Shown in pieces: positions 1-64,000 of a stretch of 64,000 nt of DNA. Within the stretch, counting starts at the first letter, position 1. Every line of letters begins with the position of its first letter. The stretch comes from Chitinophagales bacterium. Lineage in GTDB: Bacteria; Bacteroidota; Bacteroidia; Chitinophagales; JADJOU01. Under the pieces are notes generated by a model that worked only from the letters and a program-made list of their open reading frames with translations, did no database searches and was not told the DNA's origin. Made by a program: the position numbers and the translations under genes. The DNA lies in NCBI GenBank assembly GCA_016787225.1, contig JAEUUY010000018.1:1-64000 (forward strand), in the 5' to 3' direction.

Positions 1-42
1 ATATTATTGGAAGCTGTTTTTACTTCTCTAATTTTCAACATA

Positions 43-80
43 ATTTACCTTAGTGCGACAAATGCCGCACTAAGGTAAAT
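43..80. repeat. 15-bp perfect hairpin
   Basis: Arms at 43-57 and 66-80 are perfect reverse complements (15 bp) around an 8-base loop. Neither side carries a clear T-run, so it is not a textbook terminator. It could be a bidirectional transcription stop or mRNA-stabilising hairpin for a gene outside the window, or an operator. The rest of bases 1-316 shows nothing else I can support apart from the terminator at 253-294. Confidence 0.6.
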
Positions 81-252
81 GTAAAACATTTGATATCAAT
101 ACATTAAGAAAAATTGAAACTTTAAGTGGACAAGTCAGGAGGGGATTAAATCACCATTTTAAACATAGGTCTTGCTCACCGGAGTTATGTTAGCTCTATT
201 TTGTCAAAAGACGATTGTTTTCTTAAAATTTGGGTTAAACGATGAAATTCGT

Positions 253-294
253 AAAAAATCACCCCACAACAAAATTAATTCTGCTATGGGGTGA
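253..294 (-). terminator. Rho-independent terminator of the PKD protein gene
   Basis: Read on the minus strand, an 8-bp stem (TCACCCCA paired with TGGGGTGA, arms 287-294 and 259-266) is followed directly by TTTTTT. It sits 23 bases beyond the stop codon of the minus-strand gene ending at 317. The loop is long (20 bases), which lowers the certainty a little. Confidence 0.7.
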
Positions 295-316
295 CTGCAT
301 GGAGAGGTTAATAACG

Positions 317-3300
317 CTATTTCTTCACAATTCTATTGTAGAAGATAATTTCATTAGATTCGTCTAAAATTCTCAAATGATATATTCCCGCAGGGTATTT
401 ATCCATGTCTATATTGATGTCATCCAGACTTGTTTTCCAATGAATCTTATCCATACTTCTACCAAGAATATCGATAATTTCTATTTCAGTATTATTAAGT
501 TGAATACTAGAATTTGCTGATATTAGTAAGGATCCTGAGGTAGGATTAGGATATACTTTGATGTCGCCTTTCAAAATAGATTGAATACTGGATGGATTGC
601 ATCTTTTATCTATGAGGTGAAATGAATCCAGTGCTTCACAACCCCAGTTCAAATCTTTCACCTTCATATACATGGCTAGAGGTCCTGATGTAAGAACTGG
701 TGTGGTCAATGATGTAGGACCAGGGACAAAACCTCCAGAGTTAATCGGCGAACCTCCTAAACCACTATATCCATACCAGAAGAAATTATAATTACCACTT
801 CCATTGGCTCCATAAGCGGTTAATATAACATCGCCTGTACCTACTCCATCTACCTTGGTGATTACGAGTTTAAAATTAGTACAGCGAGCATCTGCAACTG
901 TGTTAGGAACACAACCAAAAATATCATTATACCAATCTGTGCCCGATGTGTCTCTACATCCAGTGACATTATCTGTGACTATGCAATAGCATGGTGAAGC
1001 ACCCGCATAGTTAATACCAACAAACTGTAATACCCCTGCTAGATTGTACCAGCGATAGGTGTAGAGACCACTGCCTCCAGTAGCAAAGGCTGTTCGAGTT
1101 CTGTCGCCTGCTATAGCGCAGTCATCTTTTATATTGACATTGACAAAGAGATTATGGCAGTATTCGCACGGGTTATCCGATTGTTTGCGCTCTACAATGA
1201 CCTTCTTTGTAAATTTCACGTAACAGGTATCCTTCTGGGTAGCCGTATGGATAAATCTCATTACATTAATACAAGCATAGTAGGTGCCGCTGGTAAAGTA
1301 GTTCCAGCTAGCTGTAGCCATACCCATCGTTGTCATATCCACAATGCCATCACAATCAAAATCCCATTGAACCACATCACTAGCTAGCAAGCCTGCAGGA
1401 GGTGTGAATACGAGAATAGGAGAAGTGGCATAGTTTACTCCAATGGTCTTATTTTTCATACTATCGAGAAAATCATTGCAGCATGAATCTTTGATACATG
1501 GTGGACATATGCTATCACATTTCTTTACGAATACGGTATAGACGTCTGAAGTATCTTTACACCCAAAGTTATTAGTGACGATTACTTGAATATTGTGGCT
1601 GCCGAGACTAATAGAACTCATATATAAATAAGAGCCTGGTATAGTAATAACGCCATCTACAAGCCATACAATGGAAGGGTATTGACTAGGATTTGGTGGA
1701 AATCCGAGTGTGTTTGCGAGAGGAATATATAAATGAGCGGTATCACACATGGTGTCGCAACCTCTCGGGTAGAGTTCCAAATTGGGTTTAGGATTGATAG
1801 TGACAAAATTAGAAGAACTGCTACATCCCATTGAGTCTATTGTTACCGAATAAGTGCCTGGACTGCTTACACTGATAGTAGGGGTAGTGGCACCTGTTGA
1901 CCAGACATAATTATACAATAAAGGATTGTTTGGTGTAGGCGTTAATGTCACGATATTTCCTTCACATATAGGTCCTCCCGGAGCTATTGTGACTGTAGGT
2001 GAATTCTGCAAGTATATACAAACGGTATCGGATTTTGAACAGCCTGTAGAGGTATCAAGAACAGTTAAATATATTTGATGGAATCCTAAACTAGCACCGG
2101 AAGCTACGGAAATATAGGTTGGATTAGAATTAGCATTGAAGAAACTTATATTGGTAGGGTCGTCAGAAGTCCATGAATATAAATAGTTGGAGTTAGCTAT
2201 AGAAGCTGCACTTACTCCACCAGCGCCTCCAAACAAGCAGACTGTTTGACCTTGATTGAAGGTGAATTTTATTTTTGGTAGGGGCTTCACGACTACCGTT
2301 ACTATGTTTGAGTTTGAACTACAACCGTTGCCATCTGTACCTCTCACATAATATTGCCCAGTATTAGAAAATGGTCTTGGGTTTATATTCGGAGGACCTA
2401 AGGATGTATTATCGGCATTGAACCATAAGTAAGAACTAAGCGAAGTAGGGCTTGCAGAAAGATTTACAAAACCTCCCTTACAGATCGACGTATCTTTTAA
2501 CAGTTTGACTGCAGGCAAGGTGTCTATAATTATTGTAGTCGTATTGGAGTCTTTGCACCCTAAGTTGTTTATGGTTACTAATTTTATGGTAAATGTAGAA
2601 CCTAATGTTGTGTTCCACGCGTGTTGAGTAGGTGCCATATTCGAGGTAGTTCCGTCTCCCCATGTCCAAGTAAATACTGAGAAATTGCTAGGAGCAGGCG
2701 TTGTGGTAATACCAGAGACCATACTTCCTTTACATGCTCTAACTGGCACTCCTGTGATTGTTACTGCAGAGCTTGGGGTCGTGATGGCTTGTGTAATGGT
2801 ATTGGTACAGCCTCCTACGGTTACCGTTAAAGTAATGTTTCCATTCCCTGTAGCAAAAGTAGGATTAGATGTAGTCGATGTCAACGAAGTTCCTGCACCA
2901 GCAGTCCATGAGAAACTACTTATGCTATGTCCAGCTAAAAGTTGTGTAGTATTAAAGAGACTATCGCCAGTGCAAACTTGTTTAATGCGAAAGTTGGGAA
3001 CAAAGGTGACAGTATCTAATTTGCATCGCACCTGACTACAAAAACCTGGACTCGTAACCGTAACACAAACATTGTATACGCCTGGTAAAGTATAAGTATG
3101 TGAGCTTGGATTTCCTGAACCTGTGTTTCCATCTCCATAAGACCATGCATAGGTAGTACCAACTGGTGGTGCAGTAGAGGTAGTTACGGTAAAGGTTTTT
3201 CCAGAACCTACACAGCTACTCGTTAGATTAGTTAAGGCATAGGTAGGTGGTGTACAACCTCCACCGCCACCCGAACCACAAGCAGTATCTATATTTAGAG

Positions 3301-5701
3301 TATTAGAAGTGACCGTGCACCCTGCTCCGTAGGTGACTACAAGATAATAATTACCTATAAAAGTAGTCGACGTATTAAAAATAGAAGATGTAGCTCCTCC
3401 TATAGCAGTAGGTGCGGCATTATTTGATGCAGGTCCATACCATTGATAGGTAACTCCTGTGCCCATACTCAAGGCTGAGTAGAAATTTATAACAGGAAGT
3501 GCTCCGCAAAATCGATTTAGTGGCGTAGTAATGTTGAGTGCAGGTGGTGCAGGAATTGCCACATTAAAGCCGCCTCTTTTATAGCACCCCGTAGGCTTAC
3601 ATGACCAATAACCATTGGATGTAACGGTTACAGTTTGTGTAGTAAGCAATGGCTGCAGTACTCCATTTAGATACCAAGCATAAGGCGAAGCTCCTGCTAT
3701 ACTCGAACTAATAATAGCATTATTGCATCCATAGCTGACTAAATTCACCGAAGTAGGGGCAGCACTAGTGACCGCTATGTTTATAGAACTAGTACCTGAG
3801 CAAGTAGTCACACTAAGGCTATGTCCTCCCGAGGTATTTCCTGCCCACATGATAGTGACCGTGTTTGCTGTTTGTGATACTATAGACCCATATAATGGTG
3901 TAAAATTATAAGAGGGCAGGCCCGCAGGTGTGACGGTATAAGTGACAATATCATCTTCACAGGCTGTCAAAGGTCCTGTAATACTTGGAGCTAAGAAAGT
4001 ATCTACCGTAAAAGTTAGTGTATTGGAAAGACATGGAGTCTGTTGATTCACCGTTAAGGTGCCTGGCTTCATCCACTTCACCGTGACGATACTATCTTCG
4101 TTAGCCATAATGGTATTTCCCGCACCTGTAATATTCCATGTAAATGGGCTACTCGGCACGGTAGAAGACACATTATAAACCATTAAAGTTCCCGGACATA
4201 CGGTATCATTTAACGCATTAAGTGTAGTCAGGACTGGATTAGGGAGAATATTAATAATCGTCAAATCGCTCGAATTGCAGAAAAGAAGAGGATTAACTGG
4301 AGTAGCAGAAATGGTGTGTACCCCTGGATTAAGCGCAAGTATGCTGATACAATTTAGACTGGAAAAGGTAGCAACAGTAATACCTGCAGAATCGATTGTC
4401 CAATTAGCACTTCCATTGGCACAAATTGTGGTCGGAGTATTATCACATATAGGACCCGGAGGGGCAAAAATCTTAAATCTATTTTTTACATCAATCGTAT
4501 CCTTGGCTACTCCACCACATTTTTTCAATGAGTCATAATAGGTAAACTGAATAATGTATTGTCCAGGAATAGGACCGGAGTTAATATTAATAGTATTGGT
4601 ATTAAACGTATTTGTTCCGAATGGAATAGAAGCCATGGCTCCTAAATTTGTTAAACTAACACTATAATACGACCCTGGCAAGACCGGAATACTATGAGTG
4701 TTTACAGAATTTACACAAACTGGGTTAGGGCCAGAAACAGGGAGATTTGGGAATATAACCGGGGCAATAATAGTAGTAGAGGCAGGGCAGCCGCCACTGC
4801 AGGTTAGAGGTACTGTTAAGGTCACACTAGGAGTACCTAAAAATGCGGGATTCCATATAATTTGGACAGGATTACCTCCAGGATTCAGTATAGTGCCTGA
4901 TCCAGCTGGTATGGACCACGTAAGAGGTGTACATGTCGAAGAAGTCGAGAATCTAGTGGTATCTCCAGCAGATGCACAGAAAGAGCCTTTGCAACCCACT
5001 AAATTAATGTCGGGTCCTGTGCCAGCTTTTACTAAAAAAGTATCACAAAAAAAGTCAGAACAGCCTATACATTTATTCCCCCCTGCACTTCCTTGTCCAG
5101 TGGAATTGGTAACGGTAAGGCATACAATATAGGTCCCAGCAGCAGCATAGGTATGGGTGAGGGTGTTATTCGTACCATTATAGGTGGAACCATCTCCAAA
5201 ATCCCACGAATAAACATTTCCTCCTACCGAAGTATTAGTAAAACTGACAGGCATTCCCAGACAAACTGAGTCTGGCGCTGTAAAACTAGCGTTGGGGGCA
5301 TCGACCATACAAAATTCTTGCATAATAGAATCTTTACAAAGCCCTCCAGGACCTGTAATTACTACTTTGATATAGCCAGAACTACCTGTACCCCATGTGA
5401 TCACCATAGGATTACCAGTAGGAGTGGCTGGTGTTCCACCTACTACCGTCCAACTATATGTATATCCTCCTAAGGCAGGAAGAACAGTATATTTAGTAGC
5501 AGCACCTTTACATGCTTTGATGGGTTCTCTGTTCGGTGTACTAGACCTACATGCAGTAGAATCAGAACAGATGTCAGGAAAATTGATTTTGAACTTAGGA
5601 CAGCAAGTAAATTGAGCTTCTGCTTGAATTGTCATGGATAGTAAAAAAATAAGCATGCATCGTTTTACTAATATTTCAGAGGTTAATTGTAAATTTCTCA
5701 T
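317..5701 (-). CDS. Giant secreted PKD-repeat protein with T9SS sorting domain
   Basis: 1794-aa secreted protein, probably a surface adhesin or matrix protein. An N-terminal signal peptide ends near AEAQ (about residue 30). At least four PKD-like repeats are visible, with the signatures WDFGDGS, WSYGDGN, WTWGDGT and WDFDCDG, separated by Ig-like segments rich in Thr, Ser and paired Cys. The last ~80 residues form a type A T9SS sorting domain (VYPNPTSG near its start, then a G-rich IYHLRI-type strand and a basic end). Such proteins cross the outer membrane by type IX secretion and are often anchored at the surface. There is no catalytic motif, so the ligand is unknown. The gene is monocistronic, with its own promoter and terminator. 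Confidence 0.9.
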   Translation of the reverse strand: MRNLQLTSEILVKRCMLIFLLSMTIQAEAQFTCCPKFKINFPDICSDSTACRSSTPNREPIKACKGAATKYTVLPALGGYTYSWTVVGGTPATPTGNPMVITWGTGSSGYIKVVITGPGGLCKDSIMQEFCMVDAPNASFTAPDSVCLGMPVSFTNTSVGGNVYSWDFGDGSTYNGTNNTLTHTYAAAGTYIVCLTVTNSTGQGSAGGNKCIGCSDFFCDTFLVKAGTGPDINLVGCKGSFCASAGDTTRFSTSSTCTPLTWSIPAGSGTILNPGGNPVQIIWNPAFLGTPSVTLTVPLTCSGGCPASTTIIAPVIFPNLPVSGPNPVCVNSVNTHSIPVLPGSYYSVSLTNLGAMASIPFGTNTFNTNTININSGPIPGQYIIQFTYYDSLKKCGGVAKDTIDVKNRFKIFAPPGPICDNTPTTICANGSANWTIDSAGITVATFSSLNCISILALNPGVHTISATPVNPLLFCNSSDLTIINILPNPVLTTLNALNDTVCPGTLMVYNVSSTVPSSPFTWNITGAGNTIMANEDSIVTVKWMKPGTLTVNQQTPCLSNTLTFTVDTFLAPSITGPLTACEDDIVTYTVTPAGLPSYNFTPLYGSIVSQTANTVTIMWAGNTSGGHSLSVTTCSGTSSINIAVTSAAPTSVNLVSYGCNNAIISSSIAGASPYAWYLNGVLQPLLTTQTVTVTSNGYWSCKPTGCYKRGGFNVAIPAPPALNITTPLNRFCGALPVINFYSALSMGTGVTYQWYGPASNNAAPTAIGGATSSIFNTSTTFIGNYYLVVTYGAGCTVTSNTLNIDTACGSGGGGGCTPPTYALTNLTSSCVGSGKTFTVTTSTAPPVGTTYAWSYGDGNTGSGNPSSHTYTLPGVYNVCVTVTSPGFCSQVRCKLDTVTFVPNFRIKQVCTGDSLFNTTQLLAGHSISSFSWTAGAGTSLTSTTSNPTFATGNGNITLTVTVGGCTNTITQAITTPSSAVTITGVPVRACKGSMVSGITTTPAPSNFSVFTWTWGDGTTSNMAPTQHAWNTTLGSTFTIKLVTINNLGCKDSNTTTIIIDTLPAVKLLKDTSICKGGFVNLSASPTSLSSYLWFNADNTSLGPPNINPRPFSNTGQYYVRGTDGNGCSSNSNIVTVVVKPLPKIKFTFNQGQTVCLFGGAGGVSAASIANSNYLYSWTSDDPTNISFFNANSNPTYISVASGASLGFHQIYLTVLDTSTGCSKSDTVCIYLQNSPTVTIAPGGPICEGNIVTLTPTPNNPLLYNYVWSTGATTPTISVSSPGTYSVTIDSMGCSSSSNFVTINPKPNLELYPRGCDTMCDTAHLYIPLANTLGFPPNPSQYPSIVWLVDGVITIPGSYLYMSSISLGSHNIQVIVTNNFGCKDTSDVYTVFVKKCDSICPPCIKDSCCNDFLDSMKNKTIGVNYATSPILVFTPPAGLLASDVVQWDFDCDGIVDMTTMGMATASWNYFTSGTYYACINVMRFIHTATQKDTCYVKFTKKVIVERKQSDNPCEYCHNLFVNVNIKDDCAIAGDRTRTAFATGGSGLYTYRWYNLAGVLQFVGINYAGASPCYCIVTDNVTGCRDTSGTDWYNDIFGCVPNTVADARCTNFKLVITKVDGVGTGDVILTAYGANGSGNYNFFWYGYSGLGGSPINSGGFVPGPTSLTTPVLTSGPLAMYMKVKDLNWGCEALDSFHLIDKRCNPSSIQSILKGDIKVYPNPTSGSLLISANSSIQLNNTEIEIIDILGRSMDKIHWKTSLDDINIDMDKYPAGIYHLRILDESNEIIFYNRIVKK

Positions 5702-5718
5702 AAGCTTAATATTTAGTT

Positions 5719-5749
5719 ATAAATTACCTATCCCAAATATCTTGCCAAA
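5719..5749 (-). promoter_or_regulatory. Predicted Bacteroidota sigma-70 promoter for the PKD gene
   Basis: On the minus strand a -33 TTTG (5746-5749) is followed, after 19 bases, by TAATTTAT (5719-5726), a 6/8 match to TAnnTTTG. This predicts transcription starting about 10 bases before the ATG at 5701. The remaining bases up to 5987 are AT-rich and show no gene. Confidence 0.4.
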
Positions 5750-5987
5750 GTTTACATTATTTAAAATAAAAGATTAAAACTTTTACAAATAATTGTACGA
5801 CCATAAACATATGTGCCTAAATAACAAACAATTATCATGAAAAATCAAAAAAACCTGAATCTGTAAAAAAATTAATCAAAAAATTTAACCCACAAGAATA
5901 ATTAGTATAATGATGATTGATATTCTATAATTTAGGTCAAACTTTAACTCTTTTTGTTCTGATAGTGGTTTAAATATTATACTTACC

Positions 5988-6479
5988 CTACCCTTGATTC
6001 GCCCAATTCTCTCTGTCCAAACTACGATAATGAATAGCTTCAGCGAGATGTTCGACTTTAATTTCTTCACTTTGGGCGAGGTCAGCAATTGTGCGTGATA
6101 CTTTTAAAATTCTATCATAGGCACGAGCGGAGAGGTTGAGTTTTTCCATAGCTCGCTTCAATAGATTGCGACCGGCATCGGAGATTTGACATATTTCTTG
6201 TACTTCTTTACCGCCCATTTGCGCATTGGAGTGGAGACCTTGAATGTCCTTGAATCGCTCTTGTTGAATGTCGCGCGCCTTCATCACGCGCTCTCTTACA
6301 TTGGTGCTTTTCTCAGATTTTACTTCGGAAATGAGTTCGTTGAAATTCACAGGAACAACCTCTACATGCAGGTCGATTCTATCTAAAAGAGGACCTGAAA
6401 TTTTATTTAAGTATTTCTGGACTGCACCGGGTGGACAGACACATTCTTTTTCAGGGTGATTGTAGTAGCCGCAAGGGCA
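5988..6479 (-). pseudogene. comM/yifB 3' fragment, copy 1
   Basis: C-terminal third of a YifB/ComM magnesium-chelatase-like AAA+ ATPase. Recognisable sequence starts at CPCGYYNHPEKE, runs through the conserved SGPLLDRIDLHVEV strand, and ends with the Mg_chelatase C-terminal helical domain (LNLSARAYDRILKVSRTIADL) at a normal stop. The whole Walker A/B part is missing, so it cannot be an active ATPase. Upstream of CPCG the reading frame turns into antisense of the HTH gene at 6485-6961. A second copy with the same break lies at 17946-18438, so the truncation predates the duplication. Confidence 0.85.
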
Positions 6480-6484
6480 CAGTT

Positions 6485-6961
6485 GTGTACACTTGTTGTC
6501 ACTTTCAACTAAAAGGCTGTAAACCCTTATCCGCAGAAGAATTAGCTATTCCCATAACCCTAGGGGAGCATTTACGAAAGGTAAGAATACAAAGAAAGTT
6601 ATCACAATCACAGGTAGCAAAGATTATAGGTGTTTCTACTAATACAATAACTTTTTGGGAGAAAAATAGGAATCATCCAACTGAAAAGTTTGCTTCTAAA
6701 ATCATCCAGTTCATAGGATATTTCCCTTTTGAGTGGAAAGATGAAAGTCTCCAAACCAAGGTAAGTTATGCGAGGATGGTTTCAGGAAATACTTTGAAGC
6801 ATATGGGAAAGGAAATTGGAGTTGATAGCTCTACTATTTACAAAATCTTCAACGGTAAATCCAAACCTCAAGATGAAACATTAGAAAAAATTCAAAAGTA
6901 TGTATTGTCTCATCTAGATTCAGAAATATTGAGTGATCAAAGTTATCATTTATGCATATGA
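6485..6961 (+). CDS. Double HTH (XRE-like) protein, copy 1
   Basis: Small DNA-binding protein with two helix-turn-helix units: an XRE-like one (LGEHLRKVRIQRKLSQSQVAKIIGV) and, about 60 residues later, a second (LKHMGKEIGVDSSTIYKIF). No ATG lies just before the first HTH. A GTG at 6485 is kept at the matching place in copy 2 (18443) and is my preferred start; an ATG at 6431 would lie antisense inside the comM fragment. The target is unknown. The copy at 18443-18880 is clearly homologous but strongly diverged, especially near the N-terminus. It may be a stray regulator or a remnant of a mobile unit. Confidence 0.6.
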   Translation: MYTCCHFQLKGCKPLSAEELAIPITLGEHLRKVRIQRKLSQSQVAKIIGVSTNTITFWEKNRNHPTEKFASKIIQFIGYFPFEWKDESLQTKVSYARMVSGNTLKHMGKEIGVDSSTIYKIFNGKSKPQDETLEKIQKYVLSHLDSEILSDQSYHLCI

Positions 6962-6995
6962 AAATGAGTTTTTTAATTCTCTATACATTCAATTT

Positions 6996-7011
6996 TGTGA
7001 TTCACATCACA
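6996..7011. promoter_or_regulatory. CRP/FNR-family operator upstream of the denitrification cluster
   Basis: TGTGATTCACATCACA is a perfect TGTGA-N6-TCACA palindrome, the consensus for CRP-type regulators. Its centre is about 58 bases upstream of the predicted start site, a class-I activator position. In Bacteroidota such boxes are read by Crp/Fnr-family proteins, including oxygen or NO sensors; which one acts here cannot be told. Confidence 0.65.
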
Positions 7012-7049
7012 GTTTCATGCAAATGAATTATTAATTAACTAATCCTTTA

Positions 7050-7057
7050 TAAATTTG
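7050..7057 (+). promoter_or_regulatory. Predicted -7 box (TAAATTTG) of the denitrification regulator
   Basis: TAAATTTG matches TAnnTTTG exactly and lies 26 bases before the TTG start at 7083. No TTTG -33 box is visible at the right spacing, which fits dependence on the upstream CRP/FNR-type site. Confidence 0.5.
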
Positions 7058-7082
7058 CGGAAAATAATAAACTAAAGAAGTC

Positions 7083-7502
7083 TTGTTCTCAAAAACCTGT
7101 GAATATGCTCTCAGAGCCTTAGTGATAATAGCCAAGGGCTCGCTAAATGGCGATTATGTCAAGCAGAAGGATATTACACGAATGCTAGGTTCCCCTGAAG
7201 CCTTTACCGCCAAAGTAGTACAGCAATTATCCAAAAATAGTTTTGTACAGGCAGCAAAGGGTCCGTTTGGTGGCTATTTTATACCTGTAGAGATCATGAA
7301 AAAATTGAATGTAATTGAAATTGTCAAGGTTTTTGATGGAGCCGATACGCTTAACAAGTGCATTCTAGGCTTGTCTGAGTGTCCAGGGAAAAATCCATGT
7401 GCTTTTCATGATAAATATGTACAGATTAGAGAGAGATTGAATAAAGAGCTATTGAATTGTAGCTTATACGATGTCGTTGTAAAAAATAAATCTATTATTT
7501 AA
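7083..7502 (+). CDS. Rrf2-family regulator, NsrR-like NO sensor
   Basis: 139-aa winged-helix Rrf2 protein. The start is a TTG, because the family-typical first residues (MFSKTCEYALRAL) begin there. The N-terminal HTH spans about residues 20-60. Near residues 97-111 lie three cysteines spaced C-x6-C-x5-C, the place where NsrR/IscR proteins bind an Fe-S cluster. With nitrite and NO reductase genes directly downstream, an NO-sensitive repressor (NsrR-type) is the best reading. An IscR or RsrR-like role cannot be excluded. A 71-base gap follows before the cytochrome gene and contains a small palindrome. Confidence 0.8.
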   Translation: MFSKTCEYALRALVIIAKGSLNGDYVKQKDITRMLGSPEAFTAKVVQQLSKNSFVQAAKGPFGGYFIPVEIMKKLNVIEIVKVFDGADTLNKCILGLSECPGKNPCAFHDKYVQIRERLNKELLNCSLYDVVVKNKSII

Positions 7503-7521
7503 AAAAAATTAACCACATTTG

Positions 7522-7535
7522 CGATATTCCTATCG
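7522..7535. promoter_or_regulatory. Short palindrome upstream of cytochrome c / nirK
   Basis: CGATA-ttcc-TATCG, 39 bases before the ATG of the cytochrome c gene and 20 bases after the regulator. The position suits an operator for the adjacent Rrf2 regulator or another NO-responsive factor. The arms are only 5 bp, so this is a weak call. Confidence 0.3.
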
Positions 7536-7573
7536 TAAAATCGTATATAAAAAAACTCTAAAATTAATTCAGT

Positions 7574-8017
7574 ATGAGAAAAAGAAATTTAATTCCAATC
7601 ATTGCATTTGCAATACTCGTAGTCGCTAGCTGTGGCGAGAAGAAAAAATCAAAAGATGATTTCAAATTAGACGAATCTTCACTGTCCCCATTGGATACCA
7701 AAATAGCCAATGGTAAAAAAGTTTATGAGAAAACCTGCCAAGCCTGTCATCAAGCAGACGGAAAAGGTGTAGAAAATACATTTCCTCCTTTGGCTAGTTC
7801 AGACTTCTTTGCTACAGATAAGCTAAAAATGGTAGCCAATATAGTCAATGGATTAGAGGGCGAAATTACCGTCAATGGTAAAAAATATAATACTCCTATG
7901 CCCAAGCAAGTAGTAACAGATGAAGAAGCTGCCGATGTAGCTACTTATGTCCTTAATTCATTTGGCAATGGCGGAGGTGAAGTGAGTGTAGAAGAGGTAT
8001 TAAGTGTAAAAAAATAA
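7574..8017 (+). CDS. Lipoprotein c-type cytochrome next to nirK
   Basis: 147-aa lipoprotein: lipobox ending at C20 (VVASC), then a single class I cytochrome c domain with CQACH (C55, C58, H59) and an MPKQ segment supplying the probable Met ligand (TPMPKQ). It probably shuttles electrons to the nitrite reductase encoded 27 bases downstream. The haem domain is strikingly like the one fused to the C-terminus of that reductase (same [18 protein letters not shown] and ITVNGK.Y stretches), so one arose from the other by duplication. Confidence 0.9.
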   Translation: MRKRNLIPIIAFAILVVASCGEKKKSKDDFKLDESSLSPLDTKIANGKKVYEKTCQACHQADGKGVENTFPPLASSDFFATDKLKMVANIVNGLEGEITVNGKKYNTPMPKQVVTDEEAADVATYVLNSFGNGGGEVSVEEVLSVKK

Positions 8018-8044
8018 AAAATTTCACATTTAAATTTTTAAAAA

Positions 8045-9436
8045 ATGAACAAGCTATTTTCAAATTTATTCAATACTATTCTTATAGGTAGTGCCTTATT
8101 GTTGGTCAACTGCAATAGCAAAAATGATGGACTAGAAACAATTAAAGGTGAGGAAATTGCAGTATTGACAGACGCTCCCAATGTACCTCCCCCAATTACT
8201 CGTACACACGCTACCAAAGTCATTGTCAATCTCGAAGTTATAGAGAAGGATATGGAAATGATGGATGGTGTGAAGTACAACTACTGGACGTATGGAGGCG
8301 ATGTGCCAGGTAAATTTATTCGTGTAAGACAAGGCGACTTGGTGGAGTTTCACCTAAAAAATCACCCAAACAACAAACTCCCTCACAATATTGATTTGCA
8401 CGCAGTTACTGGTCAAGGAGGAGGAGCGGGAGCTACTTTTACAGCACCAGGTCACGAAACCAAATTTACATTTACTGCATTGAATGAAGGACTTTATGTC
8501 TATCACTGTGCTACAGCACCTGTGGGAATGCACATAGCCAATGGTATGTATGGACTTATCTTGGTAGAGCCGAAAAAAGGATTGCCAAAAGTGGATAAAG
8601 AGTTTTATGTGATGCAAGGGGACTTTTATACCAAAGGAGCTTATGGCGAGTCTGGGACTCAACCATTCTCTATGGAAAAAGCGCTCAAAGAGCAACCAGA
8701 CTATGTTGTATTCAATGGTCACGTAGGAGCCATAGCAGGCGACAAATCACTTAAAGCCAAAGCTGGGGAAACAGTGAGACTATTTGTAGGAAATGGTGGA
8801 CCTAACTTGGTATCTAGCTTCCACGTAATCGGTGAGATTTTCGATAATGTCAATCGTGAAGGGGGTTCACAACAAGACCATAATGTTCAGACAACGCTAG
8901 TGCCAGCAGGCGGCTCCGCTATTACAGAATTTAAACTGGATGTCCCTTCAAACTACATTCTTGTAGACCATTCTATATTCAGAACGTTCAATAAAGGTTC
9001 ATTAGGAATGCTCAAAGTAGAAGGTGAAGAAAATAAAAATATCTATTCAGGTCAGCAAGATGATAGAGTGTATTTGCCAGAAGGTGGTGCTATACAAGAA
9101 ATGCCAGAGACAGCCAAAGCGGCAGAGAAACCATTGACAAAAGATGAGAAAATAGCGATGGGCAAATCTCTCTACGCTAGCACTTGTCAAGCATGTCACC
9201 AAGCAGATGGAAAGGGAATCCCAGGTTCATTCCCTCCGTTAGCTGGTTCAGATTATTTCGCAAGTGATGCCAATAAGCTAACCGCTGCCATTAAAAATGG
9301 AGTTTCAGGAAAAATAACTGTCAATGGAAAACAGTATGATGGAATAATGCCAAAACAAAGTTTAAGTGATAAACAAATTTCTGCTGTAGCTACTTATATT
9401 CTAAACAATTTTGGCAATAAAGGAGGCGAAAAATAA
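8045..9436 (+). CDS. nirK: Copper nitrite reductase with C-terminal cytochrome c domain
   Basis: Reduces nitrite to NO in the periplasm. Lipobox at C23 (LLVNC), two cupredoxin domains (about residues 50-350), then a cytochrome c domain to residue 463. Type 1 copper ligands are visible as H114, C155, H163 and M168. Type 2 ligands are H119, H154 and the His of VDHSIFR; the catalytic Asp is in NIDLH. The haem motif CQACH is near residue 380. Fusion lets electrons pass directly from haem to copper. The length of 463 aa fits NirK plus cytochrome. Downstream genes encode NO reductase, so the product is detoxified at once. Confidence 0.95.
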
Positions 9437-9452
9437 TAGAGGTAAGTTTCAA

Positions 9453-10205
9453 ATGACTAAACCATTTTTCATTTTTATATTTAGTTTATTTGTTTTTAAA
9501 ATTTCAGCACAGACCAAATTAGTTGTAATAGAGGGCGGTATATACCGCCCTCTATACTCTCTCGACACGCAGAGGATTGTGGTCAAAAAATTTTCATTAG
9601 ATAATTTTCAAGTGTCCAATGCAGAGTTTTTAACCTTCGTCAAGAAAAATGCCGAATGGAAAAAGTCAAAAGCAAAAAAAATATTTATAGACCAAGGATA
9701 TTTAGGTCAATGGACGACGGATACAAGTTTTTCTGATTCCTTAGCGAATCAACCTGTCGTAAATGTATCCTGGTTTGCCGCTACGAAATATTGTGAATGT
9801 CAGGGAAAAAGATTAGCGACTACGGCAGAGTGGGAATTAGCAGCACAAGCAAACGAAACAAATAAAGATGGATATAAAGACAAGCGGTTCAATCAATGGC
9901 TGCTCGACTGGGTCGCCAAGCCACAACCTATCAATAGACGCAAACGAGGGAGTACATTTAAAAATGTATATGGAGTCTATGATATGCATGGATTGGTTTG
10001 GGAATGGACGAGTGACTTCAATAGTGCTTTGACTACTGGCGAATCAAGAGAAAACGGAGGATTGGATAAGTCCAAATTTTGCGGAGGCGGTTCGTTTTCG
10101 TCCAAAGATGTGCGGAACTATGCCGCATTTATGCGATATGCGATGCGTTCAAGTTTGAAAGCGAAATACTGTGTAGCTAATTTAGGATTTCGATGTGCCA
10201 AATAA
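9453..10205 (+). CDS. SUMF1-fold (formylglycine-generating-enzyme-like) secreted protein
   Basis: 250 aa, signal peptide to about residue 21 (FKISAQ) if started at the ATG at 9453. An earlier ATG at 9411 would overlap nirK and spoil the signal. The SUMF1/FGE-like fold is shown by NFQVSNAEF, VVNVSWFAATKYC, RLATTAEWELAA, VWEWTSDF, FCGGGSF and the final LGFRCAK. True FGEs use copper-binding cysteines to oxidise a sulfatase Cys, but no sulfatase is nearby. Genes of this kind between nirK and norC recur in Bacteroidota denitrifiers. A role in maturation of NirK or NOR is plausible but unproven. Confidence 0.8.
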   Translation: MTKPFFIFIFSLFVFKISAQTKLVVIEGGIYRPLYSLDTQRIVVKKFSLDNFQVSNAEFLTFVKKNAEWKKSKAKKIFIDQGYLGQWTTDTSFSDSLANQPVVNVSWFAATKYCECQGKRLATTAEWELAAQANETNKDGYKDKRFNQWLLDWVAKPQPINRRKRGSTFKNVYGVYDMHGLVWEWTSDFNSALTTGESRENGGLDKSKFCGGGSFSSKDVRNYAAFMRYAMRSSLKAKYCVANLGFRCAK

Positions 10206-10236
10206 AATTGTTATAACTTTTAAAAATTAAAAAATT

Positions 10237-10665
10237 ATGTTATCTAAATCACAAGCAAGATGGTTCTTTGTTATAGGGACAATATTCTTTTCAGGAGTAT
10301 TTCTATGGCTGACTGTAGATACTATCAATACTGTTCCGAGTCAGACCAATGCTAGCAATATTACTCCTGCGGTCAATCGTGGAAAAGTGATATGGGAAAA
10401 AAATAATTGTATGGGATGTCATACGATATTCGGCGAAGGTGCATACTATGCCCCTGAACTTACAAAAGCATACGAAAGAAGAGGTGAAGGATATATCAAG
10501 GCAGCATTAATGTCCAAAACTCCTTGGAGTCCTCGTGGCAGAAAAATGGTGGCTTATGGTATGACCGAAGAAGAAGCAAACGATGTCGTTGCATTTCTCA
10601 AATGGGCTGGTGAGGCAGACCTCAATGGTTTTCCAGCTAAACCTACCTTAAACGCCAGTAAATAA
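10237..10665 (+). CDS. norC: Nitric oxide reductase cytochrome c subunit
   Basis: 142-aa subunit of cNOR. One N-terminal membrane anchor (residues about 10-27) precedes a periplasmic cytochrome c domain with CMGCH and the NorC-typical continuation TIFGEGAYYAPELTK. It takes electrons from soluble or lipoprotein cytochromes and passes them to NorB. It begins 31 bases after the SUMF1-like gene and is followed by norB after 26 bases, an ordinary norCB arrangement. Confidence 0.95.
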   Translation: MLSKSQARWFFVIGTIFFSGVFLWLTVDTINTVPSQTNASNITPAVNRGKVIWEKNNCMGCHTIFGEGAYYAPELTKAYERRGEGYIKAALMSKTPWSPRGRKMVAYGMTEEEANDVVAFLKWAGEADLNGFPAKPTLNASK

Positions 10666-10691
10666 TTTATTCATTTAAAAACGATATTAAA

Positions 10692-12044
10692 ATGAAATTC
10701 AAGTCACAAAAATTAGCATATTATTTTTTCGCTACCTGTATGCTTCTATTGAGTTTGCAGCTCGCATACGGATTTATTATGGGTTTTGCCCATATGGGTT
10801 TTGACAATCTTCACGATTATATTCCCTTCAATACCGCTCGTGCCGTGCATACTAATCTTTTGGTCGTATGGCTATTAACCGGCTTTATGGGAGCAGCTTA
10901 TTTTATCATACCCGATGAGACCAATAGAGAATTGTATTCCGTCAAATTGGGCTTTATTCAATTATTGTCTCTTATTGTAGTCGGAGTCATAGCAGTCATT
11001 GGCTTTCATTTCAACTGGTGGGAAGGAAGAAAATTTTTAGAAATCCCTCGCCCTTTAGACTTTTTAGTTGTAGTCAATGTATTGACATTTTTGTTCAATA
11101 TCGGTATGACTTTGTATAAAGCGGAGCGAACTTCTACCACGAGTTTGGTTATCTACACGGGGTTAGTAGCGGCTGCTTTACTTTATCTACCAGGGATGAT
11201 TTATTTTGAAAATCAGACGATGGATTCTTATTTCAGATGGTGGGTTGTTCACCTTTGGGTTGAAGGTGTTTGGGAATTGATTATGGGAGGTATTCTTGCA
11301 TATTTATTAATCAAATTGACAGGTGTAGATAGAGAGGTAATCGAGAAGTGGCTCTATGTCATAGTCGGCTTGACTTTCTTATCTGGAATTTTAGGCACAG
11401 GTCACCATTATTATTATATCGGTACACCGAAATATTGGTTGATTGTAGGAGGCATATTTTCTGCATTAGAACCTTTGGCATTTTTAGGAATGGCGCTGTT
11501 TGCTGTGACCATGTATCGTCGAAGCGGTAGAGAGCACCCCAATAAAATTGCTTTGATGTGGACGATTGGATGCGCCATTATGTCTTTTGTAGGTGCGGGT
11601 TTCTTGGGTTTTGCTCATACTTTGCCTAGTGTAAATATGTACACACACGGCACATTAGTTACTGCTATGCACGGACACCTTGCCTTCTGGGGAGCTTATG
11701 CGATGATAGTATTGGCGATTATCAGCTATGCGATGCCGCTAATGACTGGTAGAAAAAATTATAACAGTCTATATGGCACGCTGGCATTTTGGATATCCAA
11801 TATCGGAATGATAGGTATGACTGGGGCTTTTGCAGTAGCAGGTATAGCACAGGTCTATTTAGAGAGAAAATCTGGAATGGATTTCACTTTAGTTCAACAA
11901 GAAATAGAGCCTCATTTTTTAGGTTTGATCCTAGCCGCTACTTTATTTACAATTGGTATCATACTTTATATTATAGACTTTTCAAGATATGGACGGCCCA
12001 ATGATGAAGCGATTGTTTCGGCTTCTGATGTATCGGCAAATTAA
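10692..12044 (+). CDS. norB: Nitric oxide reductase catalytic subunit
   Basis: 450-aa, about 12-helix membrane protein of the haem-copper oxidase superfamily. It reduces two NO to N2O. Haem and FeB histidines are visible: the early VHTNLLVVW His, WWVVHLWVEG (with the conserved Glu after the His), GTGHHYYYIG, and the late HGHLAFWGAY pair. Size and partner fit cNOR, not the longer quinol-dependent qNOR. Followed by norQ after 9 bases. Confidence 0.95.
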   Translation: MKFKSQKLAYYFFATCMLLLSLQLAYGFIMGFAHMGFDNLHDYIPFNTARAVHTNLLVVWLLTGFMGAAYFIIPDETNRELYSVKLGFIQLLSLIVVGVIAVIGFHFNWWEGRKFLEIPRPLDFLVVVNVLTFLFNIGMTLYKAERTSTTSLVIYTGLVAAALLYLPGMIYFENQTMDSYFRWWVVHLWVEGVWELIMGGILAYLLIKLTGVDREVIEKWLYVIVGLTFLSGILGTGHHYYYIGTPKYWLIVGGIFSALEPLAFLGMALFAVTMYRRSGREHPNKIALMWTIGCAIMSFVGAGFLGFAHTLPSVNMYTHGTLVTAMHGHLAFWGAYAMIVLAIISYAMPLMTGRKNYNSLYGTLAFWISNIGMIGMTGAFAVAGIAQVYLERKSGMDFTLVQQEIEPHFLGLILAATLFTIGIILYIIDFSRYGRPNDEAIVSASDVSAN

Positions 12045-12053
12045 TTCTGACTA

Positions 12054-12842
12054 ATGAATTTACCCCAAGAAAATAAAATTTATTATCACCCTCAAGGCAA
12101 AGAGATAGAGGTATTTGAGCATTGTTATAAAAATCAACTACCTCTCATAATCAAAGGACCGACTGGTTCTGGCAAATCGAGATTTGTAGAATATATGGCA
12201 GAGCGATTTCAGAAAGAATTAATTTCTATTGTCTGCCACGAAGAAACTTCCACAGTGGATTTATTGGGAAGATATATTGTGAAGGGCGCTGACACCGAAT
12301 GGATAGACGGACCTCTGACCCAAGCCATTCGACGAGGTGCAATGATTTATCTAGATGAAATAGCAGAGGCTCGACCTGATGTGTTGGTGGCAATACATTC
12401 TTTGACCGACCACCGTAGAAAATTATTCTTGGATAGACACAATGAAGTGCTCAATGCTAGTAATGGATTTATGCTCGTTGCTTCGTTTAATCCAGGTTAT
12501 CAGCGAGGGTATAAAGAACTAAAAGCCTCTACTCGCCAGCGATTCGTGATGATGACTTTTCAGTATCCCAATAAAGAGATTGAGACTGAAATCGTAGAAA
12601 AAGAAACAGGTGTCAATACAGCGACAGCAAGCCGCCTCATACAGATAGCACAGAAAGTGAGAAATCTAACCGAACTCGATTTGACCGAAACGATATCTAC
12701 TAGACTATTGGTCGATGCAGGGAAATTGATTCATTCAGGACTACCTCCACGACTAGCTTGTAAAGTAGCCATAGCAGAAACCCTGACCGACGATAAAGAT
12801 ATTCAGTTGGCATTAGAGGATATTATCAATATGAATTTTTAG
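12054..12842 (+). CDS. norQ: NorQ/CbbQ-type AAA+ activator of NO reductase
   Basis: 262-aa MoxR-family AAA+ ATPase. Walker A is GPTGSGKSRF (about residues 38-47), Walker B MIYLDEIAEA, and sensor 1 ends FNPGYQ; the CbbQ C-terminal domain follows. With NorD it inserts the FeB iron into NorB in the family members studied. The gene abuts norD (next codon), showing translational coupling. Confidence 0.92.
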   Translation: MNLPQENKIYYHPQGKEIEVFEHCYKNQLPLIIKGPTGSGKSRFVEYMAERFQKELISIVCHEETSTVDLLGRYIVKGADTEWIDGPLTQAIRRGAMIYLDEIAEARPDVLVAIHSLTDHRRKLFLDRHNEVLNASNGFMLVASFNPGYQRGYKELKASTRQRFVMMTFQYPNKEIETEIVEKETGVNTATASRLIQIAQKVRNLTELDLTETISTRLLVDAGKLIHSGLPPRLACKVAIAETLTDDKDIQLALEDIINMNF

Positions 12843-14624
12843 ATGGAATGGGATCAATACATATTCAAGAAAATAAGTGAGCTCGTCCACTACATTCGCA
12901 CCGAAACCGCTGACCCTTTAGAGGAGGCAAATAAAGTGAATTTAGATGAGATGAGTCATAGACTTACTTATCTAGCGCAGATGATATGCGGAGTTCCGAT
13001 TAGGATTTATCCAGCCGAAAAGATAGGAGGGTGGAAGGGCAGTACTTTTTTTCTTCCTCCTTTCTACACTCGTGGGATGAACGATGAAATAAATCGCAAT
13101 TACTATGTATTTAGGACAATTTATATGTCAGGACAGTTTCTTTTGTTTCGATCAAGTCTAATATCTGAAGAAGATCAAAATGTAGACAGACTTCATATGT
13201 CTGAAAAATATGCAGCTCAAATTATTGAGTTTCTCAAAAAACAGTTTCCATTTTTTGAAGAATTATATCTAAAAATCATAAATGCAGAATTAGACTATCA
13301 GCACAAAAAATTTCCAAACCATAAACCCACAATGGAATGGGTTTATGGCAAGCATTATGCATTTGATGACAAAGACTGGAACGACTACAACGAACTTATA
13401 AATCCTTTGAAAAAAAGCACGGTAGCTGATGAAAAAGACAAGGAAAAATACACTGAAGTCAAAGGTAAAAATGTAGAGAATACGCAAATACTACGTATCA
13501 ATACAAAAGAGCAAGAAGAGTATACGCTCACCCATAATTTTGAAAAAATAGAAACGCTCGATACCTTCTCAGGGCGGTGGCGAAATTTTGATGGTAGCGA
13601 TGATATGGACGAACACGCCGAGGCACTCCAAGAGTTGAATATTCAGCAATTAGTCCGTGTGGATAGCCCAGTGCATTCTATCTATAAGACTGACTTTGTC
13701 AATGCAATGGGACTAAACGATGTCGATGTCAATATTTCTCATTATGATTTTAGCTATCCAGAATGGAACGAAAAATCACGCCAATACAAAGAGAATTATT
13801 GCAAACTCATATACAATCGACATAAAGAATCACGGCCAGAATACACTCAAACTATTCTGAAAAAGTCAAAATCAAAAATCCAGAAGCTCAAGCGAAATTC
13901 TGAAAAACATTTGTCTGATTATTATGTCAAAAAAAGATTGGCCGAAGGCGATGAACCAGATTTAGATGCATTGGTAGAGACTTATACAGATATTCATACT
14001 GGAAAGACCCCAAATGAAAATGTATATATATCAAAACGAAAAAAAACAAAAGACATTGCCATTTTAGTTTTGACTGATTGTAGCTTGAGTACTGACGGAT
14101 ACACACTCAATAGAAGAATATTAGATATAGAAAAAGAGGCGATTATTATAGCTTCAGAGGTTTGGGATAGTTTTCAGTTGAAATTTCAGATAGATGGATT
14201 CTCAAGCCATACCCATTCTCAATGCTACTATACAACCTATAAGGCTTTCCACGAAAATTGGACAGATGTTAAATATCGTGTAGGTGATATGAATAGTAGC
14301 GGATATACCCGCATTGGGGCAGCGATTCGTCACGCTACCTATATTTTGTCCAATATCAAAGCAGACAAAAAATGGCTACTCCTCCTATCTGATGGTAAAC
14401 CGAATGACTATGACACTTACGAAGGAGATTACGGAATCTATGATGTGAAGAAAGCCATTCGAGAAGCTGAATCCAAAAATATTTTTTCCTCTGCTATAGC
14501 TATTGAAGCGAGTGCAAAATTTTATTACCCAAAGATGTTTGGCACTGCGGGGTATAAAATATTAAATCATACGAATCATTTGAGCGATGTGCTTACACAG
14601 TTTTATATTAATCTTTTAAAATAA
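12843..14624 (+). CDS. norD: NorD, VWA-domain partner of NorQ
   Basis: 593-aa cytoplasmic protein with a C-terminal von Willebrand A domain. The MIDAS motif is DCSLSTDG (from about residue 413), followed by the conserved TRIGAAIRHA and LLLLSDGKPND segments. The N-terminal two thirds are NorD/CbbO-like helical sequence. It works with NorQ as a chaperone for NO reductase assembly. The start directly follows the norQ stop. Confidence 0.9.
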   Translation: MEWDQYIFKKISELVHYIRTETADPLEEANKVNLDEMSHRLTYLAQMICGVPIRIYPAEKIGGWKGSTFFLPPFYTRGMNDEINRNYYVFRTIYMSGQFLLFRSSLISEEDQNVDRLHMSEKYAAQIIEFLKKQFPFFEELYLKIINAELDYQHKKFPNHKPTMEWVYGKHYAFDDKDWNDYNELINPLKKSTVADEKDKEKYTEVKGKNVENTQILRINTKEQEEYTLTHNFEKIETLDTFSGRWRNFDGSDDMDEHAEALQELNIQQLVRVDSPVHSIYKTDFVNAMGLNDVDVNISHYDFSYPEWNEKSRQYKENYCKLIYNRHKESRPEYTQTILKKSKSKIQKLKRNSEKHLSDYYVKKRLAEGDEPDLDALVETYTDIHTGKTPNENVYISKRKKTKDIAILVLTDCSLSTDGYTLNRRILDIEKEAIIIASEVWDSFQLKFQIDGFSSHTHSQCYYTTYKAFHENWTDVKYRVGDMNSSGYTRIGAAIRHATYILSNIKADKKWLLLLSDGKPNDYDTYEGDYGIYDVKKAIREAESKNIFSSAIAIEASAKFYYPKMFGTAGYKILNHTNHLSDVLTQFYINLLK

Positions 14625-14630
14625 AAATTT

Positions 14631-15233
14631 ATGAATCTTAAATCAATTTTCATTTCAATCTTATTGCTTATTGCATTTTCCTGTCAACAGAAAAAAGAGT
14701 GTTGCAAAAAAGATGCTAATTCGGAGACTCAATCGAAATCAGCACTTTCAGATGAATCTATCTATCAGCTCACGAGTGACTGGAAAAAACAAGATGGAAC
14801 CACGATAAAGCTAGAATCTATGCGCGGAAAAATAGTTGTCGCAGCGATGGTTTTCACCAATTGTGCTTCCGCTTGCCCGCGTATCGTAGCAGATATTCAG
14901 CGAATTGAAAAAGAAGTAAATTCTAATGATGTACACTTTCTACTCATTAGCATGGATCCTGAGAAAGATACGCCAGAGCGATTTAGAGAATTTGCTAAAG
15001 AGAGAGGAATCGGCGATCAGTGGACGATGATTTCTTCAGTTCAAAGTTCTACCGACGAAATAGCTAATGTATTAGGGGTAAAAATTAAGAAACTATCTGA
15101 TGGTGGATTTGACCATTCTAATTCGATCTACGTACTGGATGTCGATGGTAGTATCGCTCATATTCAGGAAGGATTAGAACAAGAGCCTACACAGGCAATA
15201 GCCAAAATCAAAGAACTCATAGCCAAAATGTAA
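14631..15233 (+). CDS. SCO1/SenC-type copper chaperone lipoprotein
   Basis: 200-aa lipoprotein (lipobox at C18, FSCQQ). A thioredoxin-like SCO domain carries the copper-binding CASAC (C78, C82) and the distal His in GGFDHSNS. SCO proteins deliver copper or reduce thiols during CuA/CuB site assembly. Here the likely client is the copper nitrite reductase. The gene lies 6 bases after norD and is followed by the di-iron repair gene. Confidence 0.9.
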   Translation: MNLKSIFISILLLIAFSCQQKKECCKKDANSETQSKSALSDESIYQLTSDWKKQDGTTIKLESMRGKIVVAAMVFTNCASACPRIVADIQRIEKEVNSNDVHFLLISMDPEKDTPERFREFAKERGIGDQWTMISSVQSSTDEIANVLGVKIKKLSDGGFDHSNSIYVLDVDGSIAHIQEGLEQEPTQAIAKIKELIAKM

Positions 15234-15236
15234 GTG

Positions 15237-15917
15237 ATGTTAAACGCAGAAAACACAGTCGGTGAATGGGTGGCAAGCAACTGGAATACCGCTACTATTT
15301 TTGATAAATATCAAATAGATTTTTGCTGTGGAGGTGGGGTATCACTGCGTGAGGTGTGCGGAAAAAATAATTTGAAAGTAGCAGATGTAATTACTGAACT
15401 ACAAGAATCCAAACCTAATGCCAATGTCATTGACCCTAATTCATTAGAAATACCAGAATTGGTCAGTTACATTATAAAGGAATTTCACGAAGAAATAAGA
15501 GTGCAAATTCCTATTATAAAATCATATTTGGATAAAGTAGTACAAGCACACGGTCTGAATCACGAAGAACTTATTGATATTCAAAAATTATTTGAAGAGG
15601 ACAGCGTTGATATTCTTTTTCACTTACAGAAAGAAGAAGAGGTTTTATTTCCAATAATCTCGCAAAAAGATTTCGATAAAACTAATACATTCATACTCTC
15701 CCCTATTAATCAGATGGAACTAGAGCACCAGCAAGAAGGTGATAGATATAATATGATAGCTACACTTTCTAATAATTTTACAGCTCCTGATGATGCTTGT
15801 AATTCATACAAGCATTTATATCATTTGCTAAAACACTATGTAGATAGACTGCACCAACATATTCATATCGAAAATAATATCCTATTTTATAAATTAAAAA
15901 ATCAATTGTTTCATTAA
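15237..15917 (+). CDS. ScdA/YtfE (RIC) di-iron Fe-S cluster repair protein
   Basis: 226 aa. The N-terminal ScdA domain (DUF542) holds the CC pair at residues 30-31 (IDFCCGGG); the C-terminal hemerythrin-like domain supplies the di-iron His and Glu residues (EFHEEIR, HLQKEEEVLFP, EHQQEGD, HQHIHIENNILF). The family repairs Fe-S clusters damaged by NO, which fits the location after NO reductase. A GTG at 15234 directly before the ATG is an alternative start. Confidence 0.9.
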   Translation: MLNAENTVGEWVASNWNTATIFDKYQIDFCCGGGVSLREVCGKNNLKVADVITELQESKPNANVIDPNSLEIPELVSYIIKEFHEEIRVQIPIIKSYLDKVVQAHGLNHEELIDIQKLFEEDSVDILFHLQKEEEVLFPIISQKDFDKTNTFILSPINQMELEHQQEGDRYNMIATLSNNFTAPDDACNSYKHLYHLLKHYVDRLHQHIHIENNILFYKLKNQLFH

Positions 15918-15928
15918 AATTCAAGCGT

Positions 15929-17248
15929 ATGAAAAAGAGTGCAATTATCAATTTTCTGTTTATTTTGATAGCAGTACAGTCCTATGCCCAGTTCAATATT
16001 TCAGGGCAAATTTTAAATCGTAGTGAGTACCGTCACGGATTCGGCACATTAGTAGATAGTGGTGTAGAGGCAGGGTTTTCCATAGGTCAGCGCAGCCGGC
16101 TCAATGCCACCTATCAAGCTGATAAAGTAAAATTCGGCGCCGCTATTCAAGATATTCGTACGTGGGGCAATACTTCGCAAATTAAAATTACCGATGGGTT
16201 TCAATCTTTACACGAAGCATGGATGGATATTCAATTTCACCCCAAATTTTCTGCCAAAATTGGTCGTCAAGAATTAGACTATGATGATGCGCGTTTTCTT
16301 GGGAATCTCGACTGGGCATTACAAGCTAGAGCTCACGATATAGCATTATTGAAATATTCGGACTCTGCCAATCAGCTTCAAATTCATGGAGGGTTTGCAT
16401 ATAATCAGACAGGTGATTTTCTCACAGGAACTTACTACAATCAAGCTAATCAATACAAGATAGCCCAAATGCTTTGGTTGAATAAAAAATGGGATCAATT
16501 CACTATCGGTTTTTTGATGTGGAATAATGGTATGCAATCCGATACGACTGTTACACACAATAAAGACAAGGTCAATTATACCTCTACTATTGGTATCCCA
16601 GTGATTCAATACAAAGAAAAAGATTGGACGTTTAGAGGATTTTTCTACTATCAGTTTGGATGGGATCAGAAAAATAAAAATGTAGCCGCCTTTGATGCGA
16701 ATGCCGAGATTAATTATTCCAAACTAATCAATGAAACAAAGAAAAATAAAATATCTCTTACAGGAGGATTTGAATACATTAGTGGAACAAGCCAGATAGA
16801 CCCTACCAATACTCAAAATAACTCTTTCAACCCTTTGTATGGCACGAATCACAGACATAATGGATATATGGATTATTTCTATGTAGGAGGTCGCCATATC
16901 AATTCTGTAGGATTGATGGATGGGTCTTTGAGATGTAAGTATGATATCAATCCCAAGGTATTTCTAGGGGCGACCATACACTATTTTAATTCTGCTGCGG
17001 ATATCAGAGATGTTAATTTGATTGGCTTGCAGAAAGCAAGTTCCTATTTAGGTACTGAACTTGACTTGACAGCAGGCTATTTATTTTCCGAAGCGGTGTC
17101 ATTTCAAGGTGGATATTCACAGATGTTTGGCTCAGAATCTTTACAGATGTTGAGAGGAGGAAATAAAGATGCTACCCAAAATTGGGCATATTTAGCTATC
17201 TTATTCCGTCCAGAAATGAAAAATAGATTTACAGGATTGAAGTGGTAA
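15929..17248 (+). CDS. Alginate-export-family outer membrane porin
   Basis: 439 aa with a signal peptide (cleavage near SYAQ, residue 21). The body alternates short hydrophobic and aromatic strands with polar turns, as expected for a beta-barrel of the Alginate_exp family (RSRLNATYQADKVKFGAAI, ARIGRQELDYDD-like turn at WALQARAHD). Proteins of this family accompany nitrite or nitrate respiration loci in several phyla, presumably as anion porins. The substrate here (nitrite?) is inference. Confidence 0.8.
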   Translation: MKKSAIINFLFILIAVQSYAQFNISGQILNRSEYRHGFGTLVDSGVEAGFSIGQRSRLNATYQADKVKFGAAIQDIRTWGNTSQIKITDGFQSLHEAWMDIQFHPKFSAKIGRQELDYDDARFLGNLDWALQARAHDIALLKYSDSANQLQIHGGFAYNQTGDFLTGTYYNQANQYKIAQMLWLNKKWDQFTIGFLMWNNGMQSDTTVTHNKDKVNYTSTIGIPVIQYKEKDWTFRGFFYYQFGWDQKNKNVAAFDANAEINYSKLINETKKNKISLTGGFEYISGTSQIDPTNTQNNSFNPLYGTNHRHNGYMDYFYVGGRHINSVGLMDGSLRCKYDINPKVFLGATIHYFNSAADIRDVNLIGLQKASSYLGTELDLTAGYLFSEAVSFQGGYSQMFGSESLQMLRGGNKDATQNWAYLAILFRPEMKNRFTGLKW

Positions 17249-17261
17249 ATAGGATTGAATT

Positions 17262-17933
17262 TTGAAGAATTGTCCAATTGTAATTTTATTTTTCATCGTT
17301 TCCATTTTTAGTTGTGCAGAATCTTATCACCAGTCTGATCATTTGATCCGTGATAAGATTCATACAGCTGAAGATGCATTGGTAGAATTGAAATATGGCA
17401 ATAATCGCTTTCTAGATAATCAATTAATAAATACCGATTATCACAATCAAATAGAACACACCAAGAAACACCAAGCCCCTCATAGTTTTATACTCTCGTG
17501 TATAGATTCTCGCATACCACCAGAAATTATTTTTGACCAAGGTATTGGAAATCTATTTGTAGCTCGTGTAGCAGGGAATATTGAAAACTCACATATCCTT
17601 GGGAGTATGGAGTATGCTGTGAAATTCAAAGGAACCAAACTAATCGTAGTGATGGGGCACGGTAGCTGCGGGGCTATTAATGGTTCGCTAGACAAGATAC
17701 ACATTGGAAACCTTTCTTCTATAATGGAAGACATTGAAATATCACATACTGATGACCATAGAGTAAAAGAAAATGAATCTACTCTCACTTGTCTGAATAA
17801 TATTCATACTACGATGAATGACATTCGGAAAAAAAGCAAAATCATTGATAGCTTGCTTGTAGTGAATCAAATCCAATTGGTAGGAGCCTACTACGATATT
17901 AAAAGTGGCGAGGTTAGATTTTTGGATGATTGA
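17262..17933 (+). CDS. Lipoprotein beta-class carbonic anhydrase
   Basis: 223 aa from a TTG start that gives a lipobox signal peptide (FSCAES, C18). Zinc and catalytic residues of beta carbonic anhydrase are present: C80-x-D82-x-R84 and H133-x2-C136 (GHGSCGAI). It interconverts CO2 and bicarbonate, unusually as an envelope lipoprotein. It lies 13 bases behind the porin gene and is the last gene of the cluster. It may handle CO2/bicarbonate or pH during nitrite respiration, which is inference. Confidence 0.9.
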   Translation: MKNCPIVILFFIVSIFSCAESYHQSDHLIRDKIHTAEDALVELKYGNNRFLDNQLINTDYHNQIEHTKKHQAPHSFILSCIDSRIPPEIIFDQGIGNLFVARVAGNIENSHILGSMEYAVKFKGTKLIVVMGHGSCGAINGSLDKIHIGNLSSIMEDIEISHTDDHRVKENESTLTCLNNIHTTMNDIRKKSKIIDSLLVVNQIQLVGAYYDIKSGEVRFLDD

Positions 17934-17945
17934 ATCCTTGAACTT

Positions 17946-18438
17946 CTACCCCTGATTCGCCCAGTTCTCTCTATCCAAACTGCGATAGTGAATGGCTTCT
18001 GCAAGATGCTCGACTTTGATTTCTTCGCTCTGAGCGAGGTCGGCTATGGTGCGAGACACTTTAAGAATACGGTCATAAGCACGGGCAGAGAGATTTAATT
18101 TCTCCATAGCGCGTTTTAAAAGATTTCGACCTGCATCAGATATGATACAAATTTCTTGCACTTCTTTGCCTCCCATTTGTGCATTGGAGTGAAGTCCTTG
18201 TATTTCTTTAAAACGCTCCTGCTGTATATCTCTCGCACTCATTACTCGTTCCCGAATATTGGTGCTTTTTTCCGATTTAGTTTCGGAAATGAGTTCGTTG
18301 AAATTCACAGGAACAACCTCTACATGTAGGTCGATTCTATCTAAAAGAGGACCTGAAATTTTATTTAAGTATTTCTGGACTGCACCGGGTGGGCATACGC
18401 ATTCTTTTTCTGGGTGGTTGTAATATCCGCAGGGGCAC
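17946..18438 (-). pseudogene. comM/yifB 3' fragment, copy 2
   Basis: Second copy of the truncated ComM C-terminus with the same breakpoint at CPCG as copy 1. It ends only 12 bases from the carbonic anhydrase stop. Protein identity to copy 1 is very high while many third codon positions differ. A 111-base tract (18282-18392) differs from copy 1 at a single base. No ATPase domain is present, so it is not functional as ComM. An open frame continues to 18578, but that part is antisense to the HTH gene and not ComM-like. Confidence 0.85.
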
Positions 18439-18442
18439 CGTT

Positions 18443-18880
18443 GTGCGCACTTCTTGTTACTTTCGCCTAAAAGGCTCAAAACGCACACAGGAGGCGGATT
18501 TAATCGATCCTCGGACATTGGGAGACCATTTGAGAAAAGCACGTCTAGAAAGGAAATTATCGCAACCACAGGTGGCAAAGATACTTAATGTGGTGGCAGA
18601 TACGGTAACTTTATGGGAGCTCAATAGGAATGAACCAACTGAAAAGTATGCCTCTAAAATCATCAAGTTCATAGGGTACTTCCCCTTTGAATGGGAACAT
18701 GAAAATCTCCAAACTCAGGTAAATTATGCGAGGATGGTTTCGGGGCAAACCTTGAGACAAATGGGTAAGGAAATCGGAGTTGATTCCTCGACAATGTATA
18801 AGATTTTTAGTGATAAGTCGGAACCGAAAGGAGAAACATTAGTGAAAATTAGAAGTTATATAATCATGAATTTAAAATAA
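18443..18880 (+). CDS. Double HTH (XRE-like) protein, copy 2
   Basis: Homologue of the gene at 6485-6961: XRE-like HTH (LGDHLRKARLERKLSQPQVAKIL) and second HTH (LRQMGKEIGVDSSTMYKIF), joined by the shared FIGYFPFEW linker. The conserved GTG at 18443 is the probable start. The divergence is spread along the protein but the second HTH is well kept, which suggests selection for DNA binding in both copies. Confidence 0.6.
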   Translation: MRTSCYFRLKGSKRTQEADLIDPRTLGDHLRKARLERKLSQPQVAKILNVVADTVTLWELNRNEPTEKYASKIIKFIGYFPFEWEHENLQTQVNYARMVSGQTLRQMGKEIGVDSSTMYKIFSDKSEPKGETLVKIRSYIIMNLK

Positions 18881-18925
18881 TATAAAGTGTAGAAATCCTC
18901 AAAAACTAAAAGCTAGATAGTTAAC

Positions 18926-18956
18926 TTTGCTTTGATTAACTCATTGTATAATTTTA
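18926..18956 (+). promoter_or_regulatory. Predicted promoter of the first GIY-YIG gene
   Basis: TTTG at 18926-18929, a 19-base spacer, then TAATTTTA (18949-18956; 7/8 match to TAnnTTTG). It places the start site about 10 bases before the ATG at 18972. Confidence 0.5.
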
Positions 18957-18971
18957 TTAGCTGTTTGATTT

Positions 18972-19514
18972 ATGAAAAAAGATGTCGAAATAATCAATAT
19001 CAATTGGGAGATGAAAAAATTTGATAAGGATATTATCTCACAGATGCATGGACTTAACGACTATGGTTTGTATCAAATTTATGCAGATCATTATGCTTAT
19101 GGTAAAAATGCCTTAGTCTATATTGGATTAGCCAAGGAAAATACCTTTGCTGCTCGCTTATTCTCTAAAGATCGCTTAGATTCAGATTTTATTGAATCAT
19201 CAATTGAACCAACGGAAGTCCGTTTTGGGTACATAGTAAAATCAAGTAAAGACGAAGAAAACAAAGATCATGATTATAGTATGGAGATGTGGGATAAATA
19301 TATTGAAGTGTCAGAACGATTATTAATTAAAACTCATACCCCAGCTCTTAACAGTCAATTAAACCACAACCATTGGAAAAATAATTTTGATAAGGATTAC
19401 CTCATTATAAATTGGGGTAATAAGGGTTCGCTATTACCTGAGGTTAGTACTTTTAGAAACTCTTATGCCTTTTGGAATTTTGATACTCCAATTGTGACAA
19501 CATTAATTAACTAA
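18972..19514 (+). CDS. GIY-YIG nuclease-like protein 1
   Basis: 180 aa. The GIY-YIG core is seen as GLYQIYADH (32-40) and LVYIGLAKE (48-56), followed by the conserved Arg in FAARLFSKDRL and a distal Glu-rich segment. The family includes homing endonucleases and restriction or repair enzymes. No partner domain is visible. It lies between the comM/HTH repeat and the Hachiman genes, alongside a second GIY-YIG protein. Confidence 0.7.
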   Translation: MKKDVEIININWEMKKFDKDIISQMHGLNDYGLYQIYADHYAYGKNALVYIGLAKENTFAARLFSKDRLDSDFIESSIEPTEVRFGYIVKSSKDEENKDHDYSMEMWDKYIEVSERLLIKTHTPALNSQLNHNHWKNNFDKDYLIINWGNKGSLLPEVSTFRNSYAFWNFDTPIVTTLIN

Positions 19515-19580
19515 GAAGCTCTGAAAAGTTTGTTATTAAGAATGTTTTATAGATTTTAATTGATAAGATCAAATTGTGTT

Positions 19581-20045
19581 ATGAAAATTGAACCTTACAT
19601 TTTCCAGTTAACTCTTAAAAATAAAGAATTGATATCAATTTTAGACCTTGTAAAGGGTACAAATAATACAAAATTTTATGAACCTCTTACAAATAATAGA
19701 TATAAAGTATATATAATTAAGTCAAAGGACAAGGTATTATATATTGGAGCAACAAAGTCTTCTATTCGAAGAAGGTTATACGAAGGATTGCGAGCTAAAG
19801 GAGTTGGAGGTTATAGCGGTTACAAATGGAAAAATTATTCTTCCGTTATCTTGTTTGTTTATACTTTTAATAATTTAGTGAAACTAGAGGCAGAAAGTAT
19901 TGAAGCTGAATTAGTATATTTATTTAGAGAAAAAACTGGATATTGGCCAGAATGTCAAAACGAAATTCACTTCAATAATGAATACTCTAATGGAAAGCTA
20001 ATAGCTAAAAAAATTTACGATCAGATTAGTAAAACTAAATATTAA
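19581..20045 (+). CDS. GIY-YIG nuclease-like protein 2
   Basis: 154 aa from the ATG at 19581 (a TTG at 19560 is possible). The GIY-YIG motif is YKVYIIKSKDKVLYIGATKS (41-60) with Arg in SIRRRL. A Glu in AESIEAELVYLF fits the metal-binding Glu. It resembles small GIY-YIG proteins with HTH-like tails near mobile or defence genes. Only distantly similar to its neighbour, so not a recent duplicate. Confidence 0.65.
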   Translation: MKIEPYIFQLTLKNKELISILDLVKGTNNTKFYEPLTNNRYKVYIIKSKDKVLYIGATKSSIRRRLYEGLRAKGVGGYSGYKWKNYSSVILFVYTFNNLVKLEAESIEAELVYLFREKTGYWPECQNEIHFNNEYSNGKLIAKKIYDQISKTKY

Positions 20046-20597
20046 TCTTTTAGCTTGTTGGTTGATGCTTAATATTACATATTTACTCAACGTCAACTAT
20101 CTTTATCTGAAACACTTTACCATGATATGTTTCCTTGAAGAAAATATATGCCATTTAGAACTGTCATATTGTGTATCGCAAATTATTTTTATTTTGATAC
20201 CTTGTCAAGGCATGTATCAATCTTTCCTATGAAATTTATAATGTACAGAAAGGTGCTTAAACTAATTAAGTTATCTTTTGATACAAAAACCATATTAACT
20301 AGGGATAGTTTTTCTTTTTGAATGTATTGTTTTATACTTTCATCACTAATCATTTTAATTGTAAAAATATCTGTCCTTTAAGTGAATTGAATAAATGGGT
20401 TTTAATAGTTTCTATACTTAACAAGTATTAGAATTGGTAAGAATTTAAAAATTGAATTCTTCATTAAATTGTAAAAATAATTCAATTTGAATTATTCACT
20501 AGTATGCACACAGGTAGATAGCCTCAATAGTTTTCTAAGCTAAACCATAAGTATTTTTTAAGAAAAGTATCATATAAAAAACTTTGTTAAGAGTAGG

Positions 20598-20633
20598 TTT
20601 TCATATACAAACTGATTTATTTGTATATGAAAA
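20598..20633. promoter_or_regulatory. 14-bp perfect inverted repeat, candidate operator of the Hachiman operon
   Basis: TTTTCATATACAAA (20598-20611) and its exact reverse complement (20620-20633) flank an 8-base spacer. It ends 25 bases before the -7 box and so covers or abuts the -33 region, a natural place for a dimeric regulator. Confidence 0.55.
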
Positions 20634-20658
20634 TCCTTCACATACACTAGTTTAGTTG

Positions 20659-20666
20659 TAACTTTG
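20659..20666 (+). promoter_or_regulatory. Predicted -7 box (TAACTTTG) of the Hachiman operon
   Basis: Exact match to TAnnTTTG, 84 bases before the GTG start of hamA. No good -33 TTTG at 19-21 bases, which suggests a regulated promoter. Confidence 0.45.
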
Positions 20667-20750
20667 CAGACTATCATATTATATTAATACAATATTGTTA
20701 CCCATCTCAATAGGTATTGACAATTATTATAAATAGTATAAATTAATTAA

Positions 20751-21587
20751 GTGAAAACTCAAGCAGAATTATTAGGTCATCATCCCGCCACCCCAAATAT
20801 TTTTGGAGTATGGTTGAGTTGCAATGATGTACCTGTAACTATAGATAAATCTCATAGGGCATTAACACAACTAATTAAAACAACAGACAAACAGTTAATT
20901 GATTGGTTGGGGAGCAAGATATTTGAACACCATCATAGTGAATACAGAGTTCAAAAACTAAAAGAGAACTTTACAAAACTAGGATTTGAAAAATATGCAG
21001 AACAGAATAGAAAACTACCAACGGCAGATAGAACAAGAAAGGGTAATGCAACTGAGGTGATTTTATCAGAATACATTGAAAGTGCCTTAGGAAAAAAACT
21101 TATTAAGGCATTCAAACTGAAATACAATCCGAATGCTGACCAAGCAATAAAAGGCGACGATACTTTACTTATTGATGTAATTGACAATAAAAAGTCAAAA
21201 AGAATAAAGCTCTATTTGGGGGAAGCAAAATTCAGAAAGACTCCAAGTAGTAAAGTAATCAAAGATATTTCCAAATCACTGTCAAAAGACAAAAAACCTT
21301 TATCATACTCCTTCATGGTTGATGAGCTTGGACGGGATGCTAAAACTAAAGACCTTGCAGATTTGCTTGATACATTTATCATAGATGAAGTAAAAGGAAA
21401 AGGAGATTTAATTTATACGGGTTTTCTATTGAGTAATTTGGATACGTTTAATGTTGTTGAAGCTCACCTAAAATCAGATAATCCACTTTTTGTTTTAATA
21501 TCTATCGGCATTGATGCTCCAGAGGAACTCATTAATAAAGCATTTGAAAAGGCTGAATACCTATTTGCTAATCCTGATCAAGTATGA
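20751..21587 (+). CDS. hamA: HamA, DUF1837 nuclease subunit of Hachiman
   Basis: 278 aa from a GTG start. The DUF1837 domain fills the protein, with a PD-(D/E)XK-like core: Glu in GNATEVILSEY (E102), Asp pair in KGDDTLLIDV (D136/D137) and the E-x-K of LYLGEAKFRK (E158, K160). In characterised Hachiman systems HamA is a nuclease held in check by the helicase HamB and released when HamB meets aberrant DNA. It overlaps hamB by 4 bases (ATGA), typical of a coupled pair. Confidence 0.9.
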   Translation: MKTQAELLGHHPATPNIFGVWLSCNDVPVTIDKSHRALTQLIKTTDKQLIDWLGSKIFEHHHSEYRVQKLKENFTKLGFEKYAEQNRKLPTADRTRKGNATEVILSEYIESALGKKLIKAFKLKYNPNADQAIKGDDTLLIDVIDNKKSKRIKLYLGEAKFRKTPSSKVIKDISKSLSKDKKPLSYSFMVDELGRDAKTKDLADLLDTFIIDEVKGKGDLIYTGFLLSNLDTFNVVEAHLKSDNPLFVLISIGIDAPEELINKAFEKAEYLFANPDQV

Positions 21588-24500
21588 ACATTGAACGAAA
21601 TATTGAAAGGTTACGCAAGGTAAACAGTGATGAGCTTTTACAGGGTTTAATTGCACAAGCTGATGCACGATATATATTGTTCAATACTTCTGAGCAAAGA
21701 GAAAATTTCCCTGCTTACACAATTCAAGATAATAATTTAAACATTTTAGCCCTTTACTATTTAGAAATAGGCTGCTCATTTGGAGAGAACCAAAATTTAG
21801 AGTTGTGTAGAGAGCCAATGGAAAAGGGAGCTTCAATCTTAGAATTTGTTCACAGCTCTGAAGTAAACAAAACTGAATTGAGCAATTATTATTGTTTGAT
21901 TTCTGCTTTAGCTTACTATGTAAGTTTTCAATATTCCAAATCTTTTATCCTCATTCGGAAAATAAAAACCAATACGGTTATTTCAAGCCTCGTAGCACTT
22001 TTTCTTGAACGAAATTTTACTGCATTAGCAGAACTGATTGAACGTTTAATTGTAGATGGAACTTATTCAGATGATTTCATTTCAAGTTCTTTTGAGAATG
22101 AAAATGAAGAAGGAGAACAAAAAATTTATGAGATAAGTATTGCAAGATGTCTCAACGGTTTTATAAAATACTTTCAGACTGGAAATGAAATATATTTATC
22201 TACCGCAAGAGAAAATCTAATCACTTTGAAAGAAATCGTAGAACTAAATTCCGAACCAAGCATGTGGTGGATAATTCGACTTTTAATTTTGATTGCGGAC
22301 GGATTTAATGAGGCTTCATTGTGGAATTCATTAAGAAGTTATTTTGACATCCATTCTCCTACAATAAAAAGATACATTCAATCACTTGTTTACCTTCAAC
22401 CAAGAGGAATTTTTGAACTCTTTATAACACAAAGAAAATCTCTGATAAAAGTTTTGAATCCCGAAAATTTTGGATGTGTTGTTACGATTCCAACAAGTAG
22501 TGGAAAGACAAGAATTGCAGAAATAGCAATTCTCGATTGTGTTGGTAAAGAATCCGTAAACAAGGTTTTATATATTGCACCTTTTAGGTCTTTGGCTTTC
22601 GAAGTTGAAAATTCTTTAGATCAAATTTTATCAAATGTTGGCATTAATTTATCTCACCTCTACGGTGGTAGTTTGTATAATCGACTTGATGAAAAAATTG
22701 TTGAAGAATCACATGTAATTATTGCAACTCCAGAGAAAGCAAAAGCAATTATTAGAGGTAATAGAGAAATTGCCAATCAAATTAAGTTAATAATAATTGA
22801 TGAGGGGCATTTATTGGGAGAAAATAAAAGACTAATTGTAAATGAAATTTTTTATGAAGAGTTAAGATTCTTTATTGAAAAAAACAATGGTAGGTTTTTG
22901 GTTTTATCTGCCGTTCTTCCAAACCCAGAAGACTTGGCTCTTTGGCTTACAAAATCTACAGATACTATTTATAAGGATACTTGGAGACCGTCTGACGAAA
23001 GATTGGGTATTTTAGATTGGACAGGCTCACAGGTAAATTTAAATTGGATGAATAACGACGAAACCCGACCTTCATTCAACAACAAATTTGTTTCTAGTGA
23101 ACAGCAACCATTAAAGCAAAAACAAAGGAAGGTTAGATATTTTCCAAGCAATAAGAATGAAGCAGTTGCATCCACTGCATTTAAACTGAGAAGTTTTGGA
23201 ACAACTTTAATTTTTGTTGGTGCTAAAAAGTCTGTATTTACAATGGCAAATGCTTATCTTAAATGCTTAGGAAATGATCCCGAAGACTACAAGTGGTCAA
23301 ACAAGAATGAATGGAAATCATTTGAGTTGGCTTGTACTGAAACTTACGGGGAAAATAGTAATTGGCTTTTGTATGCAAAAAAAGGGATTCTCTGTCATCA
23401 TGGAGGACTACAGGCTGATGTAAGATTACCATTAGAAAGATTGATGAGGAATGATAAGCCTCTTGTAATAATTTCAACTTCAACATTAGGACAAGGGGTT
23501 AATTTAGGGGTTTCATCGGTTATCTTCTCTACCATTTATCAAGCAGGAGAAAAAATTACTGCGAGAGACTTTTGGAATATCGCCGGCAGGGCTGGTAGAG
23601 CTTTTGTTGACCATGAGGGAAAAATTCTTGTTGCAAGAGATATTTCAGATACTTCAACACCTAGAGCAAAGGAAAAAGTAAGGTGGTATGAACAAACGAT
23701 AAGACAATACTTCAATAAGGAGGAAATAGATATTGCTTCAAGTGGAATTTTAGCTTTGATAAGGGTATTATATCAAGTTACCTCGGCGGATGGAATAGAC
23801 ATTGATACCTTACTGCAACTTATTACAGAAAATAAAATTGAAGAACTTGGAGAAAAAGCAAAAGTTATTGATGAAACCATTGATTGGATTGATGACACGC
23901 TGCTTGCATTGCAAGAATTACATAATACAACGGATGAGATTGACTTTGGGTGGGTGGAATCTTTTTTCAAAAGCTCTTTAGCATTTATTCAAGCAAAAAA
24001 TCAAGATGTCGTCTCCACAGAAAACATATTGAAATTTTTTCAAGCAAGAGTTAAGGGTATTATTAAGAAAGTTGGAAATGATAAAACAAAATGGAAATCC
24101 TTAACTAATTCAGGTATTCCCCTTAACAGCGACCTGTTCCTTGAAAGTAAAATGGATGAAATTCTACTTGCAGTGCGTTCTTTTGGTGATTCAGAAAAAT
24201 TAATTGATGATAAAATTTCTTTAGCAAATGCTACAATAAACATAATTGAACAAATGCCAATATTAGTGGTGGATATTAATCATACTGCAAATCAAAACTT
24301 AAATTCAATTCTTTCAAAATGGATTAATGCAGAGCCAATAAGTTCTTTGAATGCTTTTGATGGAGTCGAGTCCATCATATCAGAATTATTCACCTTTAAA
24401 TTACCTTGGGTTTTTAATGGTATTGCCAAAAAACTTAGGGTTATGAAAATGACGGACGAAGCTGAAATTATTGAGGAACTGTCAATGCTCATAGAAATAG

Positions 24501-24970
24501 GATTGCCAAGTTTAAAGGCACTAAAAATTTATCAAGCTGGAATTAGGTCAAGGGTTTCCGCACACGAGCTATCAATTCTCTTTGATGATGAACTTTGGGA
24601 CAAGAGTATCAAAGAATACAAAAGTGATATTGTTCTACAGAAAGAATATTACAAAACACTTGTTTCACCTATTTGTCAAGAATGGATTGAGTTACTATAT
24701 GTCATGACAAGAAAAAAGATTCAAACTATTAAAAACATTCCTCATTTTAAATTTGGTAATGTTCATATGAAAACAGAAATATTAATTGCAAAAGAGATAA
24801 ATGGAAAACAATACCTATTAAGCCCAGACTGCTCTTTTATTCAAGATATTACTGGATCAAAAATTGACTTTAGCTCCGTCAATAAGGTTGTTGGTGTTTT
24901 TTTTAACTATGATAGCGAGGATAATCTTTGGAAAATGATACTTGATAATCCATATTTAATAGTTAAGTAA
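21584..24970 (+). CDS. hamB: HamB, DEAD/DEAH-type helicase of Hachiman
   Basis: 1128-aa superfamily 2 helicase. A ~290-aa N-terminal region precedes Walker A (PTSSGKT, about 302-308), a DEGH box (IIIDEGHLLGE, about 405-412), motif III SAVLPNPEDL and motif VI NIAGRAGRAF. The long C-terminal region is helical. It unwinds DNA with free ends and controls HamA. No accessory gene follows; the next genes are convergent. Confidence 0.92.
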   Translation: MNIERNIERLRKVNSDELLQGLIAQADARYILFNTSEQRENFPAYTIQDNNLNILALYYLEIGCSFGENQNLELCREPMEKGASILEFVHSSEVNKTELSNYYCLISALAYYVSFQYSKSFILIRKIKTNTVISSLVALFLERNFTALAELIERLIVDGTYSDDFISSSFENENEEGEQKIYEISIARCLNGFIKYFQTGNEIYLSTARENLITLKEIVELNSEPSMWWIIRLLILIADGFNEASLWNSLRSYFDIHSPTIKRYIQSLVYLQPRGIFELFITQRKSLIKVLNPENFGCVVTIPTSSGKTRIAEIAILDCVGKESVNKVLYIAPFRSLAFEVENSLDQILSNVGINLSHLYGGSLYNRLDEKIVEESHVIIATPEKAKAIIRGNREIANQIKLIIIDEGHLLGENKRLIVNEIFYEELRFFIEKNNGRFLVLSAVLPNPEDLALWLTKSTDTIYKDTWRPSDERLGILDWTGSQVNLNWMNNDETRPSFNNKFVSSEQQPLKQKQRKVRYFPSNKNEAVASTAFKLRSFGTTLIFVGAKKSVFTMANAYLKCLGNDPEDYKWSNKNEWKSFELACTETYGENSNWLLYAKKGILCHHGGLQADVRLPLERLMRNDKPLVIISTSTLGQGVNLGVSSVIFSTIYQAGEKITARDFWNIAGRAGRAFVDHEGKILVARDISDTSTPRAKEKVRWYEQTIRQYFNKEEIDIASSGILALIRVLYQVTSADGIDIDTLLQLITENKIEELGEKAKVIDETIDWIDDTLLALQELHNTTDEIDFGWVESFFKSSLAFIQAKNQDVVSTENILKFFQARVKGIIKKVGNDKTKWKSLTNSGIPLNSDLFLESKMDEILLAVRSFGDSEKLIDDKISLANATINIIEQMPILVVDINHTANQNLNSILSKWINAEPISSLNAFDGVESIISELFTFKLPWVFNGIAKKLRVMKMTDEAEIIEELSMLIEIGLPSLKALKIYQAGIRSRVSAHELSILFDDELWDKSIKEYKSDIVLQKEYYKTLVSPICQEWIELLYVMTRKKIQTIKNIPHFKFGNVHMKTEILIAKEINGKQYLLSPDCSFIQDITGSKIDFSSVNKVVGVFFNYDSEDNLWKMILDNPYLIVK

Positions 24971-25019
24971 CTATTTAAAAAGGGAATACAGTAGTTGAAT
25001 CTTCATTTGATTTATAATT

Positions 25020-25346
25020 CTATGCCCAATCAATTTTGCTTTTACGAACAAAGAAGTGGCTTTTGCAACCTGAGGTTCGCCAAATGGAAGGAGAAATATT
25101 GATTTTCTTTTTTTTCGTGACCTTATATTTCCAACATGGGTCAGTATCTTTCAGTAAGTCTAGTTGAATTATACTATGACAACCGCAAGGACAGTTAAAA
25201 GCTAAAAGCCAGGGCTGAATTGATTCTCCAACGATGTAAATAGTTTTTTCATTTACATTTTCAGGAAACTCCACTACATTAACAAACTTATGTTCTGGTT
25301 GAGACCACTCTACAAATTTATCAACTATTCTCTGAAGCCACCTCAT
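25020..25346 (-). CDS. DUF6527-like cysteine-rich protein of the Ubl operon
   Basis: 108 aa, last gene of the minus-strand ubiquitin-like operon. The Cys cluster FNCPCGCHS (about residues 50-58) and a later Cys/His pair (TSGCKSHFF) suggest a zinc site. Sequence and place match DUF6527 proteins that accompany bacterial Ubl-E2-E1 operons. The biochemical role is unknown; an E3-like or adaptor part has been considered for such metal-binding partners. It overlaps the JAB-E1 gene by 4 bases. Confidence 0.75.
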   Translation of the reverse strand: MRWLQRIVDKFVEWSQPEHKFVNVVEFPENVNEKTIYIVGESIQPWLLAFNCPCGCHSIIQLDLLKDTDPCWKYKVTKKKKINISPSIWRTSGCKSHFFVRKSKIDWA

Positions 25347-26734
25347 GACACAAGTTCTGACATTTCTATAAAAGGGTTAATATCTCCTCGTCCTGATCTC
25401 TTTTTCAAATAATGATCTGTTTGAAAATCTAATTCATTTGTATTAACAATGTATCCCTCGGTAATATCTATTGTGCTAGCGGCATAATTAGAAGGAGGAT
25501 CAGTCTTATATAAGTGAATCCGATTAAGAAACTCATTAACAGCATGACTGGCAATCTGCATATTTACACTGATCACAGCAGGATTATCCACGTTGATATT
25601 TTTGATATATTTCTCTTTTTTTAGATTCTCAAATTCTTCAGGATTTCTTCTAAACTGACTAGATGCCCTTAAATCTTCTTTTGTATACACCCCACGAGAT
25701 ATGAGCGAGGATTTACAAGGTTGGAGGTAATGGACTGAACCGCAAATTTTATCTATACCTCCAATTCCGTTTGCTTCGAGTTTTACTCCTAAATCAAAAT
25801 ATGGCAACAGATAAAACGAACAGAGTTGATTTAGCAAATGCCGACCATCAACAGTGTCCATACAACCAAAAACGGCATCACACTTTATCAGTGCTTTTAT
25901 GGCCTCAACATCATCGTATAAATTCACTTGATGAGAATCAACATCGGTACCCAGACCAATTTTTTTAATTACATCAGAGATTACAACAACTTTAGGCTTT
26001 AGTGTTTTCACATCTGACATCGTTGTGTTCAATATACGATTAAGGTTTTTCTCTTCAACAATATCAGGATCAATGACCACAAGTTTTCCAATTCCCAATC
26101 TTGTCAGTTGTTCTATTACTGGACTTCCTGTACCTGAGCAGCCGACAATACCTACAGTCATTTGACTTAAACGATGGTATGTCTGTTCACCAAAAGCTTG
26201 AATTGTTCGTAAAGCAAAATCAGCTATGCTGAACTGCTTGGAGTTTGAATATTGTTGAATGGTATCACCAGCAACCAATATTTTATCAATCGGTTCATGG
26301 TGCAAATCATTGAAGAAAAATCTTCCAAAAATTTTTCCTTCGGGCAACATAACTGCACTTGCATGAGGTTTGTCATTTATCGCCCAACCAAATGCAGAAT
26401 TGAAAAACTCAATGTCAGAAAAATCATCTGTGCTTGAAAATTTATCGTAACCATTAGGGTGACTATGAATTTTCAAAAGTGCCAAATCAGATTTTCCAAT
26501 TCGTTCAAAGTAGTGTTGAATTCTTTGTGTTGACCAATGTAAAATATCACTTTCACGAGAGAAACATTCATTGTAAGGAATGAGAGTTAAGTCATGCACT
26601 AATAGATACTCTGATTCAGAGTCACTGAATCTTCCACACAAAGCAACCGCAACTGCTTCCCTTCCATCTGCGGGGAGTAGGTGTTGTTTCAACGTTTCGT
26701 TGTGAAGTCCTGATATTCTAAGCTGCAATTCCAT
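25343..26734 (-). CDS. JAB deubiquitinase-ThiF/E1 fusion protein
   Basis: 463 aa. N-terminal JAB/MPN+ metallopeptidase domain (JAMM: IHSHPNGYDKFSSTDD, the HxHP-x8-SxxD pattern, about residues 90-106), then a ThiF/E1 adenylating domain with VGIVGCSGTGS (ATP loop, about 196), the Asp of VVIDPDIVEEKNLNR, and GCMDTVDGRHLLN. A candidate thioester Cys lies in YLQPCKSS. The protein would both activate the Ubl C-terminus and trim or remove it. It overlaps the E2 gene by 17 bases. Confidence 0.9.
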   Translation of the reverse strand: MELQLRISGLHNETLKQHLLPADGREAVAVALCGRFSDSESEYLLVHDLTLIPYNECFSRESDILHWSTQRIQHYFERIGKSDLALLKIHSHPNGYDKFSSTDDFSDIEFFNSAFGWAINDKPHASAVMLPEGKIFGRFFFNDLHHEPIDKILVAGDTIQQYSNSKQFSIADFALRTIQAFGEQTYHRLSQMTVGIVGCSGTGSPVIEQLTRLGIGKLVVIDPDIVEEKNLNRILNTTMSDVKTLKPKVVVISDVIKKIGLGTDVDSHQVNLYDDVEAIKALIKCDAVFGCMDTVDGRHLLNQLCSFYLLPYFDLGVKLEANGIGGIDKICGSVHYLQPCKSSLISRGVYTKEDLRASSQFRRNPEEFENLKKEKYIKNINVDNPAVISVNMQIASHAVNEFLNRIHLYKTDPPSNYAASTIDITEGYIVNTNELDFQTDHYLKKRSGRGDINPFIEMSELVS

Positions 26735-27134
26735 TTGCTTGTTTTATAAACTCCTGTTCAAACCAAAAACTAACTAGTGTCAAATGAGTAGTAAGGTCGT
26801 CAATTCCTTCTCTCCAAGGATTTTCTCCAGTTCTATGTCGCGACCAACGCTGATATTGTTTCCCATCAATTTGCTGGTCGCATATTGCATTGATAGCTTT
26901 ACCATCAAGTCGTTGTAGCATTGGGAAAAAATATGCCATGTCTAAAGGAGTTCTTGGATAACCTGTTTCAATTTTTAATGCCACAGATACTTTTTGATGA
27001 TTATATCCTTGAGCAACTGGGTAATCATGAATGATTACCCATTGCATACCAAGATCATTAACTGTTTCCCAAGACAAACCAAGATTATCGAGGAAGATTT
27101 TATCTTCCTCTGGTAGTATAAAGTCCCTTTTCAT
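26718..27134 (-). CDS. E2-like ubiquitin-conjugating-fold protein
   Basis: 138 aa of the prokaryotic E2 family. Typical segments are WVIIHDYPVAQGYNH, the proline-rich GYPRTPLDMAYFFP, and AICDQQIDGKQYQRWSRHR. The only cysteine, C85, lies where the family's catalytic Cys is expected. It would accept the Ubl from the E1. Its start overlaps the Ubl stop region by one base, so the two are coupled. Confidence 0.85.
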   Translation of the reverse strand: MKRDFILPEEDKIFLDNLGLSWETVNDLGMQWVIIHDYPVAQGYNHQKVSVALKIETGYPRTPLDMAYFFPMLQRLDGKAINAICDQQIDGKQYQRWSRHRTGENPWREGIDDLTTHLTLVSFWFEQEFIKQANGIAA

Positions 27135-27457
27135 TATCCTTCAGTTTGATCTAATGGAATAGTCATGAATTTTTCAATCCCCGGTTCGGTAAAACAAACC
27201 TTTTGGTCATAACCAACTTTCGCAACTTTGCCGTCTTTGAATCGTTGGTTTAATTGAAACCTATCATGAGGGGTTTTATCTGCAAGAATTAATATTTCTT
27301 GACCTGTCATACACTCTTTTTTAACAGTGTATTTCTGTCTATCTACGGTAATTATGTAGTGGCAACCTTTTGGCACCTCTTTACCTTCTTTAGCGTAGAG
27401 TTCAATTTCTACAACTTGGGTTTCGTTTGATTGTAAATTTTGGTCATCTGATAACAT
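27134..27457 (-). CDS. Multiubiquitin-type ubiquitin-like modifier
   Basis: 107 aa from the ATG at 27457; an upstream ATG at 27586 would run through a neighbouring small gene and looks unlike coding sequence. It holds one beta-grasp domain of the multiubiquitin family (YIITVDRQKYTVKKECMTG, then GYDQKVCFTEPGIEKF). The C-terminus ends in TEG with an exposed final Gly, ready for activation without processing. Many relatives have two or more Ubl domains; this one has one. The partner enzymes lie directly downstream. Confidence 0.85.
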   Translation of the reverse strand: MLSDDQNLQSNETQVVEIELYAKEGKEVPKGCHYIITVDRQKYTVKKECMTGQEILILADKTPHDRFQLNQRFKDGKVAKVGYDQKVCFTEPGIEKFMTIPLDQTEG

Positions 27458-27516
27458 ATGTAATAGATTTAATAAATGAAAAATTGGTTTTAATTGATAG
27501 TTGAACAAACTGTTCG

Positions 27517-27669
27517 TTATTGTGTTTTTATAGAAAATACATTGTATATCATATATCCGACGCCACATATCGCAAGTAAAGAGCAAACGATTGCATACTT
27601 ACCTTTGAACGAGACAAAGAATCCTTTATATCCAAATGTCAATTGGTTTGATGTAAAATTTTTAATCAT
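27517..27669 (-). CDS. 50-aa single-span membrane protein upstream of the Ubl
   Basis: Starts MIKNFTSNQLTFGYKGFF and carries one predicted membrane helix (about residues 25-45, YAIVCSLLAICGVGYMIYNV) with a short basic tail. It has no recognised domain. It lies between the 58-aa gene and the Ubl gene on the same strand. A copy of the 27-base leader element begins 38 bases before its ATG. It may be a membrane tether or toxin-like component; both are inference. Confidence 0.55.
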   Translation of the reverse strand: MIKNFTSNQLTFGYKGFFVSFKGKYAIVCSLLAICGVGYMIYNVFSIKTQ

Positions 27670-27707
27670 ATTGATATAATTTAATGGTTAGTAATAATTT
27701 TCTTTCT

Positions 27708-27734
27708 CTTCTCGACCGAACGAATTAGACGAAT
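27708..27734 (-). repeat. 27-base leader element, copy A
   Basis: Read on the minus strand: ATTCGTCTAA, 6 variable bases, CGGTCGAGAAG. It ends 38 bases before the ATG of the 50-aa membrane protein. Copy B (27965-27991) is identical in both conserved blocks and holds the same position before the 58-aa gene. Confidence 0.75.
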
Positions 27735-27751
27735 ATCTATACCTAGATATC

Positions 27752-27928
27752 TTACTTTTCTTTGGTCACACCTTTGAATGGTTTGTTATCTGATGTTTTT
27801 ACATCAATAAATCGCCCAGTATCTGAATCCCTTTTGACCCAATGGTCTGTTTTAGGATTCAATACCTGTGAACGATCTTTCACTGCCCCAGTTCTATGGT
27901 TATCTCCTGTTGGAGGATTTTTTGCCAT
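27752..27928 (-). CDS. 58-aa conserved small basic protein, first gene of the Ubl operon
   Basis: Begins MAKNPPTGDNHRTGAVKDRS and continues with VLNPKTDHWVKRDSDTGRF and KPFKGVTKEK. It is hydrophilic, without membrane helix or Cys. I recognise it as a widespread small hypothetical protein type (MAKNPPTGDNHR... family) with no assigned function. It is preceded by leader element copy B and the TACATTTG box at 28045-28052, so it is the promoter-proximal gene of the operon. Confidence 0.75.
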   Translation of the reverse strand: MAKNPPTGDNHRTGAVKDRSQVLNPKTDHWVKRDSDTGRFIDVKTSDNKPFKGVTKEK

Positions 27929-27964
27929 GTTTAATGAATTTATAGATTAAATAATCTAGCCCCA

Positions 27965-27991
27965 CTTCTCGACCGGGGTATTTAGACGAAT
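27965..27991 (-). repeat. 27-base leader element, copy B
   Basis: ATTCGTCTAA-N6-CGGTCGAGAAG on the minus strand, ending 36 bases before the ATG at 27928. It lies downstream of the predicted -7 box (28045-28052), so it is transcribed and would be part of the mRNA leader. Confidence 0.75.
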
Positions 27992-28044
27992 TAAATTTTG
28001 AATAATTGTAGTTCATTAATAATATACAGTTTATTATTGTGCAA

Positions 28045-28052
28045 CAAATGTA
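28045..28052 (-). promoter_or_regulatory. Predicted -7 box (TACATTTG) of the Ubl operon
   Basis: Exact TAnnTTTG on the minus strand, giving a leader of about 110 bases before the 58-aa gene. Confidence 0.5.
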
Positions 28053-28054
28053 CT

Positions 28055-28083
28055 GCAATAAATTTAACTTTAGCAATAAATTT
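28055..28083. promoter_or_regulatory. Direct repeat GCAATAAATTT, candidate XRE operators
   Basis: GCAATAAATTT occurs at 28055-28065 and 28073-28083, an 18-base period, between the two divergent promoters. The place suits binding by the adjacent XRE protein so that both the regulator and the Ubl operon are controlled. Confidence 0.45.
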
Positions 28084-28130
28084 TCAACAAATTGCCAACA
28101 TATTAATTTTTAATTAGAAATATTTATGCG

Positions 28131-28138
28131 TACCTTTG
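28131..28138 (+). promoter_or_regulatory. Predicted -7 box (TACCTTTG) of the XRE-ImmA pair
   Basis: Exact TAnnTTTG. It lies after a possible ATG at 28126 and 18 bases before the ATG at 28156, so it decides for the latter start. Confidence 0.5.
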
Positions 28139-28155
28139 CGCAAGATAACCCCAAT

Positions 28156-28476
28156 ATGTCACAGGAAATATATGTATTAATTGGTGAAAACGTAAGAAAA
28201 GAGAGGGAGAAATTAGGAATTAATCAGGTAGAATTAGGAAATCGAGTAAAATTTAATCGCTCTTCAATCTCTAATATAGAAAAAGGAAAGCAAAAAACAC
28301 CTATACATGTTTTATATAGGATTGCAAAAGAACTTCAGGTAGATGTTAGGGATTTTCTCCCATCTCAAAACGAAATTGAACAAGTTTTGAGCAATGAAGA
28401 CAAAAGATTAAGAGGGTTATATGAAAAACATGGACAAGGTATGTCTTATGATGAGTTTATCAAATTATTTAATTAG
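28156..28476 (+). CDS. XRE-family repressor divergent from the Ubl operon
   Basis: 106 aa, starting MSQEIYVLIGENV. A standard XRE HTH (EKLGINQVELGNRVKFNRSSISNIEKGKQKTP) is followed by a short C-terminal tail. I reject the ATG at 28126 because the -7 box lies between the two ATGs. It forms a two-gene unit with the ImmA/IrrE protease 5 bases downstream, like ImmR/ImmA pairs in which the protease destroys the repressor upon stress. The natural target is the divergent Ubl operon. Confidence 0.85.
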   Translation: MSQEIYVLIGENVRKEREKLGINQVELGNRVKFNRSSISNIEKGKQKTPIHVLYRIAKELQVDVRDFLPSQNEIEQVLSNEDKRLRGLYEKHGQGMSYDEFIKLFN

Positions 28477-28481
28477 TAGTA

Positions 28482-28988
28482 ATGGCAAGTAAGTACATAG
28501 AGCAAAAAACAGAGGATTTGTTGAAAAAATACCAACTATTTAAGGCTCCTATAGATATTGAATCATTGGTTTCAGAGATAGGAATATCCCTATTTGGAAA
28601 GAAGTTAGAGGACAATATATCAGGAGTTCTTATTATCCGTGAGGGTAAACCAATGATTTCATTTAATGAAAATGAGAAAAAAGTTGAACGGAGAAGATTT
28701 ACTATTGCTCATGAGTTGGGGCATTTTATTTTGCATTCAAAAAATCAACCTATGTTTATTGACCGAAAAATGTATAGGGACATTAATTCTACAACTGGTG
28801 AAAAACAGTGGGAAGTTGAAGCGAATTCATTTGCTGCTTCTATATTAATGCCTAAAGCCCTTATTGACGAAGAAATTAAAAGTATTCAAGATGGAAGTGA
28901 TTGTGCACCTGTGCTTGCAAAAAGATTTAGGGTTAGTGATGTTGCAATGAATTACAGACTTTTGAATCTAGGTTATATTACAAATTAG
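28482..28988 (+). CDS. ImmA/IrrE-family metallopeptidase
   Basis: 168 aa. Zinc motif HELGHFILH (HExxH, about residues 78-86) and the downstream Glu in EVEANSFAASILMP are typical of the ImmA/IrrE family. Such peptidases cleave a cognate XRE repressor. It is cotranscribed with the XRE gene and should act as the inducer of the Ubl operon (inference). Confidence 0.9.
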   Translation: MASKYIEQKTEDLLKKYQLFKAPIDIESLVSEIGISLFGKKLEDNISGVLIIREGKPMISFNENEKKVERRRFTIAHELGHFILHSKNQPMFIDRKMYRDINSTTGEKQWEVEANSFAASILMPKALIDEEIKSIQDGSDCAPVLAKRFRVSDVAMNYRLLNLGYITN

Positions 28989-29124
28989 ATTAATATTGAT
29001 TAGAGAACTCACTTAAAAATCGACCACCTAGATAGGTTGCATCGAGGTTTAAAGGATCAAACAATGAAGTTTTATATAAAGATTTAATGTCGGTTAGTAG
29101 TATAAAATTTGGCATTCTAATATT

Positions 29125-31884
29125 TTACAATCTAGTTGAACTCTCACTGAGACAAATTATACGAAATCCCACATCGTAGAATAAATTATAAGATCGATCT
29201 ACGGCTCTAGCACTGCATGCTGCAACGGAGTGATTATTATACCAACTACTCCCTCTAACAACTCTTTCATCAAGACTATTGCTATTAATTCTCTGTGAAT
29301 CAAATTCTTTATTATATGAAAAGAAAATACTATCAGTCCACTCCCAAACATTTCCACACATATCGCATGGTCCATTTTTCCATAATTCTTCATATACCCC
29401 AACAGGGGATGGTTGCCTCATATTGAGTTGATTAGTTGACACATGTGCCTTTGACTCAATCCATGTATCACCCCAAGGATAAATGCTGTCATTAGCATTT
29501 ATTCGAATAGTTCTTTCCCATTCAAACTCTGTAGGTATACTAAATTTTTCAGTGCTTAAAATTGTCTTTTCTTTTCTTGCACGTAATGTTAACCACCTAC
29601 AATATGCCTCAGCTTCCCAGAAATTTATTCCAACAACAGGTTGATTTGACTGATTAAACCTATTATCGTCCCAATAGAAAGGTAATTGCCTTGGAGCTGT
29701 TCTGTGAAAAGATTCTTCTACTAATCTCGATTCATTTATTTCGCCATCTCTAATTTCTTTTGCATGATGCAGATGTACCTTCTCCAGCCAATCTAATCTA
29801 ATTCTTTCAATAACTTCAAGATTACCCTTAATCCAACCCTCAGACATTAATCCATTCCAATACTCAATGTTTGTATAGCCACCATCTTCAATGAAAAGTT
29901 TAAAGTCAGAATTTGTTACTAAATACTTGCCAATTTTAAATTTATAGAAATTTATAGTTCTAACTTCTCCAACAAATGCTCCTGAGTTTTTTAAAACCTC
30001 TTCATTAAGTCTATCGCTTCCAATGTTACATGTACCTTCTGGAATTTCAATTAGTTTTGGAGTCGTATTTCCAAACCTTGGATCCCCAAGTCCAGAAAGG
30101 ATATTTGAACATCTTTCAATCTCTGCAAGTCTTAAGGAGGAATTTGCTATGTTGTCTAATATTTTTCCTTTTGTCAATTCCCATAATCCTTCTTTGCTTA
30201 AAACAGAAGAAAACTTATGTAAAATTAGTCTACTTTTTCCAATTTCAACTAACATTTCACCAGCAAGCAATATTGATAACAATTGATTTTTTTCCTTCAA
30301 TAAGCCATTTACTAATTCAAGAACATAATATAAGTTGTTGGCATCATGCCCTGCAAAACTTGACATTAACTTATAAGGTTCAATCCAATTTGGATCATTT
30401 CCGTTTAAAATTGCTTCCTCCCTTTTTGCGCCTGTTGCAAAGTATTGACCAGCTAAAAACTCTTGAAAAGAACGATGAGAAAATTTGAATGAATGGTTGT
30501 CAATATTGATTATTAGTCCGTGGTTGTTCATAATTCTGTTTATTAAGTCAATCGAGTTAATTTGCGGTTTACTCGATTCTGAACTTTTCAACTCATCGCA
30601 CATTTGATCTGAAAGTATTTTTATCTCATTATAGTTAATAGAACTATTATTTTCACGAATATGTATGTTATAAGCAATTTCTATTGACAATGAATATACA
30701 AGTGGTGAAGCAGTTGTTAATACTCCGGCTTCTCGGGATCTCCATTTTGCATTATCTGCCAACATTAACTTTATAGCTTTTTCACAAAGAACTGACCTAG
30801 AATCTGGCAACTTGGCTTCTTCAGAATGTATCAAAGTTAACAATGCTAAAAGCATAGGAGAAGAGGCTATCTCTTTTAAATCATTGCCCTTTACTTCATT
30901 AATTAGTGCTTCCATTAATCCCCTAGCTTGAATTGAATTAAATCGACCTATACCTACAGCAGATTTATACCAACCTTCAATATATTTAATTTGCTCTTCT
31001 AAATTATAGGGTAATAACTCTAATTCCTGTTGAATAGGAATTTTTCTATTCGGATTTTCTTGTTTGTAGTCAAACTTTCTACATGACACTATTGTTCTTG
31101 TTCCATTATTTAGTGCACAAAAATGCGCAATAATTGCTTTAACCGCGCCAATATTATAATCTTGAACTTCATCTAAACCATCTAATAGAATTAAAGCCCT
31201 TCCTTCAATTATTGCATTAATCAAGTCATTAGATAGGGTAGACTGTGATTTTTCTGAGTTTGCCTTACCAATTGAGTTTATTTCAGGTATATTTTGTATT
31301 AAAGTTTCCGTTGGAGTTGAATTAGTTAAAAATTTAAAGGAGGATAAGTTTATCCAGATTGGCAATATTTTATTTTTTGACTTCGAATAATTTTTAGCGA
31401 AATTTAGCGAAATTGATGCCAGTGAAGTAGATTTACCACTTCCAGGATCACCTAATATAATTATTGAGTTATTTGACTTGTTTAGAACATCCATAAGGTC
31501 CTCACCATTATCTTGTTCTGCCATATTATCATGTGAAGATTGCTTTCTATTTCTTACTTGATTATTCGCAACTCTCAATGGTGTCCATACCTGATCAAGA
31601 GTGACCATACCATCCAGTAAATTTGAATTTTTCGTATGAACGTTTGAGGGATCTCCAAAACTAAGCAGAGAACACCTTGTAATCAGATAAGTTAAATATA
31701 AATTAATTGATGACTTATCAGGGTGATCTTGTATTTTGTTCTCTCTTTTTTCTTTACGACTTTTAATCTTATAAATTATTATACCAAATATAGTACCACC
31801 AATTCCAAGTAAAACTGTACCAATTATTTCGCCAGATTTATCTATAAAATATTTCGTTAATTTATCTATTATTTCCATTGTCAT
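29125..31884 (-). CDS. Membrane-anchored NACHT NTPase with C-terminal SUMF1-fold domain
   Basis: 919 aa. One N-terminal membrane helix (about 20-39), then a NACHT ATPase: Walker A GDPGSGKS (145-152), Walker B LILLDGLDEV (231-240), and the NACHT-type arginine segment TIVSCRKFDY (264-273). A helical middle follows. The last ~300 residues are a SUMF1/FGE (C-type-lectin-related) domain (EIPEGTCNIGSD, QPVVGINFWEAEAYCRWL, EFEWERTIR, NVWEWTDS, RGSSW, VGFRII). STAND/NACHT proteins with such ends are known as ligand-sensing immune proteins in bacteria. It overlaps the racemase-like gene by ATGA and ends a six-gene operon of amino-acid enzymes. Confidence 0.9.
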   Translation of the reverse strand: MTMEIIDKLTKYFIDKSGEIIGTVLLGIGGTIFGIIIYKIKSRKEKRENKIQDHPDKSSINLYLTYLITRCSLLSFGDPSNVHTKNSNLLDGMVTLDQVWTPLRVANNQVRNRKQSSHDNMAEQDNGEDLMDVLNKSNNSIIILGDPGSGKSTSLASISLNFAKNYSKSKNKILPIWINLSSFKFLTNSTPTETLIQNIPEINSIGKANSEKSQSTLSNDLINAIIEGRALILLDGLDEVQDYNIGAVKAIIAHFCALNNGTRTIVSCRKFDYKQENPNRKIPIQQELELLPYNLEEQIKYIEGWYKSAVGIGRFNSIQARGLMEALINEVKGNDLKEIASSPMLLALLTLIHSEEAKLPDSRSVLCEKAIKLMLADNAKWRSREAGVLTTASPLVYSLSIEIAYNIHIRENNSSINYNEIKILSDQMCDELKSSESSKPQINSIDLINRIMNNHGLIINIDNHSFKFSHRSFQEFLAGQYFATGAKREEAILNGNDPNWIEPYKLMSSFAGHDANNLYYVLELVNGLLKEKNQLLSILLAGEMLVEIGKSRLILHKFSSVLSKEGLWELTKGKILDNIANSSLRLAEIERCSNILSGLGDPRFGNTTPKLIEIPEGTCNIGSDRLNEEVLKNSGAFVGEVRTINFYKFKIGKYLVTNSDFKLFIEDGGYTNIEYWNGLMSEGWIKGNLEVIERIRLDWLEKVHLHHAKEIRDGEINESRLVEESFHRTAPRQLPFYWDDNRFNQSNQPVVGINFWEAEAYCRWLTLRARKEKTILSTEKFSIPTEFEWERTIRINANDSIYPWGDTWIESKAHVSTNQLNMRQPSPVGVYEELWKNGPCDMCGNVWEWTDSIFFSYNKEFDSQRINSNSLDERVVRGSSWYNNHSVAACSARAVDRSYNLFYDVGFRIICLSESSTRL

Positions 31885-32786
31885 ATTAAAATTTTAGAAT
31901 AACAATCTTTCACCATGAAGTCTGCAAACATTTCCATTGAGCTAACTCCAATTTTCAAATTAAAATCTGTACATGCTTCAACTAGAACCAAGTTCTGAAA
32001 AGACGGCTCATATTTTTTAATTAATTTTTCTTTTATCTCAAATATTAGTGAGTCTATACTCTGATTAAAACTTATTGAGTTAATAATCCATTTTTCAATG
32101 TTCGTATAGTCTTCATTATCTAAATAAATTATATTAAATTTACTCAAATATTTATTATTATTAAGTGTATGATAGATGTTGTTTGTTTCTTTCGTTCCCA
32201 TTATAAGTAAATTGTTATAGGAACGATTTTCGCAAGAATCTAATACCCCCTCCGGTACGGTGCATGCTCTTATTTCCGTTGAAAGTATTTTTTCTATTGG
32301 ATGCAAACTCAATCCGTTTCTATTAAAATACAAAGTTATAAGCTCATTTGAATTAAATATTTCAGCCATTCTTAAAATTGTATCAGAAAGACTATTGCAA
32401 ATTATAGCAATCCTTATTTTTTTATATCCAAAATTTATTGCGGCATTAATTGATGGGACTATCCTTAAAAATAATTTGTTTTGAAACAAATCCGAAATGC
32501 CCGTGTCTCCAAGAGCAATAAGTATCTCGCTATTTATACAGCCAAATTTTAAATTTAATTCATCAATATGCTCACGCTTTAGAAAATTAACATCCCCAAT
32601 TAGTTCAAACATAATGCGCCTATATTCATCAAAAAAAATCATATCATTTTCTTTGATTAGCTCAGTAATATATTCTCTTTCTATGCATTCCAGTAACCTT
32701 AAAAAGTCAATAGATGCCTTCCTACCAAAGTCAGATATGACTATGTCAAAAACCATATCTGAGTCAAGAATCTTTTTTGCAATCAT
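31881..32786 (-). CDS. Asp/Glu-racemase-like protein
   Basis: 301 aa. It fits the aspartate/glutamate/hydantoin racemase superfamily: IVISDFGRKASIDFLRLL near the N-terminus, the first catalytic-type Cys in IAIICNS (C130), a LLIMGTKET segment (193-200) like the family's T/GT strand, and a second Cys in LVLVEACTDF (C272). Both Cys are kept, so proton-transfer racemisation or epimerisation is possible. Overall similarity is weak, and the N-terminus is longer than usual. It starts one base after the RidA stop and overlaps the NACHT gene. Confidence 0.55.
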   Translation of the reverse strand: MIAKKILDSDMVFDIVISDFGRKASIDFLRLLECIEREYITELIKENDMIFFDEYRRIMFELIGDVNFLKREHIDELNLKFGCINSEILIALGDTGISDLFQNKLFLRIVPSINAAINFGYKKIRIAIICNSLSDTILRMAEIFNSNELITLYFNRNGLSLHPIEKILSTEIRACTVPEGVLDSCENRSYNNLLIMGTKETNNIYHTLNNNKYLSKFNIIYLDNEDYTNIEKWIINSISFNQSIDSLIFEIKEKLIKKYEPSFQNLVLVEACTDFNLKIGVSSMEMFADFMVKDCYSKILI

Positions 32787-33239
32787 TTATTGAACTTCAA
32801 AAATTGCTTCAATTTCAACCGCCCAATTCGATGGAATGACTGCACCAATAGCAGTTCTTGCATGAAGCCCAGTGTTTTCAAATACATAGTTGAAAAATTT
32901 ACTGCCTCCATTAATCACTGATGAAGTATCGTTAAAGTCTGCTGCGCAGTTTACTAGCCCCAATATTTTTACAACTCTAACAATAGAATTTACATGGACA
33001 ATAGACCCTGCGGCTCTTACACAGTTAAATGCACAAATTTCAGCTGCTTTAATTGCTTGTTCTAGGGTAACATCATTTCCAACTTTACCTTTAATAATAG
33101 TTGTGTTATAAATTGGAATTTGACCAGAGGTAAAAACCAAATTTCCAACTCTTGTCGCAGATCCAAATGGTAAATCGCCAACTTGAATACTTGAAGGAGA
33201 GTAACTATAACCCAATTCTTCCATTTTTTTAATAATCAT
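32787..33239 (-). CDS. RidA/YjgF-family imine deaminase
   Basis: 150 aa. Family signatures: VGNLVFTSGQIPI, EQAIKAAEICAFN, and the C-terminal GLHARTAIGAVIPSNWAVEIEAIFE, with the substrate-binding Arg in ARTAIG. RidA proteins hydrolyse reactive imines produced by PLP or FAD amino-acid enzymes. Here both enzyme types are encoded in the same operon, which supports a working metabolic set. A start at the second Met (33224) is possible. Confidence 0.88.
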   Translation of the reverse strand: MIIKKMEELGYSYSPSSIQVGDLPFGSATRVGNLVFTSGQIPIYNTTIIKGKVGNDVTLEQAIKAAEICAFNCVRAAGSIVHVNSIVRVVKILGLVNCAADFNDTSSVINGGSKFFNYVFENTGLHARTAIGAVIPSNWAVEIEAIFEVQ

Positions 33240-33253
33240 AATTATATTTTTAG

Positions 33254-34363
33254 TTAATTAAATCTATCTAATAAAAAGCAGTTCTTATCATATGGATAAT
33301 GATTAGTATTATTGATCCAGTCTGATAAAATTGCACCTCCTGCTGGGGAATGCATTATTCCTTCGCCACCCCAACCACAATTGTTAAAATATCCTTCAAT
33401 ACCATTAGTTGGTCCTAATATTGGAAGATTGTCATCGGTTATTGGTCGAATTCCGCTTATCCCGCCTAAAAGTTCAAAAGGGTACAATTCTGGAGCTCGA
33501 TAACGTGTAAATTCAATAACATTTGGTAGAAAATCTAAATTGGCATTATCCGTTGGTATTGCATCAGTTTCAAGTCCCATTCCTATCATTACCTTGTTAT
33601 TCCCCATCGGTTTATAATACCATTCTTTCTCTGAATCTTCAACCATTGGACCAAGATTATATTTAGAGGAATTTGTCATAACATAGTAGAGCGATCTTCT
33701 TTTATTAGTAATTGGCAATTTAATATCTACCCAAGTAGCCACCTCTTTAGCATCGGCTCCAGCAGCATTAACTACGATATTACAATCGATTGTTCTCAAA
33801 GATGTTTTTACACCACATATCTTGCCATTTTTAAGTATGATATCCAATGCCTTTTCTCCGGTAAAAATTTTTACATTCAATTTTTTCGAATAACTCAGAA
33901 AAGTAGAAATTATTTGGCTAGGATTTATCTCACAATCATCTTTTCCTAGAACACCAAATTTAACATCACAAAAATTAAGTCCTGAAAGTCTTTTTTTCAT
34001 TTCACTTACTGTAAGGATTTCAGAAGGCACTCCCATTTTAAGCCTAATTTCATGCTCCTCGTTATATCTAGCCTCAGTTTTATCTGTTACTAAACTTAGA
34101 AATCCTAGTTTGTTTACTATTAAATCATCTTTAAACTCATTTAAGAAATCAAAATATCTATTATATGAATAAATTGATAATTGAATTTTAGCTATGTTCT
34201 CTCTCGATTTCATAAGCATTGATCCAGACCTACTGGAAGATCCGTTCCCAACTTCATTTTTAGATTCAACTACATAAATCTCAACTTTTGGGTTGTATTT
34301 TGCTATATTGTATGCTGAACTCAATCCTTGTATACCTGCACCAATAATTACTATCTTATCCAT
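33254..34363 (-). CDS. FAD-dependent amino-acid oxidase-like protein (DAO family)
   Basis: 369 aa. N-terminal Rossmann FAD site VIIGAGIQGLSSAY (5-18) with the Glu of YVVESKNEVG, then the DAO-family RSGSMLM segment and the late GGISGIRPITDDNLPILGPT and NNCGWGGEGIMHSPAGG stretches. Relatives oxidise glycine, sarcosine or D-amino acids to imines with release of hydrogen peroxide. The substrate is unknown; an amino acid made or used by the neighbours is expected. Confidence 0.85.
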   Translation of the reverse strand: MDKIVIIGAGIQGLSSAYNIAKYNPKVEIYVVESKNEVGNGSSSRSGSMLMKSRENIAKIQLSIYSYNRYFDFLNEFKDDLIVNKLGFLSLVTDKTEARYNEEHEIRLKMGVPSEILTVSEMKKRLSGLNFCDVKFGVLGKDDCEINPSQIISTFLSYSKKLNVKIFTGEKALDIILKNGKICGVKTSLRTIDCNIVVNAAGADAKEVATWVDIKLPITNKRRSLYYVMTNSSKYNLGPMVEDSEKEWYYKPMGNNKVMIGMGLETDAIPTDNANLDFLPNVIEFTRYRAPELYPFELLGGISGIRPITDDNLPILGPTNGIEGYFNNCGWGGEGIMHSPAGGAILSDWINNTNHYPYDKNCFLLDRFN

Positions 34364-34365
34364 AA

Positions 34366-35529
34366 TTAATTTGTAATTTTTAATGAGTTTAATCTAATAA
34401 CCAATTCATCAATCTCTTTATAGTTCAAAGTAGAGTAGCTAATTCTTATGAATCTATTTTTATTTGGAACAAACAGATTGCCGGGCAAAACTAATACTCC
34501 CATCGAAAGTATTAACTGACTTACTACTTTTTCGGTAGGGGTATTAAAATTATGTTTAACCCAACCAAAGAAAACCCCATGACTGACGAGTTGAAAATTC
34601 TCATTTAAATTTCTCATAGCTGCTTTAAAGTAATTTCCTTTGTTTGTAATGTATTTTATATTCTTACATTTTTCTTTTTCGCCTAATTTAAGGCTAATTA
34701 TTGCCACTTTTTGACCTATAGTAGACGGTGACACAGAAATGCACTCAGACACTTTTAACATTTCTTGTAGAACTTGATTTTTTGAAATTATAGCACCAAT
34801 TCTATATCCACAAAGTGCGTAGTCTTTAGATAAGCTTTGTAAACTAATAAAATTGTTCGCCCACGATTTAATTTTGAATAAATCGTGAGGCGTACTTTGG
34901 TTGAAAATAAAACTCTTATAAGTTTCATCAATTACTAGAAAGATATTATTCTCAGCGCAGAAATAATATAAATCTAAGAGCACTTTATTTGGAATAATAT
35001 AGCCTGTTGGGTTAACTGGATTTGTTAGAATAATGGCACGTGTCTTTTTTGTGATTAATTTATGAACAACTGAAACATCAACCATATTATTTTTCGTAGT
35101 ATCAATATACTTTATCATTATACCCTCCATTTCTAGAAACATACGATGATTAAAATAATACGGACTAAGAAGTAAGACTTCATCTCCTTCTTTGAATAGT
35201 GTTAATACTAGTATTGCGAATGCATTATTACAACCAGAGGTAATTAAAATATTTTCTTTGTTTATTCTTGCTTGGTAACACTTAGAATAATTAAATGCTA
35301 ATAAAGTCTTTAATTCTTTAAAGCCTCCTCTTTCAGAATAGAGAGCCGTTTCTTTTTGTTCAATTTCATTTACAAAATACTTTATCAAGGTTTTATCAGG
35401 AAAGTAATTGGGCATACCTTCAGTTAAGTCCATTATTGGCTCACTTCCATGGTATTTGGTTTTTAACTTTTTTAATTCCTCAATTGGGGATTTTTTCTGA
35501 AGTAAAGTTTTAGGTAATAAATTAATCAT
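34366..35529 (-). CDS. PLP-dependent aminotransferase (class I/II)
   Basis: 387 aa fold-type I aminotransferase. It shows the SGCNNAF cofactor loop, the Asn of TNPVNPTGY, the VIDETYKSF Asp/Tyr pair, the PLP Lys in SLSKDYALCGYRIGAI, and the terminal substrate Arg (NRFIRISYS). It would swap amino and keto groups on an amino acid. It is adjacent to the methyltransferase (4 bases), the pairing found where a 2-keto acid is methylated and then re-aminated. Confidence 0.88.
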   Translation of the reverse strand: MINLLPKTLLQKKSPIEELKKLKTKYHGSEPIMDLTEGMPNYFPDKTLIKYFVNEIEQKETALYSERGGFKELKTLLAFNYSKCYQARINKENILITSGCNNAFAILVLTLFKEGDEVLLLSPYYFNHRMFLEMEGIMIKYIDTTKNNMVDVSVVHKLITKKTRAIILTNPVNPTGYIIPNKVLLDLYYFCAENNIFLVIDETYKSFIFNQSTPHDLFKIKSWANNFISLQSLSKDYALCGYRIGAIISKNQVLQEMLKVSECISVSPSTIGQKVAIISLKLGEKEKCKNIKYITNKGNYFKAAMRNLNENFQLVSHGVFFGWVKHNFNTPTEKVVSQLILSMGVLVLPGNLFVPNKNRFIRISYSTLNYKEIDELVIRLNSLKITN

Positions 35530-35533
35530 TAAT

Positions 35534-36565
35534 TTATACTTTTTTAGTCAAAAGGAATCCAATCTTTAATTCCAACGAATCATAATTACTAGATGGATAA
35601 ACATAATGATTAACTACTAGTCCAGATTTTTCAAATAACTTAACCCAAAAACTTTTCTCAACTAATCTTTGTTTTGTTAAAGTGTGCAAAAGAAAATATG
35701 GGTTATAATAAGATAATGCTAAGTCATTCTTGAATATCTCTCTGTCATTAAACTTATTATCAACTTCAATTATAACAAAAGCTGCATTAGGGTATATAGT
35801 GAACAATTTGGTTAAAAATTCAATGATCGACTCTTCTCCTGTTTGTTCCAATACTTCTTGCAGAACAAAAGCTGCAATGAAACATACATTTTTTAATTCT
35901 GAATCAGTATTGCCTAATTTTGAGATTTCATTTATAGTTCCTTTAATAAAACTTACCCTTTCTTTAAGGCCCGATTCTAATAAATAAAAGTTTCCTTTAT
36001 CGATTGATTTTTGTTCTGGGTCTAGTCCAATACCATTAACATTTTTCATGCTACTGCACAATTCAATTAAAAAACTTCCGTCTCCACAACCAAAATCAAT
36101 CAAAAAATCTATACTATGATCAACTCTTGAAATTAACTCGAGCGTCATTGGAATAGCATCAAATTTGCTAATTCCGCAACTTCCAATACCAACAAGCTCA
36201 TCATTTCTTGTTGCATATTTAATTTTTGAATCTAGCAAATCTGATATTTGATAAAAAGTATTCGAGTAGCCACCAATTAATAAATCATACCAAGGTTTGT
36301 ATAAATCTAACCCTTCGCATTTCTTGGTTAATTGAAATTCTTTAAGTTTGTTAACCTTTATGTATTTTTCATTTTTTAGATAAGTGAGTATTCCATTTAA
36401 TATCTTCTCATTAATAAACAATTTTTTAGTCAGGTATTCAACGGTACATTTACCATTTAACTTAATTTCATTATGAATTCCTTTATGTAAAAAATGAAAC
36501 AGTACGCTCGCAAGTACATGGTATCTAATTGGTTTTAAGTTTTTTGCTAAATCAAATTCTTTCAT
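35534..36565 (-). CDS. SAM-dependent methyltransferase with winged-helix N-terminus
   Basis: 343 aa. A ~90-residue dimerisation/winged-helix region precedes a class I methyltransferase with motif I LIDFGCGDGSFLIEL (about 153-167) and the acidic GIGLDPEQ of motif II. The segments PWYDLLIGGYSNTFYQ and VGIGSCGISKFDAIP remind me of 2-ketoarginine methyltransferase (MrsA)-type enzymes, which methylate the beta-carbon of a keto acid beside an aminotransferase. That recognition is from memory and needs a profile search. First gene of the operon. Confidence 0.8.
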   Translation of the reverse strand: MKEFDLAKNLKPIRYHVLASVLFHFLHKGIHNEIKLNGKCTVEYLTKKLFINEKILNGILTYLKNEKYIKVNKLKEFQLTKKCEGLDLYKPWYDLLIGGYSNTFYQISDLLDSKIKYATRNDELVGIGSCGISKFDAIPMTLELISRVDHSIDFLIDFGCGDGSFLIELCSSMKNVNGIGLDPEQKSIDKGNFYLLESGLKERVSFIKGTINEISKLGNTDSELKNVCFIAAFVLQEVLEQTGEESIIEFLTKLFTIYPNAAFVIIEVDNKFNDREIFKNDLALSYYNPYFLLHTLTKQRLVEKSFWVKLFEKSGLVVNHYVYPSSNYDSLELKIGFLLTKKV

Positions 36566-36588
36566 ATAGGTTTATAATGTCCTTAATA

Positions 36589-36596
36589 CAAAGATA
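36589..36596 (-). promoter_or_regulatory. Predicted -7 box (TATCTTTG) of the NACHT operon
   Basis: Exact TAnnTTTG on the minus strand, 23 bases before the ATG of the methyltransferase gene at 36565. No TTTG -33 box at the usual distance. Confidence 0.5.
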
Positions 36597-36871
36597 AATA
36601 TTTTAATACAACTAGAATGAGATTAATACCAAATTAATTGAACTAACTAATATCCTACTTTTTAAATTATTGATATAAGAATTAACTATTGTATGTAAAT
36701 TCAATTAAAAAGGGAACCTAACAAGCCCTATTCGCCTAAATTTTCATATGTAATTATAAATATAAACACACTAAATATGCTGATATGTTAATTTATTTAT
36801 AAAGTACCCCTTATAGCTTCGAATTCTGAATACCACTTAATCAACTATATAGGGATATCAAACTTGGTTTT

Positions 36872-37025
36872 AACGCTAAAGAACTCAAAAGTATTCTTGA
36901 TTTGTCAGCGAGATTACTTGAGTACTTCTAAACCCCTTGCTCTAGCGAGGACTTCTATTTCCAAAATTGAGCTTTTTACTCTCTCTGAGACTGAGGACAG
37001 GTCGAAATCAAGGAGGACAATTACT
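36872..37025 (-). pseudogene. Relic of a RuvC-fold gene
   Basis: The minus-strand translation gives IVLLDFDLSSVSERVKSSILEIE, then VLARARGLEVLK, then stops, then QIKNTFEFFS. This follows line by line the intact gene at 37275-37757 (VVILLDYDKSNVSHRV, LARAKNLDIKK, QIRDTFSVLGS). Two in-frame stops and missing ends show it is dead. It lies ~250 bases from the intact paralogue, in the same orientation. Confidence 0.75.
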
Positions 37026-37060
37026 GTAGAATTTGCTCAGTAAGTTTTTTTGTATAACAT

Positions 37061-37084
37061 AAAACAGCGACTAGTCGCTGTTTT
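37061..37084. terminator. Bidirectional palindromic terminator
   Basis: A perfect 24-base palindrome (arms AAAACAGCGACT) with A- and T-rich flanks. It should stop transcription on both strands, isolating the NACHT operon promoter from the RuvC-fold gene. Confidence 0.6.
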
Positions 37085-37274
37085 AAATTTTATTCTGATT
37101 AATAACAATGTGTATGAGTATCGAATAACTTCATTTAATAATGTTTAGAGTAATAGAGTTTTTGTTTATTAGATTTCTTGGGTTCTAATTCTTCATATTA
37201 CTTAATGATATTAAAAGAAATATCTAAATTGGTTGCGGCATTGAAGTCAGAAAAGTTTGAGATTGCAAAATAAC

Positions 37275-37757
37275 TTACACCTTCAAATACCAATGCGTTG
37301 TTAAAAGCGCAAAGGCATCAAATACTCCCATCTGATAATGTTCAGGTTTCCACGGTCGCCGTTTTGGAGGGATAATAGATTCTAGTTCAGGATACCATTT
37401 CATGATCTGAACTGAAATCTCAAATTTGGTATTCGATCCCAGCACAGAAAAGGTATCTCGAATTTGCCTTTTCGAGTATTTCTTAATGTCTAAATTCTTT
37501 GCTCGAGCAAGAGATTCAATTTCCTTTATCGTGCCCGTGACCCTATGTGACACATTTGATTTATCATAATCAAGGAGAATAACCACTTGAGGTTTGCCAT
37601 AATCTAAAAACCATTTCACTTTTTTGATAAATTTGTGTTTTGAAAATGGTCTAAATTTTCTCACGCCGTAGTCATATATTTCCTTTGGATGACTCGCTAT
37701 AACGTATCCAAGTCCTGTAACATTTGGAAACAGAACGAGTACAACTCTATTCTTCAT
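37275..37757 (-). CDS. RuvC-fold protein lacking the first catalytic Asp
   Basis: 160 aa from the ATG at 37757 (37775 is possible). RuvC-like features are the first strand VLVLFPNVTGLGYVIA, the middle VVILLDYDKSN, the Lys-rich QIRDTFSVLGSNTKFEISVQIMKWYP and the final VFDAFALLTTHW. Canonical RuvC begins with an Asp where this protein has Phe (LVLFPN instead of GIDPG), so Holliday-junction cleavage is doubtful. It is coupled to the upstream XRE gene by overlap. Such degenerate RuvC-fold proteins may only bind DNA. Confidence 0.6.
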   Translation of the reverse strand: MKNRVVLVLFPNVTGLGYVIASHPKEIYDYGVRKFRPFSKHKFIKKVKWFLDYGKPQVVILLDYDKSNVSHRVTGTIKEIESLARAKNLDIKKYSKRQIRDTFSVLGSNTKFEISVQIMKWYPELESIIPPKRRPWKPEHYQMGVFDAFALLTTHWYLKV

Positions 37758-38130
37758 CAAATTCTTCTCCATCATAGGTATCAGGGGTATTAAGTGCTTT
37801 TAAACAACCGATACTTCGGAGAATGTCTTCAAGGGCTTCGACCCTCATTTGAACTTTTTTGGTTTGGATTTCATCTTCTAGTTGACCCATTAATTGCACT
37901 ACTTTTCGAGAAATCCTATCTGCTAATGAGAAAATATCAGTTTGAAAATATTTAAAAAGTGGTTCATTTGAAATAATATGATAACCAAGACTGATGTGTA
38001 GAGGAACACTTTTAACAGCTCGTTCATATTTGGAAAGATTGGAAACATCATAATCAAGAAGAAATGCTATATCTTGAATCGTAAGTTTTGATTTTTTACG
38101 ACTACGCTTAAGGTGGTTATGTAATAACAT
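37747..38130 (-). CDS. XRE-family regulator of the mobile element
   Basis: 127 aa. The N-terminal HTH is seen in KSKLTIQDIAFLLDYDVSNLSKYERAVKSVP (about residues 14-44); the rest is helical with an acidic tail. Operator-like palindromes lie just upstream (38142-38232), as expected for an autoregulated element repressor. It is followed by and overlaps the RuvC-fold gene. Confidence 0.8.
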   Translation of the reverse strand: MLLHNHLKRSRKKSKLTIQDIAFLLDYDVSNLSKYERAVKSVPLHISLGYHIISNEPLFKYFQTDIFSLADRISRKVVQLMGQLEDEIQTKKVQMRVEALEDILRSIGCLKALNTPDTYDGEEFDEE

Positions 38131-38141
38131 AGAAAGAACAA

Positions 38142-38232
38142 ACTATAGGGATTATTCTGTGTCCTATAGTACCCTCATCGTATGTGATTACAAGATTTAG
38201 TATAGGAGTCCTATTTGGTACGATATACCAAA
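38142..38232. promoter_or_regulatory. Cluster of three palindromes upstream of the XRE gene
   Basis: ACTATAGG (38142-38149) pairs with CCTATAGT (38163-38170). ATAGGA-g-TCCTAT spans 38202-38214. TTTGGTA-cgata-TACCAAA spans 38214-38232. The first two share the CCTAT half-site, so they look like repeated operator sites for the XRE repressor. The rest of 38131-38441 holds the purine-rich hairpin and the mini-ORF leader. Confidence 0.55.
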
Positions 38233-38334
38233 AAATTTCGCTCTCTCCTAACAGATTTTAGAAACAGCTGCGTAGTCTATTGATATATTAAGTATTGAGA
38301 TTAGTAGGGTATATCTCACAATGGATAGTGATTG

Positions 38335-38369
38335 TTTCCTTTTCTTTTTTGATAAAAAAGAAAAGGAAA
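38335..38369. repeat. 16-bp perfect inverted repeat, pyrimidine/purine arms
   Basis: Left arm 38335-38350 is all pyrimidine, the right arm 38354-38369 is its exact complement, and the loop is only 3 bases. It may be a terminator for leftward or rightward transcripts or a structural site for the recombinase or transfer proteins; there is no evidence to decide. Confidence 0.55.
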
Positions 38370-38431
38370 AACACCCTCCTTGTGGATATTACCAAAAAGG
38401 ACTACTTCCCATAGTTTTCAATATGATTATG

Positions 38432-38449
38432 ATGTTGGGGTATGTTTGA
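38432..38449 (+). promoter_or_regulatory. Five-codon leader ORF overlapping the 60-aa gene start
   Basis: ATG TTG GGG TAT GTT TGA (M-L-G-Y-V-stop) overlaps the ATG of the gene at 38442 by 8 bases in another frame. The same arrangement, M-L-E-Y-V-stop, lies at 42781-42798 before the VirD4-like gene. It may couple translation by termination-reinitiation. Confidence 0.5.
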
Positions 38450-38624
38450 AATTAGACCCTCAGAGGAACAAGTAAATAGAGAAGAGTATCTCAAGGGTTA
38501 TATCCTCATGATTCAAAGAATCTATAGACGCATTCAAGCTGAAAAGGATATAACACTTGACGAAAAGAGTAATTTGATGATAGAAAGTAATCATAAAGGA
38601 CATTACCAGCCTAATCCACCTTAA
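38442..38624 (+). CDS. 60-aa hypothetical protein before the serine recombinase
   Basis: Small, charged, probably helical protein (SEEQVNREEYLKGYILMIQRIYRRIQAEK) with no recognised domain. It ends 4 bases before the recombinase start, so it is cotranscribed and may be a recombinase accessory or directionality factor; this is inference from position and size only. Confidence 0.55.
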   Translation: MFEIRPSEEQVNREEYLKGYILMIQRIYRRIQAEKDITLDEKSNLMIESNHKGHYQPNPP

Positions 38625-38628
38625 TGCT

Positions 38629-40203
38629 ATGAAAAATATCTATGCGTATATTCGAGTTTCTACTGTTAAACAAGGCGACGGAGTATCTCTTGAAGTTCAA
38701 AAAAGAGATATTGAACGTTTCGCCCAGCAAAAAAACCTCAACATAGTTGAGTGGTTTGAGGAGCAAAAATCTGCCTCAAAAGGATTTCGTCCAAAGTTTA
38801 ATCAGATGATTGAACAACTTTATAGTAAAAAAGCCGATGGATTTGTGGCGCACAAAATTGACCGTATGATGCGTAATCGTCATGACTGGGCAATTATTAA
38901 TGAATTAATAGACGAAGGATGCGAAGTACTTTCTGCTGATGGAACAACCCTTGATGACGTTAACGGGCGCTTTATGGGCGATATTCAAGCTGCGGTTGCA
39001 ACTAGGTATTCTCACAATCTTTCACAAGAAGCTAAAAAAGGACTATATGGACGACTCGCACAAGGAATTATGCCCTTTAAAGCTCCTGTGGGATATTTGA
39101 ATAATGGTCAGGGAAAATTAAAAACGATTGATCCATTGAAAGTTCATTTAATACAAGAGCTCTTTAGTCTTTATATAAAAGGGGATTCAGTACTTATCCT
39201 AGTCGATAAAATATATCAATTAGGACTGCGAAATAACAGAGAAAAGAGATTGGATAAAAATGGTATTATCTCAATTCTTCGCAACCCATTCTATACTGGA
39301 ATAATAAAAATAAAAGGGCAACTATTTAAGGGAAATCATGAGCCTATCATTTCAATGACTACCTATAAAAAAGCGCAAGAAGTCCTTGATGGTAAAGTAA
39401 ATGCAAGACTTATCAAGAACGATTTTCTGTTTAGAAGAATGATATCATGTGCTAATTGTGGCTATAAGCTGATTGGTGAGCGACAAAAAGGAAATATATA
39501 TTACCGATGTCATACTAAGACTTGTCCAACCGCCACTATTCGTGAATCAGTAATTCAGCTTTGTATTCGATTTCTGTTCGATACTGTTTCCATAAACGAC
39601 ACTGAAATGTCGTTTATGGAAACCATTCTCAATGAAACAACTATTGACTTGAAAACAAAACAAAAGGAAGCTTTACAAGCTCTTAGTCTCAAAAGGTTTG
39701 CATTAAAGGCTAAACAAGATCGAATCACTACTCTCGTTATTGATGGTACGATTGACCAAGAAACATATCAAAAAGAAAGGAATAATATCCTAACAGAAAT
39801 ACAATTACTCGATGAGCAAGAAGTCAATATTTCTGCTCAAAGTGGGACTTATCATGAAGAAGTCCTCAAAATCCTCGAACAGGCAAAAACCCCATATTAT
39901 ATATATGAAAATGCAATTATTGAGGATAAAAGAGAAATGTTAAAATATATAACCTCGAACCTTGTTTTAGAAGGAAAAAAGCTAGTATTTACAATGGTTT
40001 CTCCGTTTCTTGAGCTATCAAATCGCAGTATTTTCTCGTTATGTGGGCATACTCAGGACACACCTCTACAAATGGAGTCCAATTTGGTACGCATAGACCC
40101 AAGTGAACCTCCAATACCTCAGGAACCGCTCTCGGAAGAAGGATGTCAAAATTTGATTCACTATCTTATTGAGCAACACTTTAACATAAATAATAAACCA
40201 TAA
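38629..40203 (+). CDS. Large serine recombinase
   Basis: 524 aa. The resolvase domain begins YAYIRVSTVKQGDG with nucleophile S11, and continues with the HKIDRMMRNRHDW helix. The recombinase DNA-binding domain (about 160-260) has NNGQGKLKTIDP and RNPFYTGIIKIKG. A zinc ribbon follows (SCANCGYKL...YYRCHTKTC, about 275-305) and a coiled-coil tail. This enzyme type integrates and excises phages and ICEs at att sites. It is probably the integrase of the element in this window. Confidence 0.92.
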   Translation: MKNIYAYIRVSTVKQGDGVSLEVQKRDIERFAQQKNLNIVEWFEEQKSASKGFRPKFNQMIEQLYSKKADGFVAHKIDRMMRNRHDWAIINELIDEGCEVLSADGTTLDDVNGRFMGDIQAAVATRYSHNLSQEAKKGLYGRLAQGIMPFKAPVGYLNNGQGKLKTIDPLKVHLIQELFSLYIKGDSVLILVDKIYQLGLRNNREKRLDKNGIISILRNPFYTGIIKIKGQLFKGNHEPIISMTTYKKAQEVLDGKVNARLIKNDFLFRRMISCANCGYKLIGERQKGNIYYRCHTKTCPTATIRESVIQLCIRFLFDTVSINDTEMSFMETILNETTIDLKTKQKEALQALSLKRFALKAKQDRITTLVIDGTIDQETYQKERNNILTEIQLLDEQEVNISAQSGTYHEEVLKILEQAKTPYYIYENAIIEDKREMLKYITSNLVLEGKKLVFTMVSPFLELSNRSIFSLCGHTQDTPLQMESNLVRIDPSEPPIPQEPLSEEGCQNLIHYLIEQHFNINNKP

Positions 40204-40206
40204 CCT

Positions 40207-40701
40207 ATGAATCATAACTACACCCCAATATCAAATATCCTCTTCGACAACTTCATACCAACCTTAACTGGTGCAGAGCTTAAAACTCTCCTCATTATTC
40301 TCCGTCAAACAGATGGATGGCAAAAGGAAAGAGATAAAATGACCCATGCCAAACTCATGGAGAAAACAGGACTCTCTCGCAGAGTCATAGCAGACACAAT
40401 TCAATCACTCATCAATAAAAAGTTAATAGTGGTAACAGACTACCAAAAAAACGTTCTGGAAAATACCGTGGATAGAAAGGGGAAAATACTAATTTTCTAC
40501 TCCTCACCACTGGGAAGATGTGCAGAAAATAGCACCAACCTATGCAAAAAAGCACCAAATCCTGTGCAGAAAAGTGCATATAACAAAAGAAACTATACAA
40601 AAAAAACTGCACAAAAGGATTTTCAAAATTTAGGAATGCAAAAAGCAGCTAATTTTTGCAAGGTGAGAACTTATTACACCACTTCTAAAAATTCAAGTTA
40701 A
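40207..40701 (+). CDS. Winged-helix replication-initiation-like protein
   Basis: 164 aa. The N-terminal winged helix (FIPTLTGAELKTLLIILRQTDGW, MTHAKLMEKTGLSRRVIADTIQSLINKKLI) matches replication protein O / replisome-organiser-like domains of phages and plasmids. The C-terminal half is basic and low in complexity with several Cys. It follows the recombinase after 3 bases. It could also be a transcription regulator. Confidence 0.6.
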   Translation: MNHNYTPISNILFDNFIPTLTGAELKTLLIILRQTDGWQKERDKMTHAKLMEKTGLSRRVIADTIQSLINKKLIVVTDYQKNVLENTVDRKGKILIFYSSPLGRCAENSTNLCKKAPNPVQKSAYNKRNYTKKTAQKDFQNLGMQKAANFCKVRTYYTTSKNSS

Positions 40702-40774
40702 AATTAAAAAATGCTTAATAAAGATAGATTGTTAGTATTTGAGGGTGCTCAAATACTATTGAATTTTGTGAAGT

Positions 40775-41551
40775 TTATTTCAATTTGTATTGTTCTTTTA
40801 ATATCTCCCATTGTTCAGATAGATAAGGATTTAATTTCGAGTATAATGATTCACTTATTAATAAGTTAAATGTTGACAAGGTAGTTTCATAGTTTAGCAT
40901 GGTTAGAATGATTTCAGGCTCTTTTTTAGAAGTAAATTCTTCTTCTCTTAAATCATTATAAAGTCGACAAAAACTGTCAAGAATATATTTCACTCTTAAG
41001 CAAAAAATGGAATGATTTACTGCATCTGAAATTAAATAAATAGGTAAGGTCAGTTGTAATATCATTGTAAGTGCAGTATTGTAACCCTGAACTGCAAGAG
41101 AAAGAATTATTACAGTAACAATAAAGTTCGTTATCCATTTTGTTTTTAGTCCTTTAATAGCCAAATGGTAAGTAAAAAAACAACTTTCAAAACTGTTGAC
41201 ACCCATTCTTAAGATGCCATTTTCAATTGTATCGTTGTTATAATACTTATTTGATTTATTTGAAGAATAATTTGTGCCAAATGAATTGTCTATAAAGTCT
41301 GAACGTTTGTCAAATGAAGTATGAAAAATTAAATAATTAACTGCAAACTTGAGAAGAGTATATAGAATTATCACAACTGTGTTTGCATTACTTAAAATTT
41401 CTGCCCATTCTTTAAGGTTGGTAGCATATTTATTAAATACAAAATTTAGTAAAGTTAAAACTGCTGATAAAATCAGAATTTTAAAAGCTATCGAATCAAT
41501 TTTCTTTGCTAGTTTAAATGATTCTCGTAATGGGTTATAATATTCATTCAT
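40775..41551 (-). CDS. S-4TM-type pore-forming CBASS effector
   Basis: 258 aa from the ATG at 41551, which overlaps the stop of the nucleotidyltransferase gene (ATGAATGA). Four membrane helices are predicted in two hairpins (about 20-70 and 140-195), followed by a cytoplasmic C-terminal helical region. Layout and partner match SMODS-associated 4TM effectors, thought to depolarise or permeabilise the membrane when a cyclic nucleotide binds. An upstream ATG (41638) is unlikely because it overlaps the enzyme gene by 95 bases. Confidence 0.75.
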   Translation of the reverse strand: MNEYYNPLRESFKLAKKIDSIAFKILILSAVLTLLNFVFNKYATNLKEWAEILSNANTVVIILYTLLKFAVNYLIFHTSFDKRSDFIDNSFGTNYSSNKSNKYYNNDTIENGILRMGVNSFESCFFTYHLAIKGLKTKWITNFIVTVIILSLAVQGYNTALTMILQLTLPIYLISDAVNHSIFCLRVKYILDSFCRLYNDLREEEFTSKKEPEIILTMLNYETTLSTFNLLISESLYSKLNPYLSEQWEILKEQYKLK

Positions 41552-42536
41552 ATGAAGGGAATTTATCTCCAAAAATAATTTTCCAATTTTCAATTGCCTT
41601 TTCTTGATTCTTTTTTTCAATTTCAAAGTCAAGAGCAATTAAGGCAGTATCATAGCAGGATTTAGCTTTATTTGAGACCTTTTCTCTTTGTTCACTTGCA
41701 AGATTGTTTATGTTACCCTGAATGTCTTTTGGATCTTGAACATCATAAGGAATGTTAGAGTATAAATAGTAAAAAAAGTCTTTTATATTAATATCATTGA
41801 AATCGTTCTGCTCTACCTTTGATTTTACAAAGTTCAATACAAGAACTTCAAATAGATATGAACCAATTTTAGGGCTTACGAAATTTGCATTCCAATACTT
41901 TAAGGTTCTAACTAGTTGGTATACCTTTCCACCGTAATTGAGATTTGTCTCCTTTATGTTGTCGTGGTCTTTGATTGGATTTGAAGCTTTCCAATTCCCA
42001 TTTCCATCAGGAATCAGATAAAAGTTATCAACTGTGTAAAAACAGGGTACAATATCATAACTCCAAGAATATGAAATTAAGTTAAGTACGGCTGCTTCCT
42101 GATTTCTTTTTATATCCGCGTTTGAGTATTGTGGTATTGTCTCTAATGATTTTACAAGTTTGTTAACTACTTTTATTGAATTTAGAGTAAAGTCATCATT
42201 TGAAAGTTTCTTTAACTTATCATTCGCATTCTCTGTATGAATATGATATTTTTTATTGTCATTAAAATCTATTTTGTAATATGCGTCGCCTGCCCCTAAA
42301 CAATACATAAGATCTATGTCGTCGAGCGGTCTTATTTTGGTCTTTCTTTCAAAGGAGCCAAATTTTATATGTCTTTCGGGGTAATCATTTGGAAAGGCTT
42401 CAACGCTTTCGGGAAAAGCCAATAGCTGGCTAATTAGCCAATCTCTACTACTTCTTGCATTATCGGTATTTTCTTTGATAAGGTTTACTATATCTTTATT
42501 AAATTCTTCAAATGCTTGATTTACGCTTTTTGCCAT
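41544..42536 (-). CDS. CD-NTase (SMODS) cyclic-oligonucleotide synthase of CBASS
   Basis: 330 aa. Catalytic signature GS at 60-61 (IKFGSFERKT), D73-x-D75 (LDDIDLMY) and the third Asp in SYDIVPCF (D161), all present. Such enzymes make cyclic di- or trinucleotides upon phage infection. With only the membrane effector downstream and no Cap2/Cap3 or HORMA/TRIP13 genes, this is a minimal type I CBASS. It is carried on the opposite strand inside the mobile element as cargo. Confidence 0.88.
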   Translation of the reverse strand: MAKSVNQAFEEFNKDIVNLIKENTDNARSSRDWLISQLLAFPESVEAFPNDYPERHIKFGSFERKTKIRPLDDIDLMYCLGAGDAYYKIDFNDNKKYHIHTENANDKLKKLSNDDFTLNSIKVVNKLVKSLETIPQYSNADIKRNQEAAVLNLISYSWSYDIVPCFYTVDNFYLIPDGNGNWKASNPIKDHDNIKETNLNYGGKVYQLVRTLKYWNANFVSPKIGSYLFEVLVLNFVKSKVEQNDFNDINIKDFFYYLYSNIPYDVQDPKDIQGNINNLASEQREKVSNKAKSCYDTALIALDFEIEKKNQEKAIENWKIIFGDKFPSYE

Positions 42537-42780
42537 ATTGTTTTTGTGTATTTTAGGTATTTATAATCAAAGTAATCACTTGTTCGTCTAACAGACTTAT
42601 TTTAAATCAAAAATAAACAATTGTAAATAAAATGACTTGGATATCTGAGACTTAAATGTAAAGATATAAAATGATGTATACCAAAGGAATAAAAAATATC
42701 AATATATCTCTTTAACTCAAAACGACAAGTATCCTAAAATACCTTTCAGCACTCCTTCACTTCCAAAAAGAGGAACGCTA

Positions 42781-42798
42781 ATGTTGGAGTATGTTTAA
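42781..42798 (+). promoter_or_regulatory. Five-codon leader ORF overlapping the VirD4-like gene start
   Basis: ATG TTG GAG TAT GTT TAA overlaps the ATG at 42791 by 8 bases. It shares 15 of 16 bases (ATGTTGGrGTATGTTT) with the leader at 38432-38447. Confidence 0.5.
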
Positions 42799-43996
42799 TC
42801 ATTTCAATCCTCAAATTTCATATTTTGCAACAACAGATTTCCGAAATACGAATGAACAATTCGGCATTAAACAGAACGACCGAATGGTGGGCTTGTATAT
42901 ACTTGGTAAAACAGGGACAGGAAAAACTAATCTCCTTGAGACTTTAATTTACCAAGATATATATTTCAATCGAGGTATCTGTGTCATGGATGTGAATGGC
43001 GACTTGATAAAAAAAGTAGCAAGTATGATTCCGAACTACCGAAAAGAGAATACAGTGTATCTCGACACCTCTGATGTAAATCTCACGTGGGGATATAATC
43101 CTTTGAAAAGAGTTGCATACCCATATCGCCACCTCATAGCATCGCATATCATTGAGACTTTTCAGAAGCTATGGGGTCAGCAGGCTTGGGGAATTAAATT
43201 GGAACATATCCTCCGTAATGTCATCCTTACACTCCTCGATCAAGAAAAATCTGATTTTACGGATATCAATAGAATATTAGTTGACTCAGAGTTCAGAAAA
43301 TCATGTATGAACTGCATTGTCTCAAAAGAAGTTTTGAGTTTTTGGGAAAAGGAATTTCCTAGTTACTCAAAGGCAGATGTTTTGCCTGTTCTGAATAAAG
43401 TAGGTAGTTTCATGGCTATACCCACCATCAAGAAAATTCTCGTTGACAACAAAGTGCAAATTTCTATTGGAGACATCGTCAACAACCAAAAAGTAATGCT
43501 CGTAAATCTCTCCAAAGGAACTCTTGGTGTTGATGCGGCACACCTCCTTGGTTCTCTTTTACTCAATGCATTTTCATCAGCTGGATTCTATCGCACGACT
43601 ATTCCTGAATCTGAGCGTAAACCGTTTTTCATTTATCTTGATGAATTCCAAAACTTCACAACCCTATCACTCGTCAATATGTTTGCCGAACTGCGAAAAT
43701 TCAAAATTGCCTTTATCCTTGCCCATCAATATCTTGGACAACTGAATCCAAAAATCAAAGACGCCATCATGGGAAACATTGGTAGTATAGTTTGTTTTCG
43801 TATGTCCTATGACGATGCAAAATATATGGCTCATGAGTTCTTTCCTTACATTGAAGTAAAAGACTTTATCAATCTTCAGAACTACCGTATTTATACTAAG
43901 CTCCTCATAGATGGAATGCCAGGGAAGCCTCTCTCAGCTAGTACGATTCGGCTTTCAGCGCCAATTGTGGAAAGTACCAAAGAGGACGCCTTTTAA
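42791..43996 (+). CDS. VirD4/TraD-like conjugative coupling ATPase, short form
   Basis: 401-aa P-loop ATPase of the T4CP/HerA class. Walker A is GKTGTGKTNLLE (about 39-50), Walker B FFIYLDEFQNF (about 278-288), and the TraM-recognition-like segment LAHQYLGQLNPKIKDAIMGNIG follows. No membrane helix, so it is a soluble form. A longer relative is encoded at 51254. Its last codons (ESTKEDAF) are repeated as DNA at 44483. Probably moves DNA during transfer or maintenance of the element. Confidence 0.85.
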   Translation: MFNHFNPQISYFATTDFRNTNEQFGIKQNDRMVGLYILGKTGTGKTNLLETLIYQDIYFNRGICVMDVNGDLIKKVASMIPNYRKENTVYLDTSDVNLTWGYNPLKRVAYPYRHLIASHIIETFQKLWGQQAWGIKLEHILRNVILTLLDQEKSDFTDINRILVDSEFRKSCMNCIVSKEVLSFWEKEFPSYSKADVLPVLNKVGSFMAIPTIKKILVDNKVQISIGDIVNNQKVMLVNLSKGTLGVDAAHLLGSLLLNAFSSAGFYRTTIPESERKPFFIYLDEFQNFTTLSLVNMFAELRKFKIAFILAHQYLGQLNPKIKDAIMGNIGSIVCFRMSYDDAKYMAHEFFPYIEVKDFINLQNYRIYTKLLIDGMPGKPLSASTIRLSAPIVESTKEDAF

Positions 43997-44001
43997 TATA
44001 T
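43967..44001 (+). repeat. 35-base imperfect direct repeat, copy 1
   Basis: GTGGAAAGTACCAAAGAGGA and the following bases include the 3' end of the VirD4-like gene. Copy 2 at 44483-44517 differs at about four positions. The two flank the 95-aa gene. A weaker third copy lies at 38382-38405. Confidence 0.6.
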
Positions 44002-44099
44002 AAACTGATACGTATAATATATTTTGAACTTGTTCCTTGTGCTTGTGTCATAACACTCTTTGATATAGTTTCCATGAGTAACAACTTAAAATTCATCAT

Positions 44100-44387
44100 A
44101 TGCTTAAAGTATACAACAACAAATGCAAAAATTGTCTCTTTACCCAAGACCGAATAGTCAGTTCAGAGCGCGCGAAAGAAATTATCCAAGAATGTAAGGA
44201 CACTAACACACATTTTATCTGCCACCTTTCTACAATGGAAAATAATGGAAATATCTGTTGTCGTGGATTCTTTGATAACGAGGGAGATGATATTGATAAA
44301 ATACAGATAGCGAAACGACTTGGACTCGTTGAATTCGTGGAGACTCCCGAATCTGACAAACTCCCTCCATATCGAGACTTTACGTAA
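44100..44387 (+). CDS. 95-aa cysteine-rich hypothetical protein
   Basis: Contains CKNC near the N-terminus and further Cys (IIQEC, FICH, ICCRGFF), suggesting a small zinc-binding protein. It has its own terminator at 44386-44413 and lies between two direct repeats, so it looks like a separately inserted module. No family name can be given with confidence. Confidence 0.6.
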   Translation: MLKVYNNKCKNCLFTQDRIVSSERAKEIIQECKDTNTHFICHLSTMENNGNICCRGFFDNEGDDIDKIQIAKRLGLVEFVETPESDKLPPYRDFT

Positions 44388-44413
44388 CCCCTTACTAGAA
44401 GGGGTTTTCTTTG
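44386..44413 (+). terminator. Terminator of the 95-aa gene
   Basis: AACCCCTT-actag-AAGGGGTT followed by TTCTTTG, directly after the stop codon. Confidence 0.8.
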
Positions 44414-44482
44414 TATTACAGGTTCTAGGATAGATAGTTGTTTTTAAAGATATCACATACAAAAAAATTATTCGCTACCCTT

Positions 44483-44517
44483 GTGGATAGTACCAAAGAG
44501 GACGCCTAGGAATATAT
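44483..44517 (+). repeat. 35-base imperfect direct repeat, copy 2
   Basis: GTGGATAGTACCAAAGAGGA and following bases match the 3' end of the VirD4-like gene (43967-44001), although no gene ends here. It is preceded by CCTT, as is the weaker copy near 38382. Confidence 0.6.
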
Positions 44518-44609
44518 TTTTATGTCGCTACAATGTGCCGTGAACGTTCTTTTGAAAAACTTAACTTTCAAAGGTCGGTAATTATCAACTAATCTTTTAC
44601 TCAATTTCT

Positions 44610-45395
44610 ATGCACACTCCCATAACCTATTATGGAGGTAAATACTCTATGTTAAAACACATTCTCCCCCTTATTCCACCTCATAAAATATATACTGAAT
44701 CCTTTTTCGGAGGTGGCGCCGTATTCTTTGCTAAAGAACCTGCCGAATCCGAAATCATAAACGACATTAACCACATGGTCATTAATTTCTATGAAGTCGT
44801 TAAAACGGATTTTGAAGCACTCAAAGAAAAAATTGAATCAACTATGTTCTCACGTGCTACCTATACCATAGCTTGGACAATCTACCGTATGCCCCAATTA
44901 TTCTCCAAAGTTGTTCGTGCATGGGCATTCTATATTGGAACAAATATGGGGTTTGCCTGTCATATCGGTTCATGGGGGTTTGACAAATACGGTAAACGTT
45001 CCAAAGCATTCTTAAATAAGAAAATGAGGTTTGATATCAATATTTCGAAGAGGCTTCTCGGAGTTCAAATAGAATGTGATGATGCCTGTAAAGTAATTAC
45101 GAGTCGAGATGCAGAAGATGCATTTCATTACGTTGATCCTCCATACATAGATACACATCAGGCTCATTATGGTGGATATACGAAACAAGATTATGAGCAA
45201 TTACTGGAGACACTTTCACAGGTCAAGGGTAAATTTCTTCTTTCGTCATTTCCATCAGAAATACTTGAAAAATATACTCAACAATATGGTTGGTACACCA
45301 AGTCATTTTCTCAGCCGCTTTCATCTCAAAAAGTACCAGAAGGTAGTAGTCGAAGATTAAAAACAGAAGTCCTTACGGCTAACTACCCTATATGA
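44610..45395 (+). CDS. D12-class DNA adenine N6-methyltransferase
   Basis: 261 aa, Dam-like. Motif I-type YYGGKYSMLKHILPLIP, FFGGGAVFF for SAM binding, INDINHMVINFYEVV, and the catalytic DPPY (VDPPYIDTHQAHY, about 173). It methylates adenine in an unknown site. No restriction nuclease is adjacent, so it is an orphan enzyme, probably protecting the element against host restriction or regulating its replication. It overlaps the cytosine methyltransferase gene by ATGA. Confidence 0.9.
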   Translation: MHTPITYYGGKYSMLKHILPLIPPHKIYTESFFGGGAVFFAKEPAESEIINDINHMVINFYEVVKTDFEALKEKIESTMFSRATYTIAWTIYRMPQLFSKVVRAWAFYIGTNMGFACHIGSWGFDKYGKRSKAFLNKKMRFDINISKRLLGVQIECDDACKVITSRDAEDAFHYVDPPYIDTHQAHYGGYTKQDYEQLLETLSQVKGKFLLSSFPSEILEKYTQQYGWYTKSFSQPLSSQKVPEGSSRRLKTEVLTANYPI

Positions 45396-46636
45396 CCAAA
45401 CCCCTTCGAGTAGTAGAACTCTTTGCTGGGGTCGGAGGATTTAGAATTGCATTGGAAGGATATCCAAAAAAGAAAAATAGAGCTTATGAAGTTGTTTGGA
45501 GTAATCAATATGAACCACAGAGTAATATCCAACACGCGAACCTCGTGTACAAAAAACGCTTTCCTCATGCCAGTCACTCCGAAGAAGATATTGAAGCCAT
45601 TGTATCGAACAAAATAGACCAAATACCCAATCACGATGTCTTGGTAGGAGGGTTCCCGTGCCAAGACTATTCTATTGCCAACCGTTCTCATAATAGAGGT
45701 CTCGAAGGCACTAAAGGAAAACTCTGGTGGGCTATTTATCGAATTCTTGAAAGCAAGGGAAACAAGGCTCCGAACTATCTCATTCTTGAAAATGTTGATA
45801 GACTCCTGCGCTCTCCTGCACACCAAAAAGGACGAGACTTTGCCGTGATCCTCTCTAGCTTAAATCATTTAGGTTATGCTGTTGAATGGCGAGTGATTAA
45901 TGCCGCAAACTATGGATATCCTCAAAAGCGAAAGCGAGTTTATATCTTAGGGTATAGGGAAGGAACTAAGATTTATCAGAAAATTGGAAAATCAAGTCCC
46001 AAGGAATGGCTCACGAAAACAGGAGTCTTTGCCAAAGCATTCAAAGCGGATGTACAAGGAGAACTCCGAATGCAGTCAATCCCTCTATCCATTGCTGAAA
46101 CCTTGAAGTCATTTACAAATACAGAAAACCTTTTCTTAAACGCTGGATTTATGATGCGAGGGACGTGTTTTCACATTAAATTAAGTGCCAAGTATCAAGG
46201 ATCATATACCACTATTGGAGATATCCTCATAAATGAACATGAGATTCCAGAGTCATATTATATCTCTAGAAAAGACCTCTCAAAGTGGAAAGCAGTTAAA
46301 GCCGCTAAGGCCAAAAAACGTATCAGCAAGAAAACTCATGAACCCTATCTATTCAAAGAAGGTAACGTTGAATTTCCCGACTCACTGAATAAACCTGCAC
46401 GAACGATACTCACGAAAGAACTCAGTACTTATATCTGCCGAGAGAAACACGTCGTCAAAGTAGGTCGTAAATACCGAGGACTGCACCCGACTGAACTGGA
46501 GCGTCTCAATGGATTCCCAGATAATTTCACGAAATGTGACGGTGTATCCGATATGAAACGAGGCTTCTTTATGGGTAATGCACTCATTGTGGGAGTCGTC
46601 CAAAGAATAGCCAAACAACTTTTTAAATCTATCTAA
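45392..46636 (+). CDS. DNA (cytosine-5) methyltransferase
   Basis: 414 aa C5 methyltransferase. Motif I VVELFAGVGGFRIAL, catalytic GGFPCQDYSIA (PCQ), motif VI LILENVDRLL, motif VIII-like VEWRVINAANYGYPQKRKRVYILGY, and the C-terminal motifs IX-X (LHPTELERLNGFP, MGNALIVGVV). Target unknown. Translationally coupled to the adenine methyltransferase; no cognate nuclease is seen. Confidence 0.93.
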   Translation: MTKPLRVVELFAGVGGFRIALEGYPKKKNRAYEVVWSNQYEPQSNIQHANLVYKKRFPHASHSEEDIEAIVSNKIDQIPNHDVLVGGFPCQDYSIANRSHNRGLEGTKGKLWWAIYRILESKGNKAPNYLILENVDRLLRSPAHQKGRDFAVILSSLNHLGYAVEWRVINAANYGYPQKRKRVYILGYREGTKIYQKIGKSSPKEWLTKTGVFAKAFKADVQGELRMQSIPLSIAETLKSFTNTENLFLNAGFMMRGTCFHIKLSAKYQGSYTTIGDILINEHEIPESYYISRKDLSKWKAVKAAKAKKRISKKTHEPYLFKEGNVEFPDSLNKPARTILTKELSTYICREKHVVKVGRKYRGLHPTELERLNGFPDNFTKCDGVSDMKRGFFMGNALIVGVVQRIAKQLFKSI

Positions 46637-46661
46637 TTTTTTAACCCCTTAAATTTTTAAT

Positions 46662-47231
46662 ATGCCAGACTTTATTTACTGCTCCCTCATTCTGAAGGGA
46701 GAGCAACAACATGTCCAAGAAGTTAAAGAGGCTATCAGTCTCATAGATGAACACGACAAGCTAAGGGCAATTGATTTTAACAAAATCATTCCTATGCCAG
46801 AGTCACTTAATATCAGTGAGGATTCAGATGCACAAATGTTTTACAAGAGAGACTATCTCAAGAAACCGTTTGATGAATCTGAAGTTAAACGATTCAAACG
46901 AATGTCAACTACGAGAAAGCAAGAAGCTAAAAGTCTAGCCAAGCAGTATCACAACAACAAGAAAATGTATGGATTTACTACTTGGTATGACTGGTCTGTA
47001 GAGCATTGGGGAACGAAATGGAATGCTATTTTCTCTGATGATGAACACCTGCGTAATCGCACCAGCGATACAATCTTTTTTCAAACGGCTTGGAGTCCAC
47101 CTATACCCATTATGAACCATCTTGCTTGTGCTTATCCAAACGTCAAATTCATTCTTGAATACTTCCACGAACAAGACCCAAATGATATCACAACCGTAGA
47201 ATTTCATATTGGAGAACCCCCTAAAAACTAA
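46662..47231 (+). CDS. Api92/YubB-like ferredoxin-fold hypothetical protein
   Basis: 189 aa. Segments FNKIIPMPESL and TTWYDWSVEHWGTKWNA are characteristic of the DUF1281/Api92-like proteins found on phages and plasmids; the function is unknown. It begins 25 bases after the methyltransferase and shares an upstream leader (TTTTTTAACCCC-TAAA) with the gene at 47833. Confidence 0.65.
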   Translation: MPDFIYCSLILKGEQQHVQEVKEAISLIDEHDKLRAIDFNKIIPMPESLNISEDSDAQMFYKRDYLKKPFDESEVKRFKRMSTTRKQEAKSLAKQYHNNKKMYGFTTWYDWSVEHWGTKWNAIFSDDEHLRNRTSDTIFFQTAWSPPIPIMNHLACAYPNVKFILEYFHEQDPNDITTVEFHIGEPPKN

Positions 47232-47258
47232 TCATTAACTCTTTAAATTTTAAGTATC

Positions 47259-47792
47259 ATGAGCACCAGAGGACTCTTAGGATTTGTCCACAAAGGACAT
47301 ATCCGCGCCAGTATTAATCACTTTGACAGCTATCTCGAAGTACTCGGTAAGAGTGTCGCAGAGATTTGCACTATCATAGTTGATTGGGAAGCATTTATCA
47401 AAAACTATGAAAAGATTACATGGGTTTCAGAACTCTCTGAACCTATGAAATATCTCAGCGCAAAGGAGATATTAATCGAAATTCTCAAAGGTAAATCCCT
47501 AACACTCCTTGATGAGAAGGAATTCGCTAGAGATGAACTCTTTTGTGAATATGCCTATCTCATCAATTTAGATGACAAGCAGTTGGAAATCTATGCTGCT
47601 AATTTCTACACAGACTATGACCAATTTCAATCTAAACTCCCTATGCATCTTTTAGTATGCTACCCGCTTGATTCTATACCTACCCGCTTTCTTGAGAAAC
47701 TCAATGCAGAGAAAACAAGAGTGGACATAGACTGGAAAGAGAGATTGAGAAAAGCAGGGATTGACCCTAACAAGTTCTTGAAAGATCAATAA
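47259..47792 (+). CDS. Plasmid/phage-type hypothetical protein
   Basis: 177 aa. The N-terminus MSTRGLLGFVHKGHIRASINHFDSYLEVLG resembles a family of phage and plasmid proteins beginning M.TRG..GF...G....YNH.DSYP. No catalytic motif is recognised. Same operon as its neighbours. Confidence 0.6.
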   Translation: MSTRGLLGFVHKGHIRASINHFDSYLEVLGKSVAEICTIIVDWEAFIKNYEKITWVSELSEPMKYLSAKEILIEILKGKSLTLLDEKEFARDELFCEYAYLINLDDKQLEIYAANFYTDYDQFQSKLPMHLLVCYPLDSIPTRFLEKLNAEKTRVDIDWKERLRKAGIDPNKFLKDQ

Positions 47793-47832
47793 CGTGTCCC
47801 TCAATTTTTTAACCCCATAAACCATATCACAA

Positions 47833-48036
47833 ATGATTACCTACAACCGTATTTCTAAAATTCTCTACAAGTCTAAAGTCAATAGTCCCCAAGAAGCCTT
47901 TGCATTATCTGAAATAAAAGAACTTGAAAAGGAAAATCCAAGTGCTATAAAACTCGCTGTTGATTATTATTTCAATAACGACAATTATGATACTTACTAT
48001 GATATTAACAGAGAAGTAGAGAAATTAAATCACTAA
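47833..48036 (+). CDS. 67-aa hypothetical protein
   Basis: Small acidic protein (YNRISKILYKSKVNSPQEAF, then NDNYDTYYDINREV) without recognised domain. Evenly spaced between neighbours with the same AT-rich leader; probably a real gene of the element. Confidence 0.5.
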   Translation: MITYNRISKILYKSKVNSPQEAFALSEIKELEKENPSAIKLAVDYYFNNDNYDTYYDINREVEKLNH

Positions 48037-48063
48037 CTATTTTTTAAATTAAATCAATACATT

Positions 48064-48288
48064 ATGCAAAAAATCGTACCAAAAACAGTAAATCTCGACC
48101 TTGTTGGAGTTGATGCCAACGCATTCTCAATTTTGGGGGCATTCGGGCGTCAAGCTCGCAGAGAAGGTTGGACAAAAGAGGAAATTGACCTTGTCACCGA
48201 GGAAGCTAAAACAGGAGATTATGATCACCTCCTAGCAGTGATTATGAATCATTGCGAAGTGGAGGATGGAGATGACGTAGACTTCTAA
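48064..48288 (+). CDS. 74-aa hypothetical protein
   Basis: Contains VDANAFSILGAFGRQARREGWTKEE and a C-terminal acidic tail (EVEDGDDVDF). Short proteins of this look are common on mobile elements next to RadC genes; the function is unknown to me. No membrane helix or Cys cluster. Confidence 0.6.
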   Translation: MQKIVPKTVNLDLVGVDANAFSILGAFGRQARREGWTKEEIDLVTEEAKTGDYDHLLAVIMNHCEVEDGDDVDF

Positions 48289-48317
48289 TTTTCACGCAAA
48301 CAATTAAATAAGTTTTT

Positions 48318-48848
48318 ATGAAACACCTGTCAGAGCGAGGTATGTTATCTGAACGAGATTCACCACTTACTCAATTCGCATACCTTGAACTCTTTTATCG
48401 CCTTGATCCGAGGTTTACCTCTATTGCACAATTACCAATAGTTAATTGCGAAGAATCAGTTATGGAGCATTTGAAATCATATATCCAAAGTTCCAATATC
48501 TCTCTTGATTGTCAGGAAAAATTCATTGTCATGTTTCTTAATAACCGACATAGACTCCTGGCTATTCGCACTATTGGTATTGGATTATCACATGCAACCT
48601 TGGTTGATTTGAAATACATTGTAAAACTGGCACTTGATAGTGGAGCTTTACATATCATCGCTATTCATAATCATCCGAGTTGTTTTCTTGAGCCAAGTAA
48701 GGAAGATTTTAAAATCACCAAAGCTATTCAAGAAGCACTGCGTTGGTTTGATATTACCCTTGTTGACCATATTATTGTCTCAAGTGATTTGCAATCAAGT
48801 CACAGCATGGCTAATAAAGGACAACTGGGCTCAATTCCCGAAATATAG
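48318..48848 (+). CDS. radC: RadC-like JAB-domain protein
   Basis: 176 aa. The JAB/MPN metal motif is IAIHNHPSCFLEPSKEDFK (HxHP-x8-SxxD), with the upstream Glu region and the closing DHIIVSSD. RadC-family genes are frequent on mobile elements. The old repair role is not supported, and a function linked to transfer or anti-restriction is suspected. It lacks the N-terminal HhH domain of chromosomal RadC. Confidence 0.85.
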   Translation: MKHLSERGMLSERDSPLTQFAYLELFYRLDPRFTSIAQLPIVNCEESVMEHLKSYIQSSNISLDCQEKFIVMFLNNRHRLLAIRTIGIGLSHATLVDLKYIVKLALDSGALHIIAIHNHPSCFLEPSKEDFKITKAIQEALRWFDITLVDHIIVSSDLQSSHSMANKGQLGSIPEI

Positions 48849-48927
48849 TACTTGGAATTATCGTTAAGTAAAATTACTCACTTTTAAAACTCAATACACA
48901 TTTTTTCACCCTTTTAAATCCAAAATC

Positions 48928-49344
48928 ATGGACAAAGAAACAAAAGCAACACTTTTAAAACAGTTCAGTATCATACTGAGAAACCGATCAAAGGATGCTA
49001 AGTATCCAAAACTCTCGCAATCACTTGTAGAATACTATAGTCGTAAAGACTTGATAGACATTCTCAAGAAAAAACATGATGGAAAAGTTCCCAGTGAACT
49101 CAATCTCATGGAATGTGAGAATTCAGAATTACTCAAACTTATTGGTGATGATATGTTTCTCATATCATACTCTACGGAACAATGGAGCAAGGATACTCAA
49201 GTAAATAATACTTCTGTGCCACAAGTGCAAAAGATTACTCCAGTTGCGGAAAAAAAGACCTCAACTCCTGATCCAAAGAATCCAGTTAAGGATGAACAAA
49301 AACCAAATTCTCAAATCAATAAAGAGGAGAAGAAGGATAAATAA
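48928..49344 (+). CDS. 138-aa hypothetical protein with charged tail
   Basis: The N-terminal ~85 residues are folded-looking (LLKQFSIILRNRSKDAKYPK, YYSRKDLIDILKKKHDG). The tail is rich in Pro, Lys, Asp and Glu and probably disordered. No family recognised. A strong terminator follows. Confidence 0.55.
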   Translation: MDKETKATLLKQFSIILRNRSKDAKYPKLSQSLVEYYSRKDLIDILKKKHDGKVPSELNLMECENSELLKLIGDDMFLISYSTEQWSKDTQVNNTSVPQVQKITPVAEKKTSTPDPKNPVKDEQKPNSQINKEEKKDK

Positions 49345-49354
49345 TATCCAAAGC

Positions 49355-49378
49355 AAAGCACTCGATTGAGTGCTTTTT
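49355..49378 (+). terminator. Terminator of the methyltransferase-RadC operon
   Basis: AAAGCACTC-gatt-GAGTGCTTT then TT, 10 bases after the stop at 49344. It ends the run of + strand genes that starts at 44610. Confidence 0.85.
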
Positions 49379-49406
49379 AGTGTTATTTATTTTAATTATT
49401 TCTGAT

Positions 49407-50549
49407 CTATTTATTAAGGATAGTCGAGAAGATTTTAGGGCTAATTCCTATTCCAAATCCCCACCACCATTTTTTATCGTATACCCAGTTATTGCCAATA
49501 GAGGTTGTTCCAATATCCCATCCAGCAGGGACAATTACAAATGATATATCATTATATGAAAACGTTAAAGTCAAGCCAGTAGACACAAAAAATTGTTTAG
49601 ACTTCTCAATTTTTCCAGCTCCTTTTCCTAGTTTTCCGCCTGCTCCTGATGTAGAGAGAGAGTCTAGTTCTTCAACTGAAGGTGCAGCCCATATCCCTAA
49701 AGCCGCTTTAATAGTAGTTTTCTTGCCACTCGCATTATATTTATCTAATTGAAATTTAGTAATCTCACAATTTAAACCTAAATTAGTTATTCCTGAGTTA
49801 GCAGTTGCATAAAATTTACTACCACCTTCTGATATCTCAGGTCGAATTTTAAATGGGATTGTTATTAATGCTAATGGATTAGACTTCAAATATGAATTCC
49901 AACGCCATAACTTGAATCTTTCACCTATTATTAATGATTCACCTTTCTCTAATTTTACATACTTCTTAGTATAAAGACTATTGTTGTCATCGTCTATTAT
50001 TTTCTCACCGCTTACAGTCAGTATGTTATCATTGGATTCAACTTTGGTTACATAATCAAGCCTATGAGGTCCATCCCAATCTAAATAATCTTTTGTAGAA
50101 ATTGGTGCATCGCTAGGCTTAATTGTCACTTTTATTTTGTATATTATTCGACCACTATCAGTAACATCAATGTAGAAAACTTTATCATAATTGACTGTTA
50201 ATCCATTAAGTACATTGATATAGAAAATTCTTTTTATTTCTTTTCCTTCTTTTGGATTTAAGGTAAAAGTTTGATTATCATTTACAATCGAAATTTTTGA
50301 TTGTTCATTAGACGATATTTGTGAAATAACTGGTGCCGTGGAGAAGTCAGATTTTATTGTTATCTTACTATTCACAATTGCGTTAGTTTGATTTATTAAA
50401 TCAAACTCAATAGGTACAATTTGATGAGTGCCTGGAGTATTTTTAATCTCGATAGAGGGTGTCTTAGGCATTACAATAAAATTACTTTGGGATATTATAC
50501 TCTGAATTGTTAAGAGAAGAAGTATGGGTGTTAAATAAAACTTTTTCAT
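49407..50549 (-). CDS. Secreted hypothetical protein, possible beta-sheet surface protein
   Basis: 380 aa with a signal peptide (cleavage near IISQ, residue 21). The N-terminal half looks like Ig-type strands (VPIEFDLINQTNAIVNSKITIKS); the C-terminal half has Gly-rich amphipathic strands ending near LNK. No T9SS domain. It is the only gene on this strand between the operons and may be envelope cargo of the element. Function unknown. Confidence 0.6.
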   Translation of the reverse strand: MKKFYLTPILLLLTIQSIISQSNFIVMPKTPSIEIKNTPGTHQIVPIEFDLINQTNAIVNSKITIKSDFSTAPVISQISSNEQSKISIVNDNQTFTLNPKEGKEIKRIFYINVLNGLTVNYDKVFYIDVTDSGRIIYKIKVTIKPSDAPISTKDYLDWDGPHRLDYVTKVESNDNILTVSGEKIIDDDNNSLYTKKYVKLEKGESLIIGERFKLWRWNSYLKSNPLALITIPFKIRPEISEGGSKFYATANSGITNLGLNCEITKFQLDKYNASGKKTTIKAALGIWAAPSVEELDSLSTSGAGGKLGKGAGKIEKSKQFFVSTGLTLTFSYNDISFVIVPAGWDIGTTSIGNNWVYDKKWWWGFGIGISPKIFSTILNK

Positions 50550-50660
50550 GATGTTTATGTTTAAGTGGTTTATAGATATAAAAGTACAAATATTAACAAA
50601 AAATAAACTAAAAAAAATTAAACTAATATCTTTAGGGTCTTAACTTAAACTTATTTGATT

Positions 50661-51251
50661 ATGTATTTACAAAGTATGTATGGAATAGAAAGACTCTTTG
50701 GTGGTTCGTTTGTATTATTGTTTTACGCCTTTATCATTTACCTAATTGTTAGATTCTTCATTTTTTTCAATGGGCTGCAAATATTGTCCCATTGGACACT
50801 TCTCCTTGATATGCAGTTTTCAACGAAAGAATTTTTTGAACGTTTGAAACAGCGGCTTGTTGACTCAGATGTAAAAAATATTTCATATTCGAACCTAAAT
50901 CTCAACGAAAGTATTATAGGCCTTTCAAAGAGAACCTATCTCACAATTAATTACAAAGACTACGTCTTCTATGTATGCGGTGCTCCTTTTGGCAAGCACT
51001 TTTTTACGAGTTATTGGACTCATTTTAAACCGAGTTTTATGGAAGTATTAGTGCGTACCATTCCATTTATTGGTCAACGTTTAGCAGACCTAATGTTTTC
51101 ACATACATATTTTGAACATGATCAATGTGCCTCATTTAGAACCTTACTGCATCATCATATTACAGAGCTCATTAAGGAAATGACAACTGAGAAAGGTATT
51201 CCCATGCCTGAAATTCCAAAGCCTGTCATGAGTGACGTATTTAAACGTTAG
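50661..51251 (+). CDS. Membrane protein encoded with the large VirD4-like ATPase
   Basis: 196 aa from the ATG at 50661 (a TTG at 50655 is less likely). One hydrophobic segment near residues 15-45 (FVLLFYAFIIYLIVRFFIFF) is followed by a soluble domain. It ends 2 bases before the ATPase start, so the two are coupled. It could be the membrane anchor for that soluble ATPase; inference. Confidence 0.6.
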   Translation: MYLQSMYGIERLFGGSFVLLFYAFIIYLIVRFFIFFNGLQILSHWTLLLDMQFSTKEFFERLKQRLVDSDVKNISYSNLNLNESIIGLSKRTYLTINYKDYVFYVCGAPFGKHFFTSYWTHFKPSFMEVLVRTIPFIGQRLADLMFSHTYFEHDQCASFRTLLHHHITELIKEMTTEKGIPMPEIPKPVMSDVFKR

Positions 51252-51253
51252 GT

Positions 51254-54200
51254 ATGAATACAGCCGAACAGGCAACTCTCTATTATTACGCATGGGACTA
51301 TCGTCACCGTGGATATTACTTTTATGATACTCCTATAAGTATTGAACCTCCCTATGCACCATATTTTGTATCTATTGCCAAGACAGTAACTGATGACAGT
51401 AAAGTCCCCTCAATCTTCGGACAGTTAAAGTCAATATTCAACAAAGAAGAACCAAAACAAGAGGAAATTCAATTACCAAATCCTAAAGCTTTAGGTAAAC
51501 TTCCACCTTTAGAAGGGCTGCGACTCTCTTTTACCAAAAACCACCAAATAACCCTAGAAACGTTCCGTTCGTTCGTTTCTATGCTTTCCTTTACTCAGCA
51601 CCCTGTTTCTATGGAAATAGTCGCTACAGGGCGAAATATAGCCTTACAGCTCGTGTTTTGTGCCTATGATGGCCATGTATTAACCTCGCATATTGCTACC
51701 TACTTTCCAAGTATCATCACCACAGAGATAGATATAGAGGGGTTACCTTTTCATGACAAATCTGATCTCGGTATTGTTGACTTTGGACTTTCAGAGGAAT
51801 TTATCAGACCAATCAATACACTGGAGAGCAAAATAGATTCACTCACTCCTCTGTATTCATTGCTTAATAATTTGGGAGTACATGAGTCAGTTGTAGTACA
51901 GACAATCTTTAGAGGAGTAGGGTCACCTCTGGCTAAAGACATCCCTCGTGCAGTTACGGGCTATGATGGAGAATCATTCTTTTACGATGCACCAGAGATG
52001 CCAAAACTTGCACTACAGAAATCATCCTCACCTTTGTTTTCTGTTATCCTCCGCATTATCGTCCAGACAGAGGAGAATTACAAAACTCAAAGTCTCACGA
52101 AAGAACTTACAAAAACCATATCCCTAATTTCAGATAGTGGCACTAATAAATTGATTCCTTTATCCAATGAGGGATATCATTTAGACTGGCATATCAACAA
52201 CGTATTTGACCGTACGAGTAATCGCATGGGAATGGTGCTTAATGTTGATGAACTGACTCATCTGATGCATATTCCAAGTAATATAAGTGTGTCAAAGCTC
52301 GGTAGTGTCGAACAAAAGACTAAGCAACTGGAATATGTCTCGAGTGATAAAAAGTGTCAGATAGGGGTCAATATCCATCAAGGGATTTCTACTCCAGTAT
52401 ATCTGGATACCCAAATGCGACTGCGCCATACCCATATCATAGGAGCTACAGGTACGGGCAAATCTACCCTCATGGCAAATATGGTATTGCAGGATATAGA
52501 GCGTGGTATTGGTTGTGCATTGTTTGATCCTCATGGAGATATTGTCAATGATATCCTTGCTCGGATTCCTGATGCTCATAAAGACAAAGTATTTATCGTT
52601 GACCCATCAGATGCAGATTTCCCAATTGGATTTAACCTCCTTGAGGCAAATACCGAAATAGAGAAAATTCAATTGTCGTCAGATTTGGTTGCAGCATTTC
52701 AGCAGCATGCTACCAGTTGGGGTGACCAAATGACAGCGGTGTTATCAAGTGCTATTAATACTTTCCTCGAAAGCACTAAAGGAGGAACACTCATTGAGCT
52801 CAAACGATTTCTCATTGAGTCAGCATTTAGGAGTCAGTTTTTAGAATCAGTTGAAGATGCAACCCTACTCTATTATTGGAAACATGAATATCCAGCCATT
52901 GCAGGTAAAATCGCTCCACTGCTTACCCGGATTGATACGTTTCTGCGTCCCAAGATTATTAGGTATATGCTCGTTCAGAAAAAGGGACTAGATATGCGTT
53001 ACTGCATAGATACCAATACCACCGTCCTAATTCGTCTCTCCCAAGGACTCATTGGAGAGGAAAATAGTTATTTATTAGGATCACTCCTCCTCTCTAAAAT
53101 CAATCAAGTAGCTCTCGGCAGACAATCTCAGTCTAAAGACGAGCGGACACCGTATTACGTATATATTGATGAATTTCAACACTTCCTTACTCCAAGTATT
53201 GTATCTATGCTCTCAGGGAGTCGAAAATATGGTATTGGACTGATCCTAGCTCACCAAGACTTAACACAACTAGACGATGCTAAAGTCCTCAATTCTGTCC
53301 TCTCAAATCCATATACAAGGATATGTTTTAGAATAGGTGATGCTGATAGTGTAAAGTTAGAAAGTAGTTTTTCATACTTTGATCGTAAGGACTTACAATC
53401 ACTTGCTACAGGGCAAGCATTGGTTCGTATTGGTAGTGCATCCTGTGATGGGAATCTCCAAACAGAGCCGCTAACGAGCATTTCAAAGGATAGCCATGAA
53501 GTACGAGAGCATATTTTTACTAGCACTCGTGAGAAGTTTTGTACTCCACGAGCTGAAGTAGAGGAGATGATAAATACCCTTATGTCTCATGCTGAGAATG
53601 AGACTAGGGAGTATAAAAAGAAAACACCAATTGAAAAACCTGTTGTTGTGAAACAACAGGAAGAAGTAATTATCCCAGAACCAGTGGATGAACTCATTCC
53701 AGAGACTATCGATGAGCCAGTTACAGAGCCTATTGTAGTAGACAACTTTGAGAAACAAAAGGATGACTTTATCAAAAAAACAGAGGAAATGGAAGTGGTA
53801 CGTAAACATCGTACCCTGCAAAACCTCATAAAGACCATAGCGGTACAAAGAGGATATCAAGCATTCATTGAATATGATTTGCCCGATAGTAGACGAGTAG
53901 ATGTTGCCTTGTTCAATGATGATAAAAAGATAGCGGTGGAAATATCAGATACCAATACCTCAAGCTATGAAGTTGGAAATATTAGGAAATGTATTGATAA
54001 CGGATTTCAAGTAATATTCATGATTTCTGAAAGTGAGAAACATCTTGATAATATCAGAACATTAGCTTTATCTGAGATTACAAATGAACACCACTCTAAA
54101 ATCTATTTTCTCATTCCTGCACAGATATCATCTGCTTTTGAAAAAGTCTTTATGGAGCAAAAACCGAAAGTAGAAAACAAGGTGAGAGGATACCGAGTCA

Positions 54201-54283
54201 AAACAAATTATGTTCCCAATAGCAATGATGATGCAAAGGGGTCATTGACGGATATTATTTTATCGACGATAAGGAGGAAGTAA
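51254..54283 (+). CDS. VirD4/HerA-like ATPase with C-terminal nuclease-fold region
   Basis: 1009 aa. A ~390-aa N-terminal region precedes Walker A HIIGATGTGKSTLM (about 393-406), Walker B YYVYIDEFQHF and the TraM-recognition-like LAHQDLTQLDDAKVLNSVLSNP. After a Glu/Pro-rich linker (about 790-840) comes a domain with RRVDVALFNDDKKIAVEIS, which resembles the core of PD-(D/E)XK nucleases but has Ser where Lys is expected. Similar ATPases are found on mobile elements of Bacteroidota and elsewhere. Probably drives DNA transfer. Confidence 0.82.
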   Translation: MNTAEQATLYYYAWDYRHRGYYFYDTPISIEPPYAPYFVSIAKTVTDDSKVPSIFGQLKSIFNKEEPKQEEIQLPNPKALGKLPPLEGLRLSFTKNHQITLETFRSFVSMLSFTQHPVSMEIVATGRNIALQLVFCAYDGHVLTSHIATYFPSIITTEIDIEGLPFHDKSDLGIVDFGLSEEFIRPINTLESKIDSLTPLYSLLNNLGVHESVVVQTIFRGVGSPLAKDIPRAVTGYDGESFFYDAPEMPKLALQKSSSPLFSVILRIIVQTEENYKTQSLTKELTKTISLISDSGTNKLIPLSNEGYHLDWHINNVFDRTSNRMGMVLNVDELTHLMHIPSNISVSKLGSVEQKTKQLEYVSSDKKCQIGVNIHQGISTPVYLDTQMRLRHTHIIGATGTGKSTLMANMVLQDIERGIGCALFDPHGDIVNDILARIPDAHKDKVFIVDPSDADFPIGFNLLEANTEIEKIQLSSDLVAAFQQHATSWGDQMTAVLSSAINTFLESTKGGTLIELKRFLIESAFRSQFLESVEDATLLYYWKHEYPAIAGKIAPLLTRIDTFLRPKIIRYMLVQKKGLDMRYCIDTNTTVLIRLSQGLIGEENSYLLGSLLLSKINQVALGRQSQSKDERTPYYVYIDEFQHFLTPSIVSMLSGSRKYGIGLILAHQDLTQLDDAKVLNSVLSNPYTRICFRIGDADSVKLESSFSYFDRKDLQSLATGQALVRIGSASCDGNLQTEPLTSISKDSHEVREHIFTSTREKFCTPRAEVEEMINTLMSHAENETREYKKKTPIEKPVVVKQQEEVIIPEPVDELIPETIDEPVTEPIVVDNFEKQKDDFIKKTEEMEVVRKHRTLQNLIKTIAVQRGYQAFIEYDLPDSRRVDVALFNDDKKIAVEISDTNTSSYEVGNIRKCIDNGFQVIFMISESEKHLDNIRTLALSEITNEHHSKIYFLIPAQISSAFEKVFMEQKPKVENKVRGYRVKTNYVPNSNDDAKGSLTDIILSTIRRK

Positions 54284-55314
54284 TAAGGTTTCCAATTACT
54301 TGCCTTAAAAACTAGTTTAGTATATACTTTTTTATGAGGCACAATTGCAACGCATTGTGCAATATGTTCATTATCACTTAAAATTTAACATCGAATTCTC
54401 AATTATTTGTGTTATATTTGCATCGAACCAACAAGTATTTCACCAAAAAAACTTAACAATGTTTGTGACCATTCTTTCATACGTAGGCATAATAAATTCA
54501 AAGGCGCTGAAGCGGGATAGTATTCATAAATCTGAATAAACCCGATTCTTTCACCTTAAATTTTTACATGCCCAATTACCGACTCGTTTATTTATAATAG
54601 CTTTCTGCCAACACATGGTGGAGCATTGTGTGTAGTATTTCAAAATACTCACAACAAAACTCCAAAGTATGTTTGGATTGAAAAGCTAATCTGTGCCCGT
54701 AAAGCACAAAACGAAATAGCGAGAAAAGAAATAAAAAAAATGAAAGACGTGCAAACTTTTGAAATATATACCATCGATATCTGTTGTATCGATACCGTAC
54801 ATAAAAAAAGCGGAAAAGGAAGCTAATTTTCTTCATAAGATCTGATAGTTTTAAGTTAAAAATTTGTTTGTTTTTTCGCTCTACTGGAGGCTATGTTAGC
54901 GCATAGCCTTCTTCTTTTTATAAAGAAGAACTGTAGTAGTTATATTAATATGTCATAGGCTGAAATTGTAATGCAAAAATATAGAAAATTTCGCCCACTT
55001 TTTCAATGAAAATTTGGTTAAAAAATTGAATGTGTTCGTTATGAATCAAAATAACTTCATTATGAGACTTTTAGTTAATATGTTAAATTTTAAGATAGTT
55101 TACTTATGCAACATTTCTTTGCTGAACAATTATTTAGACACTTATTAGTATATTTCAATTTTACCATGATTTTTTTAGGATTTAGTTATTAATATAATAG
55201 TATATCTTATAGATTAGTCAAGTTAACGCAAACAATACTTTTCATTTACCTAGGTTGAATTATACATGTGAATTTTGATTTCCAATAATTTTATGAATGT
55301 GATATAGTCTTTCT
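54284..55314. other. 1-kb AT-rich region with promoter, terminator and decayed frames
   Basis: A TATATTTG box at 54413-54420 precedes a 26-codon ORF (ATG 54460, ending at 54540). At 54626-54835 a 66-codon frame from a TTG (NTHNKTPKYVWIEK... SGKGS) has gene-like composition, but no ATG; it may be a remnant. A terminator lies at 54890-54920. The remainder to 55314 is very AT-rich and shows nothing I can name. Confidence 0.45.
54890..54920 (+). terminator. Rho-independent terminator
   Basis: AGGCTATG-ttagcg-CATAGCCT followed by TCTTCTTTTTAT on the + strand. Confidence 0.75.
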
Positions 55315-55785
55315 ATGTCATATTTCAATCTAGAAAAGAAAATTGAATTCTTGCGTAAATGGTTTGAGAAAAAAGAAAAACTCGCCATAAGGTATTTTGA
55401 AAACCAAATAGAAAAATCTAAGCCCTATGTTAAAGCGGGAGATATCTACCATGCAGACCTGGGAGTAAATATATACGATGAGATTGATAGATTCTGCCCT
55501 GTGCTGATATTCCAAGGCAATGACTATTATCTCCGCAACAGTAATGTTGTCTTTGTTATCCCTATTTCCAGTAATACACAATCAAAGCCGTATCGAGTTA
55601 ATTTCAATGACTATGATTTAACTATCAGTGAAGGACTTTCGGAAGGAACGATATTAATCCAACAAGCACGCCCTATTTCTAAAACACGACTGCTTGATTT
55701 TCGTGGCAGACTGAGTGAAAAGAAAATGCTTGAGATTGGCGATATGTTCATAGAATTTATTACAAAAAATACTCCTCATATTTAA
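55315..55785 (+). CDS. MazF/PemK-like toxin with N-terminal extension
   Basis: 156 aa. The PemK/MazF fold occupies about residues 38-150 (AGDIYHADLGVNIYDEIDRFCPVLIFQGNDYY, VFVIPISSNTQSKPY, ILIQQARPISKTRL). These are ribosome-independent mRNA interferases. Canonical proteins are ~110 aa; this one has a ~38-residue helical, charged N-terminus. No antitoxin gene is adjacent. It may have lost toxicity or be neutralised by its own extension. Confidence 0.8.
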   Translation: MSYFNLEKKIEFLRKWFEKKEKLAIRYFENQIEKSKPYVKAGDIYHADLGVNIYDEIDRFCPVLIFQGNDYYLRNSNVVFVIPISSNTQSKPYRVNFNDYDLTISEGLSEGTILIQQARPISKTRLLDFRGRLSEKKMLEIGDMFIEFITKNTPHI

Positions 55786-55792
55786 GGAGTAT
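55769..55792 (+). terminator. Terminator overlapping the toxin stop codon
   Basis: ATACTCCT and AGGAGTAT form an 8-bp stem around an 8-base loop, followed by TTATTTAT. The last codons and stop of the toxin gene are inside the hairpin. Confidence 0.75.
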
Positions 55793-55907
55793 TTATTTAT
55801 TTCCCCGCATACGATTACTCGTATGGGACGCACAGCAATGTTTCCATCCTGCGAAGAACATTGAGATTAGAAACGATCCCAAAATCTATCTCAATTATTT
55901 GGAGAAT

Positions 55908-55937
55908 AAAAAATGGCTATCCCGATATGGAATAGCC
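55908..55937 (-). terminator. Terminator of the lipoprotein/barrel operon
   Basis: On the minus strand GGCTAT pairs with ATAGCC over an 11-base loop and is followed by ATTTTTT. It lies 26 bases beyond the stop of the gene at 55963. Confidence 0.65.
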
Positions 55938-55962
55938 ACAACATGAAAAAAACTATTCGCCT

Positions 55963-56628
55963 CTATGGCGTTTTTTTCTGAATACTGGTTATCCGCCAAC
56001 CATCGTTATACATTTCAGCTATACCGAGAAATGATTCATTTTCTGTATCACTACAATGACTTTGGTATACAACATTTCCAAGAAAACTACAAGTAAATTT
56101 GAGTTCAAATTCAATCTCAGCTCGCTTGCCTTCTTCGGTGTTTTTTATACCAGTAATCGTTCCAAGGCTTGGAGTAATCGTGATATAGGTTATTGTGGAT
56201 TTTTCTACAATCAGATGTTTTGGATCTAGATTTTTAGATTCGCCCTCCAAATGTATTACTTTGTATCGATACTCACAGCAGCTCGAATTATCAACGCTAT
56301 CTTTTACGGAGATATATTTGTATTTCTCCAATTGTTCGAGAAGTTTCAGTGTTCGGCTATCGAGGTAACGATAATCACTATTGCCATTGATAAATGGTTC
56401 GGAACACATAGTAACTCCCCACCCACCACTATTACAATTATTGGATGATCCATTATAGTACTGGCTCTGTATGGTTTCTTTGTAATTAGTAGTAAATTCC
56501 TTTTGGTAATCCATAAAGTCCACCTTTTGGAGAAGGGCTGTTGCTCCATTGGTGTCAAGATTGGTCTTGCAGCTAGAAATTGAAAGGACAATACAGAGTA
56601 AGATTCCGCTGAGATTAATGTACTTCAT
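55963..56628 (-). CDS. Lipoprotein of unknown function
   Basis: 221 aa with a lipobox at SISSC (about C20). The body holds several Cys (NCNSGGWGVTMC, DNSSCCEYRY, FTCSFLG, SHCSD) and ends KKTP. No family recognised. It follows the outer-membrane barrel gene by 11 bases, so the pair is one envelope operon. Confidence 0.65.
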   Translation of the reverse strand: MKYINLSGILLCIVLSISSCKTNLDTNGATALLQKVDFMDYQKEFTTNYKETIQSQYYNGSSNNCNSGGWGVTMCSEPFINGNSDYRYLDSRTLKLLEQLEKYKYISVKDSVDNSSCCEYRYKVIHLEGESKNLDPKHLIVEKSTITYITITPSLGTITGIKNTEEGKRAEIEFELKFTCSFLGNVVYQSHCSDTENESFLGIAEMYNDGWRITSIQKKTP

Positions 56629-56639
56629 CAGACAGAGTA

Positions 56640-57365
56640 TTAATGACCAAAATTAAATCGTACATTTCCTTCAAGTTTCAAAGGGAGCTTGTCTACAAAA
56701 TACTCATTAGTATAAGGAGCCTCTCCCCAATACTTGCCAAAAAGTGACCCAGCAGTAGAAAATTCATTTGGGGTAAATACTGCGGTAGTCGAAAATTCAA
56801 GCCACTTAGTAACCTTGAATCCTAACCGAGTGCCAACCTCAAAACTGACTTTATTCCCATATCCATTGCTCACGGTGGGACCTACTATTCTCCTATTCCC
56901 AAACTGGTCAGTAATGTATCGCTCTAGACCATTTTGTCCAATAGCATCTACCAATGCTTTATCATAGAATCTTACATAGTAGTATTTTAAACCTAGGAGT
57001 GGTGTAATCGTGAATCTCTCAAGATTGAATTCTTGGGAAAGTCCTCCACCTACTCCGATAAAGAAAACATCTGAAGGATAGTTGGTGTTTTCGAAGGTAA
57101 AGTTTTTGCGACCAAAACTTAAAGGTTGATAGTTAGCATCGATATAGAATCGCGTACTACTCTTGTTGTTATTAAACATGAGAAATGCCATGTCTACTTT
57201 GAGATTGAATCCCATGTTGCCATATCCTAGCGCAGCAGAATATAGTTGACTACGAAACTCCATTGAATCTAACTTTTTAAGAGGCTCAATAGTGGTTGAA
57301 GTGGTTTGCGCTGAAAGACTGATGAGTCCTAGATTCAGCAAGCTGAGTAAAACTGTTTTTTTCAT
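56640..57365 (-). CDS. Outer membrane beta-barrel protein
   Basis: 241 aa from the ATG at 57365 (MKKTVLLSLLN, signal peptide ending SLSAQ); an ATG at 57401 would mask the signal. Alternating strands with aromatic girdles (FTFENTNYPSDVFFIGVGGGLSQEF, TPLLGLKYYYVRFYD) end in RFNFGH, as expected for a small barrel. Function unknown. Confidence 0.7.
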   Translation of the reverse strand: MKKTVLLSLLNLGLISLSAQTTSTTIEPLKKLDSMEFRSQLYSAALGYGNMGFNLKVDMAFLMFNNNKSSTRFYIDANYQPLSFGRKNFTFENTNYPSDVFFIGVGGGLSQEFNLERFTITPLLGLKYYYVRFYDKALVDAIGQNGLERYITDQFGNRRIVGPTVSNGYGNKVSFEVGTRLGFKVTKWLEFSTTAVFTPNEFSTAGSLFGKYWGEAPYTNEYFVDKLPLKLEGNVRFNFGH

Positions 57366-57460
57366 TGTGAAAGAATTTAATGGTTTATGATGAAAGTGCA
57401 AGTATCACACGATTTGCGGGTGTTTCCAAACATTCTCACTCCTATTTTCGAAAATTGGAC

Positions 57461-57468
57461 TATATTTG
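57461..57468 (+). promoter_or_regulatory. Predicted -7 box (TATATTTG) of the XRE gene
   Basis: Exact TAnnTTTG, 19 bases before the ATG at 57488. It supports that ATG and the very short leader. Confidence 0.5.
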
Positions 57469-57487
57469 CTCCGAAAAATGGTGAATT

Positions 57488-57841
57488 ATGGATATTAACT
57501 CTCTTACCGCTAGTAAAATCAAGGAATTACGCCTTGAAACAGGTAAACCTCAAAATACAATTGCTAAAGAATTGGGGATGTCTCCCTCTGCGTATGTGAG
57601 ACTAGAAAATGGCAATGTAGATATAGATCTCAAGACACTCGAGGTGGTAGCGAATTTCTACCAGTTATCGGTTGGAGAAATTATCAGCCAAAAGAATCAA
57701 GATATCTATCACCTAGAAGGTGCTCATGGCGTAGCTATTAAAAGCCAGAATCCTACATTTAATTATAACGTAGATATACCATCACTTGAGAAAGCAGTAA
57801 GTGTGCTTACTGATATTATCAAAATGAGTAAGAAGAAGTAG
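57488..57841 (+). CDS. XRE-family transcriptional regulator
   Basis: 117 aa. HTH in LRLETGKPQNTIAKELGMSPSAYVRLENGNVDIDLKTLEVVANFY (about 14-58), then a ~50-residue tail of unknown function. It lies divergently from the barrel-lipoprotein operon, sharing a 122-base upstream region, and may regulate it. Confidence 0.8.
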   Translation: MDINSLTASKIKELRLETGKPQNTIAKELGMSPSAYVRLENGNVDIDLKTLEVVANFYQLSVGEIISQKNQDIYHLEGAHGVAIKSQNPTFNYNVDIPSLEKAVSVLTDIIKMSKKK

Positions 57842-58282
57842 TGTTTGTAATAAATGAGGGTAGAATTTAGACTCTCAAACTTCAAAAATCGGATTTTAAC
57901 ATTTTCGTTTTTTGGAGATTGAAGTATAGGAATTCTATTAATTAGCTTTAAATAAATATTCTTTTATTAAGGTACAGCCTGCTGTGGCATTGGAAGAAAG
58001 TGATTTAAATTTTATTGAATGTTTGCATTGTCTATAACTTATTCCAAAGATTACTTAAGCTTTTAAAACACTTCCTCATTTTACCTAACAAAATGAGATT
58101 ATTCTTTTAACAAAATTTCAAATTTGTAGTTATCTTTGTGATACAGGAATAATTGAGGAAAGAGATTCATTCTTCAACCTTAAAATTGTACGCATATAAA
58201 GTAATTATTGGAAACTCAAATTATCTTATACATGGAATTAGTAAGAAGTATCACTAAAATATTCACACTTAAAACTTATAAT
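57842..58282. other. Intergenic region before the metalloprotease gene
   Basis: 441 bases. A terminator-like hairpin (CTCATTTT-acctaac-AAAATGAG, 58075-58097, then ATTATTCTTTT) and a TATCTTTG box at 58131-58138 are visible. The leader from that box to the ATG at 58283 is about 140 bases. Nothing else is supported. Confidence 0.5.
58131..58138 (+). promoter_or_regulatory. Predicted -7 box (TATCTTTG) of the metalloprotease gene
   Basis: Exact TAnnTTTG; no clear -33 TTTG at the standard distance. Confidence 0.45.
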
Positions 58283-61200
58283 ATGAAAAAATTTATTGCA
58301 ATTATTATAGTCTTAACATTTGCCCATTACAGTATCAGAGGTCAAGGCTCTAGCAGCCTTATTGTGCCTACTAATAAGATTAGTACTTATTTAGATAGTT
58401 TCAACTATGGGGCTTTTTATTTGAAAGTACAAATAGTTCCTGACAGTTTCTTTTCGAGATCAAAATCAATTTATAAAATTGGAGTTTTTGATCAATTTAA
58501 ACTCTCAAATCAAAGTCTCGATATTAATGACAATATTCACTATAAGTTTAAACAGTACTATAAAGGATTAGAAGTCTATCCTGTTCAACTGAATTTTCAT
58601 ACTTATGGTAATAAAATGTCTGTCAATGGAGATTTGGTAGAAGGACTAAATATTGATACCTCAAATAAAATAACGCGAAATCAGGCTATAATAAATGCCA
58701 AGTCACATTTTAATGGTGCAAAGTTTATTAATCCTAAATTATTAAACCTACCAAATTCAACTCCTGAGTTTAATGCCATACTCATGATTGTCCATACAGG
58801 TAAGAATGATTTTTTACTAAGCTCAGATTTTAGATTAGCATATATGGTGAATGTTGCTTTTGATAGTCCTGATTTCAAAGATTACAATGTGTATATAGAT
58901 GCTGTAACTGGCACTTTGCTCTCTGTGGAGTCTAATATTAAAAGTCACAATGCTCAAACATGTACCCCATTATATGGAAATAAAACAATAAGGGTTCAGA
59001 AAGATAGCTTAATGTTTTCAAGACTTGGAGGAAAACCTGTACAATTTGATTCTTTTCACCCAATATCTCAAAATACTCAATTTTACCACCCATATAAACG
59101 GCCTAGATTTTATACTTTTGATACATTTAGAAATTACAATTTACTCTCTTATATAGGCGAGTATGGGTATGGGAACGGCTCTCAGGTAGAAAGCCTTAAT
59201 CCTAATAATTCAGCTAATACCGTAGGATACGGAGACTCATTACATAATTTTATGTGTAATGATACCGTTACAGGATTTACCTATACAGCACAAAATTTGT
59301 GGATTTCGAATAATTTCCTAGAAATGCTTAATGCAAAGTATAATTATAGAATTCGTAGAACAATGCCTAGTAGACTAGTTTCTAGCTTTTCACCTCCAAA
59401 TACTTTAACTTACACAACAGACTCCAATACTTTGAAAATTGTAACTTCTAACCATACTGCCCCTAGAAATAATGCATTTTGGCATGAATCTTCATTTAGT
59501 GTTGTGTTAGGATTGCATGATACTTTTTCAACTTACAGTTATCCTATGTATCGTTACAATAGGGCTAATTATGTAGCTCCCATAGATGTATTATGTCACG
59601 AATTGGGGCACATGATTATGCATGATGGGTCTAGATTAGTTTACAGTAAGGAATCGGGAGCACTTGATGAATCATTTGCTGACGTCATTGGATATCTCAC
59701 AGAAAGGTATATGACACTGAAGTATAGCAATATGATACATGTACAAGATTGGACTATTGGTGAGGATATAGGTTTTAGAGGTACAAATAATAGGCATTTA
59801 CCTTATATGCGAAGTATGGCAAATCCTGAACTAAAGGAACAACCATCTATTTATGGGGGACAATATTGGATTGAGACTAAGTGTTGTGATTCTTTATTTA
59901 ATGATTATTGTGGTGTACATACTAATAGTGGTGTACATAATCATTGGTTTTATTTATTAGTTACAGGAGGTTCTAAAATCCACAGTGGACAAACATGGAT
60001 GGTTAGACCTATTGGTATTGATACATTAGAAAGATTATTTTTTCAAACATTTAAGTTTAATCTGATACTCCGTTCGAAGTACAGAGATGCTAGAAACGCA
60101 TATATGATTTCTGTAGATCAATTATATGGAGGAAATCCAAGTTTGAAAACTCGACTAGCCGCTGCTTGGGATGCGGTTAATGTTCGAGATGAACAGTTAA
60201 TTAATTTTGATTACCACGTTAAGGACTTTGTTGTTGGAAGTTCTAAGCACCTTGTTTTAGATAATATTCAAAACTTTAAGTTTGGTAAAAACCTAATTGT
60301 TGATTCGAGTTATAGACTAACAATAAGAAACAATAGTTTACTTGAATTTTCTGAAAATAGTATTCTAGAAGTAAAATATTCAGGTAGCCTAAGTGTGATA
60401 AATTCAATTTTACAATCGGTTATTCATAGAGATTCCTGTGATCCAAATAAAATGTGGCAGGGAATTCGTGTATTTCCATATTTGCATTCACATTTGTTTT
60501 ATGCTGGTACTTATGCGAACTACTATGATACCACTTTATTAGTGTCAAATAGTACCATCCAACATGCAAAACTGGCTATTCAATCAGGATATTATTACAC
60601 TTCTGGCGATGCTCTAGGACAAAATGGAGCACCAGTTGAGTTAGTGGCTAACTCTCGGGAGGTATATGTTAATAATTCTCAGTTTATTAATAATGCGGCA
60701 GTTGTTAAATTCGCTACAACTTTTCAAGGAGGTAGAGGAATTTATTTTGACAACAATAACGTTAATCAAAATAATCAAAAATACATAATCCCAGACCAAA
60801 ATTTGATAGACATACTATACTATCGCCCAGCCTCTCAAATGATTTCTTTAACCCTACCAGTCTATTATGAATGGGACGACAATTTTTCATTTAAAGGCAA
60901 TAAAATTAAATCCCTTAAGGATAACAACCTGAATTTAACAGGACTTAGATTTAATATTGCAGGTAGTAATAATCTAAATCCTTACTTAGTTTCAAATAAT
61001 GTTGATCTAAAGTATAATAAATTTTCTCAAGTAAGAACTGGAGCTAAAATTACTAATGTAGCAATGTCTAGTTTCATTAACGACACTTTTGAAAGTAATC
61101 TTTATAGTTTAAACGTATTTAATACCTCGTCAATTGTAGTTGATAGTAATACTTTTGACTATAGTACCATAGGTATACAATTAAACACAAATAGTAAAAA

Positions 61201-62896
61201 TTTTGGAAATTCGAGTATTTCTAATTGTAATTTTGAAGCAACCGATGGAAACCAGAATAGTTCAAATACAATTGCTGCCAAAGCTATTTATGTAAGTGGA
61301 ATGAAGAATGTAAATATCTTCCAAAATCGTATAGGTCATGGATATGTTAATTCTTGGGATAACATTTCAAGTTATACAGGTGTTCACCTAAATAAAACAG
61401 AAAATGTAAAGGTCTATGAAAATAATTTTTCAGTAAGTTTTCCTGGATATAATTCAGTACCAGCGGTAGCATTTTTTGCTGAGAATAATGCTACGAATCT
61501 AAATGCCTTTTCTAAAAATACAATAGATAACAGCTGGCACATAGGGGCATGGGTATGGGGCGAAAACCGCAACCTCCGTATGCGTTGTAATCAATTCGGC
61601 GCACCTGCCAATGCAGCTATTCTCGTACAAGGAAACTTGAGAGACCAAGGACTACCGGATGGAGTTAATGAGCCAGATGGATGCTTGATGGAACATTATC
61701 CAGCAGCGAATACCTTTGAATGGCTTACTTCTCATAGTTCTAATTGTGGTGTATCGCCCGAATCGGCTATCAAAGTGGATACCGCAAAATCTAATTTCAG
61801 ATTCTATTACAATACCCAATCTAGAACAGGACCAACTATTGCTTCGCCTCAAACTCCTGACCCACTTTGTCGCACCAATACTTATGGCGATAAAGAGTAC
61901 CTATACAATGCGTGTGTGTTTTCAACCGCTGGCGGAAAATTCGGACCAACGACTTGCGACAATGGCAATATTTTTAATATCGTCAAACCACCACATGAGG
62001 ATGTACCTTGTGAGGAAGTGATGCCATATATCGATAGTTTCCAATGGCGTGTAGTGGACTTTAGAGGCAGTCTGACTGAATTACTAGGAGGCTACCATGA
62101 TTTTGTCCACCTTGCAGATCGGCAGCGTGTATTCCATGGTCTCTTAAAAGAATCCAAAGATATACAAGTCTCTATTCGCCGTAAATGCCCCGATACCCTA
62201 CCTATTCTCCGAGATTATTTAGAAGAATCTCCTTTCTGGGAAGATAGAGTAGAATTAGTCGAAGAAGTATTGAGAAATAGAGATTTTAATGCTTTTGCTA
62301 TAGCAAAAGCTAAACTAGACTCTTTCCAGATAGAATCCATAGTCTATCAAGGACAGAATACCTTGACTAAACTATTGGAAGATAAAGGAGATTTGAAGTA
62401 TATTTACAGTAAAGAAAAAGTGATGCTACAAGCAGAGTCTAATGGCGATACGAGTTTTCAATTATCCGAAAGCGATCTAGAGCAGTTGTTTACTATCCAG
62501 TCCAAACAGTCCTATGCAGGCGCAGTAGCAGAGCGTGTTTTAATTAAGTTACTCGACACCAACTTTATCCATCTACTCCCTAGTCTTCTTTCTAATGATA
62601 CCGTGCCAGATATCAACTGGGAGCAATACTACAATGACTATCCTGTGATGATATTCCCGAATCCCACAGAGGGTCATATCCGTTTTGAGTTCAATGTGCC
62701 TACTCCTATTGAAACTGCTTCTATTCAGATAGTGAAGGTAAGCAATCCTTCGACCTATGTTTTAGTAGATGATTTCACAGAGAATTTCTTTAGTCGTGTA
62801 TATGATTTGAGTGATAAAGCAAATGGTATCTACATTATGGCTATTAAAGTCAATGGAACTATTGTGACCGCAAAACAATTTCAAATATATAAGTGA
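58283..62896 (+). CDS. Giant secreted M4-type metalloprotease with beta-helix region and T9SS sorting domain
   Basis: 1537 aa from the ATG at 58283 (MKKFIAIIIV; signal ends near RGQG); an ATG at 58208 would hide the signal. An FTP-like propeptide (about 60-200) is followed by a thermolysin-like domain with HELGHMIMHD (HExxH, about 446) and the third ligand in GALDESFADVIG. After about residue 650 come Asn/Ser-rich strands like a right-handed beta-helix. The C-terminus is a T9SS domain (FPNPTEGHIRFEF ... IYIMAI). The last ~450 codons are visibly richer in G+C than the middle. Confidence 0.88.
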   Translation: MKKFIAIIIVLTFAHYSIRGQGSSSLIVPTNKISTYLDSFNYGAFYLKVQIVPDSFFSRSKSIYKIGVFDQFKLSNQSLDINDNIHYKFKQYYKGLEVYPVQLNFHTYGNKMSVNGDLVEGLNIDTSNKITRNQAIINAKSHFNGAKFINPKLLNLPNSTPEFNAILMIVHTGKNDFLLSSDFRLAYMVNVAFDSPDFKDYNVYIDAVTGTLLSVESNIKSHNAQTCTPLYGNKTIRVQKDSLMFSRLGGKPVQFDSFHPISQNTQFYHPYKRPRFYTFDTFRNYNLLSYIGEYGYGNGSQVESLNPNNSANTVGYGDSLHNFMCNDTVTGFTYTAQNLWISNNFLEMLNAKYNYRIRRTMPSRLVSSFSPPNTLTYTTDSNTLKIVTSNHTAPRNNAFWHESSFSVVLGLHDTFSTYSYPMYRYNRANYVAPIDVLCHELGHMIMHDGSRLVYSKESGALDESFADVIGYLTERYMTLKYSNMIHVQDWTIGEDIGFRGTNNRHLPYMRSMANPELKEQPSIYGGQYWIETKCCDSLFNDYCGVHTNSGVHNHWFYLLVTGGSKIHSGQTWMVRPIGIDTLERLFFQTFKFNLILRSKYRDARNAYMISVDQLYGGNPSLKTRLAAAWDAVNVRDEQLINFDYHVKDFVVGSSKHLVLDNIQNFKFGKNLIVDSSYRLTIRNNSLLEFSENSILEVKYSGSLSVINSILQSVIHRDSCDPNKMWQGIRVFPYLHSHLFYAGTYANYYDTTLLVSNSTIQHAKLAIQSGYYYTSGDALGQNGAPVELVANSREVYVNNSQFINNAAVVKFATTFQGGRGIYFDNNNVNQNNQKYIIPDQNLIDILYYRPASQMISLTLPVYYEWDDNFSFKGNKIKSLKDNNLNLTGLRFNIAGSNNLNPYLVSNNVDLKYNKFSQVRTGAKITNVAMSSFINDTFESNLYSLNVFNTSSIVVDSNTFDYSTIGIQLNTNSKNFGNSSISNCNFEATDGNQNSSNTIAAKAIYVSGMKNVNIFQNRIGHGYVNSWDNISSYTGVHLNKTENVKVYENNFSVSFPGYNSVPAVAFFAENNATNLNAFSKNTIDNSWHIGAWVWGENRNLRMRCNQFGAPANAAILVQGNLRDQGLPDGVNEPDGCLMEHYPAANTFEWLTSHSSNCGVSPESAIKVDTAKSNFRFYYNTQSRTGPTIASPQTPDPLCRTNTYGDKEYLYNACVFSTAGGKFGPTTCDNGNIFNIVKPPHEDVPCEEVMPYIDSFQWRVVDFRGSLTELLGGYHDFVHLADRQRVFHGLLKESKDIQVSIRRKCPDTLPILRDYLEESPFWEDRVELVEEVLRNRDFNAFAIAKAKLDSFQIESIVYQGQNTLTKLLEDKGDLKYIYSKEKVMLQAESNGDTSFQLSESDLEQLFTIQSKQSYAGAVAERVLIKLLDTNFIHLLPSLLSNDTVPDINWEQYYNDYPVMIFPNPTEGHIRFEFNVPTPIETASIQIVKVSNPSTYVLVDDFTENFFSRVYDLSDKANGIYIMAIKVNGTIVTAKQFQIYK

Positions 62897-64000
62897 TAAA
62901 TAAGTATATAATAATTTTAGTTTTTAATCTGTTGGGCAGTCTTTTGACTGCTCAGCAGATTACTTATACTTCTGTACCTAATATTAAAGATACTTTTGAT
63001 TATTCAGAACATTCTTTCATTTTTCACAACCAAACATACCTACAAAGAAGCAGATTACCAGAATATATATTTTTTAGTAAATTGGACAATTTAGGTAATC
63101 CTGTCAAGAATTATGCATTTACTCCGAAGTTAGGATATATTAGGTTTGCCTTTTATACTACCCAAATAGGTTCAAAACTGTTTCAGTTTGGGGCAGAAGA
63201 AGATACAATTGATAGACGAGGAAGTGTTTTCATTTTAAATTCTGATTTTTCTATTTTTAAAGATAGTGTTTTTTTTGATTATCCTAATATGGAGTTCAAT
63301 GTAGCTCGCTATGACCAGAAGCGCAATAAAGTTATAGCAACTTTTGCCTATTCCATTCACAAGGATAGTTTTTTGGTTAGACGATGGGGCATTATAGAAT
63401 TAGATACTTTAGGAAATCTATTGCGAATAAAGGAGATACCTCCTTTATTTCGTTTTGAGTATGCGGATAATCTATTAGTAACTTCTGATGGAGGTTATCT
63501 AGTATCTGGAAAGATGAATGGAAGAACGACCAATATTGACCCATTTTTTATAAAACTGGACACCAATTTTAATGTAATTTGGAGAAATGATTTGACCTCA
63601 ACTGGAGAGAAATTTTTTACCCAAGATTTTTCAGAAAACTTAGTCGAATTATCTAATGGTAAAGGTTATGTTTATGTAGGTAGTATGCATAGAAATATAG
63701 ATACTGTGACCAGAAAATGTAGATATTTTGATCATTTTACTTCATTACATTTTATCTCTCTCTCTGGTCAGATTACAAAAAATTATTATCATAATTTAAA
63801 TAATCAAAATTGTGAAACAAGTCGCCCTAAAGGTCTATTTCTAAAAAATGATAGTACACTCATGATTTTCACTCAACGAGATACTACTTCAGACGGCATA
63901 ATCACAGGTAAAGATTCAGGCTCTTCCTTAGTAATTCATTACAATTTTAATCAGCATAAAGTGACTAAAGAAATCATAGGCGGACAGTTACTTAATGATA
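62893..64000 (+). CDS. Secreted protein, cut by the window end
   Basis: Partial gene of at least 369 codons. The GTG start overlaps the protease stop (GTGA) and begins a signal peptide directly (INKYIIILVFNLLGSLLTAQ). The rest shows repeats of the kind ELDTLGNLL and KLDTNFNVIWR with SDGGYLVSGK, typical of Bacteroidota secreted beta-propeller-like proteins that end in T9SS domains. The C-terminus is outside the window. Confidence 0.75.
   Translation, partial: MINKYIIILVFNLLGSLLTAQQITYTSVPNIKDTFDYSEHSFIFHNQTYLQRSRLPEYIFFSKLDNLGNPVKNYAFTPKLGYIRFAFYTTQIGSKLFQFGAEEDTIDRRGSVFILNSDFSIFKDSVFFDYPNMEFNVARYDQKRNKVIATFAYSIHKDSFLVRRWGIIELDTLGNLLRIKEIPPLFRFEYADNLLVTSDGGYLVSGKMNGRTTNIDPFFIKLDTNFNVIWRNDLTSTGEKFFTQDFSENLVELSNGKGYVYVGSMHRNIDTVTRKCRYFDHFTSLHFISLSGQITKNYYHNLNNQNCETSRPKGLFLKNDSTLMIFTQRDTTSDGIITGKDSGSSLVIHYNFNQHKVTKEIIGGQLLND

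Follow-up and report, generated by a model that had tools for sequence, protein, structure and literature searches.

Antiphage bNACHT/STAND proteins combine a central NACHT domain carrying Walker motifs with an NLR-like predicted fold and a location in defence islands (PMC10907252, PMC12169576), and have been described as single genes or together with protease or adapter partners. Some conflict STANDs additionally end in a C-terminal FGE/CLec sensor domain (PMC10907252). CBASS and Panoptes (PMC12657218) couple small-molecule synthesis to a membrane effector that reads the small molecule, and the immune small molecules of the systems compared here (CBASS, Thoeris and Panoptes) are nucleotide-derived. 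Finally, in 3-methylarginine biosynthesis by MrsA/MrsB, an MrsA-family 2-keto-acid methyltransferase adjoins an aminotransferase.

A six-gene operon in the window, meaning the whole 64,000-nucleotide stretch of Chitinophagales DNA analysed here, shares features with each of these systems. Its receptor has the NACHT core, predicted fold, island setting and C-terminal FGE-type domain of the STAND proteins, but its partners are five conserved metabolic enzymes. Relative to MrsA/MrsB, the operon adds DAO-family oxidase, Rid and racemase-like genes as well as the NACHT receptor, and its aminotransferase is PRK07550-like. The logic proposed for it resembles that of CBASS and Panoptes, whereas the signal would be amino-acid-derived and the reader a NACHT protein; none of the six operon proteins matches a nucleotide cyclase. 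As the preliminary description supposed, no described defence system with this six-gene composition was found, and the operon is probably a real, undescribed bacterial immune system. What is new is the combination of parts; a NACHT protein by itself is of an already known kind.

The operon occupies minus-strand positions 29125-36565, where six ORFs have exactly the coordinates first noted and are separated by 4, 2, 14, 0 and -4 bases, confirming the one-strand arrangement and tight spacing originally proposed. From the first ATG, the order is methyltransferase, aminotransferase, DAO oxidase, RidA, racemase-like protein and NACHT-FGE receptor (Table 1).

Table 1. Coordinates of the operon genes, receptor domains and neighbouring features in the window.
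Feature	Positions	Strand	Basis
SAM-dependent C-methyltransferase, MrsA family, 343 aa	35534..36565	-	TIGR04543, PDB 8r4z/8rvc
PLP aminotransferase, class I/II, PRK07550-like, 387 aa	34366..35529	-	
FAD-dependent DAO-family oxidase/dehydrogenase, 369 aa	33254..34363	-	PF01266, PDB 1y56_B
Rid-family imine deaminase, Rid1-like, 150 aa	32787..33239	-	PF01042, PDB 9bk9/9bkb
Asp/Glu-racemase-superfamily-like protein, 301 aa	31881..32786	-	motifs, weak PDB match
NACHT-FGE receptor, 919 aa	29125..31884	-	domain matches and AlphaFold2 model
Candidate membrane helix, receptor residues 20-38	31771..31827	-	mean hydropathy 2.18
NACHT domain core, receptor residues 141-244	31153..31464	-	PF05729, E 2.7e-9
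FGE/EgtB-like C-terminal domain, residues 608-910, putative ligand-binding sensor	29155..30063	-	PF03781, E 1.7e-36
Exceptionally conserved sensor face, residues 874-908	29161..29265	-	
Possible Bacteroidota -7 box TATCTTTG	36589..36596	-	weak
CBASS cyclase, gene separate from the six-gene operon	41544-42536		

All six genes recur in the same order and on one strand on a plasmid of the alphaproteobacterium Alisedimentitalea scapharcae, the only one of 72,556 plasmids to carry them. This plasmid is the top-ranked plasmid match for each of the six proteins, at identities of 29-55% (methyltransferase 40%, DAO oxidase 42%, RidA 55%). The next plasmid reaches only 29% for the oxidase, and the racemase-like protein has a single relative in the entire plasmid set. 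The aminotransferase link is weak, since a Streptantibioticus enzyme outscores the plasmid copy (264 vs 228 bits). That the six genes form a conserved unit is near certain. Both copies lie among defence genes, bearing out the island setting: Hachiman HamAB, a ubiquitin-like operon, CapHP and CBASS surround the Chitinophagales copy, while the plasmid copy has Druantia DruE and type II restriction genes as neighbours. A defence role for the operon is likely.

Further copies were sought widely. None was found in phages or in IMG/VR, where a single match proved spurious, and a scan of GTDB contigs with the racemase-like protein alone gave no match. Searches with a racemase profile yielded no additional copies in 395 and 299 Bacteroidota, 385 Alphaproteobacteria, 369 Gammaproteobacteria and 214 genomes of another phylum; one 64-residue match (E 6e-4) was taken as chance. 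Moreover, 246 other Bacteroidota lack a methyltransferase relative and ~700 lack the racemase-like protein, in keeping with horizontal acquisition.

The enzymes suggest a modification route for an amino acid. On sequence criteria, the methyltransferase belongs in or near the 2-ketoarginine methyltransferase (MrsA) family, matching TIGR04543 with an E-value of 8e-108, although the scores of the two copies (360.5 and 356.9 bits) fall below the 425-bit equivalog cut-off and it is not called an equivalog. It also matches PDB 8r4z/8rvc (E 4e-61) and carries the MrsA-family motifs GSCGIS-FDA-P, EVD and YYNPY-LLH, which 8r4z also has, as do two Streptomyces relatives, the most distant showing minor changes. 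A His-to-Gln replacement of a putative metal ligand was dropped as a peculiarity of the operon enzyme because Streptomyces relatives lacking NACHT share it. Characterised relatives C-methylate 2-keto acids (PMC10502145), and the family match supports the MrsA-like keto-acid methylation logic put forward earlier. The accompanying parallel with methylarginine synthesis holds for the methyltransferase family but not for its partners: the aminotransferase is not MrsB-like (20% identity to the MrsB-annotated gene of a comparison locus), and RidA is Rid1-like. The best NCBIfam model for the aminotransferase is PRK07550 (352 bits against a cut-off of 366), followed by GntC, and the PLP lysine K235 and carboxylate-binding R362 are retained in the plasmid copy.

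The DAO oxidase (PF01266, E 8e-48) resembles ThiO and the sarcosine oxidase beta subunit, with a match to PDB 1y56_B, and RidA (PF01042) matches the Rid1 proteins 9bk9/9bkb. In a known case, an FAD amino-acid dehydrogenase together with a Rid protein gives a 2-keto acid, and an active-site arginine of the RidA Arg105 type matters for Rid function (PMC5619798); here this residue, R128, is invariant in both copies and aligns with the Rid1 structures. The two tested members of the Rid1 group were inactive on iminoarginine (PMC5619798), so that, while the methyltransferase family suggests arginine as substrate, the Rid1-like subfamily argues against it.

Assignment of the fifth enzyme is looser. 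The label 'racemase-like' draws some support from CN, GT and CT motifs that align in register with the CNT/GCT of racemase profiles, at weak scores, and from two cysteines kept in the plasmid copy, C130 (CNxLSD) and C272 (EACTDF), but not from a family match: neither Pfam nor NCBIfam returned one, PF01177 (Asp/Glu racemase) matched neither copy in Pfam even at E 5, and the similarity to a PDB aspartate racemase is weak (E 0.018). A single-sequence structure model of this protein (pLDDT 40.8) was of no use.

The receptor consists of an N-terminal hydrophobic segment, the NACHT domain, helical domains and the FGE/EgtB-like C-terminal domain. Domain matches, together with a candidate membrane helix predicted in both copies (residues 29-47 in the plasmid copy), support the earlier description of a membrane-anchored NACHT-SUMF1 protein. 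The Walker A (GDPGSGKST, K151) and Walker B (LILLDGLDE) motifs are invariant in both copies; the PF05729 score of the window copy (37.5 bits) exceeds the 26.7-bit cut-off, and that of the plasmid copy (26.2) falls just under it. An AlphaFold2 model (pLDDT 73.8, pTM 0.74; N-terminal segment poorly modelled, with pLDDT under 50) predicts an NLR-like multidomain fold, with Z-scores of 23-25 to NLRC4, NOD2 and NLRP3 (NLRC4 25.2 over 427 residues, NOD2 24.6).

The closest solved relatives of the sensor domain are the sulfoxide and selenoxide synthases EgtB/OvsA, which have the same fold (Z 22-24, EgtB 23.8; 26-28% identity) and bind histidine-derived and cysteine-derived substrates. Formylglycine-generating enzyme has two active-site cysteines after RGGSF. 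Neither cysteine is present at the expected positions (window, RGSSWYNNHSVAAC; plasmid, RGSSWQNNPIVAAC), neither receptor has a DinB domain with its three-histidine iron site, and the NCBIfam EgtB score is 79.9 bits against a cut-off of 360. FGE or EgtB enzyme activity was rejected because the catalytic motifs are lacking, and without a match to the iron domain the sensor is probably a binder rather than an EgtB-type enzyme. Between the two copies, one face of the domain shows 89% identity, compared with 53% for the remaining domain, the largest such excess among 350 NACHT-FGE pairs; the same face varies in other NACHT-FGE proteins and is fixed in this receptor. Asn414/Trp415, the residues with which EgtB binds the substrate derived from histidine (PMC9103826), fall inside the conserved stretch (numbering approximate).

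These features could be united in a mobile two-module immune system. In the first module, that of the five enzymes, DAO oxidase and Rid would take an amino acid via an imine to a 2-keto acid, the MrsA-type methyltransferase would methylate the beta carbon, the aminotransferase would restore the amino group and the racemase-like protein may set product stereochemistry, yielding a fixed, non-protein, beta-methylated amino-acid-like metabolite. In the second, the FGE/EgtB-like end of the membrane-anchored receptor would bind this metabolite. None of the five enzymes has a recognisable infection sensor, for which reason the metabolite is thought to be made continuously and to license or restrain the receptor. 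Phage takeover might then drain, alter or release it, or a phage factor might be sensed together with it, whereupon NACHT would switch into its oligomeric form and the infected cell would be harmed by the receptor's N-terminal membrane segment. That the enzymes make a beta-methylated amino-acid-like ligand read by the receptor falls a little short of an even chance, and we infer the product chemistry, binding, polarity, membrane effect and phage defence. Points against it are the small number of known operon copies (two), the weak aminotransferase link, the weak racemase assignment, the Rid1-like deaminase, which speaks against arginine as substrate, and the poorly modelled N-terminal segment.

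Several other readings have to be weighed against this ligand reading. The product of the enzymes might instead be an amino-acid analogue, toxic to protein synthesis or metabolism in phage and host alike, with NACHT sensing infection and controlling its release or production. 3-Methylarginine, the product of the closest characterised methyltransferase family, is an antibacterial product of Pseudomonas syringae, and the Streptomyces relatives sit in secondary-metabolite-like clusters; yet both operons lack an exporter, a gene for immunity and a regulated step, constant production of a toxin would damage the host, and the most conserved site of the receptor is a sensor face rather than an effector, making an antimetabolite unlikely. 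The same face could alternatively reflect a conserved protein partner, from phage or host, that NACHT-FGE recognises, with the enzymes acting apart, for example by removing an amino acid or imine that is reactive or induced by phage. For bacterial NACHT proteins already known, the triggers are proteins or host chaperones (PMC12169576), and FGE/CLec ends of STAND proteins have been proposed as antigen sensors (PMC10907252). This account is rather unlikely, as it leaves unexplained both the linkage of five biosynthetic genes to one NACHT subfamily, overlapping and across phyla, and the fixation of a usually variable face.

STAND proteins can regulate metabolism, and the methyltransferase relatives in biosynthetic clusters would also suit a small-molecule cluster with NACHT as its regulator and no defence function; the absence of a DNA-binding domain, transporter, synthetase or resistance gene from the operon, and the phage-defence genes around both copies, render this improbable. 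Furthermore, each family occurs elsewhere without the others, as mere adjacency of unrelated genes would have it. The preliminary description held that enzymes without NACHT, or NACHT without the enzymes, would indicate chance; MrsA-type methyltransferases without NACHT do exist (the Streptomyces relatives among them), as do NACHT-SUMF1 proteins without these enzymes (~24% identical to that of the operon), but the specific five-enzyme set is seen only alongside the NACHT subfamily of this operon (two copies, in two phyla). Among the matches listed in a search of GTDB contigs with generic FGE motifs, the enzymes occur in 0 of 80 NACHT/FGE control loci. Chance is rejected, and is vanishingly improbable, because the entire six-gene order and strand recur in another phylum, with one plasmid ranked top for every gene.

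On the ligand reading, the operon would represent a bacterial immune pathway in which an NLR-like NACHT receptor has as its ligand an unusual amino acid made by five enzymes; we regard this proposal as tentative, and it is similarly tentative that the signal or guard in that pathway is a non-nucleotide, amino-acid-derived molecule. If true, immune signalling would extend to amino-acid chemistry, and a bacterial NLR would gain a defined small-molecule ligand. The operon turns what FGE-tailed NACHT proteins sense into a directly testable question, and even the minimal reading alone would provide a new candidate defence system common to two phyla.

Regarding the surroundings of the operon, the TATCTTTG box reported ahead of it is present, 23 nt upstream of the first ATG, but the motif TAnnTTTG is not more frequent in the window than chance (88 occurrences, 86.5 expected); no properly spaced -33 element was seen. 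The upstream genes at 37275-38130 were rejected as system members because they have no counterpart in the plasmid copy and stand ~700 bases away from the operon, across decayed gene copies and a terminator-like palindrome. Regulation by the CapH/CapP-like genes is thought unlikely, as these diverge from the ubiquitin-like operon and converge on the six-gene operon.

The two known copies of the operon form a real six-gene unit, and its recurrence on plasmid NZ_CP123587.1 of Alisedimentitalea scapharcae, an alphaproteobacterium, is the key and decisive result. The racemase-like protein is the least common of the six; used as a tblastn query against 72,556 plasmids, it matched only this one, which carries a methyltransferase (MT), aminotransferase (AT), FAD oxidase (DAO), RidA, racemase-like protein and NACHT-SUMF1 receptor (NACHT-FGE) in the same order and strand as the window. 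Chance adjacency of the NACHT gene and the enzymes, the objection that the preliminary description had raised against itself, thus fails. Between the copies, identity is 40% for MT, 32% for AT, 42% for DAO, 55% for RidA, 29% for the racemase-like protein and 46% for NACHT; from MT to NACHT-FGE, the genes are spaced by 4, 2, 14, 0 and -4 bases in the window and by -7, 6, 26, 3 and -17 on the plasmid.

Coordinates of the operon genes and of defence-related neighbours in the window
Feature	Window position	Strand	Support
Methyltransferase (MT)	36565-35534	minus	Pfam/NCBIfam label confirmed
Aminotransferase (AT)	35529-34366	minus	Pfam/NCBIfam label confirmed
FAD oxidase (DAO)	34363-33254	minus	Pfam/NCBIfam label confirmed
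RidA	33239-32787	minus	Pfam/NCBIfam label confirmed
Racemase-like protein	32786-31881	minus	family label without Pfam/NCBIfam confirmation
NACHT-FGE	31884-29125	minus	Pfam/NCBIfam label confirmed
Hachiman HamA + HamB	20751-24970		275 and 1308 bits
Multi-ubiquitin/E2/E1-JAB/DUF6527 genes	27586-25020
CapH/CapP-like pair (HTH + M78 peptidase)	28126-28988		padloc 35.7 and 118.4 bits
CBASS cyclase + 4TM effector, ORFs overlapping	40775-42536		cyclase 423 bits

All six reading frames were found at the positions and on the strand first described, and five family labels held, the racemase-like one excepted; the promoter box reported before the operon is present but statistically unremarkable. Queried one by one, the other operon proteins also ranked NZ_CP123587.1 best among plasmids, with clear margins over the next plasmid for RidA (55% vs at most 43%), DAO (42% vs 29%) and NACHT (47% vs 24%). 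The plasmid MT's next best match, a Streptomyces enzyme at 40%, about equals the identity between the two system copies, and AT shows no margin, a Streptantibioticus enzyme outscoring the plasmid AT in bits. The other Bacteroidota sampled had no relatives of either MT or the racemase-like protein, which fits horizontal acquisition. The operon has a G+C of 0.31, lower than the 0.38 and 0.35 of the window on either side of it. Upstream of it lie an HTH gene (37747-38130) and a 166-aa protein (37275-37775). Behind them, on that same strand, come two decayed duplicates of the 166-aa gene (about 37257-37102 and 37036-36812), which show 36-47% identity to it and contain stops, and a perfect palindrome, TAAAACAGCGACTAGTCGCTGTTTTA, occupies 37060-37085, shortly ahead of the operon.

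FGE/CLec-tailed conflict proteins carry a C-terminal domain with variable target-facing residues; in some bacteria, retroelements diversify it (PMC10907252). In the control sequences the variable part lies between the RGGSW and GFR motifs. We compared the identity of this stretch with that of the remaining domain, using FGE domains from 80 control loci and other plasmid loci. Mean excess identity of the stretch was 0.00 (s.d. 0.09) over 350 NACHT-FGE pairs of similar divergence and -0.04 over 2,542 FGE pairs of any kind. The two system copies reach +0.35, the top value in both sets (31 of 35 stretch residues identical vs 53% in the remaining domain); with the conserved flanking motifs excluded, they still rank first of the 350 and second of the 2,542. 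The receptor therefore holds constant the face that its relatives diversify. Control loci L008, L016, L019, L026 and L054, by contrast, each hold at least two NACHT-FGE genes with mutually different faces, consistent with paired, diversifying sensors.

An AlphaFold2 model of the receptor (made using 20 NACHT-FGE relatives; pLDDT 73.8, pTM 0.74) aligns in its NACHT and helical parts with NLRC4 (Z 25.2), NOD2 (24.6) and NLRP3, and in its C-terminal domain with EgtB (Z 23.8), OvsA (22.7), PvdO (21.9), the Treponema denticola variable protein 2y3c (20.5) and FGE (19.8). OvsA and EgtB are also this domain's best solved sequence relatives. Neither the cysteine pair of FGE nor EgtB's DinB iron domain is present in the receptor, whose C-terminal domain is therefore better read as a putative binding domain than as an enzyme. 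EgtB contacts its histidine-derived substrate via Asn414 and Trp415 (PMC9103826), which align inside the fixed stretch, although the numbering is possibly off by a few residues. A hydrophobic segment spans receptor residues 20-38, with one at a similar place in the plasmid copy. A second FGE-sulfatase-domain protein of the window (9411-10205) lies in an unrelated context, a copper-oxidase/cytochrome c/COX1-like respiratory cluster.

On the natural reading, the five enzymes would together make a single amino acid, beta-methylated and perhaps stereo-inverted. MT is a match for the 2-ketoarginine methyltransferase family (E 8e-108), scoring under the equivalog cut-off, and has that family's active-site motifs; solved structures related to it, 8r4z/8rvc, match at E 4e-61. 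In 2-keto acids, the carbon adjoining the keto group is the one that enzymes of this functional class methylate (PMC10502145). The 2-keto acid could come from DAO with the Rid deaminase, as D-arginine dehydrogenase and Rid proteins supply one (PMC5619798), or else from AT; MT would methylate its beta carbon and AT put the amino group back. The racemase label is weak, with two cysteines kept at the positions expected for the superfamily; catalytic residues are conserved in both system copies. Arginine is a candidate substrate, not an established one, since RidA's closest structures are the Rid1 proteins 9bk9 (PA0814) and 9bkb (ACIAD3089), which were inactive on iminoarginine (PMC5619798). On the plasmid (locus L003), a 2OG-Fe(II) oxygenase (9343-10149; PF22814, WelO5-like) lies 22 bases upstream of MT; its HxD motif makes a hydroxylase more likely than a halogenase, and it may be a seventh, optional gene, possibly adding a tailoring step. 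A Streptomyces plasmid locus without NACHT (L005, 4862-15830), with MrsA-family methyltransferase, TauD dioxygenase, cupin, PLP decarboxylase, amidinotransferase and ATP-grasp genes, resembles an undescribed guanidino-amino-acid pathway.

An operon-made ligand of constant chemistry, bound by the receptor's fixed face, would account for both the gene linkage and the face conservation. A conserved protein partner of that face would account for its conservation too, but leaves the linkage of enzymes and receptor unaccounted for. For an operon-made ligand, an always-made metabolite would be more natural than a purely infection-triggered messenger, as none of the five enzymes has an obvious infection-sensing domain. 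We favour a metabolite that would act as a guard or licensing ligand, a logic that Panoptes applies with cyclic nucleotides (PMC12657218). We infer that the system may damage membranes and protect against phage.

As first stated, we found no described defence system of this composition: PADLOC holds no model and gave weak, partial matches to the five enzymes and fragmentary ones to the receptor, and the full text of open-access papers yielded none. In NCBIfam the receptor matches only partially the antiphage NACHT protein EruA. As far as found, then, the NACHT receptor alone is of a known kind, and the novelty is its pairing with a five-enzyme amino-acid pathway.

A defence role is likely from co-location, as the copies lie in two independent defence islands. 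In the window the order runs Hachiman, ubiquitin-like genes, CapH/CapP-like pair, operon and a serine recombinase element with CBASS; on the plasmid, DruE (967 bits) comes first, then a cytosine methyltransferase together with an MvaI/BcnI-type endonuclease, an HhH-GPD protein, the oxygenase and the operon, and after it a transposase-like ORF that has an integrase core. The CapH/CapP-like pair diverges from the ubiquitin-like operon, so ubiquitin-like defence operons may also come under CapHP-type control. The CBASS genes adjoin the serine recombinase and a Phage_rep_O protein; beyond them lie two TrwB/HerA-like ATPases (42791-43996 and 51254-54283), Dam- and Dcm-type methyltransferases (44610-46636) and a MazF-like toxin (55315-55785). 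The plasmid is mobilizable and marine, and its Druantia DruE helicase stands beside the cytosine methyltransferase, endonuclease and glycosylase-like HhH-GPD genes at L003 2-9266.
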